Origin: a virus
IMG/VR virus record: IMGVR_UViG_3300032294_001020
Span: 1 to 36,133 of that record
Direction: 5' to 3' (one strand)
DNA length: 36,133 bases
Shown here: one piece after another, positions 1-36,133 of the stretch
Numbering within the stretch: position 1 is the first letter of the stretch
Layout of the letters: each line of letters opens with the position of its first letter
Notes under the pieces: model-generated
Seen by the model: only the letters and a program-made list of their open reading frames with translations
Databases searched by the model: none
What the model was told of the DNA's origin: nothing
Translations under genes and position numbers: made by a program

Positions 1-536
1 AAAAAGGTATTGATAGTGTATTTCATCATAGCAGCCGTTTCAATATCACATAAATGAAAATTGTAGGCATATGGTTGAGTTATTGAAATAACAGATTTAG
101 CGAAAGATACGAAAGCACTATTTTTTCCACCAACTACAACAAATTTGGATTGCCAATAATCTTTCTCGGCATTTTTTGCGGTCAAGAACTCTGGTGAATA
201 AACCAGATTATTAAATTGTTTTTGTGCTTCACGATAAAACGATGGCGGTGCTGTAGTTTTAGAAATAATCAAACCAGTATAATTCTTTAGATTATCCAAA
301 ACTTGTTGTAGTATGGAAGTATCACATTCTCCATTTTCTTTTGGGGGACTAGGCACACAAATGAAAATTGCATCAGCTTTCATTATTGAATCGTATGTGC
401 CTTTTGCTCTAGAGTCTCCATTGATGTCAATAATCAAATCTGGAGATGTGGAAATGTATTCGTTACTCTTTTCAATTGCAGAATATACTGCTTTTCCTAC
501 AAATCCTAGTCCGATGATGCCAACCACATACTTCAT
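1..536 (-). CDS. UDP-glucose/GDP-mannose dehydrogenase-like protein, partial (C-terminus beyond left edge)
   Basis: The visible 178 residues start with MKYVVGIIGLGFVG, a Rossmann GxGxxG dinucleotide-binding motif. They continue with FICVPSP, the SPEFL motif that carries the catalytic glutamate of this family, and E-x-A-x-MMKYTINTF, matching the conserved end of the NAD domain. The family oxidises UDP-glucose to UDP-glucuronate (or GDP-mannose to GDP-mannuronate) with NAD+. The catalytic cysteine region lies outside the window, so the substrate is open. The start is set by an AAGGAA ribosome site at 544-549 and an ATGA overlap with the upstream small gene. A link with the UDP-glucuronate decarboxylase at 23233-24165 is inferred from function, not from adjacency. 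Confidence 0.82.
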   Translation of the reverse strand, partial: MKYVVGIIGLGFVGKAVYSAIEKSNEYISTSPDLIIDINGDSRAKGTYDSIMKADAIFICVPSPPKENGECDTSILQQVLDNLKNYTGLIISKTTAPPSFYREAQKQFNNLVYSPEFLTAKNAEKDYWQSKFVVVGGKNSAFVSFAKSVISITQPYAYNFHLCDIETAAMMKYTINTF

Positions 537-694
537 TGATACATTTCCTTCATTTTTTGATAATTATTTAAATCTTTTTCGAAATTAGTCATGACTGCCC
601 ACTTACGGACAACTGTATCAAGCTCTCTCCAAGCGTCATTTTCTGTTTTTTCGTCAGTTTTTTGATTAAAACTTAAAATTTGCTCATTATCCAT
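533..694 (-). CDS. Small hypothetical protein, 53 aa
   Basis: Read directly from the complement: MDNEQILSFN... ending ...KEMYQ and TGA. It is charged and probably helical, with no Cys pair or membrane segment, and I do not recognise a family. An AAGGA ribosome site lies 7-8 bases before the ATG. Its first codons overlap the end of the 687-875 gene by 8 bases and its TGA overlaps the ATG of the dehydrogenase-like gene (ATGA), which is the coupling seen throughout this phage. These overlaps are the main reason to accept so short a gene. Confidence 0.6.
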   Translation of the reverse strand: MDNEQILSFNQKTDEKTENDAWRELDTVVRKWAVMTNFEKDLNNYQKMKEMYQ

Positions 695-875
695 GTTTTT
701 TTCCTTCATTTAGCTCATAAATTTGATGTTCGATGGCTGAAGCTAGCTCATCGGCAAGCTTCGGATTGAATTTTACGAGAAAATAAGCGACATCTTCAGC
801 AGGAACGTGCTTCAGATTGAACATAATTTCGTCAATTCCACGATAAATTTGTGTTTCTTCCCATTGTTGTAACAT
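687..875 (-). CDS. Small hypothetical protein, 62 aa
   Basis: Unrecognised soluble protein beginning MLQQWEETQIYRGIDEIM and ending in a basic GKKHG tail. The middle (VAYFLVKFNPKLADELASAIE) looks like one or two amphipathic helices. A GAGGTC ribosome site precedes the ATG. It sits between two other very small genes with 7-8 base spacing or overlap, so it is probably translated as part of the short cluster running from 1050 to 533. Confidence 0.6.
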   Translation of the reverse strand: MLQQWEETQIYRGIDEIMFNLKHVPAEDVAYFLVKFNPKLADELASAIEHQIYELNEGKKHG

Positions 876-882
876 TTTGACC

Positions 883-1050
883 TCACATTATATAAAAAGA
901 CTCATTAACTACTAAATTTTTACCTGATTTTTTCGCTTCTCCAAGAGATTCGAGCATTTTTATCTCAATATCGAATTCCTCTTTAGATAAAGACATCAAA
1001 TAATCTTCATAATCGTCCCATTCTTCATTGGACCAATTTGTTGGATTCAT
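883..1050 (-). CDS. Small acidic hypothetical protein, 55 aa
   Basis: Translating the complement gives MNPTNWSNEEWDDYEDYL... ending ...VNESFYIM and TGA. The first half is strongly acidic and rich in Trp and Tyr; the second half is a likely helix. The start lies 4 bases after the stop of the 1055-1399 gene, with GAGGAGAT just upstream as a strong ribosome site. No family is recognised. Position, strong Shine-Dalgarno sequence and an intact frame support it despite its size. Confidence 0.6.
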   Translation of the reverse strand: MNPTNWSNEEWDDYEDYLMSLSKEEFDIEIKMLESLGEAKKSGKNLVVNESFYIM

Positions 1051-1054
1051 AATA

Positions 1055-1399
1055 TCATCTCCTCATACTCGAAATTTCTTTTGCTTCTTTATCGGAGAAA
1101 ACAGGCACAGCATTTGACTTGTGCATAGTTGCCACACCTTTCATTTTATCGCCTGTATATGAAAATGGAATATTTTTTGTCAAAGGCACAAAACCAGTAT
1201 CTAAGGATTGATAACGGGGAGTTTCACGACCAGGAGGAATCTTCGGTGATGGAACTGTTTTAGAAATAATCTTGGAATTGGCATTAATGCGTTTTGGTTT
1301 CAAATCTTCAATCGATTTTAACCAATTCTCGTATTGTTCCCTTTTTGCTTTTGGAACTTTTCTTTTCTTTGATTTTGGAACATAACCATGTATAATCAC
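1055..1399 (-). CDS. Conserved hypothetical phage protein, 114 aa, GTG start
   Basis: Basic protein starting (M)IIHGYVPKSKKRKVPK and ending with VATMHKSNAVPVFS and a terminal SMRR. From memory the ATMHKSN-VPVFS end recurs in hypothetical proteins of T4-like aquatic phages; no function is known to me. An ATG at 1426 would give a longer frame, but it sits inside the -10 box of a consensus promoter (1426-1454), so a transcript from that promoter would start downstream of it. The GTG at 1399 has GGAG 7 bases upstream (1407-1410) and is the better start. It is the first gene after that promoter. Confidence 0.7.
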   Translation of the reverse strand: MIIHGYVPKSKKRKVPKAKREQYENWLKSIEDLKPKRINANSKIISKTVPSPKIPPGRETPRYQSLDTGFVPLTKNIPFSYTGDKMKGVATMHKSNAVPVFSDKEAKEISSMRR

Positions 1400-1425
1400 A
1401 ATAAATCTCCATTGTTTAAGAGACA

Positions 1426-1454
1426 ATTATACATTATAATATTGTGATTGTCAA
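1426..1454 (-). promoter_or_regulatory. Consensus sigma70 promoter (TTGACA-17-TATAAT)
   Basis: On the minus strand TTGACA (1454-1449) is followed by exactly 17 bases and TATAAT (1431-1426). A second TATAAT-like run overlaps the spacer. Transcription would start near 1419, in front of the GTG-initiated gene at 1399 and the tiny genes beyond it. A perfect match to both boxes at ideal spacing suggests a strong early promoter read by unmodified host RNA polymerase. Confidence 0.8.
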
Positions 1455-1570
1455 GAGGTGATTTGGAATATGTTGCGTGGTTACAACAATACTGGAGGAA
1501 TCATGATATATTAATATCAAACGGCAGCATACCTACTTATATTAGGTTCCTGTAAAACCTTGTGGTAAAC
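1455..1570. other. Non-coding gap with two small inverted repeats
   Basis: This 116-base gap separates the 1571-1765 gene from the promoter at 1426-1454. It contains GATAT-ATTA-ATATC (1505-1518) and AGGTT-CCTGTAA-AACCT (1544-1560). Neither is followed by a T-run in the direction of transcription, so they are not classical terminators. No open frame is credible here. Confidence 0.4.
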
Positions 1571-1765
1571 TTAATCGTTTTTACATCGTGAAATATTGAC
1601 GAATTCATAATCATCGTCAAATTCATATTTTTCATGTTGCTTAAATTGTTTTTTTACTTCTGAATGTTCATCTTTTCGTTTTTTATTTTTTAAAAAACTC
1701 TTTGCATAATTGTAATCGTCTTTATAGTCACTATTCTTACGAAACTTTCCAACAAACTTAGTCAC
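1571..1765 (-). CDS. Small conserved hypothetical phage protein, 64 aa
   Basis: Very charged protein, MTKFVGKFRKNSDYKDDYNY..., with a lysine-rich middle (FLKNKKRKDEH) and an acidic C-terminal stretch (YEFDDDYEF). I believe short proteins with an MTKFVGKFRKN-like start occur in other T4-like aquatic phages, but the function is unknown. The basic/acidic split would suit nucleic-acid or protein binding. It follows the cytidylyltransferase-like gene by 13 bases and is the last gene before the non-coding gap. Confidence 0.65.
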   Translation of the reverse strand: MTKFVGKFRKNSDYKDDYNYAKSFLKNKKRKDEHSEVKKQFKQHEKYEFDDDYEFVNISRCKND

Positions 1766-1778
1766 TTGGGTTTTCCTC

Positions 1779-2150
1779 CTATTTCATGGTTTCAAAAGTG
1801 ATGCCTCTAATTTTAGTTTCAGGCATATTGTGCATATCAGTTTGAGAAACATATGTTATGTCAGCATTTGGATAACATATTTTTACAATTTTGAGGAGTT
1901 GGCAGACCGTGCCATCGCTGTCGTTGAATGTGAAAACTTCATCTACAAATTTTAGGTTGGATATAACTTCACGGCGAGTGCCATAGTTATGGACAAAGCC
2001 ACCTTGTGACCATAACATCCACCAGTCAGTATGTATGCCCACGATTAACCAATCACCTTTTCTTTTGCATCGTTTTAAATAATTTAATTCTTCGGAATCT
2101 AGTGGGTCAAAAGTGCCGCTTGTTATTATTATTTTTTCTTTTTTGTGCAT
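1779..2150 (-). CDS. Cytidylyltransferase (TagD)-like protein with altered HxGH motif
   Basis: The 123-residue protein has the single-domain nucleotidylyltransferase layout: SGTFDPLDSEELNYLKR at residues 11-27, then LIVGIHTD, then YGTRREVISNLKFVDEV as in glycerol-3-phosphate cytidylyltransferases, and a late TKIRG resembling the last signature of the family. The catalytic HxGH that should follow GTFDxL is replaced by D18-S-E-E21, so both histidines that stabilise the transition state are missing. Known family members transfer CMP or AMP to a phosphorylated substrate; this one is either inactive or altered. Its ATG overlaps the stop of the upstream gene (TAATG). Confidence 0.65.
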   Translation of the reverse strand: MHKKEKIIITSGTFDPLDSEELNYLKRCKRKGDWLIVGIHTDWWMLWSQGGFVHNYGTRREVISNLKFVDEVFTFNDSDGTVCQLLKIVKICYPNADITYVSQTDMHNMPETKIRGITFETMK

Positions 2151-2575
2151 TATGGTAAAAGATTTGGGAATGCCTCTTTTACAAATTTATAATTTAGACC
2201 TTTAACACCTAAATCTTTACTGAAGATTCCAATAACAACTTCAGCTTCACGAGGTTCCATGGATTCAAGCATTTGTAACAATAATTGTTTTCTTTTTTCT
2301 GGAGTTAATACTTCAGCTGATGGATTACCCTTTTGAAAAAGATACAATTTTCTAATTTGTGTTGATAATTGTTGTGGTGCAATTCCTGGTAAAATATCAG
2401 TTGGCACTTTATAATTATCCGGCATTTCGGTAATTAACCATTCATAACCAGGATGATAGGCCAATTCAAATACTCTAACTAATGTTGGTGATAGATTTTT
2501 TTCTATTACCTTCATTCTCTCTTGTTTTGATGGAGCTATTTCAAATTCATCAAATACTTCATATATGTTCTTCAT
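2150..2575 (-). CDS. Conserved phage protein resembling the N-terminal domain of T4 DNA ligase
   Basis: A 141-residue helical protein. The pattern KQERMKVIEKN, LVRVFELAYHPGYEW, LLLQMLESMEPREAEVVIGIF-KDLGV and KEAFPNLLP parallels the N-terminal DNA-binding domain of T4 ligase gp30 and related ATP-dependent ligases (the helices ending in a D-L-x-x-G...P-x-L segment). No KxDG catalytic lysine or nucleotidyltransferase domain follows, so it is a stand-alone domain. I think it belongs to the phage family DUF6433, from memory. It is coupled by TAATG overlaps to RNase H upstream and the cytidylyltransferase-like gene downstream, so a role near RNA-primer removal and nick processing is plausible but inferred. 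Confidence 0.6.
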   Translation of the reverse strand: MKNIYEVFDEFEIAPSKQERMKVIEKNLSPTLVRVFELAYHPGYEWLITEMPDNYKVPTDILPGIAPQQLSTQIRKLYLFQKGNPSAEVLTPEKRKQLLLQMLESMEPREAEVVIGIFSKDLGVKGLNYKFVKEAFPNLLP

Positions 2576-3420
2576 TAAAATTCCTCTATTACATCCATTA
2601 AGTTTCTAAGTTTGTTTTCAATAAAATAATTCAACAATTTACCTTTTGCAGGTTGAATATCGTTATATGTATTTATGATTTTTTCTTTGATGTCTTTGGG
2701 AATATACTTTAAGTCAATTAGAGTCATATTTCTTATAAATCCAGATTTGACAGTTTCTTCCCAAGAATCGTGTTCAGTACCAATATATTTTTCAATCAAA
2801 GTTTTAGTTACAGGTTTTTGTCTTAGTTCACGAACAAAACAATCTGATGGTGAAAATATATTTGGTATTCCATCACCTTTATCACCACGAATAATCTTTT
2901 CTTTTAACTCTAACAAAGGTTTATCCGATTTAACATATTTCTTCAAAGACGGATTGTATTGTTTTACATTACTACCATATTGTTGAAGTTGTAAGAAGTC
3001 ACCATCACTTGATAAAATTAAAATGTTTTGGTGTGGTGCATAGATTGGAACAAGTGTGCCAATGATGTCATCTGCTTCAGCACCATCAACATCAATAACT
3101 TTGTATGGAAAATTTTCTTTGAGTTCTTGTTTGAACTTGGCCAACATATCAAAAATTAAGTGCCAATCTAAATCGGATTTCTCACGATTCTTTTTTCGAC
3201 TTGCTTTGTAAAATGGAAAGTATTCTTTGCGCCAATATTTTCTATTATCACAGCACAAGACAACTTCACCATAATCTTTTTTGAAATTTTTAACATGATT
3301 GCGGATGATGTTAAGAACCATGTGACGAACCAGACTTTCATCCAACTTCGTGTTTTTTTGGTTAGAGATTTGTGCCATTAGACCGGCTAATAGAACTTGG
3401 TTTAAATCGATTAGAATCAT
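2575..3420 (-). CDS. rnh: RNase H, FEN-1/T4 Rnh family 5'-3' nuclease
   Basis: The 281-residue protein (T4 Rnh is about 305) has the acidic metal-binding set of the 5' nuclease family: D5 in MILIDLN, D58 in LCCDNRK, E115/D117/D118 in DGAEADDIIG, D139/D141 in SSDGDF, and D180/D183 in IRGDKGDGIPN. The last opens the helix-hairpin-helix part. The KYWRKEYFPFYKASR stretch is the usual basic arch region. It removes RNA primers and flaps from lagging-strand fragments together with gp43 and a ligase. A consensus promoter (3452-3480) lies directly upstream, so it can be expressed apart from its upstream neighbours. Confidence 0.93.
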   Translation of the reverse strand: MILIDLNQVLLAGLMAQISNQKNTKLDESLVRHMVLNIIRNHVKNFKKDYGEVVLCCDNRKYWRKEYFPFYKASRKKNREKSDLDWHLIFDMLAKFKQELKENFPYKVIDVDGAEADDIIGTLVPIYAPHQNILILSSDGDFLQLQQYGSNVKQYNPSLKKYVKSDKPLLELKEKIIRGDKGDGIPNIFSPSDCFVRELRQKPVTKTLIEKYIGTEHDSWEETVKSGFIRNMTLIDLKYIPKDIKEKIINTYNDIQPAKGKLLNYFIENKLRNLMDVIEEF

Positions 3421-3451
3421 AACAAACTTTCAAATAGTTTCAATTGGTCCA

Positions 3452-3480
3452 ATTATATCATTGATTTTTAAGTTTGTCAA
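3452..3480 (-). promoter_or_regulatory. Consensus sigma70 promoter upstream of RNase H
   Basis: On the minus strand TTGACA (3480-3475), 17 bases, then TATAAT (3457-3452). Both boxes match the bacterial consensus and the spacing is ideal. It overlaps the last bases of the 3458-3814 gene and would start transcripts near 3445, about 25 bases before the RNase H ATG. Like the promoter at 1426-1454 it has TTGACAA and TATAATTG, so both could belong to one early class. Confidence 0.78.
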
Positions 3481-3814
3481 ACGTTCTTTGAATAAAGTTA
3501 TTTGAAGTGGTAGTCCTTTTGGCAACTATACCATACCATTCATCTTTAATTAGATTGGAGATATATTCCAGAGGTTCACTAAGGACAGCCTCAAATTTGT
3601 CTATATTATATACCACAATTTCATCATCATTCTCATCTTTATTTTTGAATAATATAATATGGTATTCATCACCAATAGAGTTGCCACCAACTTTTTCACC
3701 TGGTGTTTTATAACTACCACCTTCAATGTGATAACTATCTTGCTTGGGACCAGGTAAAAAGAAAATGATGTCGTGGCCTTTTTCTGTTTTTAATTCCTTT
3801 AGGAAGTCTAACAT
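3458..3814 (-). CDS. Hypothetical protein, 118 aa
   Basis: Unrecognised soluble protein: MLDFLKELKTEKGHDIIFFLPGPKQD..., a glycine-rich middle (EGGSYKTPGEKVGGNSIGDEYH), then alternating hydrophobic stretches (IILFKNK, EIVVYNI, WYGIVAKR) that look like a small beta-rich domain. There is no signal peptide or Cys motif. The start overlaps the end of the GIY-YIG gene by 7 bases. Its C-terminal codons overlap the promoter for RNase H. Confidence 0.6.
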   Translation of the reverse strand: MLDFLKELKTEKGHDIIFFLPGPKQDSYHIEGGSYKTPGEKVGGNSIGDEYHIILFKNKDENDDEIVVYNIDKFEAVLSEPLEYISNLIKDEWYGIVAKRTTTSNNFIQRTFDKLKNQ

Positions 3815-4221
3815 TGTAATCCTTTGATATGTGATTTACGAACTCTGACCATTATCCATGAGTTGTAATAGTCATCGCTTTCCATTACACCACGGACAAA
3901 TTGTTCTTTGGCCTCAAGATAACCACATTCACCTTTTGATTTGCATAAATGAATTATCTCACGGACAAATTGTTCTTGTCCATATTGTATCACATCCTTT
4001 TGTAGGTTGTCATTACTTCCGTAGTAAGTTTGCCAATTAGAAGAAACTTTTATTTTCTTCTTTTTACCTTTGACTTGTTTGGTTTTGGCAGAGTAAAAAA
4101 ATTTCTTGCCTATGTATTTTTTACCATTCGTCAGATTAGTTATCTGATACACGAACCCGTAATTATCACCAATCAAGTCTTCCGTAAAATCTTGGCCATT
4201 ATGTTGCCAGTTTAGTCCCAT
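3808..4221 (-). CDS. Putative GIY-YIG endonuclease
   Basis: The 137-residue protein carries YGFVYQITNLTNGKKYIGKK at residues 21-40: GFVY stands for GIY and YIG is intact at 36-38. A lysine-rich insert follows (KGKKKKIK), then WQTYYGSND and a YLEAKEQF helix whose glutamate could be the metal ligand of this fold. The family makes single- or double-strand DNA cuts; T4 homing enzymes and DenA are members, but this protein resembles neither closely. No extra DNA-binding domain is present, which argues against a full homing endonuclease. The start has GGAG upstream and overlaps the zinc-ribbon gene. Confidence 0.72.
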   Translation of the reverse strand: MGLNWQHNGQDFTEDLIGDNYGFVYQITNLTNGKKYIGKKFFYSAKTKQVKGKKKKIKVSSNWQTYYGSNDNLQKDVIQYGQEQFVREIIHLCKSKGECGYLEAKEQFVRGVMESDDYYNSWIMVRVRKSHIKGLQC

Positions 4222-4400
4222 TCTCCATTGTCCATTTCATCATCTTCATCATCTATATATTCTTCTGATAATTCTTCGATGATTTCACCACAAAAAGGAC
4301 AATGTTGTGGTAGTTCTTGAGAGACCATTTCTTGCATAAATTCTACACTATATGTTGATTCACAATTAAGGCAATCGCCTGAAAGGACTTTGTTAGTCAT
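4212..4400 (-). CDS. Small zinc-ribbon protein, 62 aa
   Basis: Two CxxC knuckles, C10-LN-C13 and C34-PF-C37, spaced as in a zinc ribbon, followed by a strongly acidic tail (SEEYIDDEDDEMDNGEWD). Comparable tiny zinc-ribbon proteins occur in T4-like phage genomes, usually without a known role. The acidic tail suggests protein rather than DNA contact. It lies 11 bases after nrdB and overlaps the GIY-YIG gene. Confidence 0.72.
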   Translation of the reverse strand: MTNKVLSGDCLNCESTYSVEFMQEMVSQELPQHCPFCGEIIEELSEEYIDDEDDEMDNGEWD

Positions 4401-4411
4401 TTTTTAAACCT

Positions 4412-5398
4412 TTAGTGGGCCCAAACATCACCCCAATCTCCAGACAGAGCACCTTTCGCATAATCGGTTGCTCTATTCTCAAAGAAATTAGTATGTGTTG
4501 GAGCGTTAATCATTTCCTCTACCCAAGGTAAAGGATTCTTTTTCACTTTGAACACACCTTTTAATCCTAATGAGATTAATCTGCGGTCTGCAATATACCG
4601 AATATACTTCTTAACATCTTCTGAAGATAAACCTTCCATGGCACCCATTTGAAATGCCAAATCAATAAACTTATCCTCTAATTCAACCATCTTTTCTGCA
4701 ATGGTGTATAGTCTACCTTTTAATTCATCATTCCAGATTTCAGGATTTTCATTTATATATGTTCTAAACAACTTAATCATAGATTCACAATGTTGTGTTT
4801 CATCTACGATAGACCATGTTACAATTTGTCCCATACCTTTCATCTTTCCGTGGCGGGGAAAATTCAATAACATAATAAAGGAACTAAACAACTGCATACC
4901 TTCTGTAAATGCTGAAAATGTGGCAATATGTGCAGCTGTGTTCTCTTTTGTGGTATTCTTATTAGAAATATCTAAAACATATTCATGTTTCTCTTTCATA
5001 GCCTGATATTCTAGGAAGTCATTGTATGTTGTTTCAGGTAGACCTAATGTTTCAATAAGGTGTGAGTAAGCAGCGATATGTAACGCTTCTCTGGCTGCGA
5101 ATCCTAACAACATCATACGAATCTCAGGTTGTGGAAAGTATGGTAGGTAATTATTAACATAACCACCTGCCACATCAATGTCACCTTGAGTAAAGAAACG
5201 AAAGATATGAGTTAAGAATTGTTTTTCTTCTTTAGTAAGTTTCTTCTTCCAATCTTTAACATCTTCCAACATAGGAACTTCTGTGTGCATCCAATGTGAC
5301 TGTTCATGTTTCAACCAAGCATCATATGCCCACGGATAGTTAAATGGCTTGAATGAAGTTCTTTCGTCTGTTACTCTTGAGTCTATTTTTTTAATCAT
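4412..5398 (-). CDS. nrdB: Ribonucleotide reductase class I, beta subunit
   Basis: The 328-residue ferritin-like protein holds the radical cofactor that lets NrdA reduce ribonucleotides. The dimetal ligands and radical tyrosine are all present at the expected spacing: D73, E104, H107, Y111 (REALHIAAY), E166 (SAFTEGMQ), and E200/H203 (DETQH). The tyrosine argues for a Tyr-radical enzyme rather than a Mn/Fe type without tyrosine. No ATP-cone is attached. It lies 9 bases after an A-type Fe-S carrier gene, which in turn follows nrdA, so the three form one unit. Confidence 0.96.
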   Translation of the reverse strand: MIKKIDSRVTDERTSFKPFNYPWAYDAWLKHEQSHWMHTEVPMLEDVKDWKKKLTKEEKQFLTHIFRFFTQGDIDVAGGYVNNYLPYFPQPEIRMMLLGFAAREALHIAAYSHLIETLGLPETTYNDFLEYQAMKEKHEYVLDISNKNTTKENTAAHIATFSAFTEGMQLFSSFIMLLNFPRHGKMKGMGQIVTWSIVDETQHCESMIKLFRTYINENPEIWNDELKGRLYTIAEKMVELEDKFIDLAFQMGAMEGLSSEDVKKYIRYIADRRLISLGLKGVFKVKKNPLPWVEEMINAPTHTNFFENRATDYAKGALSGDWGDVWAH

Positions 5399-5407
5399 TA
5401 TTTTCCT

Positions 5408-5734
5408 TTAAACTGCAAATGAAGAACCACAACCGCAAGTTGTTTTTGCATTTGGGTTTTTAATTGTAAACTGGCTGGCCATTAAATCTTCGATGTAGTC
5501 AATTTCTGCACCTTGTAGATATTGCATACTCATAGCATCAACTAAAACTTTAAAATTATCATTGATTGGAAATTCAAAATCATCTTCATTCTTTTCTTCA
5601 TCAATAGTAAATCCATAATTAAATCCAGAACAGCCTCCACCTTGAACAAAGGTTCTTAAAGAGGCCTTAGGATTCTTCTCATGAACTAGTATGTCGATGA
5701 TTTTTTCTTTTGCTTTGTCTGTTATGGTAATCAT
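5408..5734 (-). CDS. A-type iron-sulfur carrier protein (IscA/ErpA family)
   Basis: The 108-residue HesB-type protein has the three cysteines that bind the cluster: C35 in [12 protein letters not shown] and C100/C102 in TTCGCGSSF, the family hallmark. It is full length for the family. Such carriers deliver Fe-S clusters or iron to target proteins. Its place between nrdA and nrdB, with 0 and 9 base gaps, suggests it helps iron loading of NrdB or serves another phage Fe-S protein; that is inference. IscA, ErpA and SufA cannot be separated by eye. Confidence 0.93.
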
Positions 5735-7519
5735 TTATCCCTCACAAGCGATACAATCATTACCTTGAGCAATTTGTGTCATGTCGAGTTCTTTGATAAC
5801 TTCTCTTTCAATCTTCTTAGAGACTTTATCTGCTTTACCAATCTTTTCTGAACGGCAATAGTATAGAGTTTTCAATCCTTTTTTCCATGCCATGAAATGA
5901 ATAGCATGAATGTATTTGATATGAGCATCCGGTCTAAAGAACAAATTCAATGACTGTGCTTGGTCAATATATTGTTGTCTATCGGCAGCCAATTCAATTA
6001 CCCACCGTTGGTCGATTTCCATCGATGTCTTGAAAACATCTTTTTGTGTTTCATCCAATATTGATAGGTGTTGAACTGAACCATCATTGGCAATAATAGA
6101 TGACCAAACATCATTATATTCATCTTCACTTTCAACTTTTTGTTTGATGATTGCATCTAACCAACGATTCTTATTTAAGAAAGAGCCTGATAAAGTATCT
6201 TGGCGATAAGCATTGGCACGATAAGGTTCAATGCTAGGACTAGTATTCCCCATGATAATGGAAGAAGAAGCATTGGGAGCAATAGCCATAACATGACTAA
6301 ACCTACGACCAGTGCCAACCGCATCAGGAGCTTCGCCTCTTTCGGCACCAAGTTGCATATTAGCTTCATCTAAACCTCCTTTGATATGTTTAAATATTCT
6401 ATTATTTGCAACTTTAGCCATCACTCCTTCAAATGCGATTCCGTTTCTTTGTAAGTATGCGTGGAATCCAAGAGCACCAATACCAATGCTACGCTCTTGT
6501 TTCGCAGAAAATTTAGCCCGAGCAATGGCATCAGGAGCATTGTCGATAAAATACTGAAGAACATTATCAAGCATTTCAGCAACATCACGAAGGAATAACG
6601 GATTGTCTTTCCAATCATCGTAAGTCTCCAAGTTTAGGGAAGAAAGGCAACATACAGCAGTTCTTTCTTCATTAGTAGGTAAAATAATTTCTGAACAGAG
6701 ATTTGATTGATGGACTTTTAATCCTTTTTCTTTTAACCAGCTTGGTAACTCTCTGTTGCTAGTGTCGATATAGTGAATATATGGTTCACCTGTGTGCATA
6801 CGGAGTTCTAGAATTTGCTGCCATAAATTTTTAGCAGAAACAACTTCACGAACTTCACCAGAATGTGGGTCTTTTAATTCCCAATCATCACTCGATTCGG
6901 GGTCTAACATACACTTCTCAATGATTTGCATAAAATCATCTGTAATGTTAATTCCGTGGTGTAGATTCAAACAACGAACATTGGGGTCACCTGTTGGTTT
7001 ACGCATCTCTAAAAATGGAATAATATCAGGATGAGAGATATCCAAATAGGCTGCATATGAACCACGGCGAGTTCTTCCTTGACGATATGCTAATGATGAT
7101 GCATCATAGATTTTAAGGTGAGGCATTACACCAGTTGATTTATCATCAGCAGCACGAATACCAAAACCAATACCTACACCACCTCCAAGCATTGATAACC
7201 AATTAGTTTCAGAAAGGTTATCAACTAAGCCTTCCGCAGTATCTTCAATATAGTTAAGGAAACATGATATAGGCATACCACGCTTACTACGACCAAAAGA
7301 GAGAATGGGAGTAGAATAAGAGAGCCAATGCTTACTACTGTATTCATATAGCCTCTGTGCGTGTTCTTTATTGGTAGCAAACGATTTTGAAACATATGCG
7401 AATCTGTGTTGTGGAGAAGTTTCATCTTCTCGCATATATGATTCTTGTAGTCTTTTGATTCCGAGTTCATCGAATAATTTATCTCTTTCTAAATCTATCT
7501 TAATACCTAGATATTCCAT
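5735..7519 (-). CDS. nrdA: Ribonucleotide reductase class I, alpha subunit, short form
   Basis: Catalytic subunit converting NDPs to dNDPs. Active-site residues are in place (numbering from the ATG at 7519): C86 in MPISCFLN, N273-L-C275-S-E277 with the radical cysteine, C290 in AVCCLSSLNL, and a C-terminal C-I-A-C redox pair. At 594 residues it is much shorter than the roughly 760 of E. coli NrdA, and C86 corresponds to E. coli C225. The N-terminal ATP-cone that senses dATP is therefore absent. A GTG at 7525 is an alternative start two codons earlier; neither has a strong ribosome site. It follows thyX closely. Confidence 0.95.
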   Translation of the reverse strand: MEYLGIKIDLERDKLFDELGIKRLQESYMREDETSPQHRFAYVSKSFATNKEHAQRLYEYSSKHWLSYSTPILSFGRSKRGMPISCFLNYIEDTAEGLVDNLSETNWLSMLGGGVGIGFGIRAADDKSTGVMPHLKIYDASSLAYRQGRTRRGSYAAYLDISHPDIIPFLEMRKPTGDPNVRCLNLHHGINITDDFMQIIEKCMLDPESSDDWELKDPHSGEVREVVSAKNLWQQILELRMHTGEPYIHYIDTSNRELPSWLKEKGLKVHQSNLCSEIILPTNEERTAVCCLSSLNLETYDDWKDNPLFLRDVAEMLDNVLQYFIDNAPDAIARAKFSAKQERSIGIGALGFHAYLQRNGIAFEGVMAKVANNRIFKHIKGGLDEANMQLGAERGEAPDAVGTGRRFSHVMAIAPNASSSIIMGNTSPSIEPYRANAYRQDTLSGSFLNKNRWLDAIIKQKVESEDEYNDVWSSIIANDGSVQHLSILDETQKDVFKTSMEIDQRWVIELAADRQQYIDQAQSLNLFFRPDAHIKYIHAIHFMAWKKGLKTLYYCRSEKIGKADKVSKKIEREVIKELDMTQIAQGNDCIACEG

Positions 7520-7535
7520 GTCCACCCACTTGTTG

Positions 7536-8186
7536 TTATTTTGTTATGAATTCATTAATCATCGGAAAAACTGGTTCGATTGCTTTTGCACAAGCGATTG
7601 CAATTTCACGATGCTCTTTTTGTGTACCATTTGCGCTTCGAAGCTGTATATAGTGAACCCAAGACCTAAGAGTTCCATTCATATACAACCTTGAAACGGT
7701 AATACCTTCAGGTAATACTGCTCTAGCCTGCTCTTTGGCGATACCGTGTTCAATAGCCCAACGATATGCTTTTTCAGCTGCTACAATAACATAATCTTGT
7801 TGTGTTTCCCAATTCAGTTGCAATCCAATATTATCAGTTTCAATACTGTTTTGACGATTCTTCTCATCTTGAAGTCTTGCTTCTTTGAATTCAAATCCTA
7901 AATCTGCTACTGCGTATCTTTGGGAAAATTCTTGAAATGAGAATGAACGATGTCTTAATATTTGTCTTGCAATATCCCTCGTAGTTTCAATTTCTAAACA
8001 TATATTCACCATTTCTAAAGGTGACCAATGTTGATTTTTAATCAGATAACGAATTAGTTTTTCACTTGTTTCATGATTTGCTTGATTACTTGGATTTGAA
8101 ACTCTAGCACAAAAGGCAATCAGTTCAGTTAAGTTCTCAGCAAATCTTTCTGCTGGTTGTGTGTATGATATTAATTCTACTTTCAT
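7536..8186 (-). CDS. thyX: FAD-dependent thymidylate synthase
   Basis: The 216-residue protein has the ThyX signature RHRx7S at residues 78-88 (RHRSFSFQEFS), followed by QRY, and the C-terminal ARAVLPEGITVSRLYMNGTLRSW block that binds dUMP and folate. It methylates dUMP to dTMP using methylenetetrahydrofolate and reduced FAD. T4 itself uses the unrelated Td enzyme, so this is a replacement seen in many aquatic phages. It lies one base after the primase gene and 16 bases before nrdA, placing dTMP and dNDP synthesis in one transcript. Confidence 0.96.
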   Translation of the reverse strand: MKVELISYTQPAERFAENLTELIAFCARVSNPSNQANHETSEKLIRYLIKNQHWSPLEMVNICLEIETTRDIARQILRHRSFSFQEFSQRYAVADLGFEFKEARLQDEKNRQNSIETDNIGLQLNWETQQDYVIVAAEKAYRWAIEHGIAKEQARAVLPEGITVSRLYMNGTLRSWVHYIQLRSANGTQKEHREIAIACAKAIEPVFPMINEFITK

Positions 8187-8187
8187 T

Positions 8188-9198
8188 TTATACTTTTTTC
8201 CAATTCACGAATTCCATCTTTGCTCTCAAATTAACAAAGGTATTTTTACTTATTATATCTTGAATTTCATCCAGTGAAAAGCCAGATAATACCATGTCAT
8301 TAACATCTTTTTCTTCAATCATTTCTGGCCATATAACTACATTAAAATGATTCTCTATGGCCACTTCCATCTTCTTAACAATCTCTTTGTTACGTGGCTC
8401 ATTGTCAAAGATTAAAACCACCTTGGACTTGTCCAATACACTGGTAATCGATTCCAAATTAGAGTCTGCTGTCGCTACTGCATTATCGATAAACATTGAA
8501 TCGATAGGACCTTCAACGACATATATTAATTTATCCAAATCTATCCTGTCAAGGCCATATATTTTTTTGTTATCTTCATGTAACTTTACTGTGATATACC
8601 GTAATTTAGATTCACCTAAAGAACGACCTTGTAATGCAATTAAATTCTTTTCTTCATCATAAAAAGGAATGACTAAACGCTTATCGTCTTTAGAGAGCTC
8701 TTTCTCAATCCCCAAAGAATGTATGAAGGCTGCGAAATCTTCCGCATAGTATAGTTGCGAGTGAAAGGTCTCCGGAATCCGTCTTTGCTGAACATACACT
8801 TTAGCAAAATGTGCCTCTGGTAACGAGTCGATTGATGGAAGTTCCAACGACTTTTTAAAAGACGGCTTTTCCGTTTTGAATTCTTCAAAGTTGGGTTTTT
8901 CATAGTTGTTATTTCCCGTTTCACCATTTTTATATCTTTCAAGAGCATACTCTTTTACAATAGCTGGGTCAACTTGTTTCAAGAAATTATAAAAAGTGGT
9001 TGACACACCGCAATTATGACACATATAAAAATAGTCATTCTTTTTGCGGTAGACGTAACCACGGCTTTTGGTTTTATTTTTCTGTGAGTCGCCACAGAGC
9101 GGACACCTAAAATTATAAAGGTCATCTTTCTTTTTAGCAAACCTTTGTAATTTTGGCGAAATTTGTAACAGAAAATTTCTGTCGATGAAAACACTCAT
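8188..9198 (-). CDS. 61: DNA primase, T4 gp61 type
   Basis: The 336-residue protein (T4 gp61 is 342) begins with a zinc-binding module: C32/C35 (RCPLCGDS) and C60/C63 (MCHNCGVST). A TOPRIM core follows, with LIYVVEGPIDSMFIDN as the glutamate motif and VVLIFDNEPRNKE as the DxD-like motif. It makes the short RNA primers for lagging-strand synthesis and acts with the gp41 helicase. There is no obvious ribosome site before the ATG; instead an ATAAATA box lies at 9203-9210. Confidence 0.93.
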   Translation of the reverse strand: MSVFIDRNFLLQISPKLQRFAKKKDDLYNFRCPLCGDSQKNKTKSRGYVYRKKNDYFYMCHNCGVSTTFYNFLKQVDPAIVKEYALERYKNGETGNNNYEKPNFEEFKTEKPSFKKSLELPSIDSLPEAHFAKVYVQQRRIPETFHSQLYYAEDFAAFIHSLGIEKELSKDDKRLVIPFYDEEKNLIALQGRSLGESKLRYITVKLHEDNKKIYGLDRIDLDKLIYVVEGPIDSMFIDNAVATADSNLESITSVLDKSKVVLIFDNEPRNKEIVKKMEVAIENHFNVVIWPEMIEEKDVNDMVLSGFSLDEIQDIISKNTFVNLRAKMEFVNWKKV

Positions 9199-9202
9199 AA
9201 TA

Positions 9203-9210
9203 TATTTATT
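9203..9210 (-). promoter_or_regulatory. Possible late-promoter-like box (AATAAATA)
   Basis: The minus strand reads AATAAATA five to twelve bases before the primase ATG. It matches the T4 late -10 element at seven of eight positions. Any transcript would begin about at the ATG itself. The region is AT-rich and the downstream gene is a replication gene, so chance occurrence is a real possibility. Confidence 0.25.
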
Positions 9211-9233
9211 TCAAAAAAAGAAAATTATTTAAT

Positions 9234-9668
9234 TTATTTGCCTAATGCTTTGACAATTATATCAAGATTTAGGTGAGAAATCAAGTAGGATAGAACAACA
9301 ATACCACCGGCAACCATCCACTTCCATTGTAAAAGTTTATCCAAAGACTCTTTTTCTTTTCGGTTGTGTTCCGACATCTCTTTTCTAAGAGATTTAAATT
9401 CTTCCATAATCTTCTCATTGGATTCAGACATTTTATCCAAAACGGTATCAATTCTTTCATGAATTTCTTTTACGTCAGCTTCCGTTTCTAATCTACGTTG
9501 GTTCATGTCCGAGTATACCTTTGCTATATGTCTATCGTGTTGGTCGACCAGTTTCTCGATGACTTGGTCCATTTTATTGCATAAAGCAGAAAGTGTCAAT
9601 ACCTGAGTCTTTAAAATACCTACATCAACTTTTACGTCTGTTAATTCGTTTGGGTCTTGTTGTGCCAT
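9234..9668 (-). CDS. Tail-anchored coiled-coil membrane protein, possible XhlA-like lysis accessory
   Basis: The 144-residue protein is one long heptad-rich helix (roughly residues 10-115, charged, ending RKEKESLDKLLQWK) followed by a single hydrophobic segment, WMVAGGIVVLSYLISHL, and a short LDIIVKALGK tail. This layout resembles XhlA, which works with holins in some phages, though sequence identity cannot be judged by eye. It follows the endolysin gene directly at the end of the lysis cassette, which supports a lysis role by context only. Confidence 0.6.
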   Translation of the reverse strand: MAQQDPNELTDVKVDVGILKTQVLTLSALCNKMDQVIEKLVDQHDRHIAKVYSDMNQRRLETEADVKEIHERIDTVLDKMSESNEKIMEEFKSLRKEMSEHNRKEKESLDKLLQWKWMVAGGIVVLSYLISHLNLDIIVKALGK

Positions 9669-9669
9669 C

Positions 9670-10287
9670 TTATGTTCCTAAAATAGTCAGAGCTCTTTTA
9701 TAGTTTTCTTCTCTTTCAGCCAATCCAAGCTGGCCACCATTTATAATTTTTGTCATGCCTCTTATGTCATCAACATCGGCATAACTGTTTAAATTTTTAT
9801 TAGTCCAAAACAAGCAGGCGGCTTCTGCGGCACCTTGTTTAGTTTCTAGATATTCACACACATCATCCAAATTTTGAGTATTCATACTAATCTGTTCAGC
9901 AAATTTTTGATAGTTATATTTGCCTGTCAGTTGTATTATTCCCCTACCACGATACTTCCATCCATCTCCACTAGATTCGTCACCATTACCTAAACGATTT
10001 GCATATACATAATTAGCAATCTTTTCAGGTTGTCTTGCATATTTATTTACTTGGTCAGTTGTAGTAAATCTTTTTGGCCAGGTCATAATCAAACCTTTGG
10101 CACTATAATTTAAATTCTCAACTAATCTAGTAAAATGCGCCGATTCATGAGAACATTGAGCAATAAAGGCGGCTATCCTCTGTGGAGAGTCTATGTTATA
10201 TTTAGGCAATAAATCATTTAAAATGTCACACCAATCATTAGAATCTTGTTTAATACCCAGCTGTTCCAACTGTTGTGGTGAAATCAT
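9670..10287 (-). CDS. Endolysin, glycoside hydrolase family 19 type
   Basis: The 205-residue protein is a single catalytic domain without signal peptide. RIAAFIAQCSHESAHFTRLVENLNY carries the catalytic glutamate in HESAHF. YRGRGIIQLTGKYNYQKF is the conserved substrate-cleft motif of GH19 chitinase-like lysozymes, and AACLFWTNKNLN and TKIINGGQLGL complete the family pattern. It hydrolyses the peptidoglycan sugar backbone. No secretion signal means it needs a holin, and a holin-like gene overlaps its start by four bases. T4 lysozyme E belongs to a different family, so this is a non-orthologous replacement. Confidence 0.93.
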   Translation of the reverse strand: MISPQQLEQLGIKQDSNDWCDILNDLLPKYNIDSPQRIAAFIAQCSHESAHFTRLVENLNYSAKGLIMTWPKRFTTTDQVNKYARQPEKIANYVYANRLGNGDESSGDGWKYRGRGIIQLTGKYNYQKFAEQISMNTQNLDDVCEYLETKQGAAEAACLFWTNKNLNSYADVDDIRGMTKIINGGQLGLAEREENYKRALTILGT

Positions 10288-10676
10288 AACTTCCTTTCGA
10301 ATTCCTCATCTTCTTCAGATTTTTTTATTTTTATTTTTCTTTCGAGTACCACAGAATTTTCTTCATTATTTGGGTCTTTGACCATTTTACCAATTAAAGC
10401 ATTTGCAACCCATGCTCCCATGTATCCAATAAAATACCATTCAGAGAGTTTGTCGTGAGATATGAGATAAACGAAACCCCAAGTAGAAACAATCCAAGCA
10501 CCAAACCTAGTTAATTTTCTTTCACTTAGTTTTCCATTAACAGTAATTAAATCTGTGAGATATATGTCTGACCTATTATCATTATTTAAATTATAAAGAT
10601 ATAGAATTCCACTCAATACAATTAATCCTAAGATTACCCACATCAAATCGTTAGATAGAAATAGTGACCAGTTCAT
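10284..10676 (-). CDS. Holin-like membrane protein, 130 aa
   Basis: There are about three hydrophobic segments: LMWVILGLIVLSGILYLYNL near the N-terminus, FGAWIVSTWGFVYLIS, and WYFIGYMGAWVANALIG. A charged cytoplasmic-type tail follows (KIKIKKSEEDEEFERKL). The size, segment number and charged tail fit a class I holin, which would permeabilise the inner membrane for the endolysin. The ITVNGKLSERKLTRFGAWIVS stretch recalls small phage membrane proteins such as the HP1-type holins, but I am not sure of homology. Its ATGA overlap with the endolysin gene is strong contextual support. Confidence 0.65.
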   Translation of the reverse strand: MNWSLFLSNDLMWVILGLIVLSGILYLYNLNNDNRSDIYLTDLITVNGKLSERKLTRFGAWIVSTWGFVYLISHDKLSEWYFIGYMGAWVANALIGKMVKDPNNEENSVVLERKIKIKKSEEDEEFERKL

Positions 10677-10936
10677 TATTTCACCTCGTTGAATATTTTT
10701 TGTTGTTCATTATACCATTTAATCCAAGCATCTACTTTTATTTGACATTCTTTGTATTGACCATAGTTCGATACAACAACATCTACCACATCACTCATTT
10801 TAGAGTTTTCTGATATGGTCTTTAGGTCTGGACAAGATTCTTTTAAATCTGCTGGTATCATTGGAAAGTTTCTACCTACAGGAACAGTAGTGCAAGCTGA
10901 AAGAAGTAAAGCCAAAGTAATAATTAATACTTTCAT
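10676..10936 (-). CDS. Outer-membrane spanin lipoprotein (Rz1-like)
   Basis: The 86-residue protein begins with a lipoprotein signal: MKVLIITLALLLSACTTV, with lipobox LLSAC and lipid-accepting C15. The mature part has two more cysteines (ESCPDL and KECQIKV) and ends DAWIKWYNEQQKIFNEVK, the C-Y-x-x-C/WY-x-x-Q pattern common in phage o-spanins. It would sit on the inner face of the outer membrane and pair with the inner spanin encoded just upstream, with which it shares an ATGA. This supports a Gram-negative host. Confidence 0.8.
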   Translation of the reverse strand: MKVLIITLALLLSACTTVPVGRNFPMIPADLKESCPDLKTISENSKMSDVVDVVVSNYGQYKECQIKVDAWIKWYNEQQKIFNEVK

Positions 10937-11364
10937 TTTTTATTTCCTTTGGCTGCATCATTTAAAATACCAATAGTATTGTTTGATACTTTACACTCAG
11001 CGTTCATTAAAGAAGTGTTATCTTGTATTCTTTTCTTTAATTCATTCTGTGCTTGATTTAGTTCTTTTTGTTTTCGAGCCATTTCGGTAACTAATTTGGT
11101 GTTTGACTCAGAACTTTTAACCTCGGATTGAGCAACTCTTTTTTCCAATTCGTTTACTTTTAGTAACCAAGAATTATTATTACTGATGGCACCTTCAAAG
11201 AATATACCAAACACTAAAACAATGATTGAAACAACTTGTATAGGGAGTTTATATTGACTTATGAAAGGGAGGAAACTAAAGAAAAAGCTTGCAACTATTC
11301 CTAGTATGCCAGCAATAACAGCTATATGAAATATAAAATCTGGTAATATATTAATCAACCACAT
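10933..11364 (-). CDS. Inner-membrane spanin (Rz-like) with extended membrane region
   Basis: The N-terminus has two hydrophobic segments (residues about 7-31 and 41-60). A long coiled coil rich in K, E, Q and N follows (KVNELEKRVAQSE to ELKKRIQDN). It ends NAECKVSNNTIGILNDAAKGNKK, which matches the C-x-V...L-N-x-A-A tail of Rz proteins that contacts the o-spanin. Two membrane segments instead of one is unusual for Rz, so it might combine a spanin with a holin or pinholin function; that is speculation. It is translationally coupled to the lipoprotein gene. Confidence 0.7.
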   Translation of the reverse strand: MWLINILPDFIFHIAVIAGILGIVASFFFSFLPFISQYKLPIQVVSIIVLVFGIFFEGAISNNNSWLLKVNELEKRVAQSEVKSSESNTKLVTEMARKQKELNQAQNELKKRIQDNTSLMNAECKVSNNTIGILNDAAKGNKK

Positions 11365-11365
11365 T

Positions 11366-12181
11366 TTACGCTTTCGGTGGTTTTCTCCGAATCGTCATCA
11401 TGACTGGAGTTTTTTTCTTGTCTCTACGAACAGCAGAAGCACTAGCTGGGTCGGTTGATGTTGCAACACCAGTGACATTTGTTGGACCAACTGAACCATC
11501 TTCATTAACAGATTTCCAACCACCACCCATAGCTTTATATTTTTTTGATGCCCATCCATTTGCATATGCGGATGGGTATACTGCAAATTTAGATTTGGCG
11601 GCCGCCTTAGCACGAGCCCATTTTTCTGGACTTGTAGGAACATTCTTTTCGTCTAGAACTCTCATTACCCATTCTTCTTCACCTTCTAAGACAGGAATAT
11701 CAAATTCTTCAGGTACACAATTTGGTACCATTTTACTACCTTTTTTCTTCAAACCTTTGGCTGTATATCCGTCCCAACAGGCTTCATCTACTTCTTCTGT
11801 CTTTACATTGATTGGTGCACCACGGCGTTCTGGATTAGGATCCTCTCTACGCTTTCTTTGAGCTGCAGAAGCACGAGCTTCTTTACCTATTGCGTGAGCC
11901 TTTGCTTGAGGTAAACACTTTGGTTTACCTTCACCTGGTTCTCTGGCACAGTCACCTTTGATATTACCTTTGGTGTCCATACGAACCCACTTCTGTTTGA
12001 ACCACTTGCGTAGGTCCTCATTTAATTCTGTTTTGGCATCTTCTAAACTAGGATATGAACCAATCTTTTCATTGTCTTTATAAACAACAAATGAGTTATC
12101 GACTTTCTCTATCCAGTTCGTACCATCATGGTATACGATTGAACCGTCATGTTCTAGTATATACTGTTTAAATGATTTCAT
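11366..12181 (-). CDS. Head-associated candidate with capsid-targeting-like N-terminus and DUF5872-like domain
   Basis: The 271-residue protein begins MKSFKQYILEH, fitting the pattern of the T4 capsid targeting sequence (aromatic residues at 4 and 7, I8, E10). A middle basic domain (RKWFKQKWVRMDTKGNIKG, then EPGEGKPKCLPQAKAHA and RREDPNPERRGAP) looks like DUF5872, from memory. A second block, WVMRVLDEKN to VYPSAYANGWASKKYKAMGGGWK, is a motif that recurs in phage virion-region proteins. The function is unknown; the basic domain suggests nucleic-acid contact. It is coupled by ATGA to the preceding gene (12178-12564) and stands at the end of the late block. Confidence 0.65.
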   Translation of the reverse strand: MKSFKQYILEHDGSIVYHDGTNWIEKVDNSFVVYKDNEKIGSYPSLEDAKTELNEDLRKWFKQKWVRMDTKGNIKGDCAREPGEGKPKCLPQAKAHAIGKEARASAAQRKRREDPNPERRGAPINVKTEEVDEACWDGYTAKGLKKKGSKMVPNCVPEEFDIPVLEGEEEWVMRVLDEKNVPTSPEKWARAKAAAKSKFAVYPSAYANGWASKKYKAMGGGWKSVNEDGSVGPTNVTGVATSTDPASASAVRRDKKKTPVMMTIRRKPPKA

Positions 12182-12564
12182 ATTTTTCTTAGTATCTCTG
12201 CGATATTTAAATCAACAGGTATTTCTGTTGTTCTTATTGTTTTGCCGTTTACACCACGAACAATCTCTGGTAGAATATTCAAGTATAACAAAAATGTTTT
12301 TAAAATATCATAATCTCTTTCATCTACTCTATAAAATAATATTCTTGCAGATGCTTCTGGACCAAAAACATTATTTAATAGAATAATATGATTTAATATT
12401 AATCTTTCTTTTAGAGTTTTAGTGACCTTATACCTACGAAATAATCTTTTTAAATATTTCGTTCTTTTAATGTCTCCCTCAAATTCCGACATAATACAAT
12501 TTGGTGTGTTATAACACTTCATCGCATACATCATAAAATTATCTTCATTCAAATCATCAAACAT
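12178..12564 (-). CDS. Conserved T4-like phage protein, 128 aa, function unknown
   Basis: An all-helical-looking soluble protein: FDDLNEDNFMMYAMKCYNTP, LKRLFRRYKVTKTLKERLILNHIILLNNVFG, ARILFYRV, TFLLYLNILPEIVRGV and IPVDLNIAEILRKI. From memory, proteins with the KERLILNHxIxLxNVFG pattern are widespread in T4-like cyanophages close to structural genes, with no established role. It has no membrane segment or catalytic motif. It overlaps its downstream neighbour by ATGA and follows the 12572-13033 gene by 7 bases, so it is expressed with the late block. Confidence 0.65.
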   Translation of the reverse strand: MFDDLNEDNFMMYAMKCYNTPNCIMSEFEGDIKRTKYLKRLFRRYKVTKTLKERLILNHIILLNNVFGPEASARILFYRVDERDYDILKTFLLYLNILPEIVRGVNGKTIRTTEIPVDLNIAEILRKI

Positions 12565-12571
12565 TTTATAA

Positions 12572-13033
12572 TTATTCTTCTATGTCGTTATCCTCAGGTT
12601 CCTCAAGAAGTTCAGCTAATTCATCTTCATCGAAAATTTTTGCTTCAGTTTCATAATGACCATCGTCTTTCATTTCATAAGAATAATAAAAAAAGTGTTG
12701 TGTTTCATCCAAGTTGTTCAACTTTTCTACCGAACCTTCTAACTCAGCACCTGACTTAGCACCAAACTGGTCTATTGCAATAATTTCTTCGCCTTCTTCC
12801 ATATCCTTAAAGGTAACCTTGGGGAGAGATATACCATATAAGCTTAATACTTTGGTTGCTCTAAACCAATCTGTATATGGACTAACTGAGTGACCAGCTG
12901 ATGCTAAGGCTAAGTTTCGGTTTATTTCTTGTCGAGTATTTTCACAAGAGATTCCACTCTTATCTTTTATTATAACAGCAGTGGGGAAATTAAAATCTCC
13001 CCCTTCCCTAATGAACTCTCGAAACTGCTTCAT
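12572..13033 (-). CDS. Head-associated candidate with capsid-targeting-like N-terminus, 153 aa
   Basis: It begins MKQFREFIREGG, the closest match in this window to a T4 head-protease processing site: I8-R-E10 followed by G. The rest contains a short conserved-looking domain (FPTAVIIKDKSGISCENTRQEI; YTDWFRATKVLSLYGISLPKV) and an acidic tail (FDEDELAELLEEPEDNDIEE). I do not recognise the domain. It overlaps the stop of the upstream virion-like gene (TAATG). If processed as in T4, the mature protein would begin at G11. Confidence 0.6.
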   Translation of the reverse strand: MKQFREFIREGGDFNFPTAVIIKDKSGISCENTRQEINRNLALASAGHSVSPYTDWFRATKVLSLYGISLPKVTFKDMEEGEEIIAIDQFGAKSGAELEGSVEKLNNLDETQHFFYYSYEMKDDGHYETEAKIFDEDELAELLEEPEDNDIEE

Positions 13034-13641
13034 TAAACACCTGAGAATACTGAATTGGTACTTGTATTTCCTGAACTTACATTGAGAGCAGTAGGTTCAG
13101 CAAGAACAACCAAAGTTTCTCTTAGTTGACGCTTAGTGCCGTCATTGTTCACTTTATAAGTGAATCGATTCCAGCCTTGGTGAATACCACTATTAGCACC
13201 AGCAATTAATGCATTGGCCAAACGTGTACCAGTTACTAAAATCGTGTCGTTAGCAAAACGAGATTGTGCATTAGAACCATAATTAATTGCGGTACCAAAG
13301 TAAACTCTTTCACCAGCAGCTATAGTTCCGATAACATTGTTTGCAAAACGAACAATACTGTTTCCAGCATCAACAGCACGAACTGAATTGTTAGCTCTGT
13401 AATAAACGATATCCGTAACAATAGATGTATCGAAATAACGAGATAAAGCGTTGTTCGCATCTAATGTGTATGCATATAGTCCAGCTGTGATACCTGCTGT
13501 TGTTGGATTAGTTGTAAAAACAACTGTGTTACCTGCTGTAGTTGCATTAGCGGTAACTAGGCTTGCGACCTCTACAATTTGACGCATCTCTGGAAAGAGA
13601 GGCTCATTGTTTGCTCGGTCAGTTTTTCCCCAAATTGGCAT
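13033..13641 (-). CDS. Probable virion structural protein, beta-rich, 202 aa
   Basis: It begins MPIWGKTDRANNEPLFP, close to the M-x-x-WGKTD start common in small structural proteins of T4-like cyanophages. The middle is threonine-, asparagine- and alanine-rich with repeated short units (ANNSVRAVD, RFANNVIG, RFANDTIL), typical of beta-structured capsid or fibre decorations. The end, GIHQGWNRFTYKVNNDGTKRQLRETLVVLAEP, matches the G-W-x...E-x-LVV closing part of the same group. A late-promoter-like box at 13675-13682 and a good AAGGAG ribosome site precede it, which fits high late expression. Confidence 0.75.
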   Translation of the reverse strand: MPIWGKTDRANNEPLFPEMRQIVEVASLVTANATTAGNTVVFTTNPTTAGITAGLYAYTLDANNALSRYFDTSIVTDIVYYRANNSVRAVDAGNSIVRFANNVIGTIAAGERVYFGTAINYGSNAQSRFANDTILVTGTRLANALIAGANSGIHQGWNRFTYKVNNDGTKRQLRETLVVLAEPTALNVSSGNTSTNSVFSGV

Positions 13642-13674
13642 TTTTTTCTCCTTATTAACCTCGGGTTTGTTAGT

Positions 13675-13682
13675 TATTTATC
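13675..13682 (-). promoter_or_regulatory. Late promoter-like box (GATAAATA)
   Basis: The minus strand reads GATAAATA in the 45-base gap between the 13687-15528 gene and the structural gene starting at 13641. The distance from box to ATG is about 33 bases, leaving room for a leader that contains AAGGAG. It differs from the T4 late element TATAAATA only at the first base. Position ahead of a probable structural gene supports it. Confidence 0.6.
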
Positions 13683-13686
13683 TAAA

Positions 13687-15528
13687 TTAATTCGGACTCT
13701 TTTTACCATCTTTTGAGAACACGTCTGGTCCTGGACGATTGTTCATTAATGGGTCAATTTGAACTGAGTCTCTTTTTTCACCTGTTAGTGTTTTACCACC
13801 ATACATTACAGAACGAGCCCCAGGTTTATTATCACCATAAGATTCTTCTTCTTCTGTTTTTTTGATTTTAACACCTTTACCTATAACCTGGGTGTTTTTG
13901 TCATCTTTTTCCCAATCGTAAGTTTCTTCTTTCATATTCTTACGTTTGTAGATTGATTTAATAATACGAGCAGATTTAGACATTTCACGTTTCTTTGGTG
14001 AAACATCATCAGTATTATTTGCACCATCAAAAGGCATTAATGTTGCTGCCTGTGAATCTTGATATGCATCTTCACTGGTTGGTTTACGACCAGTTAAACG
14101 GTCTAAAGCACGGTCCCAAGAAGCAGAACGAGATTTAATTCTCTTATTGAAATCTTTTCTGTCCATGCCAGGTTTCTTGGTAGGAACAACATCTTGTTGG
14201 CCTAACCAAGATTTTACAGTAGATTTTTTGAGTTCATCAATCTGTTCAGTTTCTTCTTGTGATAATTTCTTTTGATATTTTGCCATTTGAGCATATGTGT
14301 CAGCAGTTTTTGGCATATCTTTAGATGTTTTAGAATAGTGTGTATATCTGTCTGATTTTGCAGCAGCCACTTTCTTTTTCACATCTTTCATAAATTCACC
14401 AGATTCTTCTATTTGTTCTATTTCTTCCCTAACAATTTTTTCAACACTATGTAATGTATCTTCTTTGCCATCTTTTCTTTGTAAAACATTTAAAGTTTTG
14501 GCTTTAGCTTGTGCGTGTTTATCGTTATTGGCATGAAAGTGAACAACATATGACAACTTACCATTCTCATCATGGAAAATGGCAGCATGAGTTGCAGGTG
14601 CGTGTTCTGAATTTGATGCTTCTTCTTTATTCAAAGATTTTTCTAAACGGTCGATAGCACCTTTCATATCTTCTTTACCAGAAGCATGACGTGCTTTCAT
14701 TTCTCTTTCTGCATCATCATGCTTTCTAGCTCTTTCGGCAGCAGCTTGGCGAAACTTGTCTAATGCTGTGCCTTGAATAGTTTTGGCTTCTTCTAATTCA
14801 GATTCTTCTTTGACTTTATGTTTACCTGTGGCAACATAATCATAATCAGCCATTGAAAGAGTTCCTTTATTACGAATCTCAATTAATCTTTCTGTTAAAC
14901 TATGCAAATCCATATCTGTCTTAGCATCTTCACGAGCATATTCTAACAAACGAATCATCAAAGGAATATCAACAGTAATTGTATCTGTTGCATCCACTTC
15001 TTCTGTAAATCTAGCATACTTTGTTAAGTAATTAATTGTCTTTTGTCTAGTCTTAGGATTTTCTTTTTTATAGATTCCTGTTTCTTTTTTTTCTTTTTCT
15101 TTAGACTTTATAATTTTCTTAACATCAGCTGCGGTCTTTTTTCCTGGATCCATATAATTTTCATCAATTTCAGATTCATGTAATCCATTAGTTGTAATGG
15201 CAGCAGGTTTAACCTTGTGCATATGTTTTGCTTTTTTCAAAGCGTGCTGGCGTAATTCATATGGTGAATGTTGGGTAGTCATAGTCTCATCTAGTTCGGT
15301 TTCTTCAAACTGATGGTCTTGTTTCCACTTTAAGAATGTACCAGATTTAGCGTGAGAGATTTTAGTATCTTTTGAAACAAATTTAGGATTGATACCCTTC
15401 GATAACAAGTATCTGTCTAAAAGAGATTCTGCGATATTGGCTTTAGCTGCCCATGGATCCATAGGGTCAACTATTTTACCTCTTGCAGGTTCTGGATTCA
15501 TTTTAACCAAATCTTTTAACTTTTTCAT
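13687..15528 (-). CDS. Large low-complexity charged protein, putative head/internal virion protein
   Basis: 613 residues, very rich in K, E, D, A and T, with many short acidic boxes (FEETELDE, HESEIDEN, EESELEEAK, EEIEQIEE, EETEQIDE) separating basic helices. It starts MKKLKDLVKMNPEP, with no signal or membrane segment. One segment (ATHAAIFHDENGKLSYVVHFHANNDKHAQAKA) looks like a small folded domain. The acidic boxes contain several L/I-x-E sites like those cut by T4 head protease gp21, so it may be a scaffold or internal protein that is processed; that is inference. It shares composition and strand with the next gene and ends before the late-promoter-like box. Confidence 0.65.
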   Translation of the reverse strand: MKKLKDLVKMNPEPARGKIVDPMDPWAAKANIAESLLDRYLLSKGINPKFVSKDTKISHAKSGTFLKWKQDHQFEETELDETMTTQHSPYELRQHALKKAKHMHKVKPAAITTNGLHESEIDENYMDPGKKTAADVKKIIKSKEKEKKETGIYKKENPKTRQKTINYLTKYARFTEEVDATDTITVDIPLMIRLLEYAREDAKTDMDLHSLTERLIEIRNKGTLSMADYDYVATGKHKVKEESELEEAKTIQGTALDKFRQAAAERARKHDDAEREMKARHASGKEDMKGAIDRLEKSLNKEEASNSEHAPATHAAIFHDENGKLSYVVHFHANNDKHAQAKAKTLNVLQRKDGKEDTLHSVEKIVREEIEQIEESGEFMKDVKKKVAAAKSDRYTHYSKTSKDMPKTADTYAQMAKYQKKLSQEETEQIDELKKSTVKSWLGQQDVVPTKKPGMDRKDFNKRIKSRSASWDRALDRLTGRKPTSEDAYQDSQAATLMPFDGANNTDDVSPKKREMSKSARIIKSIYKRKNMKEETYDWEKDDKNTQVIGKGVKIKKTEEEESYGDNKPGARSVMYGGKTLTGEKRDSVQIDPLMNNRPGPDVFSKDGKKSPN

Positions 15529-15529
15529 A

Positions 15530-16897
15530 TTATTTCTCTGATAAATCGTTTTTAACTTTTTTAAATGCTTGACGAGCTAAGTCACGAGCACGGCTCATTG
15601 GTGTGTGTTTTGCACCTGATTTGTCGGTAACAACATCTTTTATTTTGGTGTATGGTTTATCAAATGGAGGAAGATTATTATCTTCTTTCATTGGACCACC
15701 ACGATACTTAACTTTGGTAGATTTACCATCAGCACCAGGACCAACGTCATCACTTTGTGTAGTAGGTAAACGACCTCTTAATGTATCTTTGCTACGAACT
15801 TTTGGGTCGATTTCTTCTTGAACATTGGCAGCTGTCATGAATTTCTTACGGTCAAAACGAGGATTTTGACGATGAAAAATTTCAGCATGATGTTGTGCTA
15901 ACTCTTTACGTTTATCATGTGAATCATGAGTTTTAATTAGGTCTGCAACCATTTGAAAGTCTTTACGAGAAACTGCCTCATCCAATTCTTCTTTCATCGC
16001 TTGTTTTGTAGCAGTAGCATACATTACATCTTTTGCTTGGTCACCATAACGTGCTTTGAAACCAGCTAAACCTTTTTTCATACCTTTAACAATCTTTTCA
16101 CGCTTGGCCATTTCATCATCGGTCATCTTGCGTTCTTCCAAATCATAAATTTCCAATAAACAATCAATATCTTCATCTGACCAATCTTCTTCTTCTTTAC
16201 GCAATTTAGCTAGAATCGCACCAGCGACTTTTTCACCACGTTCTTTAGAACCATATCTTTCGCCAGCTTTAGCTGCAATCTTGGCAAACATTTTACCTGG
16301 TTTACCAATATCTTTACCGGCTGCGGCCGCTTTTGCTGAATAACCGGCTTTCTCATCTAGTTCTTCAACTTCTTCATTTCTAGCTTTGGCTAAATTTTGA
16401 GAAGCAGAGATAGAATCTTTAGATGGTGCTTTGACTTCTGCTGGAGTTAAAGGTGCATCACCTTTTTGTTTACGCAAATAAGCTGGAATATCTGAACGCT
16501 TAACACTTTCAATCAATTTATCTTTGAAAGACATTTCTTCTTTCATTTCTTTTTCTTTAGGACCTTTAATATCATCAACCGCAGATTTAGTTTGGTCTTT
16601 ACGAGCTTTCTTAGAATCTCCGTAACGATGACCATAAACTTTCATACCTGTTGGTGTAGGAACTTTTTCTGAAGTGGCTTCTTGAACGGCTTCACCGTAA
16701 GTGACAGTCTCACCTTGAATACGAACAGGATATGTTTTACCCTTAAAGGTGAACATCTTTTGGCCAGATGAATGTGCAGCATAGGCAGCTTTACGCAAAC
16801 CGGTCTCATCGAGGTCAGCCTCATCCATTTTCTTTTCACTAATGACCGAATTTACGGCCTCCAACATTGATTTTGTTACTTTACTTTTTGTGAACAT
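15530..16897 (-). CDS. Low-complexity charged protein, putative head/internal virion protein
   Basis: 455 residues from the ATG at 16897, chosen because GGAGAATAAA precedes it; a longer frame to 16924 lacks such a site. It begins MFTKSKVTKSMLEAVNSVISEK. Alternating basic and acidic blocks follow (EEVEELDEKA, LRKEEEDWSDEDID, MKEELDEAV). One region, RKDFQMVADLIKTHDSHDKRKELAQHHAEIFHRQNPRFD, appears to be a folded helical domain seen in other T4-like aquatic phages, from memory. It resembles its downstream neighbour in composition and is likely a virion or prohead component. Function unknown. Confidence 0.65.
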   Translation of the reverse strand: MFTKSKVTKSMLEAVNSVISEKKMDEADLDETGLRKAAYAAHSSGQKMFTFKGKTYPVRIQGETVTYGEAVQEATSEKVPTPTGMKVYGHRYGDSKKARKDQTKSAVDDIKGPKEKEMKEEMSFKDKLIESVKRSDIPAYLRKQKGDAPLTPAEVKAPSKDSISASQNLAKARNEEVEELDEKAGYSAKAAAAGKDIGKPGKMFAKIAAKAGERYGSKERGEKVAGAILAKLRKEEEDWSDEDIDCLLEIYDLEERKMTDDEMAKREKIVKGMKKGLAGFKARYGDQAKDVMYATATKQAMKEELDEAVSRKDFQMVADLIKTHDSHDKRKELAQHHAEIFHRQNPRFDRKKFMTAANVQEEIDPKVRSKDTLRGRLPTTQSDDVGPGADGKSTKVKYRGGPMKEDNNLPPFDKPYTKIKDVVTDKSGAKHTPMSRARDLARQAFKKVKNDLSEK

Positions 16898-16911
16898 TTT
16901 ATTCTCCGTTA

Positions 16912-17232
16912 TTAACAGTTCCACTTGCGTAATGCTTTGTTGATTCTTGAATCCGGGTCATTTGCAGTTTTAGCTGAAGTCAATCTTTTCTTCATACCAC
17001 CCATTCTGGCACAGAAAGACTTTCTACGCTTAGCTGCTTTTGAACCTGGTTTTAATTTTGATGGTTTTGTTGTTACTGCCATCGAAAGCTTTGAACCTGG
17101 ATTTTCTCTACGATAAGAAGCAATACCCTTACGGTTTAAACCACCTTCGGGGTCTTTTCCTGCTGATGTTTGCCAAGCAGGAGATTTTTCATCTAGGTAT
17201 TCTTCATTGATGAACTGCTTAAATGTTCTCAT
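16912..17232 (-). CDS. Head-associated candidate with DUF6321-like basic domain, 106 aa
   Basis: The start at 17232 gives MRTFKQFINEEYLDEK, nearly the T4 capsid targeting sequence with I8-N-E10. The body is a compact basic domain: KLSMAVTTKPSKLKPGSKAAKRRKSFCARMGGMKKRLTS, then DPDSRINKALRKWNC. From memory this is the pattern of DUF6321, function unknown. The many basic residues would suit binding packaged DNA. Its ATG lies inside the end of the upstream adenylyltransferase-kinase gene (14-base overlap), whose AAGAAGAAG codons serve as the ribosome site. A longer frame starting at 17277 is unlikely. Confidence 0.7.
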   Translation of the reverse strand: MRTFKQFINEEYLDEKSPAWQTSAGKDPEGGLNRKGIASYRRENPGSKLSMAVTTKPSKLKPGSKAAKRRKSFCARMGGMKKRLTSAKTANDPDSRINKALRKWNC

Positions 17233-18979
17233 CTTTTTTCTTCTTCTTTTTGATAGTATAATATCCTGCCGTAGCAAACTTCTGTAAAGGAGTTTCTAAA
17301 GGTTCTTTGTTTGTTGCGCCATGTTCACCACCTGAAACACCCATATCAAAGGCACCTGGGTCATCTATCGCCTCAACAAACTGTTTAAATTTCTTAAAAT
17401 CTTTTTGTTCACTATATGTGACGTTGCCAAGTCCTGACATAGGGTATACTGTTCCCTGTTGGCGTGTATCGAATTCTGGTCCAACCCCTTGAGCTCTAAT
17501 AGCTCCACTAGCTTGATTTGACCACTTCCTCTTACTATTTATTTCGTCTTTGTCTTTTTGGAAGTTTGGCTTCTTGGGCGGCGGGTAGACTTTGATTTTT
17601 GGTTCTTCGGCTTCAACGTAGGTACGGAAGATGTAACTGGAGTTTGGGGCAACGTCACCGTCTCGGACGTCATCGATTTTTCCAAGTTTTCTTTGGAATT
17701 GCATGACGGGGGAGTTGTTGTCTCGCAAGGGTTTACCGTTGGTTTTACCTTTAATATATTTACTAGAAAATCTATTAATTTTTTGAACATTTTTTTCTTC
17801 CTTAAAGTTTCTTTCTATCCAATCTTCGGATGTTTCATTTACAGTCTTAACATCTAAAAATTTCTTTGTAAATTCATATACTTCATGAATATCTTGTTCT
17901 TTAGTTTCAATATTTCCGGTATTGTCAAAAGAAACGAAACTAATAAATCCTTCATTGAAATATTTAGTATTTCTCTGAGATTTAATCCATTTATCATGAC
18001 GGATTGATTCTACCATCATTCTTGATAATAGTGAATTTCTTTCTTTACTAACTTCATCAGTTGTGCTGACGAATACCATCATTGTTTCGTAACCTAGTTC
18101 TTCAAGTTCTTCTTTGATGTAACCAATCTTTTCTCTATCGTCAGCTGGACCATTAATAATTAAAGGACCACGAGTTCTGATAGCCTCTCTGCGAAAGTCT
18201 CCTGATTTTTCTGATAATTTCTGTTTATCAGCTAAGTAATCTCTGGCTTGTATAAAGTTTAACTCTACAATCTTGCTTTCGGCAATAGCGTCACGAATTA
18301 TGATGTCTTTACCTGAACCTGGACCACCAGTAACAAAAATAGCTTTAAATTTGCCACGACTAAAATCTTCATGCAAACCCATACCTTTTCTTGTGTCGTG
18401 CATCAGTTCTTTAGCGTGTTTATCTGACACATGACTAGGAATGCCTTTTTTGAACTCATGAACATTGTTGCTCTTGGCGTGTTCTCTCATCTTAGAGGCT
18501 GACATACCTTCAGTTCCCTCTGCATCAGGGTCACGATGTCCAGCAGAATGAACGGTAATCTTTTTAAAGTTATATAATGCACCCTCATGTGTGCCGTTAT
18601 ATTTGTGTAATTTTTCTTTCATTTCTTTAACACGGTCTGAACCAACAACCATATGCAAATGTGTCACACCTTGTTTGTGTGCTTTTTCTGCATGATGTAG
18701 AAATGTAGGATGCTCTTTTGATGATGTTTCAAAATTTGTACCAGGTGAATATCTCTGTAAGTGTTTTACTTTCTGTTCACCAGATAATGGATTCTTTTTA
18801 GAATCTTGGGAATGTGAAACTACAACGGAATGTGATGCATCGTGTTTTGAAGCAACTTCTTTGACTTTATCGATAAGTTTCAAATGACCTGTCGTAGGAG
18901 GATTCATACGACCAAACGTCATAACATGGTGTTTTTCACCAGTTTGTTTTTCTTCAACTAACTGTAAAAATGATTTCAT
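17219..18979 (-). CDS. Adenylyltransferase-like / P-loop kinase-like fusion protein with capsid-targeting-like N-terminus
   Basis: 586 residues. It starts MKSFLQLVEEK, a variant capsid-targeting-like sequence. Residues 18-200 form a nucleotidylyltransferase fold: GRMNPPTTGH at 23-32 (the HxGH-type loop with T-x-GH), HMVVGSDRVKEM, and the closing MSASKMR at 159-165 that matches the ISxTxxR signature. Residues 210-385 form a P-loop NTPase with GGPGSGKD (218-225). The order adenylyltransferase then kinase recalls NadR, but the substrate is unknown. A linker and a C-terminal segment (522-586) containing FKKFKQFVEA, a second targeting-like sequence, follow. Bases 17541-17735 use C-ending codons unlike the rest. 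It overlaps the ligase-like gene by ATGA. Confidence 0.75.
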   Translation of the reverse strand: MKSFLQLVEEKQTGEKHHVMTFGRMNPPTTGHLKLIDKVKEVASKHDASHSVVVSHSQDSKKNPLSGEQKVKHLQRYSPGTNFETSSKEHPTFLHHAEKAHKQGVTHLHMVVGSDRVKEMKEKLHKYNGTHEGALYNFKKITVHSAGHRDPDAEGTEGMSASKMREHAKSNNVHEFKKGIPSHVSDKHAKELMHDTRKGMGLHEDFSRGKFKAIFVTGGPGSGKDIIIRDAIAESKIVELNFIQARDYLADKQKLSEKSGDFRREAIRTRGPLIINGPADDREKIGYIKEELEELGYETMMVFVSTTDEVSKERNSLLSRMMVESIRHDKWIKSQRNTKYFNEGFISFVSFDNTGNIETKEQDIHEVYEFTKKFLDVKTVNETSEDWIERNFKEEKNVQKINRFSSKYIKGKTNGKPLRDNNSPVMQFQRKLGKIDDVRDGDVAPNSSYIFRTYVEAEEPKIKVYPPPKKPNFQKDKDEINSKRKWSNQASGAIRAQGVGPEFDTRQQGTVYPMSGLGNVTYSEQKDFKKFKQFVEAIDDPGAFDMGVSGGEHGATNKEPLETPLQKFATAGYYTIKKKKKKDENI

Positions 18980-20151
18980 TTTCTTACTTTTAAAAGGTTT
19001 GCTTTTGCGAATTCTGTCCTATTTACCAACTTTGTTGGCTCACCTGCATGGTGAACAACGAATCCTTCAGGTTTGGACTTCTTACTATCTATATGATGTT
19101 CCAAACCGCCTTCGTGTTGATTTAAAGTATTAACTAACACATTTTTTGCTTGTTGTAAGTGGTGATGCATTTTCAACAAATTATTATAATGTTCTTGATT
19201 GTTTTCAATGTGATTAGTATGCGATTTAGCTTCAGTTTCCTTACGTGCTTGTGCAGCTGGAGTTTTTAACTTTGCAGATGCTTTCTTATACTTGTCTTGA
19301 ATATGTTTTTGTAGACCTTTTGCAGTTGGGACTTCATCAGTTCTAACTGTATGGTTAATATATGTGGACAAGTGGCCAGTTTCACCACGGTGTGGTTCTG
19401 TAGCATGATACATTTGTTTACCATGTTTATCGTGTATCTCTTGTGCAGCTGCCATATGTTTCTTAAACTGTTCTTGAGCTTTGTCAGAATAATTTACTTT
19501 ACTGGTATCATGTTCAGCTGATTTGTGCCACACATCATCGTGTTGTTTGAAGTTGTGAACATCTGGATGTGGGTCGGCTTTCATATCGGTAATATTCTTA
19601 CCGTGATATTGCGTATGCACAACAACACCAACTTTTGCCTTTTTAATTTTGTCAGCCTGTTCACCTTTGGCTGTGTATTTTATGGTATTTGGAGTAAATG
19701 AGACACCACCTTTGTGTTCATGTTTATCGTCATGACCAAACATAATGTCACCTTGATACACTCCTTTCTTAGGAGTGACCTTGGCAAGGTGTAAGGCGTC
19801 TTTTAATTTACTAACCAAACCTGGTGCGTGGCCGTGATTCTTCTCAATATCTTTTTCAGTATAGTTAATCTTTGGGTTCTTATTGAAGGCTGACTTACTT
19901 GCCACAAAAAACTTACCATTTTCTGGATGGTGACCAAAAACCACAGCTGGCGAACCATCATATTTCATGGTAAGATGTGAACTGTGGCCACCAGACTTAA
20001 TATGCTCATGAGAAGTATTTAATGCATCTCTGGCGTGTTCAAATCCTTTACCACCATGAAACAATGGCCTATCTTCAGCATGGTGAATATGCTTTAGTTT
20101 TCCATCAGCTTCTTGAGTTTCTTCTTTAAGAAACGTTAAAAACGACCTCAT
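18976..20151 (-). CDS. Ligase-like nucleotidyltransferase (KxDG) with capsid-targeting-like N-terminus; DUF6267-like
   Basis: 391 residues from the ATG at 20151, which has AAGGAAATCA before it; the frame is open to 20178 but without a ribosome site. N-terminus: MRSFLTFLKEE. The motifs of covalent nucleotidyltransferases (DNA/RNA ligases) appear in order: motif I K63-Y-D-G66 in LTMKYDGSPAVVFG, FFVASKS, motif III-like GDIMFG (134-139), a GVVVHTQYHG strand, motif IV-like EGFVV (362-366) and TKLVNR as a possible motif V. Known relatives attach AMP or GMP to lysine and seal or cap nucleic acid. The protein is unusually histidine- and lysine-rich. From memory it corresponds to DUF6267. It is the first gene after a perfect late promoter. 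Confidence 0.68.
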   Translation of the reverse strand: MRSFLTFLKEETQEADGKLKHIHHAEDRPLFHGGKGFEHARDALNTSHEHIKSGGHSSHLTMKYDGSPAVVFGHHPENGKFFVASKSAFNKNPKINYTEKDIEKNHGHAPGLVSKLKDALHLAKVTPKKGVYQGDIMFGHDDKHEHKGGVSFTPNTIKYTAKGEQADKIKKAKVGVVVHTQYHGKNITDMKADPHPDVHNFKQHDDVWHKSAEHDTSKVNYSDKAQEQFKKHMAAAQEIHDKHGKQMYHATEPHRGETGHLSTYINHTVRTDEVPTAKGLQKHIQDKYKKASAKLKTPAAQARKETEAKSHTNHIENNQEHYNNLLKMHHHLQQAKNVLVNTLNQHEGGLEHHIDSKKSKPEGFVVHHAGEPTKLVNRTEFAKANLLKVRK

Positions 20152-20196
20152 TGATTTCCTTCTTGAATTGCAACACACTTTGGTTGCCGGTTTGCT

Positions 20197-20204
20197 TATT
20201 TATA
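20197..20204 (-). promoter_or_regulatory. Late promoter, perfect T4 consensus TATAAATA
   Basis: The minus strand reads TATAAATA 46 bases before the ATG at 20151. It lies in a 123-base gap, one of the few real intergenic spaces here, between the glycan island and the head-associated block. T4 late promoters consist of just this -10 element, read by RNA polymerase with gp55 and gp33. It should drive the block from 20151 to about 11366 and perhaps the lysis genes. Confidence 0.8.
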
Positions 20205-20274
20205 CAACATTTAATTTATCTATGCCAAATTTTAAAAAAATTGGGTTAGATACATAGTGACGAAAATGTTGGAT

Positions 20275-20985
20275 TTAAAATTGAGTTCCTTCAAAATCTA
20301 ACCAATAATTGGTCATCCTACCTTTACCTTGCAATAAGTAAAATGGTAGTGTATGAACCAATCCTCGGCTGGAACCATAGTATATCAGGTCTTTAGGTCC
20401 TCTGTCAAGTGCCCATGCAAAGTGACTAGAACCAGTATCACCACCAATAAAGATTTCGGTGGTGGTAATGTGGTAATAATTCTGAACAAAGTTGGTAGAA
20501 TATCTCCATCCTTCAAATGGACAACCTTCGGTAGGTTCACCTTTTTTACAGATTATTTTCTCATAATCTCTATATTCTTCGGTACTATATTTTTCAATCA
20601 AATGTGGTAATAATTCTTTTGGCCAGTTTCTCCATTGATTATATGGTGCATCAAATAAAGGAAAAATTGTAATCTTTTTTTCCATTGGTGCATTGTTTGG
20701 TATTTTAACTAAATCACCAGATATATCACGGAAATCCCAAACATTAACTTTTCTCCAAGGTAAAGTCTCTGTGCCTTCTTCTTTTGAGAAATAGTTAGTC
20801 ATTTTCAACATTATCTCATAAAATGTTTGACAATGTGTGTCTCCACTAATATTGCCAGGTTTTAAATGAAACTGTATTGTAGGATTGTTATTGATTTTTC
20901 TTATGTGTTCTAAGACATTTGCAACAGCAATCATATCACCATTACGAACTGTACCAAAAGTACCTGGCTCAATATTAACAATCAT
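20275..20985 (-). CDS. GT9/GT-B-like glycosyltransferase family protein, 236 aa
   Basis: A soluble protein whose C-terminal part, TEIFIGGDTGSSHFAWALDRGPKDLIYYG, matches the D-x-G-x-x-H-x-A pattern by which heptosyltransferase-type (GT9) enzymes bind the nucleotide-sugar donor. The N-terminal half (MIVNIEPGTFGTVRNGDMIAVANVLEHIRK) could be a Rossmann-like acceptor domain. It is shorter than usual GT9 enzymes (about 320-350). The neighbour at 20982-21722 has a similar GT-B character and overlaps by ATGA. The donor and acceptor are unknown. Confidence 0.6.
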   Translation of the reverse strand: MIVNIEPGTFGTVRNGDMIAVANVLEHIRKINNNPTIQFHLKPGNISGDTHCQTFYEIMLKMTNYFSKEEGTETLPWRKVNVWDFRDISGDLVKIPNNAPMEKKITIFPLFDAPYNQWRNWPKELLPHLIEKYSTEEYRDYEKIICKKGEPTEGCPFEGWRYSTNFVQNYYHITTTEIFIGGDTGSSHFAWALDRGPKDLIYYGSSRGLVHTLPFYLLQGKGRMTNYWLDFEGTQF

Positions 20986-21722
20986 AGTAAACTTTCCAAT
21001 TCTTTTGCATGAACTAATTTAGATTTTCTATTCAAATAAAAATGCTTCTCGAATACCTTAGTAATATCTTTACCGTTATCCCAACTCACATTATCACCAA
21101 CCCTAAATTCTGGTTTCCAATCTTCTGCTTTCCACACACAATATAATGGAACATTACATAAGTCCGCCAACATACCAACACCAGTAAAATTAGTAATAAA
21201 TGGTTTCTTTAAATTCTTAATGATATAAGCATTTTCTAACATCGGTCTATCAAAGTCTATAAACTCACATCCTTTTAAATGTGATAAAACATGGGTTTCT
21301 CTGCGTTCATCGATATTACCAACCGCCCATCTATCACCAACATAATATGCATCTTTCACAGTAATATCATATTCCGGTGTTTTTACTGTGAAATCATCAT
21401 CAACATCGAATTTCAATCCATATCGGTCTTTCAACCAATTTTCATAACGACAAGTTTCGATTGGCCTATTTGGGTCATTTTTATCTTCTCTTGTCCAAGA
21501 ACTTAATTGAATGATGTCACCATAAAGAAAACAATCATCATCAAACTCTACTGAATTAAATAAATCTTGATACAATAAAAACTCTTTTAATCCTTTGAAT
21601 TTTTTCATATCAGATTTCATGATGAAATCATATTTGCCATACGATTTAGATACACCTGATAAAACAGGCATAGCATTTAAGAAATCACCTAGATTTGCGG
21701 TACAGTTAAGATAAATCTTCAT
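20982..21722 (-). CDS. GT9-like glycosyltransferase-related protein, 246 aa
   Basis: The start at 21722 (MKIYLNCTANLGDFLNAMPVLSGVSKSYG) has AAGGATTATA just before it; the longer frame to 21776 begins inside the upstream gene without a site. The N-terminal G-D-x5-P-x-L...YG pattern is that of the acceptor domain of heptosyltransferase-like GT-B enzymes. Near the C-terminus PFITNFTGVGMLADLCNVPLYCVW resembles the donor-binding region with the usual H lost. It overlaps the HtrL-like gene by 17 bases and its downstream neighbour by ATGA. A role in making a phage-specified glycan is inferred. Confidence 0.58.
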   Translation of the reverse strand: MKIYLNCTANLGDFLNAMPVLSGVSKSYGKYDFIMKSDMKKFKGLKEFLLYQDLFNSVEFDDDCFLYGDIIQLSSWTREDKNDPNRPIETCRYENWLKDRYGLKFDVDDDFTVKTPEYDITVKDAYYVGDRWAVGNIDERRETHVLSHLKGCEFIDFDRPMLENAYIIKNLKKPFITNFTGVGMLADLCNVPLYCVWKAEDWKPEFRVGDNVSWDNGKDITKVFEKHFYLNRKSKLVHAKELESLL

Positions 21723-22509
21723 TATAATCCTTAAAAACAATAAACCAATCTTGTTCTGATACTTTGCGTAATTCAAAATAATCAGGTCTCTGGAGATAAG
21801 ACATTAATAATAATGTTTGGTCATCATCAACCAAATTATTCTTTAGTAATTCATTCATACTGTGATGCACAAGGCCTTCTAGAACATTCCACATCTCTTT
21901 ACCTGCAATAATGCAAGGACCTGTAATGTGAACGTCATTGGTTGCAATCACATCTTGTATGTAAGTTCCTTCTTTCCAATCTTTAATGTTGAAGAAATGT
22001 ATTTTATCTTTATCGAAAGGATACTTCCAATGTGTTACTCCGTTTAAAGTCGATTCATCTCTACAATATCCAAAGTCTAACCAAGCAACAAGGTCTGTTT
22101 CTACCAAGTTTGTTGATATAGCTTTATTAACAAAAGAAGATTTTAATGCATTAACCACAACATAATCAGCATTCCAATATTCTGGATTCTTAACCTGTGA
22201 TGGATGTATTTTGGATTGATATTCTGGATTGTTTTGAACTTCAGAAACTTTTTCTCTCAAGGTTTTAAAACAGTCTTTGAAATCCAAAGGAATAATTTCA
22301 GTTGGTTTATCTTTTCTAATTTCTTTGATTTGTTCAACCAAATCTTCAGAAGTAAAAATGATAATTTTATTATCAAGTTTAGCTAAATTAGAAAATCTTT
22401 GAATATAGGTTTGTGTTGTTCTTTGTAGATAGTGTGGTAAACCTTTATCTGGTGTCCAATCACCACGGCCAATATCAAAGAAGGCCGTTACAATAGTAAT
22501 ATCACTCAT
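21706..22509 (-). CDS. HtrL/YibB-like putative glycosyltransferase
   Basis: From the ATG at 22509 the protein is 267 residues: [18 protein letters not shown], then a Y-x-x-RF helix, KIIIFTSEDL, a long acceptor-like helical region, LVAWLDFGYCRD, and VHITGPCIIAG. The start ITIVTAFFDIGRG, the WLDFG acidic metal-type site and the overall size fit the HtrL/YibB (WlaTC) family found in LPS gene clusters. A longer frame to 22593 would add a hydrophobic stretch lying inside the upstream gene and is rejected. The gene overlaps its upstream neighbour by 8 bases (ATGAGTGA). Confidence 0.7.
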   Translation of the reverse strand: MSDITIVTAFFDIGRGDWTPDKGLPHYLQRTTQTYIQRFSNLAKLDNKIIIFTSEDLVEQIKEIRKDKPTEIIPLDFKDCFKTLREKVSEVQNNPEYQSKIHPSQVKNPEYWNADYVVVNALKSSFVNKAISTNLVETDLVAWLDFGYCRDESTLNGVTHWKYPFDKDKIHFFNIKDWKEGTYIQDVIATNDVHITGPCIIAGKEMWNVLEGLVHHSMNELLKNNLVDDDQTLLLMSYLQRPDYFELRKVSEQDWFIVFKDYNEDLS

Positions 22510-23236
22510 AGTAGTATTTTTTATAATTGTTAATAATTTCAATGTTATCAGGTACAGATGCAACAAAACCATCATAATCATAACCAGCAACATGATGATG
22601 TGTATCAGTTAAGTGTTCATTTACTGAATAATCTTTTCCACACAGATAATAATATACAACCATGAAACAATCAATCCATCCAAATGTTGGATATAAATTC
22701 TTCATGATAAAATCACCTTGTGTTTCAAAGAATTTTACAACTTTAGAATAATTATCTAAAAAAGTCTTTACATTATATATTGAACCACCACCGCCACCAT
22801 ATTGTTTAAATGTAGGTCTTTTACCATTAAATCTTTCAATCATATCATGAACAGATTCGGGAATTATATTACCAATTCTAATGTCATGGCAAGCCATCTC
22901 CCATTCAGGATTAATTGTAACAGGTTTGACAACCAAGACATCATCTTCGGCCATCATGATGTGTGTAGTATCACATCTCTCACAAGCCATTCTGAATCTT
23001 TCTAGGAATTTTAGAACTCTATCGATGTCATAGCCATATGGTTGTGTTGGTGCACCTAATTTATCTAAGAAATGAACATAATGGCAATTATATTTGTGTG
23101 CAATAGGTGAAAGGTCTGAAGCTGCATCTGTGCCTAAAAAATAAAATGCATCTGGATGATGTTGCCTAATGCTTTTAACAACGTGTTCAGTTGCTTTTAA
23201 ATTATTCACACCAATGTGAAAAAAAGAAATACTCAT
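22502..23236 (-). CDS. Putative glycosyltransferase, GT-A-like, 244 aa
   Basis: It begins [37 protein letters not shown], the alternating strand-helix start of a nucleotide-sugar fold. [15 protein letters not shown] supplies an EDD acidic motif like the DxD that binds metal and sugar nucleotide, and [14 protein letters not shown] a glycine-rich loop often seen in acceptor pockets. I cannot assign a CAZy family. It overlaps the decarboxylase gene (ATGA-type) and the HtrL-like gene, so it belongs to the glycan island. Confidence 0.62.
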
Positions 23237-24165
23237 ACCATTTTCCTAAAATAATCAATCGTTTTTTGTAAACCTGTTTCTAATTGAACATGAGGTTTCC
23301 ATAATAAATTTTTTCTAGCTACAGTAATATCAGGTTGTCTTTGTTTTGGGTCATCTTTCGGTAAAGGATGAAAAACAATCTTACTTTTTGATTCGGTCAT
23401 CTTAATAACCAATTGTGCCAATTCCAACATAGTAAATTCATTGGGATTACCTAGATTAACTGGACCAGTAAATGAACCAGAATCCATCATCTTTAATAGT
23501 CCATCAATCAAATCATCAATATATTGGAAACTTCTTGTTTGTGAACCGTCACCGTAGATTGTAATATCTTCATTATTCAATGCCTGAATTATAAAATTAC
23601 TAACGACACGACCATCATTGGTTGCCATGTTTGGTCCGTAAGTATTAAAAATTCTAACTATTTTAGTTTTAACACCATGAATTCTACTATAATCATTAAA
23701 TAGAGTTTCAGCTGCACGTTTGCCTTCATCATAACAACTTCTTGGTCCTAAGGGATTGACGTTACCCCAATAGGATTCAATCTGTGGGTGTATTTGTGGG
23801 TCGCCATATACTTCTGATGTTGATGCTTGTAATATCTTTGCACCTGTTCTTTTGGCTAATCCAAGCATATTGTATGCACCCAATACACTAGTTTTCATAG
23901 TTTGTATTGGGTCTCGTTGATAGTGGATTGGTGATGCTGGGCAAGCTAAGTTATAAATCTCATCAACTTCAACATAAAGTGGAAAACAAATATCCTGTCT
24001 AATAAACTCAAAGTTTTTATAGTCCATTAGATGTCTTATATTCTTGTAAGAACCAGTATAATAATTATCAACACATAGAACATGATGGCCTTGATGTGTT
24101 AATTTTTCACAAAGATGACTACCAATAAATCCGGCACCACCCGTTACTAATATTTTTTTAGTCAT
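23233..24165 (-). CDS. UDP-glucuronate decarboxylase (UDP-xylose synthase)-like
   Basis: A 310-residue extended short-chain dehydrogenase: [22 protein letters not shown]-binding site, the [17 protein letters not shown] signature typical of UDP-xylose synthases, STSEVYGDP with the catalytic Ser/Thr, and Y-x-x-x-K in [21 protein letters not shown] and [12 protein letters not shown] complete the family. It converts UDP-glucuronate to UDP-xylose with NAD+ as a recycled cofactor. The ATG at 24165 overlaps the upstream stop (TAATG); a start three codons earlier lies inside that gene. The dehydrogenase-like gene at the left edge could make its substrate. Confidence 0.9.
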
Positions 24166-24728
24166 TATTTCCAAACAATAAACACAATATTATCGTATGC
24201 ACCTGTTCGACCACGTAAGTCGTAACAAGCCCATTTTAAATCACCAACCAAATCTTTGAATTTAGGAATAACTTCAAGTAAGTGAATATCTTCAATTACT
24301 AAAACTCCACCTGGTTTAACTTTTGGTATATACAATTGCAAAAATTTAGTCCAAGTTTCTTCATTATGTGGACCATCATCAATTACAATATCCAATTCAG
24401 GTAGATTTGATACGAGTTCTTCACTATAAGCATTACCAATTATTGGACATAATCTTTCATATCTTGCCATAATGTCATGGTCATACAACTTATCTTTATC
24501 AATACCTGCGATTGCAGCTTTTGGAAAATAATCATTCCAGAGGTACATACTTCCACCGTTAGCAATACCTATTTCTAATAAATTAATTTCCTTATCTTTG
24601 TAGGGTGCAAATAACCAATCATAAATTTGACTGCAATAGTGGTGAGGATTTTCTTTGTCTGTTGTAAATCCACCTGAAGTTAACTCTTGATAGTTATTAT
24701 TGTGTTGTAGAAGTTCAACTAATGTCAT
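24165..24728 (-). CDS. Class I SAM-dependent methyltransferase, 187 aa
   Basis: [16 protein letters not shown] is motif I, the SAM-binding loop; [12 protein letters not shown] is the acidic motif II that holds the ribose; [13 protein letters not shown] is motif IV with D-D-x-x-H, often metal binding; [14 protein letters not shown] follows as the post-core strand. The D-D-x-x-H plus EDIH pattern is frequent in methyltransferases from sugar and antibiotic clusters. The acceptor is unknown, probably a sugar hydroxyl given the neighbours. Confidence 0.8.
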
Positions 24729-25256
24729 TTAAACTCTTTTTAAAATTGTTAGTCCGTTGTTGTTTGTTCTACGTTCAACCAATTGCCATTCTGGATGAGA
24801 GTCGATGAATTCTTGAATTGCAGGCCAGATTCCTTTGCCACCAAATTCACCTTGGTCAGCAAATGTGGTTGTATCATGAAACAAGAGGTACTTTTTAACC
24901 TTGTCAGCGTGTAATCTAAGTTCTTCTTGAACTTGTTCGTAAATATGTAAACTGTCTACCAACATTAAATCGGTTTCTTCGATTACAACTTTTCTAGTAT
25001 CATCAACATGGAGAGTTACACGTCTACCAGAGTTTGCAGCCTCTTGAAAGAATTCCCTGATACCAGGTAGAGGATTAAATTCGTAACTGTGTAATGTGAT
25101 GTCGTGTCTCAAAAAGGCACGAGTGCTTTGAGCCCAACCTACACCCAACTCTGTAACGTGTTGACATTGTGATGTCAATTCTGATAGAACAGGTAAGTGT
25201 TCATGTATGTCTGTATCTTTTGCACAAGCATCTTGATATTCTTTTTCAAAGTCCAT
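24729..25256 (-). CDS. Class I SAM-dependent methyltransferase-like, 175 aa
   Basis: HVTELGVGWAQSTRAFL is motif I, LHSYEFNPLPGIREFF the acidic strand, TDLMLVDSLHIYEQVQEEL the motif IV region with D-S-x-H, and KKYLLFHDTTTFADQG the HD strand typical of cephalosporin-hydroxylase-like and sugar O-methyltransferases. It lies one base before the next methyltransferase gene downstream and 9 bases after the dehydratase gene. Likely acts on a sugar of the island's glycan; substrate unknown. Confidence 0.75.
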   Translation of the reverse strand: MDFEKEYQDACAKDTDIHEHLPVLSELTSQCQHVTELGVGWAQSTRAFLRHDITLHSYEFNPLPGIREFFQEAANSGRRVTLHVDDTRKVVIEETDLMLVDSLHIYEQVQEELRLHADKVKKYLLFHDTTTFADQGEFGGKGIWPAIQEFIDSHPEWQLVERRTNNNGLTILKRV

Positions 25257-25265
25257 TTTATTTCC

Positions 25266-26300
25266 TTATTTTATTTTTAACCAACGGTCGTTAGCTAATG
25301 TCCAATTAACAACTTGTTCAATTCTTTCACTTAGAGCAATCTTTGGTTCCCAACCAAGGGATTTCATATAATCACCACTCAATGAATATCTCAAATCATG
25401 TCCAGGTCTAGCAGAATGAAAGTCATTCATTTCATAATGCAATTCTTTACCTTGAACCTTTGCAATCATTTTTGCTAAGGATAGATTATCTATTTCTTCT
25501 GGTCCAACGAGATTGAACTTAGGACACTTTGCACCACCATAATCTTTGTCAATAGGAATCTCAACAGGTCTGGTCAACAAAAATAATAATCCTTCAGCTA
25601 CATCTTTTGCATGAATGTAATGGCGAGAACCTGCTTGTGTTTTGGATGGGTCAGAGTGAATCATAATTGTTTCACCAGCACGAACTCTGCGAATACACAA
25701 AGGAATGTATTTCTCTGGATGTTGTCTTTCACCAAACACATTCATTGTATGTGTAATAAAAATTGGCATACGATATGTGTTCTCAAATGCCACACAGATT
25801 TCTTCGGCCGCTGCCTTAGATGCTGAATATGGATTAGTTAAATTATATCTATCTCGTTCTTTATAATAAACTCCTGCCGGTGCAGGACCAAATACTTCAT
25901 CTGTTGAGAAGTAAACGAATCTTTCTAGATTACGTAGATTTCTGGCATAGTTTAATAAATTTGTTGTGCCTACTACATTGTCCATTACGAATTCCATTGG
26001 ATATTCGATTGAACGGTCTACATGAGAACCAGCTGCAAGGTGTAAGACAATATTAATATCACCAAGTAAACTTGTAATCTGTGGATTCAATTCGGCTCTT
26101 AAATCATGATAAACAATCTGCACCCGTTTTCTATCTTCTGGTGAGAATTGTTCCATGATGTCAGCAAGACGATTAAGATTACCAGAGAAATCTAACCTGT
26201 CGAGAGATACAATTTCCCAATCTGTTTTCTGAATCAATGTCTCAATCAAATGGTGGGCAATAAAACCTGCACCACCGGTCACTAATACTCTTTTAGCCAT
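25266..26300 (-). CDS. dTDP-glucose 4,6-dehydratase-like NAD-dependent epimerase/dehydratase
   Basis: A 344-residue extended [25 protein letters not shown] site, HLAAGSHVDRSIEYPMEF as in RmlB, FVYFSTDEVFGP carrying the T-D-E triad used for dehydration, NPYSASKAAAEEI with Y-x-x-x-K, and MNVFGERQHPEKYIP. RmlB makes dTDP-4-keto-6-deoxyglucose; the T-D-E triad shows a dehydratase rather than a simple epimerase, although the nucleotide carrier is not certain. No rmlA, rmlC or rmlD is seen, so the substrate and later steps must come from the host or from outside the window. Confidence 0.86.
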   Translation of the reverse strand: MAKRVLVTGGAGFIAHHLIETLIQKTDWEIVSLDRLDFSGNLNRLADIMEQFSPEDRKRVQIVYHDLRAELNPQITSLLGDINIVLHLAAGSHVDRSIEYPMEFVMDNVVGTTNLLNYARNLRNLERFVYFSTDEVFGPAPAGVYYKERDRYNLTNPYSASKAAAEEICVAFENTYRMPIFITHTMNVFGERQHPEKYIPLCIRRVRAGETIMIHSDPSKTQAGSRHYIHAKDVAEGLLFLLTRPVEIPIDKDYGGAKCPKFNLVGPEEIDNLSLAKMIAKVQGKELHYEMNDFHSARPGHDLRYSLSGDYMKSLGWEPKIALSERIEQVVNWTLANDRWLKIK

Positions 26301-26305
26301 AATTA

Positions 26306-27166
26306 TTAATTTGTCCTATAAACGAAAAAATTGTTTGGGTCTTCCTGATTATATTTCTCCATGATGAATTGTTTCCATTCAGGAACACGGTCATACTGGT
26401 GAACAATACAGAAAGGTCTACCTAATGATGTTTTCACAACACCATCTTCAAACTTTGGCTCCGCTTCTAATAAATGAGGTCTAAATTGTTCAATCTTTGA
26501 TGGGTCAACTGTTGTACCAGCTTGACAAGCCCAACCATTTAGTTGTTTTGCAAAATAAGTGACTCCTTTGTATGGTTGAGTTTGTAACATCACATTAAAA
26601 ACAGCTTGGTCAACGATAGGTATAGGTCTGTTTACAGCATTCATAAAAATATTGAACACCAAATCTTTGATGTATTCGGAATAACCACCTAGAGTTCCTA
26701 CATTATAGATTTCATTTTTTTTGAAATGTTCATGAACAAATGGTCCATATGTTTGCAGTAAGTTTTCATTACCCCAAGGTTCATCTTCATATTTCATTCC
26801 TTCTGAGCCTGCCACAATTTTATATTGGTCTTTTAAATTGTGTTCCAACCAATCCATAGGATTAGTTTGAAAGTAAACATCTTTTACATCTGTGGTCACA
26901 ACGAAACGATAATTCTGCCAATTCGTTCTTAGAAATTCATAGATGGCAATAAATCTAGCCACATGAATAGGAACATCCAACTTTGGCATGGGAATAATCA
27001 TGAACTTTCGTTTGATTAATTCACCAATAGTTTCTTGTGTAGTATCACCTAAAATAATCACCTTGTCACCGGTGAAACCACACTCATCAATTGATTCACA
27101 CCAAGGTTTTAATTGATTGTAGTTGTAATTAGTAAATGCACCAATAATTAAGTCTTTTGTCGCCAT
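26306..27166 (-). CDS. Putative glycosyltransferase with DxD-like site, 286 aa
   Basis: KDLIIGAFTNYNYNQLKPWCESID starts a Rossmann-like GT-A fold. FVVTTDVKDVYFQTNP gives a T-D-V-x-D metal site, EIYNVGTLGGYSEYIKD an acceptor loop, and DQAVFNVML the second acidic element seen in many nucleotide-diphospho-sugar transferases. I cannot name the family. It overlaps the GT2 gene by 19 bases and precedes the dehydratase gene by 5. Confidence 0.62.
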   Translation of the reverse strand: MATKDLIIGAFTNYNYNQLKPWCESIDECGFTGDKVIILGDTTQETIGELIKRKFMIIPMPKLDVPIHVARFIAIYEFLRTNWQNYRFVVTTDVKDVYFQTNPMDWLEHNLKDQYKIVAGSEGMKYEDEPWGNENLLQTYGPFVHEHFKKNEIYNVGTLGGYSEYIKDLVFNIFMNAVNRPIPIVDQAVFNVMLQTQPYKGVTYFAKQLNGWACQAGTTVDPSKIEQFRPHLLEAEPKFEDGVVKTSLGRPFCIVHQYDRVPEWKQFIMEKYNQEDPNNFFVYRTN

Positions 27167-27864
27167 GGGAAAGTTCCGTTATATTTTTTGTTCATTACTT
27201 CGTTGCCATTAATAAAGAATTCTGCATTAACCGAACCTTTATTTCCATCTACTCTATAACAAGTAGTATATTCATTTGTGCAATCCCATTTAGGGAAATA
27301 TTGTGAAATTGCTGATAAGAAAACTCTATCTTGTCCCCAACCACCGTGCCAAACTTGTGCTAATTTTATCGCAACTTCTGTCTTAACGCAATAGCTATTA
27401 GTATCAATATGATTAATACCATGATAAGTTTGCCATTTACCTAGAGATTCACAGTCATCAAAACAAACAAAGTTGCCTTGTTTATTGTATATTTGTCTTA
27501 GTGAATAACACCAATCTAGGTTTCTTTTTTCAATAGTTTCTACACATTTTGCCACATGACTTTGATATAACCAATTATCTTGGTCTAACCATAAGACATA
27601 ATCGGTATTAATTAAATGTGTGAAAGCTGCATACACTCTATGTCCGTAAAATCCTTTGGCACCAACGTTTACGGGTAAATAACAAACTTTCACTCGTTCA
27701 TCGTGTGTGTATGCATCAATAATTTTCTTTGCTTGTTCGTAGTGTTGTTCACCATCAACTACAATGTAACACTCTGTAAGAGCATAAGTTTGTGCCAAAA
27801 CAGAATCGATAGCCGTCTTTAAATCAGGTGAACCAGTGGTTGGAATAATTACAGTAGCGCTCAT
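27148..27864 (-). CDS. Glycosyltransferase family 2
   Basis: A typical GT2 start, MSATVIIPTTGSPDLKTAIDSVLAQTYALTECYIVVDG, gives the UDP-sugar binding strand and helix. YVLWLDQDNWLY holds the D-x-D metal site. GGWGQDRVFLSAIS carries the downstream acidic residue that acts as catalytic base. At 238 residues it is a single soluble domain without the C-terminal membrane helices of polysaccharide synthases. It follows a methyltransferase gene without a gap. Confidence 0.82.
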   Translation of the reverse strand: MSATVIIPTTGSPDLKTAIDSVLAQTYALTECYIVVDGEQHYEQAKKIIDAYTHDERVKVCYLPVNVGAKGFYGHRVYAAFTHLINTDYVLWLDQDNWLYQSHVAKCVETIEKRNLDWCYSLRQIYNKQGNFVCFDDCESLGKWQTYHGINHIDTNSYCVKTEVAIKLAQVWHGGWGQDRVFLSAISQYFPKWDCTNEYTTCYRVDGNKGSVNAEFFINGNEVMNKKYNGTFPWRQKT

Positions 27865-28467
27865 TTAATATCTCCAAAATAATTGATAACCATCATGAGC
27901 TAATGAATTACCACTTTTAGCCATGTAATCAAATATGAATTGACCTTTACCGTGCAATACTTGTTGATTGTTAGACATTTCAATCCAATTATCATCAACA
28001 CCAATCAATGCACCGGGTTTAAGTGATGGTGCAATTGTCAATAACTCATATAGGTGATGTAATGCACTCATTTGAACTGTGGTTGGGTCATCTCTAGGTG
28101 CATCAAAAGAATCTAGATATAGAAAATCTATTTTTCTATTTTGTTTTAATAATTGTGCATTGAGATTTTTTAGATATAAAATACTATCACTTTGAGCAAC
28201 ATGACTATTAGGTGAAGTCATTTTACTTCTGCTATAGTTTACACTTTCTTCTGATATATCAACGGTATGAAATTCACCACCATATTCATTGATATATTTG
28301 TCAAACAAAAGACTACTCTGGCCGTCACCAGAATAATTATCTTCTTGCCTAGCACAACCAGTTTCTACTATTAGGGGGTTTTGTGTGTTTTTTAGATATT
28401 CGAATATAAAATCAAATCCACTTATTCGATGACCAAGTCTATCTCTCACCTCATCATAAAATTTCAT
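27865..28467 (-). CDS. Class I SAM-dependent methyltransferase, 200 aa
   Basis: LIVETGCARQEDNYSGDGQS is the motif I region, extended as in CmcI/O-methyltransferase-like enzymes. FHTVDISEESVNYSR provides the acidic ribose contact, IDFLYLDSFDAPRDDP the motif IV strand, and PGALIGVDDNW the late strand. The D-x-F-D-A and D-D-N pattern suggests a metal-assisted O-methyltransferase. It is the first gene of the glycan island in the direction of transcription, 2 bases after a conserved phage gene. Confidence 0.76.
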   Translation of the reverse strand: MKFYDEVRDRLGHRISGFDFIFEYLKNTQNPLIVETGCARQEDNYSGDGQSSLLFDKYINEYGGEFHTVDISEESVNYSRSKMTSPNSHVAQSDSILYLKNLNAQLLKQNRKIDFLYLDSFDAPRDDPTTVQMSALHHLYELLTIAPSLKPGALIGVDDNWIEMSNNQQVLHGKGQFIFDYMAKSGNSLAHDGYQLFWRY

Positions 28468-28469
28468 AA

Positions 28470-28751
28470 TTATCCTCTTGTAAGTTTTATAATCCTCTCG
28501 ATTTGTTTCTCGATGATTGGTTTTCTATTTGGCCAATATATGTATTCTTTGTCTCCAGTCGTGTATAACTTTTGAAGAAAAGGAATTATTAGCTTCTCCA
28601 CTTCAGACAATCTTTCTTTGTAATCATCTGCCGTTTCTGCTGTTTTGTTGATAACTTCATTATATTCAGCTTCACTTACTGCTGAGAAACCAAAATCATC
28701 ATCAACATTTTCATACTCTTTAAAAACTTTATCAAAATCTACTAGTGCCAT
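28470..28751 (-). CDS. Conserved T4-like phage protein, 93 aa, function unknown
   Basis: The N-terminal part contains DDDFGFSAVSEAEYNEV; a helical middle (DDYKERLSEVEKLIIPFLQKL) leads to GDKEYIYWPNRKPIIEKQIERI. From memory, the FGF(S/T)AV...KEYIYWPNR layout is shared with hypothetical proteins of many T4-like cyanophages, so it is a phage core-associated gene rather than part of the glycan island it borders. No catalytic motif is visible. It lies 7 bases after the nuclease-like gene. Confidence 0.68.
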   Translation of the reverse strand: MALVDFDKVFKEYENVDDDFGFSAVSEAEYNEVINKTAETADDYKERLSEVEKLIIPFLQKLYTTGDKEYIYWPNRKPIIEKQIERIIKLTRG

Positions 28752-28758
28752 GATTCAC

Positions 28759-30027
28759 CTATTTTGCAATACCGTTAAATTTAACTGCTAAGTTATAAAA
28801 CTGTCCAAGTTTATGTTCATCGCCGGTTTTATTTGTTCTTACTGAAAACTTCAATTTTAACTTTTCATTAGCTGAAGCAATAAGTTCTATATAAAAATCT
28901 TGTTTGGATGTTGGTGAAGCATAGGTCTTAACACTCTTAGTTTTGGGTAAGAATGAACCAACATCATCTTCATCTGTCAATACCTTTACAGAAGTGTTAT
29001 ATGCCTTTAATACTAATAAGGGAACGACACCAGATTCACCTAAAATGGCTTCTCTTAAATAATTAACAGTAGTTTTGGTATCCTTCTCGAAACTTTGCAT
29101 TAAGGTTTGTCTGATGATTGTCAAACCTTTATCGTATAATGCATTATACTGTGCCAAATTCTTTTTTTCAAGCTCTGCCAGTTTTGTTATGGTATTTCTT
29201 TTGTTGATTCTATCATAACTCTCTAATGATACACCAAACTGACTATAAATTTCATTGAATAGTTTTTTTCTTAATGGTTCAATAGCGTCTGGATTTATTT
29301 TTTCTAAGATTGGTTTGACGTATGTGTTCAATTTGGGTTCACTGGTATTTTCATCACCAGCTTTTAGTGAAACACCCAACATATCACCATCTTCATAAAC
29401 AACGAATAGGTCACCTTTATGTTTATTATCAACACCTTCTGGTTTGGCACGATAACCCCACAACACATTGACAATCTTTCTTTTTTTGTTTTCTGATTGT
29501 AACCAACTTAAAACACCCATGGCATTTTCCATTTTGGTTTTAAATTTTGATGACTTCGGAAAATCATTAACAAACTTTTCGCCAGCCACAGAATCTCTAG
29601 GTACAACATATACTGGAGATTTTTTGTGGTTGATTGTTTTTATTTTTGAGTAGAAATCTTCAACATTTTTTACTGTCATCTTACTCATGAAAGCAAGAGC
29701 TGGCGCCAGTTCTGTGATGGTAGAGTTTAAAGTTGTTTCTGACATACCACCAGCAGCAGGTTTATAAACCAATACAACGACAGCATCTTTGTAGATGTTT
29801 GTTGGATAATCTATGACCGTAACTTCGGTACTACCAGATAAAGCAGAATCTTTTTTTCTGATGAATTTAATCTTGTTTTTAGCAAGTTCTTTTTCTATAT
29901 CTTTCTGTAACTGTGCTCGGTTACTAGATTTCAATATCAAAACTTGTTTCTTTTTGGTAGACTTCTCCTTCTTATTCTCGTAAGGATAAGAGTTTAGAAT
30001 AGAGAAAAGGTCGACTGATTTGGCCAT
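28759..30027 (-). CDS. Conserved hypothetical protein, possible PD-(D/E)xK-type nuclease fold, 422 aa
   Basis: No family is recognised with certainty. Residues 82-115 contain VVVLVYKPAAGGMSETTLNSTITELAPA, a conserved-looking block. Residues 183-224 read KIVNVLWGYRAKPEG...KGD206-LFVV...GVSLK222AG: an acidic residue on one strand and S-x-K on the next, about 14 apart, the spacing of PD-(D/E)xK nucleases with Ser in place of the acidic residue. Helical C-terminal sequences follow. If the fold is right it could be a phage recombination or restriction-like nuclease; this is a hypothesis. It lies directly downstream of the DruA-like gene. Confidence 0.5.
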   Translation of the reverse strand: MAKSVDLFSILNSYPYENKKEKSTKKKQVLILKSSNRAQLQKDIEKELAKNKIKFIRKKDSALSGSTEVTVIDYPTNIYKDAVVVLVYKPAAGGMSETTLNSTITELAPALAFMSKMTVKNVEDFYSKIKTINHKKSPVYVVPRDSVAGEKFVNDFPKSSKFKTKMENAMGVLSWLQSENKKRKIVNVLWGYRAKPEGVDNKHKGDLFVVYEDGDMLGVSLKAGDENTSEPKLNTYVKPILEKINPDAIEPLRKKLFNEIYSQFGVSLESYDRINKRNTITKLAELEKKNLAQYNALYDKGLTIIRQTLMQSFEKDTKTTVNYLREAILGESGVVPLLVLKAYNTSVKVLTDEDDVGSFLPKTKSVKTYASPTSKQDFYIELIASANEKLKLKFSVRTNKTGDEHKLGQFYNLAVKFNGIAK

Positions 30028-30032
30028 TACTG

Positions 30033-30040
30033 TATTTATC
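30033..30040 (-). promoter_or_regulatory. Late-promoter-like box (GATAAATA) abutting a start codon
   Basis: The minus strand reads GATAAATA across the stop codon of the DruA-like gene, 5 bases before the ATG at 30027. A T4-type start point would fall on or next to that ATG, giving a leaderless message. No strong ribosome site is present. It could be fortuitous in AT-rich DNA. Confidence 0.3.
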
Positions 30041-31142
30041 GTATGATTTGAATGTCTTTACCTGAAGTCCAGATTTCTAGTTCTGTGCGTAATCTACCTT
30101 CAGTTTTTAAGCTCTCATATCTGTTTACTGCTTTCTTTCTCCACCATTCAATGATGTTTTCTAGATTATGTTTCTCATAGTTTTCACCAGGAATCAATTT
30201 ATCAGTTTTACAGTTAATGTAATCAACATAGTTATTATACCCATAATTGGATGTGTAATAACGTTTTTGTTCGGTCAACTTTTTAGCATTTTGTATGGTT
30301 AAATCAAAATCTACCAATTCACTTGTACCTTTAAGTGAAGCTCTAGTCAATGAAATAATTTTCATTGTGATTTTCAATTTTCGACTGGAGATACCATCAT
30401 CAACAACTTTGCCAACTTTACCCTCAACAAATGATACCAAGTCTGAATATGGCTTACCGTGCATCATAGGCAAAAAGTCTGATTCTGTCAATCCTTGATA
30501 ACGAATGAAAGGTTTCATACCGTCATACTGTGATGTGGATTTAGATGAGCCATAAAGACTGGTAGTTTCAAATAAACACAGATTCATATTGTATTTTTTG
30601 TTCACGATTTCACGGACTGTATGTGAACAACAGATGGCAGCAAGAAGTTTACCACCAAGATAATTATAACCAAAAGGTTGTGATGGAACAATAACAAAAC
30701 CCATCATAGCAGAGTCATTGAATCGTTTACCCCACTCTGGATTCTGCGTAAACACTTGACCAAGCATTTCATTTCTAGGTTTACAGTTGATGACTGGTGA
30801 ACCCAAACGAATGAATCCTATGAACTTTCCTGAGTTCTTTTCTTTGACTGCCAGTTGGATACTTCGACCAACAGGCCTGATATTCACATGAGAACTGGTA
30901 ATACTCAACAAGGTTTCCCAAGTAGTTGAGTCAATCTCACACACTTCAATGTCCATATCGTTTGGATGCATTGAGAAATCGGAGAATAAATCTTCTTCAA
31001 TTGGAAATAAAGGATTGGTAGAAATCTCAGATAAAGAGGCAAGTTTTTGGTCACGCATATATTCATCAATGCGGTCAAAATTGCCAAAGTAATCTTTAAA
31101 GGCTTTGGCACAAACCAATGCATCATCTTTACTTAACATCAT
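30036..31142 (-). CDS. DruA/DUF4338-like protein, 368 aa
   Basis: The central part shows a run typical of DUF4338: KFIGFIRLGSPVINCKPRNE, then SAMMGFVIVPSQPFGYNYLGGKLLAAICCSHTVREIVNKKYNMN and LCLFETTSLYGSSKSTSQYDGMKP. These correspond to the G-x-x-x-LGSP..., x-x-FxIxP...N-x-x-x-xLL and LxETxxxxG-x-x-Y segments. The domain is named from the anti-phage protein DruA of Druantia, where its biochemical role is unknown. Here it follows the gp41 helicase gene by 2 bases in a phage replication operon, so it may have a DNA-related role. Assignment rests on remembered patterns. The start may be either of two adjacent ATGs. Confidence 0.6.
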   Translation of the reverse strand: MMLSKDDALVCAKAFKDYFGNFDRIDEYMRDQKLASLSEISTNPLFPIEEDLFSDFSMHPNDMDIEVCEIDSTTWETLLSITSSHVNIRPVGRSIQLAVKEKNSGKFIGFIRLGSPVINCKPRNEMLGQVFTQNPEWGKRFNDSAMMGFVIVPSQPFGYNYLGGKLLAAICCSHTVREIVNKKYNMNLCLFETTSLYGSSKSTSQYDGMKPFIRYQGLTESDFLPMMHGKPYSDLVSFVEGKVGKVVDDGISSRKLKITMKIISLTRASLKGTSELVDFDLTIQNAKKLTEQKRYYTSNYGYNNYVDYINCKTDKLIPGENYEKHNLENIIEWWRKKAVNRYESLKTEGRLRTELEIWTSGKDIQIIR

Positions 31143-31144
31143 TA

Positions 31145-32512
31145 TTAAACTTTGAATCCTTCAAATTTTTTGGTTTGTGGTTTCTGATGTCCATGACCAG
31201 CATCTGTAATGTTTACTTGAGCCGCTTGTTCAACATCATACAATTTCATTTTAGCACGGTCAACACCAATCGTAAATCTCTTGTAGTGTGTTGGGTCAGA
31301 ATAACGATTCTTCAATTGTTTTACCATCATTTGACCAAGTTCTTCCAATTCTTCAGAAGAAATAAGTGCAAACATCAAATCGGCTGTTGCAGGCAAACCA
31401 AACGATTCAGATGTATCTTCAAGACCAGGGTCACTAGAGGTGAAACCTGAACGAGTTGTTTGCGTAGCAGATACGATTGGAACATTAAACTCTACAGCAA
31501 GACCTCTAAGTTCTTCTGCAATTGCTTTAACATAGGTATATGAGTTAATATTAGCACCGGCTTTAATTCGGGAAGAACAACAGATGTTAAGATAGTCAAT
31601 GAATATAATATCTGGTACGAAAGATTTTTTGAGATTCAATTCATTGAGTAATGCTCTGAAGTGAATCGTTGATGCTGTTGCAGTTGGATATTCTTTAATG
31701 ATTAATTTGCCTGTTGTCTTTTCACGAACACGAGCAACTTTCTTATCATATAAATCTTTTGGTAATTCCATCAAATCATCAATCGTTACATTCAATAGAT
31801 TAGCATCGATTCGTTCTGCAATCTTTTCTTCTGCCATTTCAAGTGTAATGTATAAAACATTTTTGCCTTGAACCATACATGATGCAGCCACATGGCACAT
31901 GAACAAAGATTTACCAACACCGGTACCAGCAAGAGCAACATTAAGTGTTTTAGCAGGTAAACCACCTTTAGTGATTTTATTGAAGTAATCTAAATCAAAA
32001 GGAATACGCTCTTCTTTTCTATGATAGAATTCATATCGTTCATCTGAATTTTCTAGATAATCATGACCAACAGAAGAATCAAAACTTACTGCAAGGGCAT
32101 CAGACAAAATCTTGGGAATTTGTCCCTTGTCATGATTTTTATCTTTACCGTCCAATATGGAGATACTACCCAAGACAGCATTGTAAATGGCTTTTTCTTG
32201 GCAGAACTTTTCTGATTTATCGACAAGCCATTGTACCTCGGAAGTTTCATCTTTATGTTTTGCAATTTCTTCTAGATATTCTTCTGATTTCTGAACTTCT
32301 TCAGATGTGAGATTTCTCTTTTCTTTGATGGCAATACTGAGTGCTTCAATAGTCGGTGAACTATTATAAGATTCTGTGAATGTTGTGATTTCATTAAATA
32401 AAGTCCTCTCGGTGAGGTCACTAAAGTATTCTGTCTTTAAAAATGGTAATACCTTTCTAAGATATTATTCATTGTAAATCAGATTTTTCAGTATCGTTTG
32501 TTCCAGTTTCAT
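31145..32512 (-). CDS. 41: Replicative DNA helicase gp41 (DnaB-like) with an in-frame TAA at codon 16
   Basis: The full frame is 456 codons including the final stop (T4 gp41 is 475 aa). It begins MKLEQTILKNLIYNE, reads TAA at 32467-32465, and continues YLRKVLPFLKTEYFSD with unbroken N-terminal-domain sequence into the RecA-like core: Walker A AGTGVGKS near residue 195, Walker B IIFIDYLNI, and a sensor at VSATQTTRSG. It unwinds DNA ahead of gp43 and recruits primase gp61. No ATG, GTG or TTG occurs between the TAA and codon 114, so restarting cannot rescue the protein. The stop may be a sequencing error, a mutation or a read-through site. The start overlaps the upstream gene by 44 bases. Confidence 0.88.
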
Positions 32513-32792
32513 CAATTATTTCCTGCTCAATATTATTTGACATTAATTCTACAAGTAAATCGCCAATGTAGTTTTTGAAAGTATCATCTTTCTCTAACTT
32601 TTTTGGCTTGTCTACTGTGGATTCTAACACATCGTAGGCAAAAAGTAAATACATCTGCTCATTTTTTTCTTCAAGCTTTACTTTGCCATATTTAAATGTG
32701 GTGTTCTTATATGGACCTTCTAAGAGTTTGATGTGTACCGCTTGAGCATCTTCTTTTGGGTATATAAAACAATAATCTTGGCCTTCAATCAT
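32469..32792 (-). CDS. Conserved hypothetical protein between uvsX and gene 41, 107 aa
   Basis: The N-terminal part, FIYPKEDAQAVHIKLLEGPYKNTTFKYGKVKLEE, looks like a small beta domain; the C-terminus is acidic (NNIEQEIIDETGTNDTEKSDLQ). From memory, T4-like cyanophages carry a similar small gene in the same place, which suggests it works with the recombinase or helicase, but the function is unknown. Its ATG overlaps the stop of uvsX (ATGA) and its 3' end covers the first 15 codons of gene 41. Confidence 0.72.
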   Translation of the reverse strand: MIEGQDYCFIYPKEDAQAVHIKLLEGPYKNTTFKYGKVKLEEKNEQMYLLFAYDVLESTVDKPKKLEKDDTFKNYIGDLLVELMSNNIEQEIIDETGTNDTEKSDLQ

Positions 32793-33871
32793 TTTTCGCT
32801 TCCATTCATGGTTTCAATTTCATCAAAGATATTGCCAGTATCTATATCTTGAATAATATCTCCACTAGCGACACAATAACGATTCTCAACATAATCACGG
32901 AACTTTTTGTTTGTAATGATTGGTAACCAAAAATCTTTGGTGTCAGTATCTTTAACTCTAAACTTTTTATCTTCTATTTCACCGGTATCCATATTAACTC
33001 GGCTATACCAACCATTGGAAGGTTTAACAACGAGTCCAGAATCGATAGCGATGTCAAGCAGACCAGACCACCTACTGATACCGCCATCAAAAGAAACAGT
33101 AACGGGAATTTTAGATTTTTCTTTAACATATCTTGATTTTTCTACATTAATAATAAAATTGTAACCAACAACTTCTGTGCCTTCTTTTTCTTGTTGGCGT
33201 CCAATAATGAAAATGTTATCAGCAGAGTAATATGAACCTGTGCCACCACCAACAATATCTTTGGGGAACATACCAATTTCTTTGTAAGTATGATTAACTA
33301 CAATCATTGGAATATCTTTCATTGTGAGATGTGGTGTCACCATACGAAATAGTGACTTCACTTGTTTTGCTCTTGACATATCAGCAACAGACTTACCTTC
33401 AAGTGCATCATCAACTTCTTTCTTTGATGCTAAGTTACCAATTGAATCAACTACAATGATTAGTTTATCACCTCTTTCAAGGGAATTCAACTGTTGCATG
33501 ATGTCAAATTTTAATTGTTCTATGTCAGTAATAGGAGTGTGAAGAACACGATTAGTGTCAATACCGAAACTATCAAAGTAGGACTGAGGAGTACCAAATT
33601 CTGAATCGTAGAATAAAAGCGCTGCATCATTATATTTCTCCAAATAAGATTTTGCCATCAATAAAGAAAAGGCAGTTTTAAAATGTTTAGAAGGACCTGC
33701 CCACATTGTAAGACCTGGTGTTAATCCACCATCTAAACGACCTGATAGTGCCACATTGATAATGGGCACCGATGTTGGAATCATATCTTTGTCAGTAAAG
33801 AATTTTGATTTTGCCAAGATGGCTGATTCTTTAATGCTACTGTTCTTTTTAATTTTATCGAGAATACTCAT
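32789..33871 (-). CDS. uvsX: UvsX RecA-like recombinase
   Basis: A 360-residue RecA-family protein. Walker A is AGPSKHFKTAF at about residues 58-68, a form particular to UvsX. ALLFYDSEFGTP follows with the catalytic glutamate region, LIIVVDSIGNLASKKE is Walker B and its loop, and IPMIVVNHTYKEIG and GGGTGSYYSADNIF are the ssDNA-binding L1 and L2 regions. It catalyses strand exchange for recombination-dependent replication and repair together with gp41. It overlaps the membrane-protein gene by ATGA. Length is close to T4 UvsX (about 390). Confidence 0.95.
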   Translation of the reverse strand: MSILDKIKKNSSIKESAILAKSKFFTDKDMIPTSVPIINVALSGRLDGGLTPGLTMWAGPSKHFKTAFSLLMAKSYLEKYNDAALLFYDSEFGTPQSYFDSFGIDTNRVLHTPITDIEQLKFDIMQQLNSLERGDKLIIVVDSIGNLASKKEVDDALEGKSVADMSRAKQVKSLFRMVTPHLTMKDIPMIVVNHTYKEIGMFPKDIVGGGTGSYYSADNIFIIGRQQEKEGTEVVGYNFIINVEKSRYVKEKSKIPVTVSFDGGISRWSGLLDIAIDSGLVVKPSNGWYSRVNMDTGEIEDKKFRVKDTDTKDFWLPIITNKKFRDYVENRYCVASGDIIQDIDTGNIFDEIETMNGSEK

Positions 33872-34770
33872 TTATTTTCCTTTTCACGAAATGCTAATTC
33901 TGCTTTTTCATCATACTTACTATCTATCTTATTTCCTTTTCGATTCGGGAAACCCCTTCTTTTTTTTGTTTCATCAATCTCCTCGATTGTTGTGAGGTTT
34001 TCTTTGGGTATTTCCACCGTATTACTCGCCGGTTCTTTAACTGTTTGAACCTTTTTGTTACTACGCTTAGTAGGTTTAAGTATCGAAACGGGAAGTGAAA
34101 TCTTGGTACCATACTTTTCTTTTAATGATATATTTCCAGCTATCAATAATAACACAGCTAGAGGGTCAAATACAAGCATAATAACCAATATTACCATTCT
34201 AACTGCTTTATCTAATGCACCATCCTCAGTACCAAAGAACACATCTGCCACATATTTGATTGGTCCTACATCTGCCACCAATTTATTTTCTTCTTTAAGT
34301 AGTGGTAATCTTTTTTGATTAATGGTTGATAATTCTTTTTGTGTTTGTTGAATTTGTCTATCAATTTGTACCGATGCCGTTTCAGGATTGCCTGCTCTCT
34401 TTAATAGATAGTCTAGTCTTTGTTCTGCAATCTTCTGTTGTGAATTGAGTGTTTTAAGTTCTGCACTATTCACACCGGCATCTAAGGTAGAATCAATATG
34501 TGATTTAGCCAAGAATCCAAATATACCCATTGAGGTAATCAACATCAACAAAACTACTGCAATGGTTAAATAAGTTTTTAACAATGCTGGTGCAGTTTTC
34601 CAATTATTGTAAAGCCAAGATGCGGTTACCAACTTGGCAAATTCAAGAGAAGAACCCATAATAACTACTGGCCAAAAAGCACCAGCAAATATTAAAGCAA
34701 GTCCAATTACAGAGTAATAGGCAGCAATACTAGATAAAACAAATGCAGCCAAAAAGGTTAAGTATATCAT
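33868..34770 (-). CDS. Four-helix membrane protein with long cytoplasmic coiled region, 300 aa
   Basis: The start at 34770 (MIYLTFLAAFVLSSIAAYY) forms ATGA with the gene 43 stop; a frame open to 34821 lies inside gene 43 and is rejected. Three hydrophobic segments occur in the first 90 residues, then a coiled-coil-like stretch (AELKTLNSQQKIAEQRLDYLL...KELSTINQKRL), then a fourth segment, MVILVIMLVFDPLAVLLLIAG, and a basic tail (KPTKRSNKKVQ). I recall similar proteins near gene 43 or uvsX in T4-like aquatic phages, function unknown. It might anchor replication or another phage complex to the membrane. Confidence 0.75.
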   Translation of the reverse strand: MIYLTFLAAFVLSSIAAYYSVIGLALIFAGAFWPVVIMGSSLEFAKLVTASWLYNNWKTAPALLKTYLTIAVVLLMLITSMGIFGFLAKSHIDSTLDAGVNSAELKTLNSQQKIAEQRLDYLLKRAGNPETASVQIDRQIQQTQKELSTINQKRLPLLKEENKLVADVGPIKYVADVFFGTEDGALDKAVRMVILVIMLVFDPLAVLLLIAGNISLKEKYGTKISLPVSILKPTKRSNKKVQTVKEPASNTVEIPKENLTTIEEIDETKKRRGFPNRKGNKIDSKYDEKAELAFREKENK

Positions 34771-36133
34771 CCGAAGAAATCCTCTAGTGTGCTTACTTTT
34801 TCCGTAGTCCATTTCATACAATTTAAAATCACTTTAATTGGTTCTAAAAATGCTTTTTCAAATTGTAAATCATAATCAATATATTCTTGTAGTCCAAATT
34901 CTTTTGGTAATCGGCCAGGAAATGATATGACTGTATCTTTAAAAGGATTGGGCATTTTCAGATAGGTGTATTTTAACTTCTCACCCTCTTGTATAAGTGG
35001 ATATTTTTTAGTAAGGTTTTTCTGTTTAAGATAATGGTTATATAAAATTGCACCTTTCACATGAATTGGTGTTCCCAATTTATATAGATTTAGTGCATCG
35101 GAGTATTTAGCCAATCCATTACAACCACGAGGTGATGAAATTTCTTCAGCAGGCAAATTCATAAAATCGATTCTTGCTTGTTTAATAAATTCGTGAATAT
35201 CATCTTCTTTACCACGAAGCATAATCATGATTGCTTCTTTCATTTTCTCACGAATGGCTGCTGGAGTGGAAGATTTAATCATCTCAAGACCCATCACTTT
35301 CATCTGAGGTTCTTTATACTGAACACCTTCATTATTATACACATTAAGAATATAACGCTTCTTGGCAGTCCAGATACCTTTGTCAGAAAGTCCTTCTCGT
35401 TTCATCTGCATCTTCTGGTCATAAGCATGAACATAATCAGATAGTTCTTTATAAGACTTATCGATATATGGTTGAATCTTTTCTTCACAGATTTTATCCA
35501 TGAGAGAAATGACCTTTTGTTTATCTGAAGTGTCTTTAATAAATTTGTTAACCAATTCACCCATACGAAGATAGATTGAATCTGTATCTGAGGCAATTAC
35601 ATAATCAACATTTTCAGTTTGTAAAATTTTGTTCATCCAAGTATTAATCTTGGCTTCAATCCAACGAATACTTAATTGCCCAGCAGTTGTGACACCCAAT
35701 GCCATACGAAGGTCGTAGAAACGGAAATACTGGCTACCCAAAGCACCATATGCTGAATTGAGTGACACTTTCTTTGCCAGTTGGATGTTGTTGTATTTGG
35801 CAATTCGTTTTTCGATTTCATATAGTTTGCTTGGGTCTTTTTCGTTTTCATATTCCTGTTTTGCAACCAACATCATCTTTTTAAACTTACTTCTGTCAGT
35901 ATACATTTCTTCCATCATCTTAGGTAAAAACCCTTGAATGTCGGTTCTGAAAAACTGTCCGTTCGGAGTAACTGTAACACCTTCAAGTTTAGATGTGTCA
36001 ATTTGTTTTTTCAATAATTTATCAACCGAAACTCCCTGCGATAATATTTCACGCATTTCATCAGTATAGTTCTGTGGTTCAATTAGTGTTTCGGGACTTA
36101 TATTGAATTGCATCATCAAATGTGGATACAAAC
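34767..36133 (-). CDS. 43: DNA polymerase gp43, family B, C-terminal part (N-terminus beyond right edge)
   Basis: The visible 455 residues begin within motif A (LYPHLMMQFNISPETL), which normally follows D-x-x-S. Motif B is NSAYGALGSQYFRFYD, and motif C is SDTDSIYLRMG with the two catalytic aspartates. KMQMKREGLSDKGIWTAKKRYIL is the conserved KxY region. The thumb ends with a short hydrophobic tail near VSTLEDFFG, which in T4 contacts the clamp gp45. The exonuclease and N-terminal domains, about half of the roughly 900-residue protein, lie outside. It is the replicative polymerase and heads the replication genes here. Confidence 0.97.
   Translation of the reverse strand, partial: LYPHLMMQFNISPETLIEPQNYTDEMREILSQGVSVDKLLKKQIDTSKLEGVTVTPNGQFFRTDIQGFLPKMMEEMYTDRSKFKKMMLVAKQEYENEKDPSKLYEIEKRIAKYNNIQLAKKVSLNSAYGALGSQYFRFYDLRMALGVTTAGQLSIRWIEAKINTWMNKILQTENVDYVIASDTDSIYLRMGELVNKFIKDTSDKQKVISLMDKICEEKIQPYIDKSYKELSDYVHAYDQKMQMKREGLSDKGIWTAKKRYILNVYNNEGVQYKEPQMKVMGLEMIKSSTPAAIREKMKEAIMIMLRGKEDDIHEFIKQARIDFMNLPAEEISSPRGCNGLAKYSDALNLYKLGTPIHVKGAILYNHYLKQKNLTKKYPLIQEGEKLKYTYLKMPNPFKDTVISFPGRLPKEFGLQEYIDYDLQFEKAFLEPIKVILNCMKWTTEKVSTLEDFFG

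Follow-up and report, generated by a model that had tools for sequence, protein, structure and literature searches.

Five proteins encoded in one gene block of a T4-like virus begin with ten residues that, judged from their sequence, are very probably working capsid targeting sequences (CTS) of the T4 type, loading the five proteins into the prohead. For this freshwater phage the head-packaging reading is well supported, though not proven. The DNA, referred to as the window, is the whole 36-kb fragment that was analysed (36,133 nucleotides), and the translations of its open reading frames reveal genes for gp43, UvsX, gp41, gp61, NrdA/B and RNase H, all of them on the minus strand. The block, at positions 11366-20151, lies between the replication genes gp41 and gp61. 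Its features are listed below, with the genes in their order from 20151 downward.

20197..20204, minus strand: T4-type late promoter TATAAATA at the head of the block, the sole exact TATAAATA in the window
20170..20187, minus strand: 5' leader hairpin GCAAC-CAAAGUGU-GUUGC between the promoter and the first gene; the loop is conserved
18976..20151, minus strand: putative CTS and DUF6267 protein, 391 aa; Pfam PF19782, E=2.6e-97; the CTS DNA is 20122-20151, residues 1-10
17219..18979, minus strand: putative CTS, predicted nucleotidyltransferase (HxGH) and P-loop kinase, 586 aa; PF01467, E=2e-6
16912..17232, minus strand: putative CTS and DUF6321, 106 aa, pI 10.5; PF19846, E=4e-19
15530..16924, minus strand: 464-aa protein without CTS, GTG start; shorter if a conserved ATG is used
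13687..15528, minus strand: 613-aa protein without CTS
13033..13641, minus strand: 202-aa protein without CTS; resembles a cyanophage virion structural protein in N-terminus and map position
12572..13033, minus strand: putative CTS and acidic 153-aa protein, pI 4.4; no Pfam or PHROG match
12178..12564, minus strand: DUF7207 protein without CTS, 128 aa; PF23837, E=1e-36
11366..12181, minus strand: putative CTS and 271-aa modular basic protein; phrog_727-like modules and a sub-threshold DUF5872

An earlier note on this DNA had named five N-termini, and both the ATGs and the decapeptides were found as it claimed, all on the minus strand: MRSFLTFLKE at 20151, MKSFLQLVEE at 18979, MRTFKQFINE at 17232, MKQFREFIRE at 13033 and MKSFKQYILE at 12181. 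Mechanical ORF calls gave two of these ORFs longer non-ATG starts, GTG at 20178 and TTG at 17277, and in both cases the homologs agree with the ATG. The residue pattern that had been claimed, a basic residue 2, F4, an aromatic residue or Leu at 7, an aliphatic residue at 8 and E10, fits all five proteins, residue 7 being F, Y or, in one protein, L. Apart from this L7, all of them also fit the decapeptide of IPII and IPIII, the internal proteins of T4, which has aromatic residues at 4 and 7, an aliphatic one at 8 and E10. The protease tripeptide (L/I)-x-E was not placed quite correctly: it ends at residue 10 in four of the tagged proteins, but in the 18979 protein it ends at E9 (L7-V8-E9), and the tripeptide of E10 has V at its third position. 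Four of the five have a pI of 9.2-10.5, the 153-aa protein being acidic.

The strict pattern stands at 5 of the 47 gene starts in the window, where 0.005 are expected from its frequency inside the proteins of the window, one match in 10,111 positions; for a looser pattern 0.019 N-terminal matches are expected. When the N-termini were shuffled in 5,000 trials, there was never more than one strict or two loose matches. The five tagged starts are thus far beyond chance. They are also confined to the block, with 5 of its 9 genes tagged versus none of the other 38 in the window (p=8e-5). Among three near-complete relatives the motif opens 9 of the 40 genes of the block and 0 of 559 others (p=1e-11), so that the enrichment proposed earlier holds and the tag is not equally common in early genes.

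That the block is late was a guess from the sequence and it has now gained support from the T4-type late promoter at its head. The first gene starts 45 nt after TATAAATA, and NATAAATA is found within 120 nt upstream of the first block gene in 104 of 106 unique relatives, as against 2.2% of random 120-nt stretches. The leader hairpin shows compensatory changes at four of its seven predicted pairs among 30 relatives and has no Rfam match; hairpin and promoter occur in one copy each in genomes G001, G002 and G006 and in the window. Related blocks adjoin gp41 in S-SZBM1, S-SCSM1, S-SM1, Syn1, S-PM2 and HTVC008M, and also gp61 where the region extends so far. At 235 related loci there are 268 unique tagged ORFs, of which 265 are encoded on the strand of the block.

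Conservation of the tag was followed in the homolog families, with homolog starts set by alignment and not by the motif, and with family counts made per protein. Among 118 unique N-termini of DUF6267 proteins, F4 is found in 116, F or Y at position 7 in 115, L or I at position 8 in 116 and E10 in 116, whereas positions 2, 5, 6 and 9 vary freely. The entropy is 0.14 bits at positions 4 and 10, 0.53 bits at position 7 and 0.50 bits at position 8, and 1.2-2.6 bits at positions 2, 3, 5, 6 and 9; F4 and E10 are invariant in 33 aligned homologs. In the nucleotidyltransferase family, which is unrelated to DUF6267, F4 is present in 124 and E10 in 122 of 129 proteins while positions 7 and 8 are looser and mostly hydrophobic, and M1, K2, F4 and E10 are invariant in 28 homologs. 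The 153-aa family has F4 and F/Y7 in 19 of 19 homologs and E10 in 13 of 19, and CTS-type starts occur in homologs of DUF6321 at 75 of 94 unique N-termini and in homologs of the 271-aa protein at 56 of 90. The untagged block proteins served as negative controls, and tagged homologs number 0 of 93 for the 464-aa protein, 5 of 91 for the 613-aa protein, 0 of 37 for the 202-aa protein and 0 of 79 for DUF7207. Since the codons for the conserved F (TTT/TTC) and E (GAA/GAG) vary synonymously, selection acts on the tag peptide. The tag is not universal in the DUF6267 family, the proteins of S-SZBM1, Syn1, S-PM2 and S-SM1 being without it.

The CTS of T4 IPII and IPIII is MKTYQEFIAE (Mullaney and Black 1996, summarised in PMC9026906), and amber-suppressor analysis of IPIII showed that targeting depends mainly on residues 4 and 7 and processing on residues 8 and 10 (PMC9026906). 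Judged from the alignments, the conserved positions of the tag agree with this mutagenesis position by position, so the reading of these N-termini as T4-type targeting sequences, put forward earlier, is supported: the positions conserved in the families are the targeting and processing residues of T4. The tags resemble those of IPII and IPIII in length, spacing, aromatic 4 and 7, aliphatic 8, E10 and L/I-x-E at the tag end, and in both cases diverse and mostly basic bodies stand behind one tag. The bodies themselves are unrelated, as had been claimed, and the best BLAST match to IPI-III, that of DUF6321 to IPIII at E=0.029, is not significant. Further differences are that two of the cargo proteins here are large predicted enzymes, of 391 and 586 aa, whereas the T4 cargo is small and basic, that DUF6267 does not require a basic residue 2 and that the block is located between gp41 and gp61.

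Specificity was assessed with a DNA form of the core motif, which gave 52 matches versus 3 for a backwards control on the two strands of T4, S-CREM2, S-SZBM1 and 11 relatives. In T4 (169 kb), the control genome, the DNA pattern matches IPII, IPIII and gp61.1 and nothing else; IPI has a longer tag and so escapes the pattern. T4 gp61.1 (MKTFKEFIKE, 54 aa, hypothetical) shares both the tag and the place between gp41 and gp61, but behind the tag it has a short lysine/glutamate-rich tail without a cargo domain; in the literature searched we found no report of it as a head protein. Head machinery that such a tag would need is encoded by the relatives: gp21 (PF03420) is present in 9 of 11 long related contigs, gp20, gp21, gp22 and gp23 are present in all four relative genomes examined, and L-x-E is found near the T4 gp23 cut site in the gp23 of four relatives and two cyanophages. 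The genes for gp21-gp23 are absent from the 36-kb window, which is a fragment of its genome.

Published virion proteomes offer a comparison with particles, and their authors point out that MS lists from CsCl-purified particles may include contaminants. S-CREM2 has 219 genes, the products of 52 of which were detected by MS (PMC10665884). The pattern M[KR].[FYL]..[FYLWVI][ILVMF].[ED] has four matches in this phage and all four are MS-detected (p=0.003), namely, a SAM hydrolase, gp13, an APH-like kinase and a cytidylyltransferase that starts MKNFSSFLTE; in this set are three of the non-structural proteins about whose packaging the authors drew no conclusion. For S-SCSM1, whose record marks 48 of the 282 genes as coding for virion proteins, this label applies to each of block genes 89-93, 95 and 97, and the NMNAT starts MKSFLQFLKE. 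In S-SZBM1, with 30 proteins detected, the cytidylyltransferase, starting MRFRQFIIE, is among them. T4-GC190 was detected by MS in the S-SM1 virion, according to the text of PMC3037559, and starts MKKFSAFLNE. Thus, the block cytidylyltransferase, the ortholog of the 18979 protein, is MS-detected in four cyanophages, with the tag or a one-residue-shorter version of it in all four. When S-CREM2, S-SCSM1 and S-SZBM1 are pooled, four of six strict matches are detected (p=0.011) and five of nine matches to the T4-functional pattern (p=0.012), the cytidylyltransferase matches being orthologs and therefore not independent; this enrichment is modest, and it is supportive, not conclusive. The tagged small proteins gp191 and gp192 of S-SZBM1 and one tagged small protein of S-SCSM1 are not among the MS-detected proteins, and several MS-detected block proteins have no tag. 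The DUF6267 protein of S-SZBM1, gp141, is both untagged and not MS-detected, which is neutral for packaging.

These results also bear on the rule, suggested in the earlier note, by which head-packaged proteins would be predicted from N-termini alone. The tag does mark candidates, but K/R at residue 2 as a requirement was rejected because there are DUF6267 homologs with L, Y or Q at this position, and untagged block proteins are in virions as well.

The two large tagged proteins are the most informative about cargo. In the AlphaFold model of the DUF6267 protein the mean pLDDT is 89.1; residues 2-15 are below 50 and the last three residues are also of low confidence. Residues 2-15 are thus disordered in the model, as expected of a detachable tag. 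Its invariant motifs, K63-x-D65-G66 and E362-G363-x-V365, suggest that DUF6267 may be a covalent nucleotidyltransferase. Foldseek gave a tRNA ligase (prob 0.23) and Rnl (prob 0.12), none significant, and we rejected DUF6267 as a proven ligase since neither Foldseek nor the PDB profile search produced a significant match. The 18979 protein joins an HxGH nucleotidyltransferase domain, with PF01467 above its cut-off, to a P-loop kinase domain, with Foldseek matches to polynucleotide kinase 4gp6 (E=3e-5, prob 1.00) and to the adenylate kinase fold (prob 1.00); the PDB profile search with the nucleotidyltransferase family found no match at E<=0.01. Our guess is that such a kinase-ligase pair might be suited to repairing nicks in RNA or DNA on entry. 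The body of DUF6267 is depleted in L/I-x-E, with 0.78 per protein versus 2.43 in shuffled and 2.68 in reversed sequences. We rejected the idea that tagged proteins in general avoid internal gp21 sites, because the nucleotidyltransferase is not depleted; for the same reason the depletion is weak as an argument.

The mechanism that we propose is as follows. Expression of the five proteins would be late, driven by the TATAAATA promoter at 20197-20204, and their aromatic residues 4 and 7 would dock them on the prohead core, a gp22-type scaffold, where they would be enclosed as the shell grows. A prohead protease of the gp21 type would then cut behind the (L/I)-x-E that ends at residue 9 or 10, freeing the mature protein, which would stay in the head with the DNA and be ejected into the next host. 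The cargo would consist of two large proteins, the ligase-like DUF6267 protein and the nucleotidyltransferase-kinase, and of three smaller ones, of which two are basic. For these five proteins we infer packaging, cleavage and ejection, as well as any activity that they may have in the host. Conservation of the tag sequence, the position of the genes and the published virion proteomes suggest that phages of this kind have tagged enzymes inside the particle and deliver them along with their DNA.

It could be argued that the tag is a docking peptide for another assembly, such as the baseplate, the tail or a replication complex, and that a short amphipathic helix with an acidic end has converged on the T4 CTS. 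The peptide is indeed short and helix-prone (H2-10 in the model), the block lies between two replication genes, and some tagged proteins are not seen in virions. We nevertheless consider this unlikely because conservation falls on the residues that, by T4 mutagenesis, serve targeting and protease processing, (L/I)-x-E is at the tag end in five of five proteins, two of the three T4 pattern matches are proven internal proteins, and tagged homologs do occur in virions. Another concern, raised by the authors of two of the proteomes, is that the virion enzymes of cyanophages are abundant contaminants, which would leave the tag with the support of sequence only. This is very unlikely, given that the SAM hydrolase, gp13, APH-like kinase and cytidylyltransferase of S-CREM2 are exactly the four tagged proteins among 219 genes and that a tagged cytidylyltransferase recurs in four separate proteomes.

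The domain modules shuffled between the block genes would be compatible with a common N-terminal segment inherited through recent duplication or fusion, the tag having no present function. An idle peptide, however, would decay evenly. Uniform divergence of the ten positions was tested and not seen: positions 2, 3, 5, 6 and 9 diverged freely, 4, 7, 8 and 10 are nearly fixed and the codons vary synonymously, which makes common inheritance of an idle segment extremely unlikely. The most likely explanation therefore remains that the N-termini function as capsid targeting sequences.

The search was extended to viral contigs, where one strict form of the tag was found in at least 120 stretches, versus 9 for a codon-permuted control. 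Among the matches listed, 127 of 128 open a frame that is 40 codons or longer or that reaches the contig end, as against 24% of ATGs, and T4-like core genes are present at 90 of 120 loci. Behind the tag, at least 58 clusters were distinguished, with no relation detected between them. The domains found are DUF6267, a nucleotidyltransferase with DUF5824, HicA fused to DUF6321, DPBB (RlpA-like), DUF5662 and ART-PolyVal, with a sub-threshold match to a methyltransferase; among the matches listed and the domains scanned, most tagged clusters have no recognised domain. It is somewhat likely that one head-entry tag constitutes a general loading system of lake and sea T4-like phages for a large, fast-changing set of injected effectors and repair enzymes, so that the head contents of uncultured ones would be largely readable from N-termini. 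If so, the cargo would comprise ligase-like, nucleotidyltransferase-kinase, ADP-ribosyltransferase, HicA-like, methyltransferase and DPBB/RlpA-like proteins and many without an assigned role.

Some parallels are known. T4 Alt, an injected ADP-ribosyltransferase, is likewise a head-packaged enzyme that gp21 processes and that passes into the host on ejection, but its propeptide is shorter (7 residues, PMC9026906) and differs from the IPII/IPIII type of tag; the window showed no Alt homolog. In phage P1 an N-terminal signal packages DarB, a large anti-restriction protein (PMC9024508), although that signal has no consensus among the Dar proteins. Polyvalent proteins (PMC5512222) are also predicted to be packaged and injected effectors, but they are defined by domain fusions and not by a tag; one tagged protein carries ART-PolyVal. 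In the literature searched we found no paper that connects the tag with T4-like phages of aquatic habitats or with the virion enzymes of cyanophages. Thus, the device is the known capsid targeting of T4, and its extension to enzyme cargo in aquatic phages, along with the cargo itself, appears to be new. The cyanophage proteomics papers leave it open whether virion enzymes are cargo or contamination, and for several of them the tag is an independent sequence criterion. The little-used CTS of T4 becomes a search tool, with the at least 58 unrelated clusters as candidate head cargo, and the head contents of aquatic phages become testable through a motif scan.

Two other proteins of the block show resemblances to cyanophage proteins. 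The N-terminus of the 202-aa protein, MPIWGKTD, was compared with Syn1_166/S-PM2d145, annotated 'virion structural protein', and with the MS-detected SZBM1_136; no BLAST match to the 202-aa protein was found in SZBM1/CREM2, and a promoter-like site, GATAAATA, is located ahead of its gene at 13675-13682. The modules of the 271-aa protein are common to S-CREM2 gp160 and S-SZBM1 gp139, both of which are MS-detected. Domain modules of the block are shuffled between genes, and clustering based on motifs chains 205 proteins into one group.

The hairpin that precedes the cargo operon lies on the minus strand of the window, as does the gene run immediately upstream of the cargo block:

20170-20187, minus strand: conserved hairpin, stem GCAAC/GUUGC, loop CAWAGUGU
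20275-28467, minus strand: predicted sugar/polysaccharide gene run

The hairpin stands between the late promoter and the start of the DUF6267 gene, its stem shows compensatory changes among relatives, and the combination of promoter and hairpin occurs once in each genome examined. An Rfam search with this hairpin gave no match. The element may act on translation of the cargo operon or on the stability of its mRNA. The products of the run at 20275-28467 are predicted from sequence alone to be nucleotide-sugar epimerases and glycosyltransferase-like and methyltransferase-like proteins.

The tag, the ten-residue N-terminal pattern resembling the T4 capsid targeting sequence, or in the case of S-CREM2 gp12 an internal tag-like stretch, was also found in proteins of other viruses:

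L367, 5915-9422, minus strand: run of five tagged genes with unrelated bodies, spanning 3.5 kb
L330, 12007-12630, plus strand: tag, HicA toxin domain and DUF6321 in a single protein
L379, 6037-6813, plus strand: tag and polyvalent-protein type ADP-ribosyltransferase (ART-PolyVal, E=1e-23)
L389, 10569-11525, minus strand: tagged 319-aa protein with motifs EKTDG, RGEAF and GTEGLIV
T4 (AF158101), 18966-19130: gp61.1, N-terminus MKTFKEFIKE
S-CREM2 (OR473000), 7704-10313: gp12, a Cas9-like virion protein

The run in L367 is a candidate cargo island. The L330 protein belongs to a cluster of at least eight members among the matches listed, and the fusion of the tag to HicA and DUF6321 suggests head packaging of a toxin-antitoxin RNase domain. 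The ADP-ribosyltransferase of L379 is a functional parallel to T4 Alt, with a targeting peptide that differs from that of Alt. The motifs of the L389 protein are reminiscent of ligases; the protein had no match in Pfam or PDB. In T4 itself, gp61.1 lies between gp61 and gp41, which is the map position of the cargo block in the window, and is predicted to be an additional internal protein.

In S-CREM2 gp12 a tag-like stretch, KPLRFASFMAE, is found inside the N-terminus at about residues 15-25, and therefore the tag may be functional without being at the extreme N-terminus.
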